DNA from: an uncultured Hyphomicrobium sp.
GTDB lineage: Bacteria; Pseudomonadota; Alphaproteobacteria; Rhizobiales; Hyphomicrobiaceae
Direction: 5' to 3'
Assembly (NCBI RefSeq): GCF_902826555.1
Contig: NZ_CADEFI010000015.1
Coordinates: 1 to 40,576 of the forward strand
DNA length: 40,576 bases
A program made the position numbers and the translations under genes. How positions within the stretch are numbered: the first letter of the stretch is position 1; each line of letters starts with the position of its first letter. Below, piece by piece: positions 1 to 40,576 of the stretch. The notes beneath the pieces are model-generated. The model was not told where the DNA came from, ran no database searches, and saw nothing but the letters and a program-made list of their open reading frames with translations.

Positions 1-485
<485 letters not shown>

Positions 486-558
486 CACCGGCGTAGGTCG
501 AACTAGACACCGATGTCATGAGGTCTTTCCGGCAAAGCCGGGGGGCCCGGGAGATAAG

Positions 559-813
559 ATGGCAGGGACATTCGGCTCGTGCTGCACTGAGCTTACCGAC
601 GCCATGAGCGGCGAGGAGTTCGAGCCGCTCATCACGGTCGGCGACGACGGGGTGCTCTACATGTCGGTCGGGCTCGTCGAGCTCGAGGACGAGGAGCCGG
701 GGATGGTCGATCATCCGGTCTTCTTCTGCCCGTTCTGCGGCAAGGGCCTGCAGACGCCGGAAGAGGTTCGCGAGAAGACCGGCGACGACGACGAAGACGA
801 GGGTAACGCGTAG
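559..813 (+). CDS. Small acidic CxxC protein between atpD and atpC
   Basis: This encodes an 84-residue protein of unknown function. The ATG at 559 is preceded by GGGAGA at a normal distance, and the frame fits cleanly between atpD and atpC on the same strand. It has a vicinal Cys pair (C8, C9) and a CPFCGKG knuckle (C57, C60), which suggests a single zinc or other metal site, followed by a very acidic tail of Asp and Glu. There is no signal peptide or membrane span, so it is probably cytoplasmic. Its place in the ATP synthase operon suggests co-expression with F1, perhaps in assembly or regulation, but that is inference only. Codon bias matches its neighbours, which supports a real gene. Confidence 0.75.
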   Translation: MAGTFGSCCTELTDAMSGEEFEPLITVGDDGVLYMSVGLVELEDEEPGMVDHPVFFCPFCGKGLQTPEEVREKTGDDDEDEGNA

Positions 814-872
814 CGATCCGCGGAAGCGGACTCACGCAGGGCCGATGGTCCAGGATCGAGGATAGGAAGCCG

Positions 873-1262
873 ATGGCTCAGACGTTCACATTCGAGCTGG
901 TCAGCCCGGAAAAGGTCGTTCTCTCGGGTGAGGCGGAGCAGGTGCTGCTGCCGGGCTCCGAGGGTGACATGACGGTTCTTCCGGGGCATGCGCCGTTGAT
1001 CTCGACGCTGCGGCCCGGCGTGGTCGATGTGGTGCTCGGAGGCGCCAAGTCGCGCGTGTTCGTGCGTCAGGCGTTCGCGCAGGTGGATCCGGAGCGCGTC
1101 ACGGTTCTCGCCGAGAAGGCCTACGACGTTGCGGAACTGACGGGCGCGACGCTTGCGGCCGAGCTTTCCAAGGCGGAAGGGGACCTTGCCGCTGCGAAGG
1201 ACGACGAGGCGCGCCGCGTCGCGCATCAGGCAATCGACTCGCTGTCGCGTCTCAAAGCGTAA
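873..1262 (+). CDS. atpC: ATP synthase F1 subunit epsilon
   Basis: This is the 129-residue epsilon subunit of F1, part of the rotating central stalk that couples proton flow to catalysis. The N-terminal beta-sandwich is recognisable from TFTFELVSPEKVVLSGEAEQV and the GSEGDMTVLPGHAPLISTLRPG segment (about residues 28-50). A shorter helical C-terminal part follows, typical of alphaproteobacteria. The start at 873 follows an AGGAAG-type ribosome binding site. It is the last gene of the atp operon and is closed by a strong hairpin terminator about 25 bases downstream. Confidence 0.97.
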   Translation: MAQTFTFELVSPEKVVLSGEAEQVLLPGSEGDMTVLPGHAPLISTLRPGVVDVVLGGAKSRVFVRQAFAQVDPERVTVLAEKAYDVAELTGATLAAELSKAEGDLAAAKDDEARRVAHQAIDSLSRLKA

Positions 1263-1288
1263 CGATTTCGCCGCCATTCTGAAAAATG

Positions 1289-1317
1289 AAAAGCGCCCGG
1301 CTTGCGGGCGCTTTTTT
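1289..1317. terminator. Rho-independent terminator after atpC, likely bidirectional
   Basis: There is a perfect 10-bp stem (AAAGCGCCCG at 1290-1299 with CGGGCGCTTT at 1305-1314) and a 5-base loop. A run of six T follows on the plus strand and a T-rich tract on the minus strand. It lies between the convergent ends of atpC and the SnoaL-like gene, so it can serve both. Confidence 0.9.
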
Positions 1318-1347
1318 GTTTCGGATCTTCCGATCGGCGCTTCAGCG

Positions 1348-1890
1348 CTATTTCTGCTCGGCCATGTCGAGCTTGCGGCCCATGCGGCGCAGCAGCTGGC
1401 CGACGTTGGCGATCAGGTTGTGCTCGATGGCGAAGTAGATGCGCTCGCCCTTGAACTTCTTTTTGATGGGATCCCACGGAAACAGGAGCGCGACGTCGAA
1501 CTCGATGGGCTGGCCGGTCGACGGGAGCCCGAGCAGGTCGCCATTGTGTACGCCGTTGAAGTGGGCTTCCTCGACGACGCCCTGCGGTCCGATGAAGACG
1601 TTGGTGACGGAGAAGCAATTCTCGGGAAAGCCGTTGAGGAATCCTTCGTAGAACTTGGCCGCGCCTTCGTGGCCGTGCCAGACCTTGCCGTTGTTCAGCA
1701 TCGTGTAGACGCAGTCCTCGGTCAGGGTCGCGAGCAGGCCCGGAATGTCGCCGCGATGCTCGGCGGCGATGTGGTCCAACCAAAGTTCCTTGATGCGGTT
1801 GTACTCCTCCATATCGAACGGCTGGCCGGACTGGTAGTCGGCGCCGTCGTTGAACGGGGGAAGCGTTCTCGTCAGGGTATGGGTGGACAT
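1348..1890 (-). CDS. SnoaL/NTF2-like fold protein
   Basis: This encodes a 180-residue protein of the NTF2-like/SnoaL superfamily, small alpha+beta cones that act as ester cyclases, hydratases or ligand-binding domains. The visible pattern is a helical start (YNRIKELWLDHIAAEHRGDIPGL), then the typical ED-CVYTMLNNG-VWHGHEGAAKFYEGFL segment (about 58-85) and a strand-rich second half ending in IYFAIEHNLIANVGQL. The start ATG at 1890 gives a full-length member. The specific activity cannot be read from sequence. It stands alone, convergent with atpC and upstream of nothing obviously related. Confidence 0.75.
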   Translation of the reverse strand: MSTHTLTRTLPPFNDGADYQSGQPFDMEEYNRIKELWLDHIAAEHRGDIPGLLATLTEDCVYTMLNNGKVWHGHEGAAKFYEGFLNGFPENCFSVTNVFIGPQGVVEEAHFNGVHNGDLLGLPSTGQPIEFDVALLFPWDPIKKKFKGERIYFAIEHNLIANVGQLLRRMGRKLDMAEQK

Positions 1891-1930
1891 TCAGGGAACT
1901 CTGCTACTGGCGGGTTGCCCGCAACTCATT

Positions 1931-2452
1931 TCAGCTTTGGGCGAGATAAGCAAATCTCTCTACGACCGTTTGGTAAATCGGCCGCTTGAAGGGAACGATC
2001 AGGTCGGGCAGCTCGCTCATGTCGCGCCAACGCCAGCGGTCGAACTCGGCCTTGCCGCTGCGCGGCTGGATGTCGATCTCGCTATCATCCCCCCAAAAAC
2101 GCATGGCGAACCAACGCTGACGCTGGCCGCGGTACTTGCCCTTGAGGGCCACTCCCAAGAGGGGTTCCGGGAGGTCGTATGTCAGCCACTGGGCGATTTC
2201 GGCAATGACCTCGGCGCTGCTGATGCCGGTCTCCTCGCGCAGCTCGCGATAGGCGGCCTCGATCGGCTCCTCGCCTTTCGAAATGCCGCCCTGGGGCATC
2301 TGCCAAACGTGAGCGGACTTATCTCCTGTCCATTTGGCGAGCCGGCGGCCGGTCCAAACCCGGCCGTCCTTGTTCAGCAGCATGATGCCGACGCAGGGTC
2401 GATAGGGGAGGTCGCGGGGTGTTGTGCTCGTGCTCAGTATTCTGTCGGCCAT
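1931..2452 (-). CDS. rppH: RNA pyrophosphohydrolase (Nudix), copy 1
   Basis: This is a 173-residue Nudix hydrolase of the RppH/NudH family, which removes pyrophosphate from the 5' triphosphate end of mRNA and so opens it to RNase E decay. Family signatures are [12 protein letters not shown] near the N-terminus, VWQMPQGGI, a complete Nudix box GX5EX7REUXEEXGU at residues 55-77 (RELREETGI at its end), and [21 protein letters not shown] place the start at the ATG at 2452; a TTG 39 bases upstream is possible but has no better ribosome site. A second RppH-like gene lies immediately upstream on the same strand. This copy has the intact catalytic box and is the better candidate for the housekeeping enzyme. 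Confidence 0.9.
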
Positions 2453-2598
2453 GGTGTGCGAAATAATCCGTCTTCGTGGTTGGTTAGGCAAGCCTGCAGT
2501 TCAGCCGGCCGAATCACCCCAATCTTGCGCAGAAAAATAACGGCTTTTTGTCGTGCCGTCTGTATCGTGAGGAATATGCCCTGGTGCTGGCTGTGCGG

Positions 2599-3102
2599 TC
2601 ACGCCTGCCTGAGCAGCGGCTGGAAGACGCGCAGGATCTCCAGGTAAACGTCACGCTTGAACGGCACGATATGGGCGGCCAGCTCGTCGGCGGCACACCA
2701 GCGCCACGTAATGAATTCGGCGTTGGGCGTACCGGGCTCGCCGAGATCGATCTCGGCCTCGTCGCCAAGAAAGCGGACAGCGAACCATTTCTGGCGTTGG
2801 CCGCGGTAGCGGCCGCCCCAGGCTTTGCCAATCAGGTGGGGCGGCAGGTCATAGGTCAGCCAATCCGGCGTTTCTCCAATGACTTCAACGGTTTTCATGG
2901 CCGTCTCCTCCTGCAGCTCGCGCAGGGCGGCGGTGCGGGGGTCCTCGTGCGGGTCGATGCCACCCTGGGGCATCTGCCACCAGGTGCCGCGTCCCTCGGC
3001 ATCGCCGGGAGCATCGGCGCGCTGGCCAACCCAGATCTGCCGCGAGGCGTTCAGGACCATGATTCCGACGCAGGGCCGGTAAGGAAGGGCGGTGCCGTCC
3101 AT
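2599..3102 (-). CDS. RppH-like Nudix hydrolase, copy 2
   Basis: This is a 167-residue Nudix hydrolase clearly paralogous to the next gene downstream. It shares [33 protein letters not shown] and GDEAEIDLGEP with it, the set typical of RppH. Its Nudix box (residues 47-69) keeps the metal-binding RELQEE core but has Ala where the family has Gly near the end (RELQEETAM). The start is the ATG at 3102, with GAGGT about 10 bases upstream. An in-frame ATG at 3171 is rejected because it lies inside a terminator hairpin. It may be a second RNA 5'-end hydrolase or act on dinucleoside polyphosphates. Confidence 0.85.
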   Translation of the reverse strand: MDGTALPYRPCVGIMVLNASRQIWVGQRADAPGDAEGRGTWWQMPQGGIDPHEDPRTAALRELQEETAMKTVEVIGETPDWLTYDLPPHLIGKAWGGRYRGQRQKWFAVRFLGDEAEIDLGEPGTPNAEFITWRWCAADELAAHIVPFKRDVYLEILRVFQPLLRQA

Positions 3103-3148
3103 GGGCGCAATGACCTCGTCTGGGGTGCGTAGGGGTGCATAAAACGAC

Positions 3149-3172
3149 GATGGGCGCCGATCAGCGCCCATC
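3149..3172 (-). terminator. Terminator of the envC-like/ctpA operon
   Basis: There is a perfect 9-bp inverted repeat (GATGGGCGC at 3149-3157, GCGCCCATC at 3164-3172) with a 6-base loop. On the minus strand it is followed by GTCGTTTTATG. It sits 38 bases after the ctpA stop codon. An in-frame ATG of the downstream Nudix gene falls within the stem, which argues for the shorter start of that gene. Confidence 0.75.
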
Positions 3173-3209
3173 GCAAGCCATTCTATATGTGTCGGTTCGG
3201 AGCGCGTCC

Positions 3210-4655
3210 TTAATTGGGGACGGTGCTCTTCTCCTGGGTCGAGGGTGCATTGGGCGCCGGCGGCTCGGTCGGCTGCTTCGCCAACGTCTCGCCGGTTGCC
3301 TCGCCGCGCAGGAACTTCAGCGCGTACTGCAGCTGGGTGTCCTTCTCGGGCTCTTTCGGCACATAGGCGGACGAACCCGATTCCTCTTTCGGCTCCTCTT
3401 TCGACTCGGCGCCGTCGGCCGGCTGCTCGCCTTCCTTGGTGGCGGGTGTCGCGGCTTCCGGCTTTTCGCCCTCGCCTCTCAGGTGGCCGCGCAAGCTCGC
3501 CTCTCCGCGGGGCTTCTCGGGCGTCTTGCCCTTCAGCTCCTCGGGAAGCTCCTGCTCGACAACGATATCGGGATCGATGCCTTTGGCCTGGATCGAGCGG
3601 TTGGACGGCGTGTAGTAGCGCGCCGTCGTCAGGCGGATGGCGCCGTTGGCTCCGAGCGGGATGATGGTCTGCACGGATCCTTTGCCGAAGGACCGCGTGC
3701 CGATGATGGTCGCGCGCTTGTGGTCCTTGAGGGCGCCGGCAACGATTTCGGAGGCGGACGCGGATCCGCCGTTGATCAGAACGACGATCGGCTTGCCCTC
3801 AGCGGTGTCGCCGGGCCGGGCCTGGGCGCGCTGCGTCTCCTCGTTGTTGCGGCCCTTGGTCAGCACGATCGCGCCGCGCTCCAGGAAGTCGTCGGAGACG
3901 GCGATCGCCTGATCGAGCAGGCCACCCGGGTTGTTGCGCAGATCGATAATGATGCCCTTGAGCTTCGGTCCGATTTCTTTCTTGAGCGCGTCCATCGCCT
4001 TCACGAGATTGGCGTGGGTCTGCTCGTTGAAAGTCGTGACCTTGAGGTAGGCGATGTCGCCTTCCGTGCGGGCCTTGACGGCGTTGATGCGAATGAAATC
4101 GCGGACGATCTTGACGTCGAACGGCTCGTCCTTGCCCTTGCGAACGATGGTGAGCGTGATCGGCGTATTGACGGGGCCGCGCATCTTCTCGACGGCCTGC
4201 TCCAGGGTGAGGCCGGAGATCTGATCATTGTCGAGATGGGTGATGAGGTCGTTGGCCTGAATGCCAGCTTTGGAAGCCGGAGTGTCGTCGATGGGGGAGA
4301 CGACCTTGACGACGCCGTTCTCCATCGTCACCTCGATGCCGAGGCCGCCGAACTCGCCGCGCGTCTGCACCTGCATGTCGCGATAGTTCTTGGGGCTCAT
4401 GTAGGAGGAGTGGGGATCGAGCGCCGCGAGCATGCCGTTGATCGCACTTTCGATCAGCATGGTGTCATCGGGCTTTTCGACATAGTCGGAACGAACACGC
4501 TCGAACACGTCGCCGAAGAGATCGAGCTGTCGATAGAGCTCGGAGTTCGGGGAATTGGCCGAGTACGTCTGCGTGACGTTCAGCACCGTCGTCGCGCCGG
4601 CGAGACCTGTCATCGTCAGAAATGTCCAGAACACGAAGTCGGTCTTGCGCATCAT
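3210..4655 (-). CDS. ctpA: Carboxy-terminal processing protease, S41 family
   Basis: This is a 481-residue periplasmic tail-specific protease of peptidase family S41. An N-terminal hydrophobic segment (about residues 6-22) serves as signal or anchor. A PDZ domain spans about residues 95-180 (GEFGGLGIEVTMENG, SKAGIQANDLI) and the S41 catalytic core follows (about 195-375). The Ser-Lys dyad is visible as S300 in NGGSASASEI and K325 in SFGKGSVQ, 25 residues apart as in plant D1 protease. The C-terminal 100 residues are low-complexity, rich in Glu, Lys and Pro. It overlaps the upstream envC-like gene by 4 bases, a pairing common in alphaproteobacteria and consistent with control of peptidoglycan hydrolases. 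Confidence 0.95.
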   Translation of the reverse strand: MMRKTDFVFWTFLTMTGLAGATTVLNVTQTYSANSPNSELYRQLDLFGDVFERVRSDYVEKPDDTMLIESAINGMLAALDPHSSYMSPKNYRDMQVQTRGEFGGLGIEVTMENGVVKVVSPIDDTPASKAGIQANDLITHLDNDQISGLTLEQAVEKMRGPVNTPITLTIVRKGKDEPFDVKIVRDFIRINAVKARTEGDIAYLKVTTFNEQTHANLVKAMDALKKEIGPKLKGIIIDLRNNPGGLLDQAIAVSDDFLERGAIVLTKGRNNEETQRAQARPGDTAEGKPIVVLINGGSASASEIVAGALKDHKRATIIGTRSFGKGSVQTIIPLGANGAIRLTTARYYTPSNRSIQAKGIDPDIVVEQELPEELKGKTPEKPRGEASLRGHLRGEGEKPEAATPATKEGEQPADGAESKEEPKEESGSSAYVPKEPEKDTQLQYALKFLRGEATGETLAKQPTEPPAPNAPSTQEKSTVPN

Positions 4656-6199
4656 TCCTGTACCTTCTCATGAGGAGAGACCCACCAAGGATCGGAGTTT
4701 ATGGGCTCTCCGTCCTTGCGGAATTCAATGTAGAGCACGGGCGCGCTGGGTTGCGGCTGCTGGCCCAAGCCCGTTCTTCCGGTCGCAAGCTGTGCCGTGC
4801 GTGGCGCACCACTCATGGTTCCAATCGGCTCGGCGGCCAATACGAACTGCCCTGGCCCGACGTCCATTTGCGACAGTCCGGCAATCAAAACATGATACCC
4901 GCCGCCGGCGTTGATGATCAAGAGTTGCCCGTAGCTGCGGAACTCTCCGGCGTAGACAACCCATCCGTCGCAGGGCGCGGTGACCCGGGCGCCGAAGCGG
5001 GTTTCGAGCACAATGCCCTTCGATGTGCCTCCATATTGGGTTTTATCGCCAAAACCCAAGGCCTTTCGACCGCGGGCTGGCATGGGAAGCTTACCCTTGG
5101 CGAGCTGGAACGGTACGGCGGGCGTAATGCGGTCCGGTTTTCCGGGGCTTAGCGCTGCGGCCGACGGCGCCAGCTCGACGACGGACGGGGGCGTCTGTGA
5201 CGTGCCGCCGGCGGCGGGAGGCGTGAGCATCGCCACCTCCTCCTCGTGGCGAGGTGCCGCCTCGACCGGTGTCGTATCGATGGCCGTCTCGCGGGCAACG
5301 GCTCCAACCGCCGGCCCCGTGGTTGCCCCGGGTTCCGCCGCCGCGGACGGGAGAACGGCGACGACTTCCTCACCCTTGGCAGGCTTCTGCTCGTCGCTCA
5401 ACGCCGGCGGCGCGGTCACCTGACGGCTCAGCTTGGAGATGAGGTCGCTCAGGTCGGTGACGTTCTTGGCGATTTCGGCTGTTGCCTCGCGAACCTGCTT
5501 CAGCTCCGCCTGGCGCTCCGCGAGCGTTTGCTTCTTGGTTTCGAGCAAGCTTGCGAGGCGTGTCTGCGTGGTGGTCAAGCGCTCGCGCTCGGCCCGCAGG
5601 TTGTTGCTTTCCTCGCGGATGCTCGTCATCACCGCGACCAGCTTGTTGAGCTTGACCGTGAGTTCCTTTGCTTGGTCGCGCAGCCCCGGGAAGGCGATGC
5701 CCAGCAGCATGGCGCTGCGGACCATCTGCAGCGCGTCCTCACGACGCGTAATGATGACCGGCGGCGGGTTGCGGCCCATGCGTTGAAGGGCGGCGAGGAT
5801 GCCGGAGATCTTGCTGTTTTCCTTGGCGAGAGAGGCGCGGAGACCCTGCTCCTCTTTCTCGAAGGCCGCCAATCGGTCTTCGATGGCGGTCATCTGCTCT
5901 TCGCTCTTCTGCACCAAGGCGGCGGTATCGAGCAGGCGCTCATTCAACTCGCGGCGCTCGTCGACGATGCTGGACATGTCCTTCTGGAGCTCGCGTCCGC
6001 GCGACTCCTTGGCGACCAGCTCGCTCTTCTCGGTCTCGAGCTTCTTCTCGGCTTCCTCGGTTGTTTTAGGCGCCTGCGCGCGTGCCGTCATGACGGGGAG
6101 AGCTGCGCACACGGCAAGCACACTCGCCGCCGCCAAAAGGCGTGCGCGATGTCTTTTCACTGCTGCCGATGCAATGGTCCGGTTCACACCCTCGCCCAT
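4652..6199 (-). CDS. EnvC-like murein hydrolase activator, degenerate LytM/M23 domain
   Basis: This is a 515-residue secreted protein of the EnvC/NlpD type. A signal peptide covers about residues 1-41 (TARA-QA cleavage). A long coiled coil, rich in Glu, Lys, Arg and Leu, runs to about residue 265. A Pro/Ala/Glu-rich linker and a C-terminal LytM fold follow (from about 375: TSKGIVLETRFGARVTAPCDGWVVYAGEFRSYG). The metal ligands of active M23 peptidases (HxxxD and HxH) are not present as such: the first motif reads GIVLETRFG and the second YHVLIAGL. It is therefore probably an activator of amidases rather than an enzyme, as in E. coli EnvC. It is translationally coupled to ctpA. Confidence 0.9.
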   Translation of the reverse strand: MGEGVNRTIASAAVKRHRARLLAAASVLAVCAALPVMTARAQAPKTTEEAEKKLETEKSELVAKESRGRELQKDMSSIVDERRELNERLLDTAALVQKSEEQMTAIEDRLAAFEKEEQGLRASLAKENSKISGILAALQRMGRNPPPVIITRREDALQMVRSAMLLGIAFPGLRDQAKELTVKLNKLVAVMTSIREESNNLRAERERLTTTQTRLASLLETKKQTLAERQAELKQVREATAEIAKNVTDLSDLISKLSRQVTAPPALSDEQKPAKGEEVVAVLPSAAAEPGATTGPAVGAVARETAIDTTPVEAAPRHEEEVAMLTPPAAGGTSQTPPSVVELAPSAAALSPGKPDRITPAVPFQLAKGKLPMPARGRKALGFGDKTQYGGTSKGIVLETRFGARVTAPCDGWVVYAGEFRSYGQLLIINAGGGYHVLIAGLSQMDVGPGQFVLAAEPIGTMSGAPRTAQLATGRTGLGQQPQPSAPVLYIEFRKDGEPINSDPWWVSPHEKVQE

Positions 6200-6558
6200 C
6201 TGGCCCGACCGACTAATCCTGGCGCTCTTTAGAGCACGATCGCACCATATCCAACCGATAGATCCATTCGATTTGGCGCAACACTCCCATAAGACCGACG
6301 ATCCACCATTTCGGGCCGATCGGGCCCGAGGCGATCCTGTCTCCGCACAGCCTGACGACGGATCGCGTGTCCCGGCGCAACCCTCCGGGTACCACGCTCC
6401 GATAAGTGGTTAGAATTAGGGCATGAAGGTTTACCAAAGGTGGCGGGGCCAGATGCCGCGCCCGCTATGGTCGCCGATCCGTGTCGTTTATGGCATTCGG
6501 CGCGCCGAGATCGTATATCAAGGCCAGCGATCGCCAAATCGTCGAGGCCCATTCAAAA
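6200..6558. other. Non-coding gap between divergent envC-like and twin-TM genes
   Basis: No gene is supported in these 359 bases. The gap holds a short palindrome GCTCT-TT-AGAGC (6224-6235) that resembles the edge of the dispersed repeats described elsewhere, and a GC-rich hairpin CGGGCC/GGCCCG (6312-6317 with 6323-6328). It must carry the promoters of both flanking genes, but no convincing -35/-10 pair was identified. Confidence 0.5.
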
Positions 6559-6750
6559 ATGGAAACGCTGTTTTACTATCTGTCGACGGGCGCCATGTAC
6601 GCCGTCGTTCTCGTGCTCCTCGCCGGTCTCTGGGTGATGATGCGCGGCACGAGCCCGAACCTCAGCCAGAAGCTGATGCGCTGGCGCGTGGGGCTGCAGT
6701 TCGTGGCCGTCGTCCTGCTCGTTGCCTACGCGTACGTGCAGCACCTCTGA
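6559..6750 (+). CDS. Twin-transmembrane protein, HIG1-like
   Basis: This encodes a 63-residue inner-membrane protein with two predicted spans (about residues 3-24 and 42-61) joined by a basic loop (MMRGTSPNLSQKLMRWRVGLQ). The arrangement fits the small HIG1-domain proteins of alphaproteobacteria, relatives of the mitochondrial HIG1/Rcf proteins linked to cytochrome oxidase complexes. The start at 6559 is chosen because the protein then begins directly with the first span; earlier in-frame starts add an unlikely leader. It precedes the cobalamin adenosyltransferase gene, a neighbourhood I recall as conserved in Hyphomicrobiales. Function is not established. Confidence 0.75.
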   Translation: METLFYYLSTGAMYAVVLVLLAGLWVMMRGTSPNLSQKLMRWRVGLQFVAVVLLVAYAYVQHL

Positions 6751-6772
6751 GGGCGAGAACCTCCGCCCACCT

Positions 6773-6807
6773 GAAAACCGGTTTCCACTTTTCCGGAAGC
6801 ACTTTAG
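6773..6807. repeat. Dispersed intergenic repeat, copy A
   Basis: This 35-base element (core ACTTTTCCGGAAGC, ending in CTTTAG) matches a second copy at 19135-19170 with only a few substitutions. Similar elements that pair ACCGGTTTCCACTTTTC with GCTCTAG are widespread between genes in Hyphomicrobiales. It lies between the twin-TM gene and the adenosyltransferase gene. Confidence 0.6.
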
Positions 6808-6837
6808 TGTGTGCCCAAATCGGGGGCACGCAACGCG

Positions 6838-7416
6838 ATGGTCAGGCTCAACAAGATCTACACCAGGACTGGCGACGCCGGGACGACGGGTCTCGGCTCG
6901 GGCGAACGCGTGCGCAAAGACGATCTCAGAATCGCGGCCTACGGCACCGTCGACGAGACGAATGCCACCATCGGCGTGGTGCGGATCCATCTCGCCGGTC
7001 ATCAGGGCCTCGACCAGAAGCTCGGCCGTATCCAGAACGATCTGTTCGACCTGGGCGCCGATCTGTGCGTGCCCGACCGTGGCAAGAAGCCGGAGTTCGA
7101 GCCGCTGCGCATGTCCGACGATCAGGTGGCGCGGATCGAGGCTGAAATCGACGAAATGAATGCCGAGCTCAAGCCTTTGAAGTCTTTTGTTCTTCCGGGT
7201 GGATCCCCGGCTTCGGCGGCGCTGCATGTGGCGCGGACCGTATGCCGGCGGGCGGAGCGGGAGATGGTGGCGCTGGCCGCTCTGGAGGACGAGCCGGTCA
7301 GCGCGCAGGCGCTCAAGTATATCAATCGGCTATCGGATTTTCTCTTTGTTGCCGGGCGCTACGTGAACGACCGAGGCAAAAGCGATGTGCTCTGGGTACC
7401 AGGGCAGAACCGCTAG
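6838..7416 (+). CDS. ATP:cob(I)alamin adenosyltransferase, PduO type
   Basis: This is a 192-residue PduO-family enzyme that transfers the adenosyl group of ATP to cob(I)alamin, giving coenzyme B12 for enzymes such as methylmalonyl-CoA or ethylmalonyl-CoA mutase. Diagnostic stretches are the ATP-binding TRTGDAGTT (residues 9-17), FVLPGGSPASAALHVARTVCRRAER and YINRLSDFLFVAGRY with the conserved Arg, Asn and Asp residues. The start ATG at 6838 removes an unlikely leader and places the family N-terminus (MVRLNKIYTRTGD) exactly. The rhomboid and etfBA-hbd genes follow on the same strand, in an arrangement familiar from Hyphomicrobiales. Confidence 0.92.
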   Translation: MVRLNKIYTRTGDAGTTGLGSGERVRKDDLRIAAYGTVDETNATIGVVRIHLAGHQGLDQKLGRIQNDLFDLGADLCVPDRGKKPEFEPLRMSDDQVARIEAEIDEMNAELKPLKSFVLPGGSPASAALHVARTVCRRAEREMVALAALEDEPVSAQALKYINRLSDFLFVAGRYVNDRGKSDVLWVPGQNR

Positions 7417-7453
7417 AGCGCGGTCGAGTTTGGAATCGGGCCGTGCTCTAGGG
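7414..7453. repeat. Imperfect palindrome after the adenosyltransferase gene
   Basis: CTAGAGCGCGGTC at the left pairs imperfectly with GGCCGTGCTCTAG at the right around a short centre. It begins at the stop codon. The CTAGAGC ends match the edges of the dispersed Hyphomicrobiales-type repeats. It could form a hairpin in the transcript but has no T-run. Confidence 0.5.
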
Positions 7454-7546
7454 CGTTGAAGAGACCAACGATTTACGCTTCGGGGCCGGCAGGGCCGAAG
7501 CTGTCATGGTCTGAGGCCGGATCGGCCAGAGGTGGGGGCGTTTACG

Positions 7547-8248
7547 ATGTTTGTTCCGCTGCACGACGAGAACCCTCTGAAATCGATCCGTTTTCAGTGG
7601 GTGACTATTGGCATCATCATCGCCAACATCATCGTCTACTTTTTCGAGACGGCGCGACTCGACGAAGTGGCGATCGCTGGATTTGCGATCGTTCCCAAAG
7701 AGCTTTTCGACACCAGCCTGCTGCCCATTCCCACCGAGGCGGTCGGTCCGGCGGTGCCTGAGCGACTGACGCTGCTCACCTACATGTTCTTCCACGGCGA
7801 CATTCTTCATCTTGCAGGCAACATGTTGTTTTTGTGGGTTTTTGGCGACAACGTCGAAGACGCCATGGGGCACATCAGGTATCTTTTCTTCTATCTCGCG
7901 TGCGGCGTGCTGGGCGGTCTTTTGCATGCTTGGATCGACCCCGCTTCGGAAATTCCTCTGATCGGCGCCAGCGGGGCTGTCGCGGGCGTGATCGCGGCCT
8001 ATCTTGTGCTCCATCCCAGGGTCCGGGTGTGGGTGCTGGCGCTGAAGGCGATCCCGCTCAGAATCTCGGCTGCCTTCGCGCTCGGCCTCTGGATCCTGAT
8101 GCAGGTCGTGATGGTCCTCATTCCGCAGGTCGGACCGGTGGCCTGGTGGGCCCATATCGGGGGGCTGATCGCGGGAGCGGTGCTGGTCGTGTTTCTGCGC
8201 CGGCCGGGCGTGCCGCTGTTCGACAAGGGTCTGGGCGCGGGGGCATGA
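7547..8248 (+). CDS. Rhomboid family intramembrane serine protease
   Basis: This is a 233-residue rhomboid with six predicted membrane spans. The catalytic Ser lies in IGASGAVAG (S142, GxSG motif) and the catalytic His in WWAHIGGLIAG (H203). The HLAGN motif (H88, N92), which helps shape the oxyanion hole, and the L1-loop region are present. Rhomboids cut membrane proteins within their spans; the substrates here are unknown. The start at 7547 is chosen because of a GGTGGGGG ribosome site 8 bases upstream. The gene stands between the adenosyltransferase and the electron-transfer flavoprotein genes. Confidence 0.92.
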   Translation: MFVPLHDENPLKSIRFQWVTIGIIIANIIVYFFETARLDEVAIAGFAIVPKELFDTSLLPIPTEAVGPAVPERLTLLTYMFFHGDILHLAGNMLFLWVFGDNVEDAMGHIRYLFFYLACGVLGGLLHAWIDPASEIPLIGASGAVAGVIAAYLVLHPRVRVWVLALKAIPLRISAAFALGLWILMQVVMVLIPQVGPVAWWAHIGGLIAGAVLVVFLRRPGVPLFDKGLGAGA

Positions 8249-8277
8249 TAACGGCGGATAGCCCTCTGTTGGCCGCA

Positions 8278-8306
8278 TTGACTTAGCCCGAGACGGCTCG
8301 TAGTTT
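8278..8306 (+). promoter_or_regulatory. Candidate promoter for etfB-etfA-hbd
   Basis: TTGACT (8278-8283) and TAGTTT (8301-8306) are separated by 17 bases, close to a sigma-70 type promoter. It lies in a 245-base gap, about 190 bases before the etfB start. The -10 match is only moderate. Confidence 0.35.
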
Positions 8307-8493
8307 CCTTTTCTCGCACTTGCGAAGAGCCCGGAACGTCATAGGCCGAGGCGTTGGCTCAAGTGCCAGTAAACGGAGACCGGCGGCACGGTGGAGCCGC
8401 AATTCCAGTCTCCCGCGGGCAGATCTCGGGACGAAACAAAACCAGGACAGCAATGACAAGAACAAGGCAGTGCGCCGGGGAGCGCCGCGCATC

Positions 8494-9249
8494 ATGAAGG
8501 TACTCGTCGCGGTGAAGCGCGTCGTCGATTATGCGGTCAAGATCCGCGTCAAATCGGATGGGTCAGGGATCGAGCTGGCCAACGTCAAAATGTCCATGAA
8601 CCCCTTCGACGAAATTGCGGTCGAAGAGGCGGTGCGACTGAAAGAAAAAGGGACCGCGACCGAAGTCGTCGTTGTCTCCATCGGAACGGCGAAGTCGCAG
8701 GAGACGCTGCGCACTGCGCTCGCCATCGGCGCCGACCGGGCGATCCTCGTCGAGACAGCGGACGATACGGCGGTCGAGCCGCTGGCGGTTGCCAAGCTGC
8801 TGCGCGCGGTGGTCGAGGCGGAAAAGCCGGAGCTCGTCGTGCTCGGCAAGCAGGCGATCGACGACGACAGCAATCAGACGGGCCAGATGCTCGCTGCGTT
8901 GCTCGGCTGGCCCCAGGGCACGTTCGCTTCGAAGGTTGCTCCCGAAGCCGGAGCCATCGCGGTCACGCGCGAAGTCGACGGCGGTCTCGAGACCGTGAAG
9001 CTCAACTTGCCTGCCATCGTCACGACGGACTTGCGCCTGAACGAGCCGCGCTATCCGTCGCTGCCCAATATCATGAAGGCCAAGAAGAAGCCGCTCGACG
9101 TCAAGAAGCCGGCCGACCTCGGCGTCGATGTGGCGCCGCGTCTCAAAGTGCTCAAGACGGCCGAGCCGCCGGTGCGCAAAGGCGGTGTGAAAGTTGCCGA
9201 CGTGGCGGAGCTCGTGCGCCGTCTCAAGACAGAGGCGGGGGTGATCTAG
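8494..9249 (+). CDS. etfB: Electron transfer flavoprotein subunit beta
   Basis: This is the 251-residue beta subunit of ETF, the soluble carrier that accepts electrons from acyl-CoA dehydrogenases and from dimethylglycine/sarcosine-type dehydrogenases and passes them to ETF-quinone oxidoreductase. It begins [23 protein letters not shown], and the signature [25 protein letters not shown] and [30 protein letters not shown] are classical group I ETF beta features. The start at 8494 fits the family N-terminus exactly. etfA begins directly after the stop codon. It may receive electrons from the two FAD-GcvT dehydrogenases elsewhere in this window, which is inference. Confidence 0.97.
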
Positions 9250-10194
9250 ATGGCTGTTCTTCTCATCGCAGAGCATTCGAATTCCGCTCTCGGCAGCGCG
9301 ACGGCAAAGGCCCTGACGGCTGCCATCGCCATCAACCCGGATGTGCACGTTCTCATCGCCGGTCACGCCAGTGCGCCGGCTGCGGAGGCCGCTTCGAAGC
9401 TGGCCGGCGTCAGGAAAGTGCTGGTTGCGGACGCGCCGCATCTCTCCGACGGACTGGCCGAGGAGGTTGCGGCGACGGTCGTTTCGCTCGCGGGCGGCTA
9501 CGACACCATCGTCGCTCCGGCGACGGCGGCCGGAAAGAACGTGTTGCCGCGCGTGGCGGCGCTGCTCGACGTGATGCAGATCTCGGATATCACGAAAGTG
9601 ATTTCGCCGGACACGTTCGAGCGTCCCATCTATGCGGGTAACGCGATCCAGACCGTGCAGTCGCCCGAAGCCAAACGCGTCATCACGGTGCGCACGGCGG
9701 CGTTTGCGGCTCAGGGCGAGGGTGGTCCGGCGCCGATCGAAAGCGTCACGGCCGCACCCGCGGTGGGGCTGTCGTCCTTTGTCGGCGCAGAGCTGACGAA
9801 GTCGGATCGTCCGGAGCTCACGGCTGCCAAGATCGTGATCTCGGGCGGGCGCGGCATGGGTAACGGCGAGAACTTCAAGAAATACATCGAGCCGATTGCG
9901 GAGCGTCTCGGTGCCGCCATGGGCGCCTCGCGCGCGGCTGTCGATGCCGGGTTCGTGCCCAACGACCTGCAGGTCGGCCAGACCGGCAAGGTGGTCGCTC
10001 CCGAGCTTTATGTCGCCGTGGGCATCTCGGGTGCGATCCAACATCTCGCGGGCATGAAGGATTCGAAGGTCATCGTCGCGATCAACAAGGATGCCGAGGC
10101 GCCGATTTTCCAAGTCGCCGACTACGGCCTTGTTGCAGATCTCTTCCAAGCGCTGCCGGAACTCGACGCGGAACTCGGCAAGGCCGGAAATTGA
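9250..10194 (+). CDS. etfA: Electron transfer flavoprotein subunit alpha
   Basis: This is the 314-residue alpha subunit of ETF. The N-terminal half ([25 protein letters not shown]) matches the ETF alpha/beta domain. The C-terminal FAD-binding domain is recognised by [75 protein letters not shown] and [16 protein letters not shown]. It starts at the base after the etfB stop codon, so the two are surely co-translated to give the 1:1 heterodimer. Confidence 0.97.
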
Positions 10195-10228
10195 GGGCAC
10201 AGATGCCGGGACAACAAGGACGCTCACC

Positions 10229-11158
10229 ATGGATGTTGCTGTGAAAGCCGAAAGCAAGGCAAAGCCGGATGCCAGGCCGGTTCCGGACATCAAGCTGATC
10301 GGCGTCATCGGGGCCGGTCAGATGGGAAGCGGCATCGCGCACGTGATCGCGCTCGGCAAGTACGACGTGCTGATCAACGACGTGCGCAAGGAGGCCGTCG
10401 ACAAGGCGCTGGCGACGATCGAGAAGAACATGGGGCGGCAGGTTGCCAAGGGCCTCGTCAAGGAGGCCGATGTGAAGTCGGCGCTCTCGCGCATCAAGTT
10501 CGCGCCCAACCTCGATGCCTTCAGCACTTGCGATATGGTGATCGAGGCGGCGACCGAGGACGAGTCGATCAAGCGCAAGATTTTCCAGGAGCTTTGTCCC
10601 AAGCTCAAGCCGTCGGCGTTGCTCGCCACCAACACGTCGTCGCTTTCGATCACGCGCCTCGCCTCGACCACGGATCGTCCCGAGCACTTCATCGGCATGC
10701 ACTTCATGAATCCGGTGCCGCTGATGGAGCTCGTGGAGCTGATCCGCGGCATCGCCACCGAGGACGAGGTGTTCGGGGTCGCGAAGGTCTTTGTCGAGAG
10801 CCTTGGAAAGACGACGGCCGTCTCCGAGGATTTTCCGGCGTTCATCGTCAACCGCATCCTACTGCCGATGATCAACGAAGCCGTATATACGCTCTATGAG
10901 GGCGTCGGCACGGTGGAGGGCATCGACAAGGCCATGCGGCTTGGCGCGCATCATCCGATGGGTCCGCTCGAGCTTGCGGATTTCATCGGCCTCGATACCT
11001 GTCTCGCCGTCATGCAGGTGCTTTACGAGGGGCTTTCGGATTCGAAGTATCGCCCGTGCCCGCTCCTGGTGAAGTATGTCGAAGCGGGCTGGCTCGGCCG
11101 CAAGACGAACCGCGGCTTCTATGACTATCGGGGCGAGAAGCCGGTTCCGACGCGTTAG
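10229..11158 (+). CDS. 3-hydroxybutyryl-CoA dehydrogenase
   Basis: This is a 309-residue NAD(P)-dependent 3-hydroxyacyl-CoA dehydrogenase of the short single-function type that interconverts 3-hydroxybutyryl-CoA and acetoacetyl-CoA. The Rossmann motif GAGQMGSGIAHV follows a 20-residue charged N-terminal extension. NTSSLSITRLA, HFMNPVPLMELVELI and the C-terminal domain (FPAFIVNRILLPMINEAVYTLYEGV, DFIGLDTCLAVMQVLY) are present. It starts 34 bases after etfA, a linkage common in alphaproteobacteria. Roles in butanoate and polyhydroxybutyrate metabolism or the ethylmalonyl-CoA route are possible. Confidence 0.94.
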   Translation: MDVAVKAESKAKPDARPVPDIKLIGVIGAGQMGSGIAHVIALGKYDVLINDVRKEAVDKALATIEKNMGRQVAKGLVKEADVKSALSRIKFAPNLDAFSTCDMVIEAATEDESIKRKIFQELCPKLKPSALLATNTSSLSITRLASTTDRPEHFIGMHFMNPVPLMELVELIRGIATEDEVFGVAKVFVESLGKTTAVSEDFPAFIVNRILLPMINEAVYTLYEGVGTVEGIDKAMRLGAHHPMGPLELADFIGLDTCLAVMQVLYEGLSDSKYRPCPLLVKYVEAGWLGRKTNRGFYDYRGEKPVPTR

Positions 11159-11209
11159 CGCCGTGCCGGGCTTTTGCAGAACGGCGCATAGAGCCGTCGG
11201 CCTCAAGAT

Positions 11210-11968
11210 ATGAGCCGGGCAAACAAAGTCGCACTCGTCACGGGGGCCGGCAGCGGCATCGGTCGCGCCGTTGCGGTGGCGCTCTTCGAGGCCGGCTTCG
11301 ACGTGGTGCTGGCGGGGCGGCGGCAGGCGCCGCTCGACGAGACGGCGGCACGTTGCAGAACGCGTCCGGGGCGCGTGCTCGCGCTGGCGACCGACATCGC
11401 CGATGCGCCGGAGGTCTCACGTCTCTTTGAGACGACGAAGGCGACGCTGGGAGGCGTCGACGTTCTTTTCAACAATGCCGGCCTTTCCGCGCCAGCCGTC
11501 CCGTTCGAAGATCTCACACTCGAGCAATGGCAGGCGGTCGTGAACGTCAACCTGACGGGTGCCTTTCTGTGCGCGCAGGCGGCGTTCCGGATCATGAAGG
11601 CGCAGAGCCCGATGGGCGGAAGGATCATCAACAACGGGTCCATCTCGGCGACCGTGCCGCGCCCGTTCTCGGCGCCTTATACCGCGACCAAGCACGCCAT
11701 TACGGGCCTCACGAAGTCGCTGTCTCTGGATGGGCGGCGCTACGATATCGCGTGCTCGCAAATCGATATCGGCAATGCGGCGACGGAGATGACGGAGCCG
11801 ATGGCGGCCGGCGCCATCCAAGCCGACGGCAGCATCCGGCCAGAGCCGCGCATGGACGTCAGCCACGTGGCCGATGCGGTGGTCTCCATTGCGCTTTTGC
11901 CGCTGTCGGCAAATGTGCAGTTCATGACACTCATGGCCACGAAGATGCCGTTTATCGGTAGAGGATGA
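11210..11968 (+). CDS. SDR family oxidoreductase
   Basis: This is a 252-residue classical short-chain dehydrogenase/reductase. The nucleotide-binding [11 protein letters not shown] (residues 11-21), structural NNAG (88-91), a Ser in the NNGSISAT strand and the catalytic YTATK (Y157, K161) are all present. The coenzyme loop AGRR (35-38), with two Arg, suggests a preference for NADP, which is inference. The substrate cannot be read from the sequence. It lies 51 bases after the hydroxybutyryl-CoA dehydrogenase gene on the same strand and may be the last gene of that unit. Confidence 0.88.
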
Positions 11969-12054
11969 CGGGGGGCCGGTTGCGTTCGCTGGGCCGCTCG
12001 CCTACATCTGGGCGAGATTATTGTCTTGCTTCAGCCTTCGGGGGGCTGAGCCCG

Positions 12055-12438
12055 ATGTTTTCTGATCTTTCCAAGTGGTCTTATCGGCTTGCGCTTTGCA
12101 GCGTGTTCGCGCTTGGCGGTTGTGCCAGCATGATGGATTTCGCAGGCGTTCCCCGTGCGGGCTATCAAGCCAACGGGACCTATGTCGTTAGCGGCGAGGA
12201 GGAGAAGCTCGCTTGCCGGCAGATCAAGGACCGGCTCGAGATCCTGAGCCGCGAGCTTCAGACGTTGCCGCAACAAGCCGCCTATGAACGCGAGAATACG
12301 CCTGCAACGGTGGGGTCTGCGATCGGACGCATGTTTGGCGGACCCGACGCCGGCCTGGATGCGACCAAGGAATATCAACGGGCTCAGGCTGAAAGCGACG
12401 CGCTCAAGGGGCTGCTCGCCAGGAAGCAGTGTGTGTGA
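12055..12438 (+). CDS. Small lipoprotein of unknown function
   Basis: This encodes a 127-residue predicted lipoprotein. A short signal sequence ends in a lipobox ALGGC with the acylated Cys at residue 23. The mature part contains a helical stretch (EEEKLACRQIKDRLEILSRELQTL) and two further Cys residues, one of them close to the C-terminus. The start at 12055 is chosen because a GGGGGG-type ribosome site lies just upstream and the protein then begins with the signal sequence. No family was recognised. It converges on the first PepSY-like gene. Confidence 0.7.
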   Translation: MFSDLSKWSYRLALCSVFALGGCASMMDFAGVPRAGYQANGTYVVSGEEEKLACRQIKDRLEILSRELQTLPQQAAYERENTPATVGSAIGRMFGGPDAGLDATKEYQRAQAESDALKGLLARKQCV

Positions 12439-12440
12439 GC

Positions 12441-12480
12441 AAAAAAGGAGAGCGCACGAGCCCTGCGGCCGTGCGCTCTC
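12441..12480 (-). terminator. Terminator of the PepSY-like gene on the minus strand
   Basis: There is a perfect 11-bp stem (GAGAGCGCACG at 12448-12458, CGTGCGCTCTC at 12470-12480) with an 11-base loop. On the minus strand it is followed at once by CC and six T, so it ends the PepSY-like transcript. It may also stop the convergent lipoprotein transcript, though there is no T-run in that direction. Confidence 0.85.
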
Positions 12481-12504
12481 AAGACATGCGGCTTTCAGTT
12501 TGGA

Positions 12505-12771
12505 TCACTCGCGCTCGCGCTTGATGATATTGCCGCCGCGAATGTCGATGTCGTAGACGCCGCCGTTGGCGTGCCGTGCATCGTCGACCTCGAACTTGCG
12601 GTCGTCGCGATCGAATTCGATCCTCCTCCAGGAGGTATATCCGTTCGCTCTCAGGATGCTGCCGATCTCGGCGCGCTCGGCTGGCGTGGCCGGACGGTCA
12701 TCGGCGGAAGCGCTCGTTGTGATGGCAGCGGCGGTGAAGGCCACGGCGAGGCCAATCATGATTTTTTGCAT
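12505..12771 (-). CDS. Small secreted PepSY-type protein 1
   Basis: This encodes an 88-residue protein with a clear signal peptide (MQKIMIGLAVAFTAAAITTSASA, cleaved near residue 23) and a compact mature domain. That domain carries the PepSY-like pattern of a helix (PAERAEIGSILRANGY), then strands with W, EFDRDDRKFEV, and an ending of GGVYDIDIRGGNIIKRE. PepSY modules are small periplasmic inhibitor or binding domains. A CTGACA-N5-CTGACA direct repeat lies 112 bases upstream in the same orientation, matching one upstream of another PepSY gene here. I therefore infer that it belongs to the regulon of the neighbouring two-component system. Confidence 0.8.
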   Translation of the reverse strand: MQKIMIGLAVAFTAAAITTSASADDRPATPAERAEIGSILRANGYTSWRRIEFDRDDRKFEVDDARHANGGVYDIDIRGGNIIKRERE

Positions 12772-12883
12772 TGATCATCTCTCTATCTATTCGGATCGGA
12801 ACACTTCGGAGCGGCGCGGCGGATGGCTTGGCTCCGATTGGCTCACTCTGGACGAGAGGCTCTGACGCGCCCCTGATGGGAGC

Positions 12884-12900
12884 TGTCAGTGAATTGTCAG
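12884..12900 (-). promoter_or_regulatory. Direct-repeat box upstream of PepSY gene 1
   Basis: On the minus strand this reads CTGACA-N5-CTGACA: two perfect 6-base half-sites with an 11-base period. This is the geometry used by OmpR/PhoP-type response regulators. It overlaps the stop codon of the histidine kinase gene. It points towards the PepSY gene that starts at 12771 and matches the box at 15289-15305. Confidence 0.6.
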
Positions 12901-14276
12901 GTTGGCCGGGCGCGCTGGCGCGCAACGCTGTCCGTCGGAAAGTGCAATGTGGCGACGAGCCCGGGATCGGCATTCGCAAGCGACAGCGCGCCGCCCCAGG
13001 ATTCAGCGATCTCCGTCACGATGGCGAGCCCAAGTCCCGCGCCGGAGCCGCGTTCGTCGAGGCGTCCTCCGCGTCGGAGCGCCTCTGCGAGGAGTCCCTC
13101 GGGAATGCCCGGTCCATCGTCGGCAATGACGAGTGCGACGCCGGCGGCATCCTTGCGGCCGGTCACCGTTACGGTGTGCCGGGCATGGCGTGCGGCGTTC
13201 TCGATCAAATTGCCTGCGGCCTCGGAGAGGTCGTCCTGGTCCACGGGAGCCACGAGATCGGCAGGCACCTCGACAATCCAGTCGAGTCGCTCGCCTTCCG
13301 GAGTGCGTTGGACGACGCGCGTGATCTGATCGACCGCTGAAGCGACGTTGGCTTGCGAGTCGCGGTGAGGCGAAGAGAGCCGCACGCGGGCGAGCTCGCG
13401 CTCGACCGTGCGCTGCATGGTGCGGGTGACCGTGGACAGGTTGAGAGCGACGGCCGCCTGACCGTCTTTGGCCAAGCCTTCGATCTCGGACTGGAGGACC
13501 TGAAGCGGCGTGCGAAGCCCGTGTGCGAGATCTCCGGCGCGCGTCTTGGCGCGTGCGAGCTCCGCATCGCGCGCGTCGATCAGAGCATCTATCTCATGGA
13601 CCAACGGACGAACCTCGTCCGGGAATTCGGAACCGAGCCGGCGGGTCTTGCCGGAGCGGACATCTGCGAGCCGGGTGCGGACCGCCGAGAGCGGACGCAG
13701 ACCGATCGTGACCTGCACCCACGCGGCGGCCAGCAGCAGTGTCCCGAGAATCGTGAGGAGCGGCGTCAGATCGGCGGCGAAGTTGCGCACCGCGGTCGCG
13801 ATCTCGGCCGTGTCCCAGGCGACGGCGATGCGTGCCGTGCCACCGCCCATACGCGCCGGCAGCTCAATACGCCGCTGCAAAAGGTAGAGCTCGGTCTTGG
13901 CGGGACCTGGGATGCGATGGTGGTGGATGGTGTCGTCCACACTGGCCTCGGCAGGCAAGGCAAGCTCGGAGTCCCAGAGCGAACGCGAGCGGAGCACGGC
14001 GCCGTTCTGCTCGTGGACGATCTGCCAGTAGAGGCCCGACAACGGCACGTCGAAGCGTGGGTCCGCCGGCGGCGTCGAGAGCGTGAGGCGGTTCTCTCCC
14101 GCCGGCTCGAGGTGGGCCGTGAGCTGGTTCAAGTGCACGGCGAGCTCGGTATCGATGCGGCGCTCGACGTGGCGCTCGAACAGGACGGTGAGACCGTAGC
14201 CCGCCAGGCCGAGCGCGATGGCCGTCGAAGCGGCGCCGGCGATCAGCAATCTCAGGCGCAGCGAGCTGAGGGTCAT
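12897..14276 (-). CDS. PhoQ-like sensor histidine kinase
   Basis: This is a 459-residue inner-membrane sensor kinase. It has two membrane spans (about 9-33 and 170-193) flanking a periplasmic sensor region of about 135 residues, a HAMP-like linker, a dimerisation domain with the phospho-acceptor His in DLAHGLRTPLQ (H252), and a catalytic ATPase domain. The N box (AAGNLIENAARHA, 353-365), G1 box (DDGPGIP, 386-392) and G2 box (GAGLGLAIV, 412-420) are intact. The DLAHGLRTPL form of the H box is shared with PhoQ-type kinases. The start overlaps the stop of the response regulator gene by 4 bases. The periplasmic signal is unknown; PepSY proteins or divalent cations are possible. Confidence 0.93.
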   Translation of the reverse strand: MTLSSLRLRLLIAGAASTAIALGLAGYGLTVLFERHVERRIDTELAVHLNQLTAHLEPAGENRLTLSTPPADPRFDVPLSGLYWQIVHEQNGAVLRSRSLWDSELALPAEASVDDTIHHHRIPGPAKTELYLLQRRIELPARMGGGTARIAVAWDTAEIATAVRNFAADLTPLLTILGTLLLAAAWVQVTIGLRPLSAVRTRLADVRSGKTRRLGSEFPDEVRPLVHEIDALIDARDAELARAKTRAGDLAHGLRTPLQVLQSEIEGLAKDGQAAVALNLSTVTRTMQRTVERELARVRLSSPHRDSQANVASAVDQITRVVQRTPEGERLDWIVEVPADLVAPVDQDDLSEAAGNLIENAARHARHTVTVTGRKDAAGVALVIADDGPGIPEGLLAEALRRGGRLDERGSGAGLGLAIVTEIAESWGGALSLANADPGLVATLHFPTDSVARQRARPT

Positions 14277-14938
14277 TCCTGGCCTACTGCTATGACGTAG
14301 CCGAACCCGCGCCGGGTCTGCACCACGTCGGCTCCGAGTTTCTTGCGCAAGCGCGTGACGACCGCTTCGAGTGCGTTGGCGTCTCGTGCGTCGTCGTCAC
14401 CGTACAGGTGCTCGATCAGCTCGCCGGGCGAGACCACGCGTCCCTTGTGGTGCAGAAGATAGGCAACGAGACGGTATTCTAGAGGAGACACGGAGATGTT
14501 GGCGCCGTCGATCATGACGCGCATCTGGCGCGTGTCGACGGAAATCGGGCCGGCGGCGAGGATCGGTGACGCGTGTCCCGCGGCGCGGCGGATGAGGGCG
14601 CGAACACGAGCCAGCAGCTCCTCGATTTGAAACGGCTTGGAGAGATAATCGTCGGCGCCGGCATCGATCCCTTCGACGCGTTCCGGCCACGCGCCGCGAG
14701 CGGTAAGAATGAGCACGGGCACTTGGCGTCCGGCGCCGCGCCAGCGCTTCAACACGGTAAGGCCGTCGATCTTGGGCAAGCCAAGGTCCAGCACGACGAG
14801 GTCGAAGTCCTCGGTGTCGCCGAGAAACCAAGCCTCCTCGCCGTCGCCGGCAGTGCGGATCTGATAGCCGGCGGCTGTCAGAGCGGCCGCAATGGAGGAC
14901 GCAATCGCCGGCTCATCCTCGACGATGAGAATGCGCAT
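14273..14938 (-). CDS. OmpR/PhoP-family response regulator
   Basis: This is a 221-residue two-component response regulator. The receiver domain has the acidic pocket (E7, D8), the phospho-acceptor Asp D51 in VVLDLGLP, T79 and K101 (LSKPF). A winged-helix DNA-binding domain of the OmpR type fills the C-terminal half (SPLEYRLVAYLLHHKGRVVSPGELIEHLYGDDDARDANALEAVVTRLRKKLG). It lies between a PepSY gene (TGATG, 1-base overlap) and the kinase gene (4-base overlap), so all three are co-translated. The likely target is the CTGACA-N5-CTGACA box found in front of two PepSY genes. Confidence 0.95.
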   Translation of the reverse strand: MRILIVEDEPAIASSIAAALTAAGYQIRTAGDGEEAWFLGDTEDFDLVVLDLGLPKIDGLTVLKRWRGAGRQVPVLILTARGAWPERVEGIDAGADDYLSKPFQIEELLARVRALIRRAAGHASPILAAGPISVDTRQMRVMIDGANISVSPLEYRLVAYLLHHKGRVVSPGELIEHLYGDDDARDANALEAVVTRLRKKLGADVVQTRRGFGYVIAVGQE

Positions 14939-15264
14939 CAGTCGTCATCCTCGATCTTGAGTATCTCGGCCGTGGCGGCGTCGACGTCGACCTCTTTCAG
15001 CTTGCCGTTTTGGTCGACGACATCGAATTCGTAAATGAAACGTCCCTTTTCGATCTCGAGCTCGACGCCGAGAATTGTTCCGGGAAGCTTGGGTTTCACG
15101 ATCTCGGTGATTTCGGCAAGGGACTTGATGCGCCCTTCGAGCAGGGCTCTGCGCGCCATTTCCTGATCACGGGCGTCGTCGTCGCCGGCGCGGACGGGTG
15201 CGTATGGCATCAGTGCGGCGGCTGCGATGACAAGGCAGCACATTGTCGAGGCGAGTTTTTTCAT
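14938..15264 (-). CDS. Secreted PepSY-domain protein 3, first gene of the two-component operon
   Basis: This encodes a 108-residue secreted protein. A signal peptide covers about residues 1-26 (MKKLAST...APVRA) and is followed by an acidic linker. The PepSY domain (about 38-106) has a helix ALLEGRIKSLAEITEIVKPKLPG and a strand pair GRFIYEFDVVDQNGKLKEVDVDAATAEIL ending in an acidic tail. Its stop codon overlaps the response regulator start by one base, so it is the leader gene of the PepSY-regulator-kinase operon. A role in modulating the kinase from the periplasm is a natural guess but unproven. Confidence 0.88.
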   Translation of the reverse strand: MKKLASTMCCLVIAAAALMPYAPVRAGDDDARDQEMARRALLEGRIKSLAEITEIVKPKLPGTILGVELEIEKGRFIYEFDVVDQNGKLKEVDVDAATAEILKIEDDD

Positions 15265-15288
15265 AGGGAAATAGGTGCACTTTCATGG

Positions 15289-15305
15289 CTGACAAACCGC
15301 TGACG
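15289..15305 (+). promoter_or_regulatory. Direct-repeat box between divergent PepSY genes
   Basis: On the plus strand this reads CTGACA-N5-CTGACG, an 11-base direct repeat matching the box at 12884-12900 in 11 of 12 half-site positions. It lies 93 bases before the plus-strand PepSY gene and 24 bases from the start of the minus-strand PepSY-regulator-kinase operon. It could therefore also mediate autoregulation. Confidence 0.6.
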
Positions 15306-15398
15306 CGCGTCATCAGGCTGCGATCAGCGGCTGGGGCGCAAAGATACGGCGTCCGGGCAATGGTCCGACGCCAATGCAACATAAATGGAGATGATCCG

Positions 15399-15683
15399 AT
15401 GATGAAGCTACTTACAGCCGCTGCCCTATCGCTCGCCCTCGCCGCCCCGGCTTTTGCGGGCGACGACGACTATATCGGCCCCCTCAACGTGCCGCGTGAT
15501 CAGTGGCTGTCGACGTCCGATATCGTCCAGAAGCTCGAATCCAAGGGATTCAAGGTGCGAGAGATCGAGGTCGACGACGGGGCTTACGAGTTCGAGGCGA
15601 CCGACGCTGCCGGCGCCCGCATCGAAGGGCATGCGCATCCCGCGACGGGCGAGGTTCTCAGCACGCGTCCCGACAACGACTAA
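15399..15683 (+). CDS. Secreted PepSY-domain protein 2
   Basis: This encodes a 94-residue secreted protein. A signal peptide (MMKLLTAAALSLALAAPAFA) is followed by an acidic start (GDDDYIG) and a PepSY domain with WLSTSDIVQKLESKGFKVREIEVDDGAYEFEATDAAGARIEGHAHPATGEVL. The start at 15399 has GGAG 8 bases upstream; an ATG one codon later is equally possible. It is divergent from the PepSY-regulator-kinase operon and preceded by the CTGACA-type direct repeat, so it is likely under control of that regulator. Confidence 0.88.
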   Translation: MMKLLTAAALSLALAAPAFAGDDDYIGPLNVPRDQWLSTSDIVQKLESKGFKVREIEVDDGAYEFEATDAAGARIEGHAHPATGEVLSTRPDND

Positions 15684-15786
15684 ACCCGGCCGGCGCTGCG
15701 TTGTCGTGCAGCCTCGACAAACGCCGTGCGTCTGATGAGACCAATGTTTCACGCTTGGGACTCCCAAGGTCCCAGACGATCCTGGT

Positions 15787-16092
15787 CTAGGACGCACGGC
15801 GCTTGCGTGTGGCGGCGGCCTTGCGCGCAGAGGCCGAGCGCGCTGCCTTCGGCCGTGCGGCGGACGCCTTGCCGCCGAGCTTGCCACCCTTGTGGGCTGC
15901 CGGCCGCCCCGTCTTCTTACCCCGCCCGGAGCCGCCAGGCGCCTTGCCGCCACCGTCGTCCTTGTTGACGGTGGCCCATGCCCGGCGCTCGGCTTCTTTC
16001 TTGCCGACTCCCCGCTTCTCGTAGCCTTCGGCGATGTGGTCCGCCTTGCGCTCCTGCTTGGCGGTATACTTGCTCTTTTCTCCGCGCGGCAT
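15787..16092 (-). CDS. Small basic protein with histone H1-like tail
   Basis: This encodes a 101-residue, strongly basic protein. The N-terminal half (MPRGEKSKYTAKQERKADHIAEGYEKRGVGKKEAERRAWATVNK) belongs to a small family often labelled plasmid stabilisation or hypothetical protein. The second half is a low-complexity Lys/Ala/Arg/Gly tail with GRGKK, KAAA and ARKAA repeats like histone H1 or AlgP tails, so binding to DNA or RNA is plausible. The start at 16092 has GGAGG a few bases upstream, whereas an earlier in-frame start lacks one. It is divergent from serA. Confidence 0.75.
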   Translation of the reverse strand: MPRGEKSKYTAKQERKADHIAEGYEKRGVGKKEAERRAWATVNKDDGGGKAPGGSGRGKKTGRPAAHKGGKLGGKASAARPKAARSASARKAAATRKRRAS

Positions 16093-16258
16093 GTCGTCCT
16101 CCGTTATGATCAGGATGAGAGTCAACAGCCCGGCCAGCCTCGAGTTCCACGGAGCTCATCCGAAGCGAGACATGGTCTTTGGTCGGTGTGGCGAGTTTTG
16201 ATATTGCCCTCAGCTTCGGACTCGCCAAAGTGGCGCCAACAGAAAGCGAGGCCGACTG

Positions 16259-17863
16259 ATGACCGAGACCTTTCGCGTGCTTGTCGCGGACCCCATTCAC
16301 GAGGACGGCTGCAAGCTGCTCGAGGCCAACAGTTCGCTCAAGGTCGATGTGGTGACCGGGCTCGATGAGGCGGCGCTCATTCAGCGAATCCCCGAGTACG
16401 ATGCGCTCATCGTTCGATCGAAAACCAAGGTAACGGAGCCGGTGATCGCCGCGGCCTCAGCCCTCAAGGCCATCGGGCGCGCCGGAATCGGCGTCGACAA
16501 CATCGATGTTCCGGCGGCGACAGAGCGCGGCATCGTCGTCTTCAACACCCCCGATGCCAACGCGACGACGACGGCCGAGCTGACGATCGCTCATCTGATG
16601 TCACTGTCGCGCCATCTCCCGCAGGCCGATCGTTCGGTGAGGAGCGGCGCTTGGACGCCTACGCGCTATGTCGGCGCGGAGCTTGCGGGCAAGACCATCG
16701 GCATTGTCGGGTTCGGCACCATTGGGCGGCTGGTCGCCGTGCGGTGCGCGGGGCTCAAGATGCGCGTTCTGGCGTACGATCCGTTCGTGGCGCCGGAGAT
16801 GATGGCGCAATCTGCAGCGGAGCCCCGGGATCTCGATACGCTGATCGCGGAGGCGGATTACGTGACGCTGCATTGCCCGCTGATCGAAAAAACGCGCAAT
16901 CTCATCGATGGGGAGCGGATCAAGCGCATGAAGCGCGGGGCGCGGCTCATCAATTGCGCGCGGGGCGGCCTGGTCGATGAGACGGCACTCGTGGAAGCGC
17001 TGAATAGCGGACATCTGGCGGGTGCGGCGCTCGATGTGTTCATCAAGGAGCCGCCCAAGGATTCGCCGCTGCTCGCGCTCGAGAACGTCGTGCTGACACC
17101 CCATCTCGGTGCGTCGACCGAGGAGGCACAGCAGGCGGTCAGCGTGCAGATTGCGGAGGACGTCGCCCGCTTCCTCAGCACCGGCGCGGCGGAGGCGGCG
17201 GTCAACCTGCCGCGCATATCGAGCGAGCAGCTCGGTCGCGCGCGGCCCTACCAGGACCTGGCGCGCGCTCTCGGCAGCCTGGTCGGCGGTTTGCGTGACG
17301 AGCCGATCAAGGAGCTGGTCGTGCGGCTGTTCGGCGCCGTTGCAGAGCTTGATTCTCGCCCCATCACGTCGGAAGCGCTGGTCGGGTTGTTGAGCAAGCG
17401 GCTCGCGGGGCCGGTCAATCGCGTCAACGCCGCACATCTTGCGCGTGCACAGGGCATCGAGGTGCGCGAATCCCGCTCCGAAAATGCCCGGGACTACGTG
17501 TCTCTGATCGAGGTCAGTGCGGTGACGGAGCGAGCGACCACCGTCGTTGCCGGCACGCTGCTCGGCGGGAGGCTGCCGCGGCTCGTGCGTATCGACGCCT
17601 ATGACGTCGAAGCGGTGCCGAAAGGGCATTTCATCTTCACGCGCCACCGCGACGAGCCAGGCGTGGTTGGCGCGCTCGGCGGGCTGCTCGCGCGCGAGCG
17701 AATCAATATTTCCCGCATGCATGTCGGGATTGACGGCAACGGCAATGGAGGAGATGGCCATGCCATTGCGCTGATCAGCATTTCGGCGCCGCTGCCGGAG
17801 GCAGTTCTGTCGGAAATTCGTGCGCTGTCTGCGATTGCGCAGGCGGTGACTTTCGAGTTGTGA
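16259..17863 (+). CDS. serA: D-3-phosphoglycerate dehydrogenase
   Basis: This 534-residue enzyme oxidises 3-phosphoglycerate to phosphohydroxypyruvate with NAD, the first step of serine synthesis. The NAD-binding motif is GFGTIGR (residues 151-157). Catalytic residues are R235 ([11 protein letters not shown]), E264 (FIKEPP) and H282 (TPHLGAST). An intervening ASB-type domain and a C-terminal ACT domain (about 455-534: [34 protein letters not shown]) give the long form of the enzyme; the ACT domain usually gives feedback by serine. The phosphoserine aminotransferase follows after 43 bases. In a C1-utilising host serine also feeds one-carbon metabolism. Confidence 0.97.
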
Positions 17864-17906
17864 TGGTCGTACCAACCGCCTTTCAACCGATCTGGAATTC
17901 CTACCC

Positions 17907-19070
17907 ATGACGTTGCCTCAAAAGCCTGCGCACCGGCCGTCCAACGCGCGGTTCTCGTCCGGTCCCTGCGCCAAGCGACCCGGATGGTCGCCGGAGGCGC
18001 TCGGCGGCGCGTTTCTCGGCCGCTCGCATCGCGCGAAAGAGGGGAAGGCGCGTCTCAAGCTCGCGATCACGAAGACGCGGGCGCTGCTCGGTTTACCGGA
18101 TGGGTTTCACGTCGGGATCATGCCGGGATCCGATACCGGTGCGTTCGAGGGGGCGCTCTGGTCGCTGCTCGGCGCGCGCGGTGTCGACGTGTTGGCGTGG
18201 GAGAGCTTCGGCAAGGGTTGGGTGACGGACATCGTCAAGCAGCTCCGACTGCCGGACGTGCGCGTGCACGAGGCCGATTACGGTGTTTTGCCGGATCTTT
18301 CTCTCGTGGATTTCTCGCGCGACGTGGTTTTTACGTGGAACGGCACGACGTCCGGCGTTCGGGTGCCGGACGGGCGCTGGATTGCGGACGATCGCGAGGG
18401 ACTGACACTGATCGATGCGACAAGCGCCATCTTTGCCCAGCCGATCGACTGGGCGAAGGCAGACGTGGTGACCTACTCGTGGCAGAAGGTGCTCGGCGGC
18501 GAGGGCGCGCACGGGATGCTGATTCTCTCGCCGCGTGCGGTGGCGCGGCTTGAATCACATGTTCCGGCGTGGCCGATGCCGAAGCTGTTCCGGCTGACCA
18601 AGAAGGGCAAGCTCGACGCGGCAATCTTCGAAGGCGAAACAATCAACACACCGTCGATGCTGGCGCTGGAAGACTATCTCGACGCACTCGATTGGGCGGA
18701 GAGCGTCGGCGGGCTCAGGGGCCTCATGGCGCGGGCGGACCGTAACGCGCAAGTGCTGTTCGACTGGATCGCGGGCGCGGACTGGGTGGCCAATCTGGCG
18801 GCCGATGCGGCAACGCGCTCGAATACGTCGGTGTGTCTTAAGATCGTCGATGCGGATGTGATGGCGTTGCCGGTTGCGGACCAAGCCGCGTTCGTCAAGG
18901 GAATCGTGTCGCGGCTCGAGGCGGAAGGTGTGGCGCTCGACATCGGGTCCTATCGCGATGCGCCGGCGGGATTGCGCATCTGGACGGGAGCGACGGTGGA
19001 GACGGCCGACCTCGAGGCGCTGACGCCGTGGCTCGACTGGGCGTTCGCCGCCGGCAAGGCCGCGCTCTAG
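17907..19070 (+). CDS. serC: Phosphoserine aminotransferase, alphaproteobacterial type
   Basis: This is a 387-residue PLP-dependent class V aminotransferase that converts phosphohydroxypyruvate and glutamate to phosphoserine. It has the features of the alphaproteobacterial/archaeal SerC subgroup rather than the E. coli type: [23 protein letters not shown] at the start, [37 protein letters not shown] and the PLP lysine in [16 protein letters not shown] (K194). serA lies immediately upstream, so the first two steps of serine synthesis are co-transcribed. The stop codon forms part of a hairpin that may end the transcript. Confidence 0.95.
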
Positions 19071-19113
19071 GGTCGTTCCGGTTTTGGTGCACTCGGGGAA
19101 CGACCCTAGGTTT
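19067..19113 (+). terminator. Hairpin at the end of serC
   Basis: There is a perfect 13-bp inverted repeat (CTAGGGTCGTTCC at 19067-19079, GGAACGACCCTAG at 19097-19109) with a 17-base loop, followed by GTTTTC. It includes the serC stop codon. It may be a terminator or a palindromic intergenic repeat; both readings fit. Confidence 0.55.
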
Positions 19114-19134
19114 TCGTCTATCGCGCTTCTTATC

Positions 19135-19170
19135 GGAAAGCCAGTTCCTACTTTTCCGGAAGCGCTCTAG
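19135..19170. repeat. Dispersed intergenic repeat, copy B
   Basis: This 36-base element shares the ACTTTTCCGGAAGC core and the CTCTAG end with copy A at 6773-6807. It lies between the convergent serC and DUF1772 genes and overlaps the last codons of the latter by a few bases. Confidence 0.6.
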
Positions 19171-19658
19171 GGCGCGGCGGGCGTGCGGATGGCGAGAATG
19201 AAAGCAGCCGTGGCCGCTAGAGACGCTGCCGTGCGCACAGAGTTCCACCACGTCCAATCGACGAGATAGCGCGACCAGACGGCGGCGCCCTCGCTGCCTG
19301 CCGGATCAACGGCTGCGAGTTCATCGTTGAGCGGGACATTGCGGACGATGGTGAGAACAAACGTGCCGACGACGTAGAGGGCCGCGCCGATCAGCCAATA
19401 GGGGATGCGGGGATCATCCCAACGCAGCCCGGCCAGCAGGGCCAGCGCAGTACATGCGATCGCCGTACCAACGAACACGGCGATGAAGCCCGAGCGCACT
19501 ACGACAAGATTGATCTCCTGCATGGCGGCGATGCCTTCTGCCGGGGGGCGGCGGCCGAGCGCCGTCATAACGAAGGTCGAGAAGCCAAAGAAAACGCCGG
19601 CGATCAATGCGGCACCAAGCGCCGAGATCCATGTCATGGCGACGAGAAGCTGTTCCAT
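19167..19658 (-). CDS. DUF1772-type membrane protein
   Basis: This encodes a 163-residue inner-membrane protein with four predicted spans. The pattern FFGFSTFVMTALGR-PAEGIAAMQEIN near the N-terminus, IVRNVPLNDEL and W-R-YLVDWTWWNSVRTAASLAA is characteristic of DUF1772, the family related to fungal anthrone oxygenase-like proteins. The start at 19658 has a GGAGG ribosome site 7 bases upstream. Its biochemical role is unknown, and it shows no obvious link to its neighbours. Confidence 0.85.
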   Translation of the reverse strand: MEQLLVAMTWISALGAALIAGVFFGFSTFVMTALGRRPPAEGIAAMQEINLVVVRSGFIAVFVGTAIACTALALLAGLRWDDPRIPYWLIGAALYVVGTFVLTIVRNVPLNDELAAVDPAGSEGAAVWSRYLVDWTWWNSVRTAASLAATAAFILAIRTPAAP

Positions 19659-19727
19659 GGGCGGCCTCCGTGCGGCTTGCGGCGGCATGTTAGTGCAAGT
19701 TCGTCCGCGGCGGAAATCGGGCTCGGA

Positions 19728-20663
19728 TTATCCGCGGGCGACAGTGGCAACGTGGATCGGAAACTCAGGTGTCGCCATCAGCGCCTTGCAACGCTCGAAG
19801 CGGCCGGTGGCGTAGGCCCAAAAATCGTCGGCCGGATTTTGGTTGGCGTGCTGGATCAAACCCCAGAGGGTCCACAACAGGTCGCACATGGCTTTGTAGA
19901 TGACGACGCGACCGTGCTCGGCGGGGCTCGGCGGACCGCCGAAATAGGCGGCGATGAACTCGGCTTCCTTGTCGGGGGCGAGCTTCGCCTCGACGATCAC
20001 GTCGCCGAGGTCCCAGAGCGGATCGTTCATGCCCGAGTACTCCCAATCGACGAGCCACATGCGGCCGCCGGCATCGATGAAGTTCTCGGACAGCGGGTCG
20101 CAATGGCAGGGGGCTAGCGGCAGAGGATGCGCGTTCAGGGCCTGGCGCACAGCCTCGGCGGATTTGAGCACGTCGTGGTAGCCCTCGGGAAGGTCCACCG
20201 TCTTGCCGGAAAGGATCTTCAAGTAGTCGTCGATCATGGCGAACAGCTCGAAGCGGAAGTCAAACGTCTCGCCGCTGGTGTGCAGCTTGCGCAGGACATT
20301 GGCTGCGCGGGTCGGTGCACCCGGGATGGTCGCGAAGCCCTCGGGCGACAACGTGACGGCGTTCGGAATGGCGGCCATCAGCATCAGGCCATCGCCGGTG
20401 GTGGCAAGCACCTCGGGGCTCACGCCCGCGCGTGCGGCTGCGCGTGCGGCGACGGCTTCGACTTTGCGGTTGATGTATTCCTCGGTGCCCTTGCCGGGGA
20501 TGCGTAGCACATAATCGCGATGGGGGTTGCCAATCAGATAGACCCGGTTCGTCAGGCCGCCAAGGCGAGTGACGGTCGCTTCGCTGCCCTCGACGGCATT
20601 GCGGATGCCGAGCCGGTCGAGCGCGGCGCCGATGTCGCTGAGGTCCTGGTCGATGACGCCCAT
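19728..20663 (-). CDS. Choline/ethanolamine kinase-like phosphotransferase, copy 1
   Basis: This is a 311-residue protein of the APH/choline kinase superfamily. The Gly-containing N-lobe strand pair (VTRLGGLTNRVYLIG, YVLRIPGKGTEEYINR), the catalytic HCDPLSEN (H187, D189, N194) and the metal-binding WLVDWEYSG (D206) are intact, and the TNRVY and DWEYSGMNDPLWDLG motifs point to the choline/ethanolamine kinase subgroup. It lies 24 bases downstream of the FAD-GcvT dehydrogenase on the same strand, so they form an operon. A paralogue accompanies the other dehydrogenase on the opposite arm. The substrate is not known; an amino alcohol or a methylated amine derivative fits the context. Confidence 0.85.
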   Translation of the reverse strand: MGVIDQDLSDIGAALDRLGIRNAVEGSEATVTRLGGLTNRVYLIGNPHRDYVLRIPGKGTEEYINRKVEAVAARAAARAGVSPEVLATTGDGLMLMAAIPNAVTLSPEGFATIPGAPTRAANVLRKLHTSGETFDFRFELFAMIDDYLKILSGKTVDLPEGYHDVLKSAEAVRQALNAHPLPLAPCHCDPLSENFIDAGGRMWLVDWEYSGMNDPLWDLGDVIVEAKLAPDKEAEFIAAYFGGPPSPAEHGRVVIYKAMCDLLWTLWGLIQHANQNPADDFWAYATGRFERCKALMATPEFPIHVATVARG

Positions 20664-20687
20664 TGTCCCACTCCCTCACTGTTGCCG

Positions 20688-23108
20688 CTAGGAGAGTAGT
20701 CTTTCGTTGGCCGGGTCGTAAATCGTGCGTGCGACGCGTGTTGCGGGATAGGTGACGCCGAACGCCTCGATCGAGAAGCCTTGAGCGTCGGCAAGCTCTG
20801 TCGGCAGCCAACCGAAGGCGATGGTCTTGCCGACCGTGTGACCGAAGCTCGTGCTTGCGGTCTGGCCGACGACGCGGCCATCATGCAGGATCGTCTCGCC
20901 GCCATGGAAGGGTGCGAAGCCGTCGACTGTGAAGGAGCAGAGCAGGCGCTTGGATCCCGTGGTGTGGATCGCTTCGATGGCGGAGCGGCCGATGAAGTCT
21001 TTGGTCATATCTACCGTGCCTTCGAGGCCGGCGGAGATGGGATCGTTGTCGGGACCGATCTCGGCGGACCAGTAGACGTAGCCCTTTTCGAGGCGACAGG
21101 TCTCGATGGCCCGATAGCCGATATCCCTTATGCCGAAGGCGGCACCGGCGGCCTTGAGCGCCTCGTAGAGCGCGGGCGCGTATTCGGCCGGCGCATGCAG
21201 CTCGTAGCCGAGCTCGCCGACGTAGCCGACGCGGACGGCGCGCACCGGAACGTGTCCGACCTCGATGTCGCGCACGGCCAGGAACGGGAATGCCGCGTTC
21301 GAGAGGTCGTTGTCGGAGAGCGCCTGTAGCACGTCGCGTGAGCGCGGGCCGCAGAGATTGAGCACGGCCCAGGCAGAGGTGACGTCACGGATGGCGACGG
21401 AGCCGTTTGCCGGAAGATTGCGGCGCACCCAGCTCGAATCGCGCACGCCGAATGCCGATCCCGAGATCATCATGAAGCGCTCCGGTCCGAGATGCAGCAG
21501 CGTGACCTCGGCCTCGATGCCGCCCTTGGCGTTGAGAAGGGTCGTGTAGATGCAGCGGCCGGGGTCGCCTGCAATGCGGTTGGCCGCAATTCTTTCGAGG
21601 GCAGCCGTCGCGCCCGCTCCATCGATTTCGAATTTCGAGAACGAGGTCTGGTCGATGAGGGCGGCGGATTGGCGGATGTGGCGATGCTCGGCACCGACGG
21701 CGTCGAACCAACTCGGCTTTTCCTCGAAGCTCGATGTCTCGTCGCGGGAGGTCCCGGGCGCGGCGAACCACAGCGGGCGCTCCCAGCCGAAACGGGCACC
21801 GAAGACGGCGCCTGACTGTTCGAGATGGGCGTGCACGGCCGACCGGCGCAGGCCGCGTCCCGCGACCGTTTCCTCGGCGGGCCAGTGTATTTTGTAGTAA
21901 CTGCCGTAAGCCTCGATGGCACGATCTTCGAGGTAGCGCCCGGTGGCATGGGGGGTGCCGAAACGGCGCACGTCGAATGCCCAGAGGTCCATGCCGGGGT
22001 CGCCATAAAGGATCCAGTTGGCCATGGCCTCGCCGGCGCCGCCCGAGGCTGCAATGCCGGCGGTGAATCCGCAGGCGACATAGAAATTGTCGAGCTCAGG
22101 GGCGAGGCCCATGATCGGCTCGCCATCGGCAGAGACGGGAATGGGGCCGTTGATGATGGTCTGGATGCCGATCGTGTTGAGCACCGGCAGGCGCTCGGCG
22201 CACGGAAGCGCGAACAGCTCCAGACGCTCCAAGTTCTCGGCAAACAGCTCGCGCCCGAAGGCAAACGGTGGGCGTGAGCGCCAGCAGCCCTTGGTGCCAT
22301 CCTCCCAGCCGCCGATGGCGAAGGCGCCGACATCCGGCTTCAGGTAGAAATTTTTGTCGGGATCGCGCAGCGTGGGCAGTGTCCTTGGCAGGTCGAGTTT
22401 CTTCTCGGTCAAGAAGTACTGATGCTCGACGACGCCTGCCGCAAGCGCGACGCCAGCGAGCTCGCCGAGACGCTTGGCCCACAGCCCTGCGCAATTGACG
22501 AGGATCTCGCAGCCGATGGTGCCGTGATCGGTGGCGACGCCGGTGACGCGGCGGCCTTCCGTCAGGATCTCCGTGACGCAGACGCCTTCCTGGATCGTGA
22601 CGCCGGACTTGCGGGCGGCAGCGGCATAGGCGTGCGTCAGCGCGTAGGGATCGACGTAGCCGTCGGAGGGAATGAACGCCGCGCCGACGACGCCGTCGGG
22701 TTCGATGTAGGGGAAGAGATCCTTGGCTTCGGACGCGGAGAGCGCGTGGCATTCGAAGCCGAAGCTCTTGGCCAGCGTCATGGAGCGGCGGATCTCGCTC
22801 CACCTCTCCGGCGACGATGCAAGGCGCAGCGAGCCGACTTTGCGCCAGTCGATGGGAAGGCCCGATTCCGCTTCGAGGCGGTCGAACACGGCGACGGAGT
22901 TCTGCATCAGCCGGGTGAGGTTGCGCCGCCCGCGAAGCTGGCCGACGAGGCCGGCGGCGTGCCAGGTGCAGCCGTCGGTGATGTGTGATTTCTCGAGAAC
23001 GAGCACGTCGCGCTCGCCGCGGCGGCCGAGATGATAAGCGAGCGAACAGCCGATGGCGCCGCCGCCGACGATCACGATGCGGGCGTGCCTGTCGAACGGT
23101 TGCGGCAT
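20688..23108 (-). CDS. Dimethylglycine/sarcosine dehydrogenase-like FAD-GcvT enzyme, copy 1
   Basis: This 806-residue protein has the architecture of dimethylglycine and sarcosine dehydrogenases. An N-terminal DAO-type FAD domain (VIVGGGAIGCSLAYHLG at about 11-28) carries the TWHAAGL motif, whose His (H50) binds FAD covalently in this family. A linker domain and a C-terminal GcvT/aminomethyltransferase folate domain follow (from about 430; SKFEIDG, GYVGELGYELHAP, GYRAIETCRLEKGY). Such enzymes remove N-methyl groups, pass electrons to ETF and formaldehyde equivalents to tetrahydrofolate. It starts 25 bases after the DeoR regulator gene and precedes the kinase gene. It is paralogous along its whole length to the 816-residue protein at 29103; the two may act on successive methyl groups. 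Confidence 0.9.
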   Translation of the reverse strand: MPQPFDRHARIVIVGGGAIGCSLAYHLGRRGERDVLVLEKSHITDGCTWHAAGLVGQLRGRRNLTRLMQNSVAVFDRLEAESGLPIDWRKVGSLRLASSPERWSEIRRSMTLAKSFGFECHALSASEAKDLFPYIEPDGVVGAAFIPSDGYVDPYALTHAYAAAARKSGVTIQEGVCVTEILTEGRRVTGVATDHGTIGCEILVNCAGLWAKRLGELAGVALAAGVVEHQYFLTEKKLDLPRTLPTLRDPDKNFYLKPDVGAFAIGGWEDGTKGCWRSRPPFAFGRELFAENLERLELFALPCAERLPVLNTIGIQTIINGPIPVSADGEPIMGLAPELDNFYVACGFTAGIAASGGAGEAMANWILYGDPGMDLWAFDVRRFGTPHATGRYLEDRAIEAYGSYYKIHWPAEETVAGRGLRRSAVHAHLEQSGAVFGARFGWERPLWFAAPGTSRDETSSFEEKPSWFDAVGAEHRHIRQSAALIDQTSFSKFEIDGAGATAALERIAANRIAGDPGRCIYTTLLNAKGGIEAEVTLLHLGPERFMMISGSAFGVRDSSWVRRNLPANGSVAIRDVTSAWAVLNLCGPRSRDVLQALSDNDLSNAAFPFLAVRDIEVGHVPVRAVRVGYVGELGYELHAPAEYAPALYEALKAAGAAFGIRDIGYRAIETCRLEKGYVYWSAEIGPDNDPISAGLEGTVDMTKDFIGRSAIEAIHTTGSKRLLCSFTVDGFAPFHGGETILHDGRVVGQTASTSFGHTVGKTIAFGWLPTELADAQGFSIEAFGVTYPATRVARTIYDPANERLLS

Positions 23109-23133
23109 GAGGTGTCCTGTCTCGGGGCTTCGA

Positions 23134-23922
23134 TCAATTCGGCTCGGCGGAATGGGAAAGCGCGGCGACGAGGGTTTGAGTGCCCGCCGCTTCGAGCTTC
23201 TCGCGCAGCGCGGCGGGTGGCGCCTCGTCCGTCACGAGTGTCGCAATCGGCTCGAAGCCGCATACGCGCACGCGTGCCTTGGCAGTGAACTTCCAAGCGT
23301 CGGCGGCAACGATCGTGCGGTCCGCCCGATCGATCATGGCGCGTGCGACGCGGGCCTCGTCGATGTCGAAATCCATGTAGCCGTCCTTGGCGTCGATGGC
23401 ACCCATGGAGAGAATGGCGAGATCGGCGCGGAACTCATTGATCAGCTCGATGGCCTCCTGTCCAGCGGCAGCGCCGATGTCGGCGCGGAGTGCGCCGCCA
23501 GCGAGCTGCACGGCGCAGTCGCTGCGGCCGAGCAGCATGCGGGCGATCTCAATGGAATTGGTGACGACGGTAAGACCGCTTCTCTGCTGCAAGGCCTCGG
23601 CGACGTAGGTGGTGGTGGAACCGGAGTCGATGAGCAGCGTCATGCCATCGGAAACCAGTGCTGCCACGGATTTGGCGATGGCACGCTTGGCGGTGATCCG
23701 CTCCTTGATGCGGCGGGAGAACGGCGGCTCGGCAAGAGCGCCGGCCAGCACGACGCCGCCGTGCACGCGATGAACGGTCCCCTGCTCCACAAGATCCTTC
23801 ACGTGACGGCGCACGGTCTCGTCGGAGACGTTGAGGCGCTCAGCGAGCGAGGTGATCGACTCGCGGCCGGTGACGCGCAGCGCATCGAGGATGGCGCTTT
23901 GCCATCGTGTCGGAACATTCAT
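23134..23922 (-). CDS. DeoR-family transcriptional regulator
   Basis: This is a 262-residue DeoR-type repressor. The N-terminal winged helix-turn-helix is at about residues 8-60 (ESITSLAERLNVSDETVRRHVKDLVEQGTVHRVHGG). A DeoRC sugar-phosphate-isomerase-like effector domain follows (SDGMTLLIDSGSTTTYVAEAL, VVTNSIEIARML, LAGGALRADIGAAAGQEAIELI, KDGYMDFDIDEARVARAMIDRADRTIVAADAWKF). DeoR regulators usually sense phosphorylated metabolites, which fits the two kinases in the cluster. The start at 23922 has a GGGAGA site upstream. It heads the minus arm and is divergent from the ABC importer genes. Confidence 0.92.
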   Translation of the reverse strand: MNVPTRWQSAILDALRVTGRESITSLAERLNVSDETVRRHVKDLVEQGTVHRVHGGVVLAGALAEPPFSRRIKERITAKRAIAKSVAALVSDGMTLLIDSGSTTTYVAEALQQRSGLTVVTNSIEIARMLLGRSDCAVQLAGGALRADIGAAAGQEAIELINEFRADLAILSMGAIDAKDGYMDFDIDEARVARAMIDRADRTIVAADAWKFTAKARVRVCGFEPIATLVTDEAPPAALREKLEAAGTQTLVAALSHSAEPN

Positions 23923-23988
23923 GGGCCGCGTCTCCCGGCAATTTGCTTGAGAGTCGGGCAAAGAACCACAAAAAGCAACAAGGATGTG

Positions 23989-24006
23989 GAATGTTTATTG
24001 ACATTC
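23989..24006. promoter_or_regulatory. Candidate operator overlapping a -35 box
   Basis: There is a perfect palindrome GAATGT-N6-ACATTC in the 203-base gap between the regulator and the importer genes. A consensus TTGACA (23998-24003) overlaps its right half, though the expected -10 is poor. Flanking TGTGG and CCACA copies add further symmetry. This is the best candidate for binding of the DeoR-type regulator. Confidence 0.5.
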
Positions 24007-24125
24007 TGTGGGATCGTGGGACGCTGAGCGTGCGCTTGCAGGCAGCCTCTAACTCGAAGTTTGCAGCGGCCGCCCGTCCTGCGCAGGGAGTTTGTCGGTC
24101 CTCACAACGCAAAATCGGGTGAAAA

Positions 24126-25076
24126 ATGGTGATGCTTCGCTCCTCGGCCGCGCTGGCGGCTCTTGCGCTCGCCTCCGTCCTGCCGCCACCGGCTCTGGCG
24201 GAGGACTCCAAAGACCCTATCAAGATCACGCTTCACGATTGGACGGGCCAGCTCGTCAGCGCCCACATCATGGGTGAGGTGCTGAAGAAGGCCGGGCTCA
24301 ACATCGAATACGTGCAGGCCGACTACTTGGCGCAGTTCGCGGGACTGAAGACCGGCGACGTGCACTTGGCGATGGAGATCTGGGCCACGACCGGCAAGGA
24401 CGCGCTCGAAGAGGCGGTCGGCACCAAGCAGGTCGAGAACCTCGGCGAGACGGGAATGCTCGCCATCGAGGAGTGGTGGTTTCCCGAGTACATGAAAGAG
24501 AAGTGTCCCGAACTTCCGAAGTGGGAAGCGCTCAAGACCTGTGCCGAGGCCTTCAGCACGCCGGAGACCGCGCCCAAGGGGCGCTATGTCGGCGGCCCGG
24601 TAACGTGGGGCGGCTTCGACGAGGAGCGCGTGGCGGCGCTCGATTTGCCGTTCGAGGTGGTGCACGCCGGCACGGACGCCGCTCTGTTCGCCGAGCTCGA
24701 GTCAGCCTACCAGCGCAAGGCGCCGGTCATCCTGTGGGTCTACGCGCCGCATTGGGCGCCGATCAAGTACAAGGGCGAGTGGATCGAATTCCCGAAGTAC
24801 GAGCCGGCCTGCTACACCGATCCCGCCTGGGGCATCAACAAAGAGAAGACCCACGATTGCGGCAAGCCGCGCGGGCCGATCTGGAAGGCCGCATGGGCGG
24901 GTCTCAAGGATAAGTGGCCGTCGGCCTACACGGCCATCAAGGGCTTCAACATCACCAACGACGAAATGGGCAAGCTGGTCGGTGACATCGACCTGGATGC
25001 CAAGAAGCTCGACGACGTGGTCGCCGAGTGGATCAAGGCCAATGAGGCCCGCTGGAAAAAGTGGATCTCGGGCTAA
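24126..25076 (+). CDS. Glycine betaine/proline-type ABC importer, substrate-binding protein
   Basis: This is a 316-residue periplasmic binding protein of the OpuAC/ProX family. A signal peptide is cleaved after about residue 25 (PPALA-ED). Conserved binding-protein stretches are ITLHDWTGQLVSAHIMGEVLKKAG, AQFAGLKTGDVHLAMEIWATTG and RKAPVILWVYAPHWAPIKY. Several Trp and Tyr residues could form the aromatic box that holds a quaternary ammonium group. Two Cys pairs (around KCPELPKWEALKTC and the ACYTDPAWG...HDCGK region) may form disulfides. It is the first gene of the plus arm. The ligand could be betaine, dimethylglycine, choline or a related methylated amine. Confidence 0.9.
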   Translation: MVMLRSSAALAALALASVLPPPALAEDSKDPIKITLHDWTGQLVSAHIMGEVLKKAGLNIEYVQADYLAQFAGLKTGDVHLAMEIWATTGKDALEEAVGTKQVENLGETGMLAIEEWWFPEYMKEKCPELPKWEALKTCAEAFSTPETAPKGRYVGGPVTWGGFDEERVAALDLPFEVVHAGTDAALFAELESAYQRKAPVILWVYAPHWAPIKYKGEWIEFPKYEPACYTDPAWGINKEKTHDCGKPRGPIWKAAWAGLKDKWPSAYTAIKGFNITNDEMGKLVGDIDLDAKKLDDVVAEWIKANEARWKKWISG

Positions 25077-25179
25077 TCTGCTCCGCCGGGCTCCGGGCTG
25101 TGGGCTCGCGCCGATTTCGAGGTGCGAGCCTTCATTCAGGGCGTCGTGATCCAAATCCATCTCGCGCCGGACATCGTGC

Positions 25180-26208
25180 ATGACCAACGCCGCTCTTGTT
25201 TGCCGGAACCTCTGGAAGCTCTACGGGCCGGATCCGAAGGGCTTTCTGAGCCAGCACGCGTCGCAGCCCAGCGATGCCGCCATCAAGGCGGCGGGCTACG
25301 TGGCGGCGGTCGCGGATGCGTCCATCGAGGTGGAGCGCGGCGAGATCTTCGTCATCATGGGGCTCTCGGGCTCCGGCAAGTCCACGCTCGTGCGTTGCCT
25401 GTCGCGGCTCATCGAGCCGACCGGCGGCTCCGTCGCATTCGACGGAGTCGATCTTCTGGCCGCGACGCCGGAGGATCTGATCGAGCTGCGGCGGCACAAG
25501 ATGGGCATGGTGTTTCAGCACTTCGCGCTGTTGCCCCATCTTTCGGTGCTCGACAACGTCGCATTTCCACTCGAGATCCGCGGGCTCGGACGGCGCGAGC
25601 GCGAAAAGCCGGCGCGCGAGATGATCGAGCTCGTGGGGCTTGCGGGCCGCGAGCATAACCTTCCGCACCAGCTATCCGGCGGGCAGCAGCAGCGTGTCGG
25701 CATCGCGCGATCTCTGATCACCAATCCCGATATCTGGTTTCTCGACGAGCCGTTCTCGGCGCTCGATCCGCTGATCCGGCGCGAGATGCAGAACGAGTTC
25801 ATGCGGCTGCAGGACACGCTGCACAAGACCATCGTCTTTATCACGCATGATTTCGACGAGGCCGTGCGGGTCGGCGACCGAATTGCCATCATGCGCGACG
25901 GGCGCGTGGTGCAGGTCGGCACGCCGGAAGATCTCGTGCGCGCGCCGGCCGATGCCTACGTTGCCGAGTTCACGCGGGAAGCGCCGCGAAGCAAGATTCT
26001 CTCCGCGCGTGCCATCATGCGCGACGTGAAGGCCGGCGAGGCCGTTGCCGGAACGATCGGCGCGGGGATGAAGGTTGGGGAGTTCGCGGCGCGCGTCGAG
26101 GCCTCCGACTTGCCGTTCGGTGTGGCGGACGAAGCTGGGCGGCAGATCGGCGTCGTCGATCGGCAGACCGTCATGCGCGTGCTCGTCGGCGCCGAGGAGC
26201 GCCAATGA
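25180..26208 (+). CDS. Glycine betaine/proline-type ABC importer, ATP-binding protein
   Basis: This is a 342-residue ABC ATPase of the ProV/OpuAA type. Walker A is GLSGSGKST, followed by the Q-loop FQHFALLPHLSVLDNV, signature LSGGQQQRVGIAR, Walker B IWFLDEPFSALDPL and H-loop ITHDFDEA. The ProV-like N-terminal insertion before Walker A (GPDPKGFLSQHASQPSDAAIKAAGYVAAVADASIEVE) is present. The C-terminal tail of about 70 residues has a single CBS-like stretch (GVADEAGRQIGVVDRQTVMRVLVG) instead of the usual tandem CBS pair. The stop overlaps the permease start by 4 bases. Confidence 0.93.
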   Translation: MTNAALVCRNLWKLYGPDPKGFLSQHASQPSDAAIKAAGYVAAVADASIEVERGEIFVIMGLSGSGKSTLVRCLSRLIEPTGGSVAFDGVDLLAATPEDLIELRRHKMGMVFQHFALLPHLSVLDNVAFPLEIRGLGRREREKPAREMIELVGLAGREHNLPHQLSGGQQQRVGIARSLITNPDIWFLDEPFSALDPLIRREMQNEFMRLQDTLHKTIVFITHDFDEAVRVGDRIAIMRDGRVVQVGTPEDLVRAPADAYVAEFTREAPRSKILSARAIMRDVKAGEAVAGTIGAGMKVGEFAARVEASDLPFGVADEAGRQIGVVDRQTVMRVLVGAEERQ

Positions 26209-28214
26209 CGGCCGCGGCGGTGGAGAGCAAGCCGGCCGGTACGGAGGTGCGGTTCAGTCCGACCGCCCCGGTGTTCGGCGCGTTCGTCGCGCTGGCGTTC
26301 CTCGCGTTCTTGTTCACGGATCGCCTTCCCGGCTGGATGAGCGAGCTTCCTCAAGCCTGGCGGCTCGGGCTCGATAGCGGCATTTCGAACGCCATGAAGT
26401 GGCTCGTCGAGCAGGCGAGCTTCGGCCTGTTCACGTTCAAGGACATGACGCGCGCGATTGCGGACGTGCTCAACATTCCGCTGGATGTTGCGACTTCCAT
26501 TTTCTCCACCGGCCTGCAGCAAGGCCGCGGGTCAGCGGCCGTGCGGCTCGCGCCGCCCCTGCCGTGGGTGGCCGTGATCGGTATCGTCGCGGCCCTCGGA
26601 TACCGTTTCGGCGGCCGGCGGCTCGCGCTGCTTGCCGGCGGCGCATTCCTCTATCTCGCGGTTTTCGGGCAGTGGGCGAGCGCAATGACCACGCTGTCGT
26701 CAATCGTGGTGGCGGCGCCGCTCGGTATTCTCGTCGGCGTGGTCACGGGCGTGATCGGCTATCGCGTGCCGCTGTTCAAGCGGATCATTGGGCCGGTTCT
26801 CGATCTCATGCAGACGGTGCCGACCTTCGCCTATCTTATTCCAATCCTGTTCCTGTTCGGGTTCGGACCGGTGGCTGCGATGATCGCCACCATGATTTAC
26901 GCGGCGCCGCCGATGGTGAGGGTGACGATGGCGGCGCTCGACGGCGTGCCGCGCGAGATCGTCGAGTATGGCACCATGGCGGGGACGACGCCGCGCCAGA
27001 TGATCCTCAAGGTGATGCTGCCCGCGGCGCGACCTCAGCTTCTCGTTGGCGTCAATCAGGTGATCATGCTGTCGCTCAACATGGTGATCATCGCCTCGAT
27101 GATCGGTGCGGGCGGTCTCGGCTTCGATGTCCTGACCAGCCTCAGGAGGCTCGATATCGGGCGCGGGCTCGAGGCCGGGCTTGCGATCGTGATGCTCGCC
27201 ATCGCGCTCGACCGCCTGAGCCAAGCCTATGCGGAGGGCGCGCGCCTGCGAGATGCGCAAGGCGGAGGGCGGCGCTTTTTCCTGGGGCTCGCTGCATTTG
27301 TCGTGGCGGCCTATGTGCTCGGGCTTTTTCTGCCGTTCGTCGCGACCTATCCAGAAGCACTGCAATTCTCCACGGCGCCGTTCTGGTCCGCGGCCGTGCA
27401 ATGGATCAACGTGCATTTCTTCGACTTCTTCGACGCCATAAAAACGTTCCTGCTCCTGAACCTCCTGCTTCCGGTCAAGCGGTTCATGCTGGCCCAGCCG
27501 TGGCCTCTGGTGATCGCGGCGCTTGCCACAGCAGGCTGGTGGCTTAGCGGCTGGCGGCTGGCCTCGCTCGTTTCGGCGCTGGCGCTGTTCGTCGTCCTCA
27601 ACGGGCAGTGGGAGTTTGCGATGGTGAGCGTGTATCTGTGCGCCGTTGCAGTCTTTTTCGCGGCTTTGATCGGCGTTCCGCTCGGCATCTATTCGGGCCT
27701 CAATCCGAAGGCGTGGCGCATCGTCGAGCCGGTCATCGACACACTGCAGACGCTGCCGAGCTTCGTCTATCTCATTCCGGCCGTGATGCTGTTCCGCGTC
27801 GGCGACTTCACGGCCATTCTTGCCATCGTGCTCTACGCGTTGGCGCCGGCAGTGCGCTTCTCGGCGCACGGGATCCGGCAGGTCCCGGAAATGCTCACCG
27901 AAGCCGGGACCTCGATGGGATGCACGTCGCGGCAAATCCTGCGGCGAATCCAGCTTCCGGTTGCGCTACCGACCATCCTCCTGGGACTCAATCAGACGGT
28001 GATGCTGGCGCTTTCCATGCTGGTGATCACCGCGTTGGTCGGGACGCGGGATCTCGGGCAGCAGGTCTACATGGCGCTGACGAAGGCCGATACGGGGAAG
28101 GGTCTCGTGGCCGGGTTGTGCGTTGCGGCCATCGCCATCGTGGCGGACCGCTTGATCCAGGGCGGAGCGAGCCGCCTAGCCGCGCAGCGCAGGGGAGCCG
28201 GCGATGCAGCCTGA
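26205..28214 (+). CDS. ABC importer permease with two fused ProW-type domains
   Basis: This is a 669-residue inner-membrane protein with two complete ProW/OpuAB permease domains in one chain (about residues 145-345 and 470-655). Each half carries its own ATPase-coupling EAA-like loop: GTMAGTTPRQMILKVMLPAARPQLLVG in the first, GTSMGCTSRQILRRIQLPVALPTILLG in the second. Each is followed by a NQVIMLSLNMVIIASMIG / NQTVMLALSMLVITALVG segment. Usual importers use a homodimer of one domain, so here the pore would be a single fused chain with the ATPase dimer. The N-terminus has an extra span and the mid-part several more. The gene overlaps the ATPase by 4 bases and the kinase by 11. Confidence 0.93.
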   Translation: MTAAAVESKPAGTEVRFSPTAPVFGAFVALAFLAFLFTDRLPGWMSELPQAWRLGLDSGISNAMKWLVEQASFGLFTFKDMTRAIADVLNIPLDVATSIFSTGLQQGRGSAAVRLAPPLPWVAVIGIVAALGYRFGGRRLALLAGGAFLYLAVFGQWASAMTTLSSIVVAAPLGILVGVVTGVIGYRVPLFKRIIGPVLDLMQTVPTFAYLIPILFLFGFGPVAAMIATMIYAAPPMVRVTMAALDGVPREIVEYGTMAGTTPRQMILKVMLPAARPQLLVGVNQVIMLSLNMVIIASMIGAGGLGFDVLTSLRRLDIGRGLEAGLAIVMLAIALDRLSQAYAEGARLRDAQGGGRRFFLGLAAFVVAAYVLGLFLPFVATYPEALQFSTAPFWSAAVQWINVHFFDFFDAIKTFLLLNLLLPVKRFMLAQPWPLVIAALATAGWWLSGWRLASLVSALALFVVLNGQWEFAMVSVYLCAVAVFFAALIGVPLGIYSGLNPKAWRIVEPVIDTLQTLPSFVYLIPAVMLFRVGDFTAILAIVLYALAPAVRFSAHGIRQVPEMLTEAGTSMGCTSRQILRRIQLPVALPTILLGLNQTVMLALSMLVITALVGTRDLGQQVYMALTKADTGKGLVAGLCVAAIAIVADRLIQGGASRLAAQRRGAGDAA

Positions 28215-29106
28215 TCTGGCAATCGATCCGTTGGTGGAACGGGTGACGCGTCTCGACATCTGGTTCGGACGCGTCGATCCCGAGCCGCTGCTCGGCGGGA
28301 TCACGAACAAGAACTTTGTCGTTTGCGACCGCGGCAAGAAGTATGTGGTGCGCACCGGTGGCGACATTCTCGTGCATGGCGTCGTGCGGGCCAATGAGCT
28401 GGCAGCGACGCGGGCGGCGCATGCGGCGGGGATCAGCCCCGCGGTCCTCCATGCGGAGCCCGGCATCATGGTCATCGACTTCATCGAAGGGCGCACGTTC
28501 ACGCCTGACGATGTGCGCAATGCCGCGAATTTCGATCGGCTGGTGGATCTCGTTCGGCGTTGCCATCGCGACGTGGCGCTTCACCTGCGCGGACCGGCGC
28601 CGATGTTCTGGCCGTTCCATGTCATTCGCGACTATGCGCATACGCTGCGCGAGGGCGGAAGCCGCCACCATGCGCTGCTTCCGGATCTGCTCGCGCGGGC
28701 GCAGGCTTTGGAAGTGGCGGTCGGGCCGATCGATGTCGTGTTCGGCCATAACGACCTTCTGGCGGCGAACATTCTCGACGACGGCACCAAGCTGTGGCTG
28801 CTCGACTGGGAGTATGCCGGTTTCAACTCGCCTCTGTTCGATCTCGGGGGGCTGGCGTCGAACAGTGAGATGCCGGCGGAGATGGCGGAAACGCTGGTCT
28901 CCGCTTATTTCCAGCGACCGGTCGATGACGCTCTGCGTCGTCAGGCGGCTGCCATGACGTCGGCCTCGCTTCTCCGCGAAACGCTGTGGGCGATGGTGTC
29001 GGAGATCCATTCCACCGTCGATTTCGACTACGCGGCTTATACGGCCGAGAATCTCGCGCGCTTCGACGCGTCCTATGCCCGATACAAGACCATGGAGAGA
29101 ACATGA
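28204..29106 (+). CDS. Choline/ethanolamine kinase-like phosphotransferase, copy 2
   Basis: This is a 300-residue APH/choline kinase superfamily protein. GGITNKNFVV and KYVVRTGGD form the N-lobe, GHNDLLAANIL gives the catalytic H182, D184 and N189, and LWLLDWEYAGFNSPLFDLGGLAS gives the metal ligand D201 and the choline-kinase-type DWEYAG motif. All catalytic residues are kept. The start overlaps the permease gene by 11 bases and the stop overlaps the dehydrogenase start by 4, so it is tightly bound into the importer-dehydrogenase operon. It is paralogous to the protein at 19728-20663 but diverged, which suggests distinct substrates. Confidence 0.87.
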   Translation: MQPDLAIDPLVERVTRLDIWFGRVDPEPLLGGITNKNFVVCDRGKKYVVRTGGDILVHGVVRANELAATRAAHAAGISPAVLHAEPGIMVIDFIEGRTFTPDDVRNAANFDRLVDLVRRCHRDVALHLRGPAPMFWPFHVIRDYAHTLREGGSRHHALLPDLLARAQALEVAVGPIDVVFGHNDLLAANILDDGTKLWLLDWEYAGFNSPLFDLGGLASNSEMPAEMAETLVSAYFQRPVDDALRRQAAAMTSASLLRETLWAMVSEIHSTVDFDYAAYTAENLARFDASYARYKTMERT

Positions 29107-31553
29107 GCGAGCTGCCAACGTCGGCCAAGTTCGTCATCATCGGTGGCGGAATCGTCGGATGCTCGACGGCCTATCATCTCGGCAAGATGGGGTTCAAGGA
29201 TGTGCTGCTGCTCGAGCGCGGTCAGCTCACATCGGGTTCGACGTGGCATGCAGCCGGGCTCGTCGGCCAGCTCCGGTCGAGCGCGAACATCACGCAACTG
29301 CTCGGGTATTCTGTAGCCTTGTACGACCGGCTAGAGGCAGAGACCGGCCTGGCCACGGGTTGGAAGCGGAATGGAGGTTTGCGGCTTGCCTGTAATGCGG
29401 AACGCTGGACGGAGGTGAAGCGGCAGGCCACGACCGCCAAGTCGTTCGGCCTCGACATGCAGCTCCTCACGCCCAAGGAAGCGCAGGCGCTATGGCCGCT
29501 GATGCAGGTGGACGACGTCGTCGGTGCGGCCTTCCTGCCGACCGATGGGCAGGCGTCACCATCCGACATCACGATGTCGCTGGCGCGGGGGGCGCGGCAA
29601 GGCGGCGTGACCATCAAGGAAGGCGTGAGCGTCACCAGCATCGAGGTCGAGGGCGGCGTCGTGCGCGCGGTGGTGACCGACAAGGGGCGTGTTGCCTGCG
29701 AGAAGCTCGTGATCTGCGGCGGGCAGTGGTCGCGCCAGATCGGCCAGCTGGCAGGGGTCAACATTCCGCTGGTGTCGATGCAGCATCAGTACCTGATCAC
29801 GGAAAAGATCGACGGCGTGACGCCGGGATTGCCGACCCTGCGCGATCCGGATCGCCTCACGTACTGGAAGGAAGAGGTTGGCGGTCTCGTCATGGGCGGC
29901 TACGAGCCCAATCCGAAGCCGTGGTCGGAAACGAAGCTTGGCGAGCCGTTCGCGTTTCAACTTCTGGACAATGACCTCGAGCACTTCGAGCCACTGCTCG
30001 AGCTGGCCGCCGGGCGCGTCCCGGCCATGCAGACGGCCGGTATCCGCCAGTTCATCAACGGTCCCGAGAGCTTCACACCCGACGGCAATTTCATCCTGGG
30101 CGAGGCCCCGGAGGTACGGAACATCTTTGTCGGCGCCGGTTTCAACGCGTTCGGTATCGCGGCCGGCGGCGGGGCCGGCATGGCGCTCGCCGAGTGGGTT
30201 GCCAAGGGCGAGCCGCCGTATGACCTGTGGCCGGTCGATATCCGCCGTTTCGGGCGCAATCACGTCGACACGAATTGGGTGCGTACGCGCACGATGGAAG
30301 CCTACGCCAAACACTACACGATGGCGTGGCCGCACGAGGAGCATCACTCCGGCCGGCCGCTTCGCCGTTCGCCTCTCTATGACCGATTGCTCGCGCAGGG
30401 GGCCGTGTTCGGCGAGAAGCTCGGCTGGGAGCGACCCAACTGGTTTGCCGACGTCAAGGCGGGCGAGGCGGCGCAGGACACCTACAGCTACGCCCGGCAG
30501 AACTGGTTCGAGGCTGTGAAGCGCGAGCATACCGCTGCGCGCGAGCGTGTTGCGGTATTCGACCAGACCTCGTTCGCCAAGTTCATGCTGGTGGGGCGCG
30601 ACGCGGAGCAAGCGCTGTCCTGGATTGCCGCCAACGACGTCTCCAAGGAGCCGGGCCGCCTCGTCTATACGCAGATGTTGAATACAAAGGGCGGCATCGA
30701 GTGCGACCTGACGGTCGGCCGGCTGGCGGCGGACACCTACTACATCGTCACCGGGACGGGGTTCGCCACGCACGACTTCGATTGGATCAGCCGCTCTATC
30801 CCGGCAGGACTCGACGCGCGGCTCGTCGACCTGACCTCGGCCTACGGCGTCTTGGCGGTGATGGGGCCGCGCACGCGCGATGTGTTGTCGGCGCTCTCGT
30901 CGGATGATCTTTCCAATGCGGGCTTTCCGTTCGGACGAATCCGCCGCATCACCCTCGCCGGGGCGCCGGTGATTGCGCTCAGGGTGACCTATGTCGGCGA
31001 ACTCGGCTGGGAGCTGCACATCCCGGTGGAGTTCATGACCGCCGTGTACGAGGCGTTGATGGCGGAAGGTGCCAAGCACGGCATCGCCAACGCGGGGTAC
31101 CGGGCCATCGAGTCGCTCAGGCTCGAGAAGGGCTATCGCGCCTGGGGATCGGAGATCGGGCCGGACCATTCTCCGTTGGTGGCGGGACTTGGCTGGGCCG
31201 TGAAGTTGAAATCGAACACGCCATTCCAGGGTCGCGAGGCGATTGCTGCGCAGGCGGCCAAGCCGTTGCCGCGGCTGCTCACCTGTTTCACGACAGATCC
31301 GTCCGTGGTGCTGCTGGGCCGCGAAACGATTTATCGCAACGGTGAGCGTGTCGGCTGGCTTGCGAGCGGCGGCTTCGGCTATACGGTCGGCCGTTCGGTC
31401 GGCTATGGCTATGTGCGACGGCCGGAGCTGGGTGTGGACGCGGATTTCGTGCTCTCGGGGTCCTATGAGCTCGAGGTGGCGACAGAGCGCATTCCGGCGG
31501 CGGTCTCGCTCGAACCTCTCTACGATCCGGCGAATGCCAGGATCCGCGGCTAG
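29103..31553 (+). CDS. Dimethylglycine/sarcosine dehydrogenase-like FAD-GcvT enzyme, copy 2
   Basis: This is an 816-residue paralogue of the protein at 20688-23108, with the same layout. The FAD domain has VIIGGGIVGCSTAYHLG and STWHAAGL (H49, the expected covalent FAD attachment). A linker with GIRQFINGPESFTPDGNFILGEAPEVRN follows, then a C-terminal GcvT folate domain (SFAKFMLVG, VTYVGELGWELHIP, GYRAIESLRLEKGYRAWGSEIGPD). The start ATG at 29103 overlaps the kinase stop. The reaction is presumably oxidative N-demethylation coupled to ETF and tetrahydrofolate. It is the last gene of the plus arm. Dimethylglycine, sarcosine or another methylated amino acid could be the substrate. Confidence 0.9.
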   Translation: MSELPTSAKFVIIGGGIVGCSTAYHLGKMGFKDVLLLERGQLTSGSTWHAAGLVGQLRSSANITQLLGYSVALYDRLEAETGLATGWKRNGGLRLACNAERWTEVKRQATTAKSFGLDMQLLTPKEAQALWPLMQVDDVVGAAFLPTDGQASPSDITMSLARGARQGGVTIKEGVSVTSIEVEGGVVRAVVTDKGRVACEKLVICGGQWSRQIGQLAGVNIPLVSMQHQYLITEKIDGVTPGLPTLRDPDRLTYWKEEVGGLVMGGYEPNPKPWSETKLGEPFAFQLLDNDLEHFEPLLELAAGRVPAMQTAGIRQFINGPESFTPDGNFILGEAPEVRNIFVGAGFNAFGIAAGGGAGMALAEWVAKGEPPYDLWPVDIRRFGRNHVDTNWVRTRTMEAYAKHYTMAWPHEEHHSGRPLRRSPLYDRLLAQGAVFGEKLGWERPNWFADVKAGEAAQDTYSYARQNWFEAVKREHTAARERVAVFDQTSFAKFMLVGRDAEQALSWIAANDVSKEPGRLVYTQMLNTKGGIECDLTVGRLAADTYYIVTGTGFATHDFDWISRSIPAGLDARLVDLTSAYGVLAVMGPRTRDVLSALSSDDLSNAGFPFGRIRRITLAGAPVIALRVTYVGELGWELHIPVEFMTAVYEALMAEGAKHGIANAGYRAIESLRLEKGYRAWGSEIGPDHSPLVAGLGWAVKLKSNTPFQGREAIAAQAAKPLPRLLTCFTTDPSVVLLGRETIYRNGERVGWLASGGFGYTVGRSVGYGYVRRPELGVDADFVLSGSYELEVATERIPAAVSLEPLYDPANARIRG

Positions 31554-31785
31554 GTCCGAGCGTTTGTGGTCAATGTGCAGTCGTGGCGACGACCAAAACG
31601 CATCGCCTGTGCGAGACGTCTTTGAGGGTAGCTTTGGGACGTTTGGCGCGCGGCGCTTCCGGATGCTTTAAAATTCGCGATCCCGCCAATCTTGGGAGCG
31701 CGTGAAGAGTAGCCGGTGCGAGCTTAGTTTTAGCCTCGGCCCCAGCCCCGACCATGCTTGGCATGGATGCTCGCGCGCGGCGTGT
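31554..31785. other. Convergent intergenic gap, no gene seen
   Basis: This gap lies between the convergent FAD-GcvT and HlyC-like genes. It contains a short CCATGC-TTG-GCATGG hairpin (31752-31766) but no T-run and no coding frame I can support. Confidence 0.4.
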
Positions 31786-32382
31786 TCAAGCGGTTGCGTT
31801 CTGCAGAATGCGTGTGCCGAGCTTGCCGCTCGCGTTTCGCGTTCGAACCTTGACCAATCGGCCTTTCCAGGCATTTTCGCGCAGCGTCTTCACCATGGCC
31901 TTGAGGATGCGGTTGTCGCCTACGACATCGACGATCCAGATGATGTTGCCGCTTTTCCAATCCTCGGATTTAAGAGTGGTGGTTGCGCTGCTGGACAAGC
32001 GCCGATCGACATTCTCGGATACGCTGGCCCATAGGACGGCTGCGACGGGGGTGGCGAGGCCATCTTTCGTATGTGTCGCCTCGGCCAACGAGAACTGGCC
32101 GCTCAGCACGGCCGGTGCAACCTTCTCCTCAATCTCCGCAAGCGTCTTTCCGCGGTGGGACTTTGATCGGCAGCAGACCGCCATCACTGCGCCGAAGGCC
32201 TGGATGACACCGCGCGAATAAGCCTTCGCCTCTCCGAGAGCTTTCTTCGATGGTGCGGATGCGGTTGTGCCGTCCGGACGCGGTGACGCTGCCGTCACGG
32301 CCTGCTCTTTGACGGAGTCGCGCGCTATCGCGGCGCCATTCGCGGTTTCTTTGGGTTTATTCGTTTTCGATCTGAAAAACAT
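31786..32382 (-). CDS. HlyC-like toxin-activating lysine acyltransferase
   Basis: This encodes a 198-residue protein whose second part (about 60-195) matches the HlyC/RtxC family, which uses acyl-ACP to attach fatty acids to lysines of RTX toxins. Aligning by eye, SKSHRGKT corresponds to the catalytic-His segment of HlyC (SPLHRNWP; H76 here). Next comes the family pattern QFSLAEATHTKDGLATPVAAVLWASVSENVDRRL and DWKSGNIIWIVDVVGDN, with the expected catalytic Asp at D152. A Lys/Ala/Thr-rich N-terminal extension of about 55 residues is unusual. AAGGAG lies upstream of the start. No RTX toxin gene lies within the window. It follows gspJ by 166 bases on the same strand and might modify a type II or type I secreted protein encoded elsewhere. 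Confidence 0.8.
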   Translation of the reverse strand: MFFRSKTNKPKETANGAAIARDSVKEQAVTAASPRPDGTTASAPSKKALGEAKAYSRGVIQAFGAVMAVCCRSKSHRGKTLAEIEEKVAPAVLSGQFSLAEATHTKDGLATPVAAVLWASVSENVDRRLSSSATTTLKSEDWKSGNIIWIVDVVGDNRILKAMVKTLRENAWKGRLVKVRTRNASGKLGTRILQNATA

Positions 32383-32548
32383 GATGCAACGCTCCTTTTT
32401 CTTAAAATCTGGATGCCGATTTGTGCCGTTGAAAAGCCTGCATCGAGTTATGTCGTGAACGTCTTTGTGTTTGCCATTTGTTGTGTTCGGTTGTCGGTTC
32501 GCGTCTTGTGTTTCGGATTCATCGGCCGCGGCAGCTGTCTGTAAGTGC

Positions 32549-33187
32549 CTATCCGGCAGCGTTTATCAATGGTCGACCGGGCCGTAGGGGCACGTAAATC
32601 GCACCTGCAGATTTTCCGTTTCGCCATGCCTTCACGTGAATGGCCAAAGGAAATGAAGCGCGACCTTTCCACGTGTCTTGCCAAGATCTATTTTCGTTAT
32701 CCGGGCCGGGTCCGAAGTATTGAATTTTGAAATTTGAAACCCCGGCATCGATCGTTCGTTGCTGTGACGGAGCCGTTCCTTTGCGCCGGTTCGGAGCATG
32801 CGGCGTCATCCGCAACGCCAATCCCTTGGTCGTGACGAGGCGGCCGAGTTCCACGCGGTAGAGTCCGCCTGGCATCTCGCCGTCTTCGACGGCAGCCAGG
32901 AACGCTACGTGCTCGGGTTCTCCGACAAAATGGATGTTGGCCTGGTTGCCGATGCGCTGTTCGTACAGCGGTTGCGCGTCGGCCAGGCGCTGCTCGACGA
33001 ACCGCATCGATGTTGCGAATGTGATGTCGCCATCTTGGGCGATGACGCGTCGCAGTGCGTGCCGTGATGCGTTGAGCGCCGTCGATGTCAATGCCAGGAC
33101 GATGGACAGAAGCGCGAGGGCGGCAATTGCTTCGATGACGCTGAAGCCGGCCTGCCGAGACGCCATCGCCTGCGCGTTATCGGTCAT
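32549..33187 (-). CDS. gspJ: Type II secretion minor pseudopilin GspJ
   Basis: This is a 212-residue minor pseudopilin of the type II secretion system. A prepilin peptidase site G14-F15 with Glu at mature position +5 (AGFSVIEA) precedes a hydrophobic helix (IAALALLSIVLALTSTAL). The long globular part with Trp-rich strands (FKIQYFGPGPDNENRSWQDTWKG, PLAIHVKAW) fits GspJ by size and position as the last of H-I-J. The start overlaps gspI by 11 bases. In other systems GspJ forms the pilus tip with GspI and GspK; no gspK is present here. Confidence 0.85.
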   Translation of the reverse strand: MTDNAQAMASRQAGFSVIEAIAALALLSIVLALTSTALNASRHALRRVIAQDGDITFATSMRFVEQRLADAQPLYEQRIGNQANIHFVGEPEHVAFLAAVEDGEMPGGLYRVELGRLVTTKGLALRMTPHAPNRRKGTAPSQQRTIDAGVSNFKIQYFGPGPDNENRSWQDTWKGRASFPLAIHVKAWRNGKSAGAIYVPLRPGRPLINAAG

Positions 33188-33563
33188 TGGCGCCGTCCAT
33201 CTTCAGAGTCATCAGTCGCCTCGGCGGGCGGCCACGTGCGTGGGCTTCAACCGCGACCCAGTAGGCGCGTGGCTTGCGAAATGCGCCGAATGCATCGGCT
33301 CCCGCGTGGTGGGGACTGATCGACAGCGTCCAATCTATGCCGCCGTTACGGCCGGATTGCGTGCCTTCGACCAACGGCGTTTCCACGCCTGCTCTCGCGA
33401 GCTCTGTCTTCGCGACCTCGAGCATGCGGGCTTCGACATCGCTTATTCGTATGCCACGTGTGCCCAATGCCAGGCCGCGGTACGCGGCGGCCATGAGCAA
33501 GGCGCTGATGGTCAGTGCGACCAGGACTTCGATGAGGGAAAAGCCGGCTTCATCGGTATCCAT
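33177..33563 (-). CDS. gspI: Type II secretion minor pseudopilin GspI
   Basis: This is a 128-residue minor pseudopilin. The leader is very short, with cleavage at G7-F8 and Glu at +5 (AGFSLIEVLVALTISALLM), and the typical GspI segment ARMLEVAKTELARAG follows the helix. It lies between gspH (3-base gap) and gspJ (11-base overlap). GspI nucleates the tip of the pseudopilus that pushes folded exoproteins through the outer-membrane secretin. Confidence 0.87.
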   Translation of the reverse strand: MDTDEAGFSLIEVLVALTISALLMAAAYRGLALGTRGIRISDVEARMLEVAKTELARAGVETPLVEGTQSGRNGGIDWTLSISPHHAGADAFGAFRKPRAYWVAVEAHARGRPPRRLMTLKMDGANDR

Positions 33564-33566
33564 TTC

Positions 33567-34034
33567 CTACCCCATCCGCCTGATGCGCACGGTCCCGGTC
33601 AACCAGTCGACTGCGATGGAAACGGCGGATCGGCTTTTTCTGAGGACGATGGCGCCGCCGGTCGCCGTCCCGTCCGGTTTGAATCGAACACGGATCCGCC
33701 CGCTGCCCGGCTCGGTAGCGAATCCGCTCGCCGACACGGCGATGCCTGCCTCGAGCTGTCTCAATGCCTTGTCCTGATCGGCGCCATAGCTACGCCGCGC
33801 CGGGTTCAAGACGAAATCACGTGGTAACGAACTTGAAATGCTGCCGGCCCGTGTCCGCGCGAGGGCTGAGGCAAGCCGGTATGCCGCGGCATCCAGAGCG
33901 ACCGCGTCGCGGCTTGCAGAGACGCGCGGTCCGACGATCGCTGCGGAGGCGGCGATCACGACGAGTACGATCAGCAGTTCGAGGATGCTGTATCCGGCGT
34001 CGGTTGCGAATAATCGGTCATTGCCCGGCTTCAT
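33567..34034 (-). CDS. gspH: Type II secretion pseudopilin GspH
   Basis: This is a 155-residue pseudopilin with a prepilin site G14-Y15 and Glu at +5 (AGYSILELLIVLVVIAASAAIVGPRV). The segment AAYRLASALARTRAGSISSSLPRDFVLN matches GspH/FimT proteins. It is not the major pseudopilin GspG, because the calcium-binding DPWG-type C-terminus of GspG is absent. Its start overlaps the gspF stop by 4 bases. The Tyr at position 1 of the mature protein replaces the usual Phe, which prepilin peptidases tolerate. Confidence 0.82.
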   Translation of the reverse strand: MKPGNDRLFATDAGYSILELLIVLVVIAASAAIVGPRVSASRDAVALDAAAYRLASALARTRAGSISSSLPRDFVLNPARRSYGADQDKALRQLEAGIAVSASGFATEPGSGRIRVRFKPDGTATGGAIVLRKSRSAVSIAVDWLTGTVRIRRMG

Positions 34035-35239
34035 TGGAGCACCAGCGCGTTCATCGCCAGGACGGCGCTCAGAACGGAAACGACGATGACGCCGACGATA
34101 CCTCCGATCACTAAGGTTAGAATCGGCGTAGCCATCGCTGTGAGGCGGTCGACGCGCCGCTGGAATGCGCCTTCATAAATTTCGGCGGCGCGCTGCGTGA
34201 GCGCGCCGAGCTGGCCGGTCTGCTCGCCGACCGAGACGAGCCGGAGAAGCAGGGGTGGTACACGGCTGGAACGCGCCAGTGCCGTCGCCAGGGATTCGCC
34301 CTCCTTGAGGCGGTGTCCGGCTTCGGCAATCGCGTCGCGAAACACGGCGCTCGATAGCGTGTCACCGGAAATCCGCAACGCGTCCAACATCGGCACGTCG
34401 TTGGCGAGCAGCATCGAGAGAGCGCGCGCGAAGCGGCCGGATTCGCGCTCCACGACAAGGGGTCCCACGAGCGGAAACCCGAGAATGGCGTGGTCGAGAC
34501 GTTGGCGAACTGGCCGATTGGTGGCGGCCAACACGCCGATGCCGAGAAAGGCCGCAATGAGCGCGATCCAGGTCGTCATCTCGATCGCGCCGAGCCCCGA
34601 AAGCGTGCGGATGATGAATGGCGGATCGGTGCCGGCGTCGGCGAAGATCGGCAGAACGGCGGGGACGAGAACCACGGCGAGCACGCCGATGACGACAAGC
34701 GCCGCCACAAATATGAGCGCGGGATAGGCCAGCGATGCCACGATGCGGGTCCGGCTTTCCGCGCTGCGCTCCAGATAGTCAGCTAACTGCTCGAGGGTTG
34801 CCGGTAATGCGCCGCTCATCTCGCCCGCCGCCACCAGACGGGAATAGAACTCGGGAAATATCCGATCGCTGGCGATTGCCGCCGAAAGCTGCTCGCCTTC
34901 CGACACGCGGCGGAGCAGCTCATGGGTGGCCTGCCGCAGACGGGCGCGGATTTGAGGCTGCATCGAGAGGATGCGCAGCGTCTCGTCGACGGGAAGGGAT
35001 GCCTTGACGAGGCTCGACAGCTCGCGCGTGAAGCTCGCGAGCTGCGATGTGGACAGCTTGTCCTGGCCGATTTCGCGCTGCCACCACGGAATCGTCTTTG
35101 CGCCGGGCTCGTCCAAATGGACGACGGTTTGGGCGCGCCGGGACAAGGTTTCAAGCGCGCTTCCCCGCGTGTCGGCCGAGATCTCTCCCGTGCGAAGGTT
35201 TCCATTCGCGTCGTACGCCTTGAAGCTATATCGCGGCAT
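34031..35239 (-). CDS. gspF: Type II secretion inner-membrane protein GspF
   Basis: This is a 402-residue polytopic platform protein. Two tandem T2SSF domains are visible (about 65-190 and 270-395), each with the FTRELSSLVKASLPVDETL or FARALSMLLANDVPMLDAL start and the LVAAGEMSGALPATLEQLADYLE / LVSVGEQTGQLGALTQRAAEIYE core. Membrane spans follow each domain (LIFVAALVVIGVLAVVLVPAVL; ILTLVIGGIVGVIVVSVLSAVLAM). It bridges the ATPase GspE to the pseudopilus. It overlaps gspE by 14 bases and gspH by 4. Confidence 0.95.
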   Translation of the reverse strand: MPRYSFKAYDANGNLRTGEISADTRGSALETLSRRAQTVVHLDEPGAKTIPWWQREIGQDKLSTSQLASFTRELSSLVKASLPVDETLRILSMQPQIRARLRQATHELLRRVSEGEQLSAAIASDRIFPEFYSRLVAAGEMSGALPATLEQLADYLERSAESRTRIVASLAYPALIFVAALVVIGVLAVVLVPAVLPIFADAGTDPPFIIRTLSGLGAIEMTTWIALIAAFLGIGVLAATNRPVRQRLDHAILGFPLVGPLVVERESGRFARALSMLLANDVPMLDALRISGDTLSSAVFRDAIAEAGHRLKEGESLATALARSSRVPPLLLRLVSVGEQTGQLGALTQRAAEIYEGAFQRRVDRLTAMATPILTLVIGGIVGVIVVSVLSAVLAMNALVLQ

Positions 35240-36995
35240 CGTCCGCTCTCGTCACGCGCAAGACCTCTTCGACGGTCGTCTCGCCCGCCAACGCCTTGGC
35301 GAGGCCATTGGCGAGCATGGGAACCATCCCGGCCGCAGTCGCCGTCGCTTCAAGCTGGCGTTCGCCCTGCCGTTTCACGATTCCGTCGCGAACATCGTCA
35401 GTTACCGAGAGAAGTTCGTAGACCGCTGTGCGGCCGGAAAAGCCGGTGCCTCGGCATTTGGAGCAGCCCACGGCCTTGAACAGGCCCTTACTGGACGGCG
35501 CCCGTTTTGCCAGGGCAGGTTCGGCAACCCGGATCAGCCGATCGATGTAGGCGCTCCCGGCTTCGGACGGCGCGCGACAACTTGGACACAGCCGGCGCAC
35601 CAGCCGTTGCGCGAGGACGCCGACCAACGTCGAACCGAGCAAGTAGTCCTCGACACCCATGTCCAGCATCCGGGTGATGCTGGCCGTCGCGCTGTTCGTG
35701 TGCAGGGTCGACAGCACGAGATGCCCGGTGAGGGAAGCGCGGATTGCGATCTCCGCCGTCTCGAGATCGCGGATCTCGCCGATCATGATCACATCGGGAT
35801 CCTGCCGGAGGATCGACCGCAACGCTTTGGAGAACGTTAGACCGATGCGGGGGGCAACCTGAACCTGGTTGATGCCGCCCATGTGATATTCGACGGGATC
35901 CTCGACGCTGAACAGCTTCCTTTCGCTGTCGTTCAGGCGATCAAGAGCCGTATAGAGCGTCGTCGTTTTTCCGCTGCCGGTCGGGCCGGTGACCAGCAGC
36001 ATGCCGTTCGGCTCGGACAGCATGCGCTTGAGATCGACAAGGTCGCTTTCCGAGAAGCCGAGGTGCGAAAAATCGAGCGCGACGCTCGACCGGTTGAGGA
36101 TGCGCAATACGACGTTCTCGCCCCAGATGGTCGGGATCGTCGCCACGCGCAGATCGACGTTGCGTCCTGCGACGATGCTGTTGATGCGTCCATCCTGCGG
36201 CAATCGCCGCTCGGCAATGTCGAGCCGCGCCATGATCTTTATGCGGGACGCGATGGCCGCGTGGGACTCTTTCGGAAGCCGGTCGTACATCTGCAAGACG
36301 CCGTCGATCCGGAGGCGAATGTTCAGGCAATCTTCCCACGGCTCGACGTGGATGTCGGAAGCTTGGGCCTCGACCGCGCGGGCAATCAGCTCGTTGACCA
36401 GCTTGATGACGGGCGCGTCGCTCGCGAGGTCCTCCAGCCGGCGAATATCTTCGTCAGCCGATTGTTGGGCGCCGCCGCTTTGCTGCGCGAGCCCCGCGAC
36501 GCGCCCGGGGCCTTTCGAATCATAGAGCCGCTCGATCGCTCGCTCGACGTCACCGACGGTTGCAATCGCCGCGTCGATCGGGTGACCCAAGAGGAATGCA
36601 AGGGAGCTCAGGGCATCGGTGTTGAATGGGTCGCCCATTGCGACCGTGACGCGCCCTTCGGCGTGCGCAACGGGGATCATCTGCGCGGTGCGCAGGAACT
36701 CGGGAGGCAAGTCGACGTCGACGGCGCGCGATTCCGGGAAGTCGGAGGCCGATAGGCGGGGGAGCTCAAGCAACGCAGACAGGGCTTCAACAATGGACGC
36801 TTCATCCACCAAGCCCAGTCGAGTCAGGATCAGATCCAGGCGCTCGCCGCTTTGCGCCTGCACCTTTTCCGCCCGTTTCGCGGACAGCGGATCGATCAGG
36901 CCGCGGGCTGCAAGGTGAGCCAACAGGCTTTCCGAGAACCCGGCGGATCTGGGGTTCGGACGCGCAGACCGTGGTGCAGAGCTTACAATCTGCAT
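35226..36995 (-). CDS. gspE: Type II secretion ATPase GspE
   Basis: This is a 589-residue secretion ATPase that powers pseudopilus assembly. An N-terminal GspE/PilB domain (about 20-155) precedes the core. The core has Walker A GPTGSGKT (337-344), the Asp box (SVEDPVEY), Walker B VIMIGEIRDLETAE (402-415) and the His box (STLHTNSA). A zinc-binding tetracysteine motif (C470, C473, C511, C514) is present, as in GspE and PilB. I place the start at the ATG at 36995; longer in-frame starts would run into the divergent gspL gene. It heads the gspE-F-H-I-J operon. Confidence 0.95.
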   Translation of the reverse strand: MQIVSSAPRSARPNPRSAGFSESLLAHLAARGLIDPLSAKRAEKVQAQSGERLDLILTRLGLVDEASIVEALSALLELPRLSASDFPESRAVDVDLPPEFLRTAQMIPVAHAEGRVTVAMGDPFNTDALSSLAFLLGHPIDAAIATVGDVERAIERLYDSKGPGRVAGLAQQSGGAQQSADEDIRRLEDLASDAPVIKLVNELIARAVEAQASDIHVEPWEDCLNIRLRIDGVLQMYDRLPKESHAAIASRIKIMARLDIAERRLPQDGRINSIVAGRNVDLRVATIPTIWGENVVLRILNRSSVALDFSHLGFSESDLVDLKRMLSEPNGMLLVTGPTGSGKTTTLYTALDRLNDSERKLFSVEDPVEYHMGGINQVQVAPRIGLTFSKALRSILRQDPDVIMIGEIRDLETAEIAIRASLTGHLVLSTLHTNSATASITRMLDMGVEDYLLGSTLVGVLAQRLVRRLCPSCRAPSEAGSAYIDRLIRVAEPALAKRAPSSKGLFKAVGCSKCRGTGFSGRTAVYELLSVTDDVRDGIVKRQGERQLEATATAAGMVPMLANGLAKALAGETTVEEVLRVTRADDAAI

Positions 36996-37130
36996 GACGC
37001 CAACACAGTGAATTGGGTGCTTTTCTTGGGGAAGAGCACCGGGACAAACATCGATAAATGGATTATAAATCAGATCCAGGAACGAGCGCCACAAAAACCG
37101 GTGTGCTCGCGCTTCTTTTGATCGCGTATT
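36996..37130. promoter_or_regulatory. Divergent promoter region of the type II secretion operons
   Basis: These 135 bases separate gspE and gspL and are AT-richer than the rest. On the minus strand a perfect TATAAT (37067-37062) lies about 70 bases before the gspE start, but no good -35 hexamer is found at the right distance. Both operons must be driven from here. Confidence 0.4.
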
Positions 37131-38237
37131 ATGCAAGCTTTCACAGGCACCTTCGGGATCTATTCAAGGCGTGCGCTTGAATGGTGGACGGGCGAGCTTC
37201 TCGGCCTGTTTCCCCATTCCGTCCGCTCTGCTTTTTCTGAGGATCCGGACGGCCTCACGCTTTACGATGACGATGGCCAGCTTCGCGTCGTTCCGCGCGG
37301 CCGTGCATCGGAAGGCGGCGGGGCGAGCGTCGCGAGTGAAGCGGTGCATTGGCCGGATTTTGTCCAGCGTGGAGATGGCGCTATTTCCGGCGTTGCCGCC
37401 GTCTGGTTGCCGTATTCAGCATGCCTTGAACGGACCTTTACGATTCCGGCTGCGGCCGCTCAGGACCTGGAACGTATTAACCGACTGGAGCTCGAGCGGG
37501 CCACGCCATTTAAATCGGCGGATGTATTGTTTTCATACATGGCCAGCCCGTCCCCGGAAAATCGTGGCGCCCTTTCGATCAGGCAATTCATTATCAAGCG
37601 GCAGACGCTCGCGGCGCTGCAAACACGGCTGAAAAATGCTGGAGTCGATGCGGGAACGATCACCTGTCTGGACAAAAACGGGCAAAAGCCGCTTCCCATT
37701 AATTTCTTGGCGGGCAACAAGACGGGGCAGGGTCGCAAATTCGAGATGCTTCCGGTGCTTGCCGCGATTGTCTTTTTATTGCTCGCGACGGCGACGGCAA
37801 TTGCCGTGATCCGGTCGGAGCGCGTCCTATCCAGCCTTGTCGCGCGAACGGACCAAGCTCGCGCTGAGTGGCAGAAGCGGCAGGCTTCAGCCATGCCGGC
37901 GCTTGCGAAACGTGATGAGGCCAACGCCATTTCGGCGCTCAAGTCCAGGTATGTTCCGAGTGTGTTGCTTCTGAATGAGCTGACGCATCTGCTGCCGGAT
38001 GACGTGCACCTTTCCGACCTCAAAATCGTCGGACAAGGCGTTGTGATCAGCGGGCTTGGGCGGGACACATCTCGTCTCATTCCCCTGCTCGAGGGGAGCG
38101 GTTTTTTCACGGACGTTCAACTTGCGGCACCGGTTACGATCGACCCGGCGACGGATGGCGAGCGCTTCAGTATTCGATTTTCACTTCGCGGCGGGGCTTC
38201 GGCCATTCGCGAGACCGCCGGGGAGGAGCCGCTATGA
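37131..38237 (+). CDS. gspL: Type II secretion platform protein GspL/PilN-like
   Basis: This is a 368-residue bitopic protein. The cytoplasmic N-terminal part (about 1-203) has an actin-like GspL/PilM character (VAAVWLPYSACLERTFTIPAAAAQDLERINRLELERATPF). One span follows (about 206-227), then a periplasmic coiled region and a PilN-like ferredoxin fold (LLNELTHLLPDDVHLSDLKIVGQGVVISGLGRD). GspL recruits the ATPase GspE to the membrane, and here the two genes are divergent neighbours. The stop overlaps the gspM start by 4 bases. Confidence 0.85.
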   Translation: MQAFTGTFGIYSRRALEWWTGELLGLFPHSVRSAFSEDPDGLTLYDDDGQLRVVPRGRASEGGGASVASEAVHWPDFVQRGDGAISGVAAVWLPYSACLERTFTIPAAAAQDLERINRLELERATPFKSADVLFSYMASPSPENRGALSIRQFIIKRQTLAALQTRLKNAGVDAGTITCLDKNGQKPLPINFLAGNKTGQGRKFEMLPVLAAIVFLLLATATAIAVIRSERVLSSLVARTDQARAEWQKRQASAMPALAKRDEANAISALKSRYVPSVLLLNELTHLLPDDVHLSDLKIVGQGVVISGLGRDTSRLIPLLEGSGFFTDVQLAAPVTIDPATDGERFSIRFSLRGGASAIRETAGEEPL

Positions 38238-38800
38238 GGCTCATGTCGCCCCTGTTGAGCAAGCTCGCGGCGATCGCGCTGACCTTGATCCTTGCGTTGG
38301 CGATTTACGTCGCGCTTGTCGCCCCGGTGGCGCATCGGCTCGCCTCGGCGGACGAGCGGATTGACGAGCAGCGCCGGTTGCTCGGCAGGTTTGTGGATCT
38401 GCTCGAGACGACGAATGTCAGTCCAGAGGGTGACGAAGCGGCTCTCAAGAGCCTCAACTTTGTTCTTCTCAGCGGGCACAGCGAGCAGATCAAGGCGGCT
38501 TCGTTGCAAGCACGCGTCACAAAGACGGCCGACGACGTCGGCATTCGTCTCGCCAGTCTGGCGGTCGTTCCCGCTCGTACGGAGGACGGCGTACGCGTCG
38601 TCGGCGTCGACGTGCAGTTTCAAACCGATCTGCAGCGGCTTCAAGCACTGTTGCTGAACCTCGAAACGAAGCGGCCGTTCGTCCTCGTGGATGCGCTTCA
38701 GGTCTCCCGAGCGCCGGACGCCAGCGAACGTCCAGGACGAGAACTCGATGTCCGGATCACGGCGCTGGGACTCGTCGGCAAGGCGGAGGCGGCGCCATGA
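38234..38800 (+). CDS. gspM: Type II secretion protein GspM
   Basis: This is a 188-residue protein with one N-terminal span (KLAAIALTLILALAIYVALVAPVA), a coiled stretch and a periplasmic ferredoxin-like domain (QIKAASLQARVTKTADDVGIRLASLAVVPART, VDVQFQTDLQRLQALLLNLETKRPFVLVDALQV). The layout and the position after gspL fit GspM of the short alphaproteobacterial type. GspM and GspL form the inner-membrane assembly platform. It is coupled to its neighbours by 4-base overlaps on both sides. Confidence 0.85.
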   Translation: MRLMSPLLSKLAAIALTLILALAIYVALVAPVAHRLASADERIDEQRRLLGRFVDLLETTNVSPEGDEAALKSLNFVLLSGHSEQIKAASLQARVTKTADDVGIRLASLAVVPARTEDGVRVVGVDVQFQTDLQRLQALLLNLETKRPFVLVDALQVSRAPDASERPGRELDVRITALGLVGKAEAAP

Positions 38801-39318
38801 ACTCGGCCTTGAGACGCGCCGTCACCATCGGGTTCGCGGTCGCAATCGCGCTATTGATCGGCGCCAACGCATATGTGCTCACGCGTGATATCGATACATC
38901 TCCCGTTCGCGGGGCGACGCCTAACGGCGCATCGCCGTCCGGTGCAGCGACAGTCATATCGGATGCCGATATTTCTCCGAGTTCCGTAGCCGAGAGTCTG
39001 GAGCGGCCGTTATTCAACGCGGGGCGTCGGCCTGCTCCGCTCCCGGTGTCCGCATCTCAGGACGCGGACAAAACCACTGTGTCTCAACCGGACGCCCTTA
39101 CTTTCGTCGGAACGATGCGTTGGGGGAGCTCGCATCTGGCGCTGATCAGGGCGGCGTCGGATCCGCTTGCGAGATGGATCAGCATCGGTGGCACGGTGGA
39201 CGGTTGGACGCTCAAAGGGATCGAGCGGGATTTCATCGTCGTCAAGCGCGCAAGCCGAGAGGTTCAAATTCCCATCCTGCAGAAGCAGGCGCCGCAAAGC
39301 GCAGGCACGGCAGATTGA
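38797..39318 (+). CDS. Type II secretion protein GspC-like (HR domain)
   Basis: This is a 173-residue protein with an N-terminal span (VTIGFAVAIALLIGANAYVL), a Pro/Ser/Ala-rich linker and a periplasmic homology-region-like domain. The domain reads LERPLFNAGRRP, then LTFVGTMRWGSSHLALIRAASDPLARWISIGGTVDGWTLKGIERDFIVVKR, as in GspC and PilP. GspC links the inner platform to the secretin GspD. It lacks the C-terminal PDZ domain of longer GspC proteins. It is last in the gspL-M-C operon. GspN is an alternative label. Confidence 0.75.
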   Translation: MNSALRRAVTIGFAVAIALLIGANAYVLTRDIDTSPVRGATPNGASPSGAATVISDADISPSSVAESLERPLFNAGRRPAPLPVSASQDADKTTVSQPDALTFVGTMRWGSSHLALIRAASDPLARWISIGGTVDGWTLKGIERDFIVVKRASREVQIPILQKQAPQSAGTAD

Positions 39319-39323
39319 GGGAC

Positions 39324-40331
39324 CTACTTTCCTTCCGGACCATTGCCTGCGGCGGCGCCGATCACATCCTGATCGCCTGTCTTTCCGGCGTTCGTTTCGA
39401 TGTATGTGATGACGTCTTCGGCATCCTTTTCGGTGAGACCCAGCTCCGGCATTCTCAACCCGCGATACTCCGCGAGGAGGGCAAGCGCGGTGGGATCGCC
39501 TTCCCCGATCATTTTTCCGGGCGAGACGATGAAACGGACGAGCCAGTCGCGGGGGCGCCGGGCCGTCACGCCCGCAAGATCGGGACCAATGTGTTTGCCG
39601 TCGCCGATCTTATGACATGCGGCACACGCCTTTACGAATAGCGCGCGGCCCGGAACATGGCCGAGTGAACGCGGCGCTCCGCCGGTGATGGCGCCCGCTA
39701 CTTTCATGGTCGGAGTGTCGCGCTCGCGACGGTCCATGCGCACAATGTTATGGGCGAGGTGCTCGGCATCGGCGAAAATCGAATCGCGGCCCCATTCGCC
39801 AGTGGCGTCGTTGCCGAGAAGAACATCATTGCGGTGATCGCCGAGAGACTTGCTGCGCTCGCCGAGCTTTTGGCGAATGGTAGAAATATTCTCAGGCGTT
39901 CCGGTCAGGAACAGCCAACCGGGACCGGTGTGGAAATTGGCGGCGTACTTTTTCAGGACCTCCGGACCATCCAACGCCGGATCGAGCGTGATCGAATAAA
40001 AGAAGATGTCGCGCCCGACGCGGTCGCCAAGCATTTCACGCACCTGCGCGAGCCGCGCCGTTGCGAGTGAGCAGACGTCGCGGCAACTCGTATAGATGAA
40101 GTTGACGACAACGATCTTGCCTTTGATCAGATCTTCGTAGAAGCGAAATTCCTTGCCGTCATGCGTGACAACGGGGGTGTTCGTGAAGTAGTCGGCGCTC
40201 CACATGCGTTGCGGGAAACGACTTTCCTCTCTCGGTGAGAGGCTTGAAATCGAGAACGGATCGCAGAAGGCAAGCGCAAGGCCTGCTCCAATGCTCAAGG
40301 AGCCGATCAGGACTGATATCAATCGCACCAT
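39324..40331 (-). CDS. Sco1/SenC-like protein fused to a cytochrome c domain
   Basis: This is a 335-residue exported protein of two parts. After an N-terminal signal or anchor (about 1-22), a Sco-type thioredoxin fold (about 45-200) has the copper Cys pair C83 and C87 (NFIYTSCRDVCSLA) and a His that may be the third ligand (H166, in the DHRNDVLLGNDATGEWGR context). A class I cytochrome c domain follows (about 225-316), with heme site CAACH (236-240) and a Met ligand in YRGLRMPELGL (M294). I choose the ATG at 40331; a TTG two codons upstream is possible. It lies downstream of a multicopper oxidase gene, so copper delivery to, or electron transfer with, that oxidase is likely. Confidence 0.88.
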   Translation of the reverse strand: MVRLISVLIGSLSIGAGLALAFCDPFSISSLSPREESRFPQRMWSADYFTNTPVVTHDGKEFRFYEDLIKGKIVVVNFIYTSCRDVCSLATARLAQVREMLGDRVGRDIFFYSITLDPALDGPEVLKKYAANFHTGPGWLFLTGTPENISTIRQKLGERSKSLGDHRNDVLLGNDATGEWGRDSIFADAEHLAHNIVRMDRRERDTPTMKVAGAITGGAPRSLGHVPGRALFVKACAACHKIGDGKHIGPDLAGVTARRPRDWLVRFIVSPGKMIGEGDPTALALLAEYRGLRMPELGLTEKDAEDVITYIETNAGKTGDQDVIGAAAGNGPEGK

Positions 40332-40354
40332 ACTCAACCGAGCGTTTCGATCGT

Positions 40355-40576
40355 CTAGCTGCTACGTTTTTTGCGTGGATCTCCTTCCGGCAGAATCTCA
40401 GGCGTCATGAACGTTACGCCGTCTTCCGTAGGGATGGGTGTCGGAGAAATTGCCAACTGGGCCTCGCCGTTGTCGGCTATCAGCTGGTAGCGCAGGAGCA
40501 TGGCGAAATCCTCGTGCACCGTGTTGTGACAGTGCTGCACGTAGGCTCCGCCGAACTCGCCGAACTGAACCTGGAA
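40355..40576 (-). CDS. Multicopper oxidase, C-terminal end (5' truncated by window)
   Basis: The last 73 residues of a multicopper oxidase are visible, and the frame stays open to the window edge. The copper-binding signature GAYVQHCHNTVHEDFAMLL holds the HCH pair of the trinuclear site and type 1 copper, the following type 1 His and the axial Met. The C-terminal tail (EILPEGDPRKKRSS) is short and basic. Such enzymes oxidise phenols, metals such as Mn(II) or Cu(I), or bilirubin. The substrate cannot be told from this fragment. The Sco-cytochrome c gene follows on the same strand about 20 bases on. Confidence 0.85.
   Translation of the reverse strand, partial: FQVQFGEFGGAYVQHCHNTVHEDFAMLLRYQLIADNGEAQLAISPTPIPTEDGVTFMTPEILPEGDPRKKRSS

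Follow-up and report, generated by a model that had tools for sequence, protein, structure and literature searches.

A conserved kinase/FAD-GcvT gene pair in a Hyphomicrobium locus suggests degradation of N-methylated ethanolamines through phosphorylated intermediates

The window, a 40,576-nucleotide stretch from an uncultured Hyphomicrobium sp., contains a divergent locus in which each arm pairs a choline/ethanolamine-kinase-like gene with a FAD-GcvT flavoprotein gene, accompanied by an ABC importer and a DeoR-family regulator. We consider it slightly better than an even chance that this locus imports N-methylated ethanolamines and degrades them, by phosphorylation and then flavoprotein demethylation, to ethanolamine. 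N,N-dimethyl- and N-methylethanolamine are the most likely substrates. The features are as follows.

8497 to 10194, plus strand: etfB-etfA, named by eye, a possible electron acceptor
19728 to 20663, minus strand: kinA, choline/ethanolamine-kinase-like, 311 aa (PF01633 76.5 bits, PF01636 72.5 bits)
20688 to 23108, minus strand: fadA, FAD-GcvT N-demethylase-like, 806 aa (DAO, FAO_M, GCV_T and GCV_T_C domains)
23134 to 23922, minus strand: DeoR-family regulator, 262 aa (HTH_DeoR and DeoRC), heading the minus-strand row
23923 to 24125: divergent control region, containing CCACAAAA
24126 to 25076, plus strand: periplasmic binding protein, TmoX-like (OpuAC 157 bits; nearest solved relative 4xz6)
25180 to 26208, plus strand: ABC ATPase, ProV/ChoV type (TIGR01186 346.7 bits, above cut-off)
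26205 to 28214, plus strand: double permease with two BPD_transp_1 stretches (TIGR03416 414 bits, above cut-off)
28204 to 29106, plus strand: kinB, choline/ethanolamine-kinase-like, 300 aa (PF01633 68.2 bits)
29103 to 31553, plus strand: fadB, FAD-GcvT N-demethylase-like, 816 aa (same four domains as fadA)

The order of transcription is deoR-fadA-kinA on the minus strand and binding protein-ATPase-double permease-kinB-fadB on the plus strand. The fadB start, whose position was checked, overlaps the kinB stop (ATGA). The first-pass annotation had described a mirror-image locus around one regulator and one importer. Each arm does carry one kinase/FAD-GcvT pair, but in one arm fadA precedes kinA and in the other kinB precedes fadB; regulator and importer are both present, but the DeoR gene stands in the minus-strand row with fadA and kinA, and the importer belongs to the plus arm only. 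The arms are paralogous, as had been stated, with 48% identity between the full-length fadA and fadB and 29% between kinA and kinB. The catalytic motifs, described as intact, are so: HxDxxxxN reads HCDPLSEN and HNDLLAAN in the two kinases, and WHAAGL is present in both flavoproteins. Mirror symmetry apart, the kinase and FAD-GcvT locus with its importer and regulator is confirmed as first described.

A lack of conserved pairing across genomes had been named beforehand as an outcome that would count against the proposal, and the pairing proved to be conserved. In 81 of 87 loci, with genes called by a codon-usage model for G+C-rich DNA, kinB is followed by fadB on the same strand at a median gap of 6 bp; the loci are the best 80 of at least 558 kinB-profile matches, six plasmid loci chosen from 125 records, and the window. 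The six misses are L052, where fadA replaces fadB, and L068, L086, L096, L103 and L111. In 25 of the 34 kinB genomes from a class sample of 289 Alphaproteobacteria, kinB and a FAD-GcvT match share a strand and lie no more than 100 bp apart (read by hand); the other nine comprise seven unpaired genes, one at a contig edge and one with a match nearby on the opposite strand. kinA also lies behind all six further fadA genes, fadA here being the best BLAST match rather than a tree placement. Around other FAD-GcvT paralogues, 33 of 34 stretches had no kinA or kinB match (the first 20 stretches were hand-picked and the next 20 taken down the same list, skipping known fadA loci). The members of the pair often overlap at their ends, and their adjacency spans several orders.

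An amino alcohol as end product is backed by the genes of ethanolamine catabolism, which co-occur with the pair and in some loci lie alongside it; this partly supports the earlier reading, which hinted at phosphorylated intermediates of a methylated amine or amino alcohol. Among relatives, an ethanolamine route (eutBC or gamma-glutamyl) was found in all 19 kinB genomes and in 20 of 41 without kinB (p 3e-5), kinB being defined by E below 1e-70 so that the weaker G036 and G038 count as negative. In the class sample the figures were 33 of 34 and 86 of 255 (p 2e-13), and all 25 genomes with an adjacent pair carry a route. Because the genomes are related, these p-values are too strong; the co-occurrence sets were entered by hand from search tables. 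The two routes substitute for each other: in relatives negative for GETADH, eutB was present in 9 of 9 kinB genomes vs 11 of 32 without kinB. GETADH denotes the Fe-ADH of Salipiger, a name that rests on its annotation and on gene order rather than on a comparison of sequences with the protein from Phaeobacter; matches at 36-41% identity were left uncounted. As a control, sarcosine oxidase alpha (soxA, TIGR01372) was found in 32 of 34 kinB genomes vs 86 of 255 (p 5e-12), a correlation nearly as strong, so part of the ethanolamine signal reflects a lifestyle based on methylated amines in general. Beyond soxA, the ethanolamine term still contributes (likelihood ratio test, p 1e-5), and within soxA-positive genomes the counts are 31 of 32 vs 59 of 86 (p 5e-4). 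The host genome itself has an ethanolamine route, with eutB twice, each copy with eutC and a permease-family gene nearby; a GETADH-like Fe-ADH was not found in it at E 1e-60.

Physical linkage was seen in several lineages. Gamma-glutamyl-route genes occur in the covered flank of 7 of 80 loci, and also by the pair in Salipiger L032 and in L168; the GETADH-like gene is directly followed by a fadB-like one in L173 and L174. A later search took 45 chosen loci of the 80 (44 searched), among them all seven already known to be linked, so the usable linkage count is 7 of 80. Matches of 25-40% to ALDH, glutamine synthetase (GS) or amidohydrolase were excluded from this count (L035, L040, L057, L063, L077, L089, L106, L107 and L116). 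The gamma-glutamyl route of Phaeobacter MED193, as given in the excerpted text of PMC10132767, and eutBC act on unmethylated ethanolamine, lie outside the window and are proposed to stand downstream of the present locus, linked to it or co-occurring with it.

The importer has a TmoX-like binding protein. The nearest solved relative of this protein is 4xz6 (E 1.6e-71), and the TMAO cage residues Trp55, Trp102, Glu131 and Trp177 are kept in 32 of 32 binding proteins aligned (the residue alignments were made without one short binding protein and three kinB sequences of 270 aa or less). The other three of the seven TmoX pocket residues are uniformly altered in all 32: Phe106 to Gly or Ala, Phe220 to Trp and Trp222 to Tyr. 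The importer resembles the TmoXWV TMAO importer (excerpt of PMC8918994) in the four identical cage residues, and differs from it in the altered three and in adjoining kinase and FAD-GcvT genes. An OpuA/TmoX-type binding protein or permease is found in 38 of 87 loci. Eleven Rhizobium-type loci instead have a CUT1/Ugp-like importer with a Gfo/Idh/MocA-type dehydrogenase, and the Kaistia importer is distantly PhnS-like, so that the substrate may differ between lineages. This variation is what favours another substrate for the same chemistry, phosphorylation followed by FAD/THF demethylation. Such a substrate would be some other amino alcohol or polyol amine carrying N-methyl groups, for instance one of the N-methylated aminopropanols or N-methyl amino sugars; we regard this as fairly unlikely, given that ethanolamine routes are consistently present and in several lineages directly linked.

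The flavoproteins are of the DMGDH/DMGO type. fadA and fadB have the same four domains, covalent-FAD His and His/Tyr dyad as rat DMGDH (4p9s) and Arthrobacter DMGO (1pj5); each is 36% identical to rat DMGDH, and fadB scores 544.9 bits against 4p9s. They are the only two full-length FAD-GcvT matches in the 3.72-Mb genome (E 1e-20). The domain architecture, the identity to rat DMGDH, the finding of no further full-length FAD-GcvT protein in the genome and the correlation of kinB with soxA could be read as ordinary glycine-betaine catabolism, fadA and fadB being dimethylglycine and sarcosine dehydrogenases behind a betaine importer and the kinases phosphorylating choline for lipids. In the tree, however, the fadA clade (SH-aLRT 100), the fadB clade (99) and the rat-DMGDH clade (100, with one known DMGDH) are all separate; L098, a weak-match fadA assignment with a very long branch, was left out of the final tree. 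fadA and fadB thus do not group with that one known DMGDH, and differ from DMGDH and DMGO further in being partnered with kinases. Eight proteins from kinB genomes fall in the rat-DMGDH clade, and those genomes hence carry both FAD-GcvT kinds. Since betaine catabolism also leaves unexplained a tight kinase pairing that the other FAD-GcvT paralogues do not have, we judge it rather improbable here.

Both kinases belong to PF01633 (76.5 and 68.2 bits; cut-off 29), and resemble LicA (4r77) and Mesorhizobium 3dxq in this family, in the catalytic Asp/Asn/Asp and in Tyr197, Trp251 and Tyr268. The equivalents of LicA Asp176, Asn181 and Asp194 are kept in the 15 kinA and 84 kinB sequences aligned. The complete LicA choline pocket (Tyr197, Trp251, Trp254, Tyr268 and Glu213, the last of which contacts the quaternary amine; excerpt of PMC4364537) is present in neither kinase: three of the four aromatic residues are kept and Trp254 is replaced in both, and Glu213 is kept in 15 of 15 kinA but is Asn in 84 of 84 kinB. 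The GntI N-oxide kinase (NF041256) is the top NCBIfam match of both kinases, yet was rejected on profile scores of 147.5 and 151.7 bits against a curated 357. DAO-type flavoenzymes require a free amine lone pair, and a quaternary amine has none. For this reason, and because no MttB-family methyltransferase for the first step was found in the genome, it is improbable that choline is the substrate and that the flavoproteins remove the first methyl group of phosphocholine. That proposal draws on the Glu213 equivalent of kinA, on the aromatic cage of the importer and on the use of phosphocholine by Eubacterium limosum (excerpt of PMC12155760). A loose neighbourhood of functionally unrelated kinases and flavoproteins, for which the nine of 34 kinB genomes lacking a same-strand adjacent pair might speak, is very improbable: adjacency holds in 81 of 87 loci and in 25 of 34 kinB genomes, often with overlapping ends and in several orders, and fadA and kinA behave likewise.

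Phosphorylated intermediates before N-demethylation, as the first-pass annotation had suggested, have a published precedent. In E. limosum, according to the excerpted text of PMC12155760, MthK phosphorylates choline and MthB, a cobalamin-dependent MttB-family enzyme, then demethylates phosphocholine to DMAE-P. In the MthK-MthB-MthC-MthA system, as here, the gene of a LicA-type choline kinase adjoins that of an N-demethylase; phosphorylation comes first and the methyl carbon goes to tetrahydrofolate, both of which we infer for the present locus. The demethylases are unrelated, FAD-GcvT proteins here and MthB there. A profile search of the genome for the MttB family (PF06253) gave 0 matches, and a cobalamin demethylation route was rejected on that ground.

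For N-methylated ethanolamines we propose the following sequence. The TmoX-like importer would bring the amine in, and kinB, as well as kinA, would phosphorylate its hydroxyl. The phosphate would trap an otherwise permeable amine in the cell, and would offer the DMGDH-fold enzyme an anionic handle, as the carboxylate does in dimethylglycine. fadB and fadA would oxidise the N-methyl groups singly, with the carbon passing to tetrahydrofolate as methylene-THF and the electrons to a flavoprotein, for example ETF. Phosphoethanolamine might then lose its phosphate to a HisN-like phosphatase, which accompanies the cluster in 7 of 87 loci, or pass its phosphoryl group to the next substrate molecule, as in the MthK reaction. 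Free ethanolamine would enter eutBC in this genome; in other genomes it would take the gamma-glutamyl route.

As acceptor, the first-pass annotation had suggested the etfBA genes in the same window. They match ETF-annotated Salipiger genes at 66% and 62%, but are some 9.5 kb from the locus, next to a gene that by eye resembles 3-hydroxyacyl-CoA dehydrogenase, so the link within the window is weak; in other loci, ETF genes close behind kinB-fadB were seen in L032 and L167 only. A deoR match occurs in 42 of 87 loci, and the regulator would respond to a phosphorylated intermediate. CCACAAAA (23966-23973) is a word common to 21 of 40 such divergent regions; a search of the control region for inverted or direct repeats found none.

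A wider formulation is put forward tentatively, at somewhat under an even chance. It would be an aerobic pathway not described before, common among Alphaproteobacteria, streamlined lineages of 1.4 Mb included. Methylated ethanolamines would be phosphorylated and then, as phospho-amines, stripped stepwise by a DMGDH-fold flavoenzyme that recognises phosphate instead of carboxylate; the kinases would recycle the phosphate of phosphoethanolamine onto new substrate, with free ethanolamine and methylene-THF as products. Two old kinase lineages may each have joined a FAD-GcvT lineage, or the partner may have been lost in the group between. Titles and abstract beginnings in the open-access literature searched revealed no kinase paired with a FAD-GcvT enzyme, and we found no description of kinase-primed demethylation of methyl-ethanolamines to ethanolamine for oxygen-breathing bacteria. 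In the annotated records examined, the pair is named just by domain or family. If the proposal is true, it would give a function to this pair, for whose kinase at least 558 relatives occur in a single genome collection. Two unrelated families of demethylase would then have come to use phosphorylation as a handle for removing N-methyl groups. The route would also provide a C1 source for methylotroph-like bacteria and, in aerobic bacteria, would bridge the gap from choline-type headgroups to the catabolism of ethanolamine.

The locus lies on contig 15 of a 3.72-Mb genome in 81 contigs. It consists of two divergent gene rows:

19728-20663, minus strand, kinA (choline/ethanolamine-kinase-like), first row
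20688-23108, minus strand, fadA (FAD-GcvT flavoprotein), first row
23134-23922, minus strand, deoR (DeoR-family regulator), first row
24126-25076, plus strand, OpuAC-type binding protein, second row
25180-26208, plus strand, ATPase, second row
26205-28214, plus strand, double permease, second row
28204-29106, plus strand, kinB (choline/ethanolamine-kinase-like), second row
29103-31553, plus strand, fadB (FAD-GcvT flavoprotein), start overlapping the kinB stop, second row

The domains and motifs that the first-pass annotation claimed for these genes were found as described. Its "mirror-image" arms were not, as fadA precedes kinA in one row and kinB precedes fadB in the other. Within the window, fadA and fadB share 48% identity and kinA and kinB 29%. 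The word CCACAAAA (23966-23973) is common to 21 of 40 deoR-divergent regions, several of which come from related Rhizobium, and is a possible operator word.

The pairing of kinase and FAD-GcvT genes across genomes, which the first-pass annotation had put forward for checking, is conserved. A kinB-profile scan of a genome collection gave at least 558 confirmed relatives. Among 87 loci (the best 80 of these, six picked plasmid loci and the window), kinB was followed by fadB on the same strand in 81, the median distance between the two genes being 6 bp. Six lacked a following fadB (L052, L068, L086, L096, L103 and L111); in L052 fadA and kinA lie downstream of kinB, which indicates that fadA is able to take the fadB position. 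An even draw of 289 Alphaproteobacteria (the class sample), less biased than the 87 loci, contained kinB (E at most 1e-40) in 34 genomes. As read by hand, in 25 of these 34 a FAD-GcvT match lay on the kinase strand no more than 100 bp away, with the flavoprotein upstream of the kinase in G267 and G347, unlike the usual order; the remaining nine were unpaired (seven), nearby on the opposite strand (one) or at a contig edge (one). The order fadA then kinA occurred in 11 places among the 87 loci, and kinA lay directly behind 6/6 further fadA genes (L181, L183, L184, L185, L188, L189), with a divergent deoR in L183 and L185.

Some loci showed other gene contents. At the expected fadB place after kinB, L068 (11570-13864) encodes a protein with below-cut-off matches to the xanthine-dehydrogenase-type large subunit. 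In L035, L067 and L068, kinA has no neighbouring fadA and is oriented divergently to a gene for a class I SAM-dependent methyltransferase (protein scanned in L035, assigned by cluster in the other two). In L035 (Shinella, 15428-16780) the annotation downstream of fadB lists a metal/formaldehyde-sensitive repressor gene and one for a DmeF transporter.

Among FAD-GcvT paralogues, the kinase pairing is specific to fadA and fadB. No kinA or kinB match was present in 20 picked stretches around other paralogues, and a repeated search had the same outcome. A second 20 stretches, taken down the same match list, comprised six with fadA, all carrying kinA, and 14 others, 13 of which had no kinA or kinB match. 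The exception, L191 (377-6367), has a 32% kinB-like gene 2.8 kb from a FAD-GcvT gene and behind a deoR-like gene; this FAD-GcvT gene falls outside the fadA and fadB sets, with the kinB-like and deoR-like genes 2-3 kb off. In the flavoprotein tree, which excluded the misassigned row L098, single clades were formed by fadB (24 rows, SH-aLRT 99), fadA (10 rows, 100), an unpaired group adjoining fadB (20 rows, 99) and the rat dimethylglycine dehydrogenase (DMGDH) group (9 rows, 100). kinA and kinB likewise form separate, well-supported groups, whose depth is unsure owing to long branches. Pairing therefore arose twice or was lost once.

Gene co-occurrence points to ethanolamine as the product side of the pairs. 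Our GETADH query was a Salipiger Fe-ADH encoded in a cluster of amidohydrolase, glutamine-synthetase-like, aldehyde dehydrogenase and Fe-ADH genes. The name rests on the match of this cluster in gene kind and order, not sequence, to the four enzyme genes for ethanolamine described for Phaeobacter MED193 in PMC10132767; an NCBIfam scan of the protein gave no model over cut-off. In a relatives set of 60 genomes (kinB at E below 1e-70, n=19), eutB or GETADH occurred in 19/19 kinB genomes vs 20/41 others (Fisher p 3e-5; this and the following p-values for the relatives set, class sample and sarcosine oxidase are not corrected for relatedness), and both together in 0/19. Among GETADH-negative relatives, eutB was found in 9/9 kinB genomes vs 11/32 others (p 5e-4). 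The class sample had an ethanolamine route in 33/34 kinB genomes vs 86/255 others (p 2e-13) and in 25/25 genomes with an adjacent pair; the sole kinB genome without it, G339, has an unpaired kinB.

A control gene, sarcosine oxidase alpha (TIGR01372), was nearly as strong (32/34 vs 86/255, p 5e-12). A substantial share of the correlation thus comes from genomes in which methylated amines are used generally. The ethanolamine term nevertheless adds to sarcosine oxidase (likelihood-ratio p 1e-5), as does sarcosine oxidase to the ethanolamine term (p 4e-4), and within sarcosine oxidase-positive genomes the route was present in 31/32 kinB genomes vs 59/86 others (p 5e-4). The window's own genome gave no GETADH match and has two eutB genes; near each lie eutC and a gene of the amino-acid-permease family. 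Its sarcosine oxidase alpha gene lies about 7 kb from one eutB (C8:28284-31250 and C8:37998-39299).

Relatives of the Salipiger route genes (best gene at least 54% identity) flank 7/80 loci (L038, L043, L052, L071, L080, L112, L115), against about 0.3 expected by our estimate (1.39 Mb scanned, about one copy per few-Mb genome); Salipiger L032 and L168 are additional linked loci. A fadB-like gene is directly 3' of GETADH in L173 (53%) and L174 (52%), with kinB elsewhere in the genome; in L174 (6301-11266) glutamine-synthetase-like, GETADH-like and FAD-GcvT genes are consecutive on one strand without a kinase. Seven loci have an inositol-monophosphatase-family protein at the cluster, nearest to histidinol phosphatase HisN but below its cut-off. 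Immediately downstream of the pair in Salipiger come ETF genes; a 1.4-Mb genome (L167, G128) also has them behind the pair, with ETF-quinone oxidoreductase and one opposite-strand gene in between. This small genome retains kinB-fadB with a GMC oxidoreductase near, and no ATPase match was seen beside its permease. The titled taxa of metagenome bins L046 and L079 look unlikely for their gene set and are possibly mislabelled.

The importers beside the pairs differ, so the outside compound may vary by lineage. Besides the TmoX-like type, a CUT1/Ugp-like importer (ATPase alone exceeding the UgpC cut-off) with a Gfo/Idh/MocA-type dehydrogenase adjoins kinB-fadB in Rhizobium-type loci (L053, scanned; L057, L063, L077, L078, L097, L102, L106, L108, L110 and L116, assigned by cluster). 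Distantly PhnS-like genes, below cut-off, follow fadB in Kaistia and a relative (L044, scanned; L051, L109). The closest solved relative of the window's binding protein is 4xz6 (E 1.6e-71), the trimethylamine N-oxide-binding TmoX of Ruegeria pomeroyi, for which PMC8918994 names seven pocket residues. In our alignment of 32 homologues, Trp55, Trp102, Glu131 and Trp177 are conserved in all, Phe106 is Gly (29) or Ala (3), and Phe220 and Trp222 are always Trp and Tyr. We read this pocket as a probable methylated-ammonium cage with added space.

Both kinases retain Asp176, Asn181, Asp194, Tyr197, Trp251 and Tyr268 of LicA and have lost Trp254. The LicA choline-site residues given in PMC4364537 include Glu213, which contacts the quaternary amine; this position is Glu in 15/15 kinA and Asn in 84/84 kinB, a hint that kinA may take a more methylated amine. 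The flavoproteins retain the covalent-FAD His and the His/Tyr dyad named in PMC5082570, the dyad's alignment position being our reading.

The proposed order is phosphorylation, demethylation and release. The kinase step would trap the amine, and its phosphate would serve as the anion in place of the carboxylate bound by DMGDH. The flavoprotein would oxidise the N-methyl group and its GcvT half pass the methyl carbon to tetrahydrofolate. The two pairs could split the dimethyl and monomethyl stages, or serve imports of different methylation. Our open-access literature search found no description of this kinase/FAD-GcvT pair. MthK-MthB of E. limosum provides the published precedent: PMC12155760 reports that choline phosphorylation is required there before demethylation and that MthK also transfers phosphate from phospho-dimethylethanolamine to choline with catalytic ADP; here the same order is proposed from genes. 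By a similar phosphate exchange, ethanolamine would be released with no need for a phosphatase of its own. The kinase-flavoprotein system is real, conserved and functionally suggestive. By analogy, it would be a variation on phosphorylation-primed N-demethylation, a principle already known from MthK-MthB.
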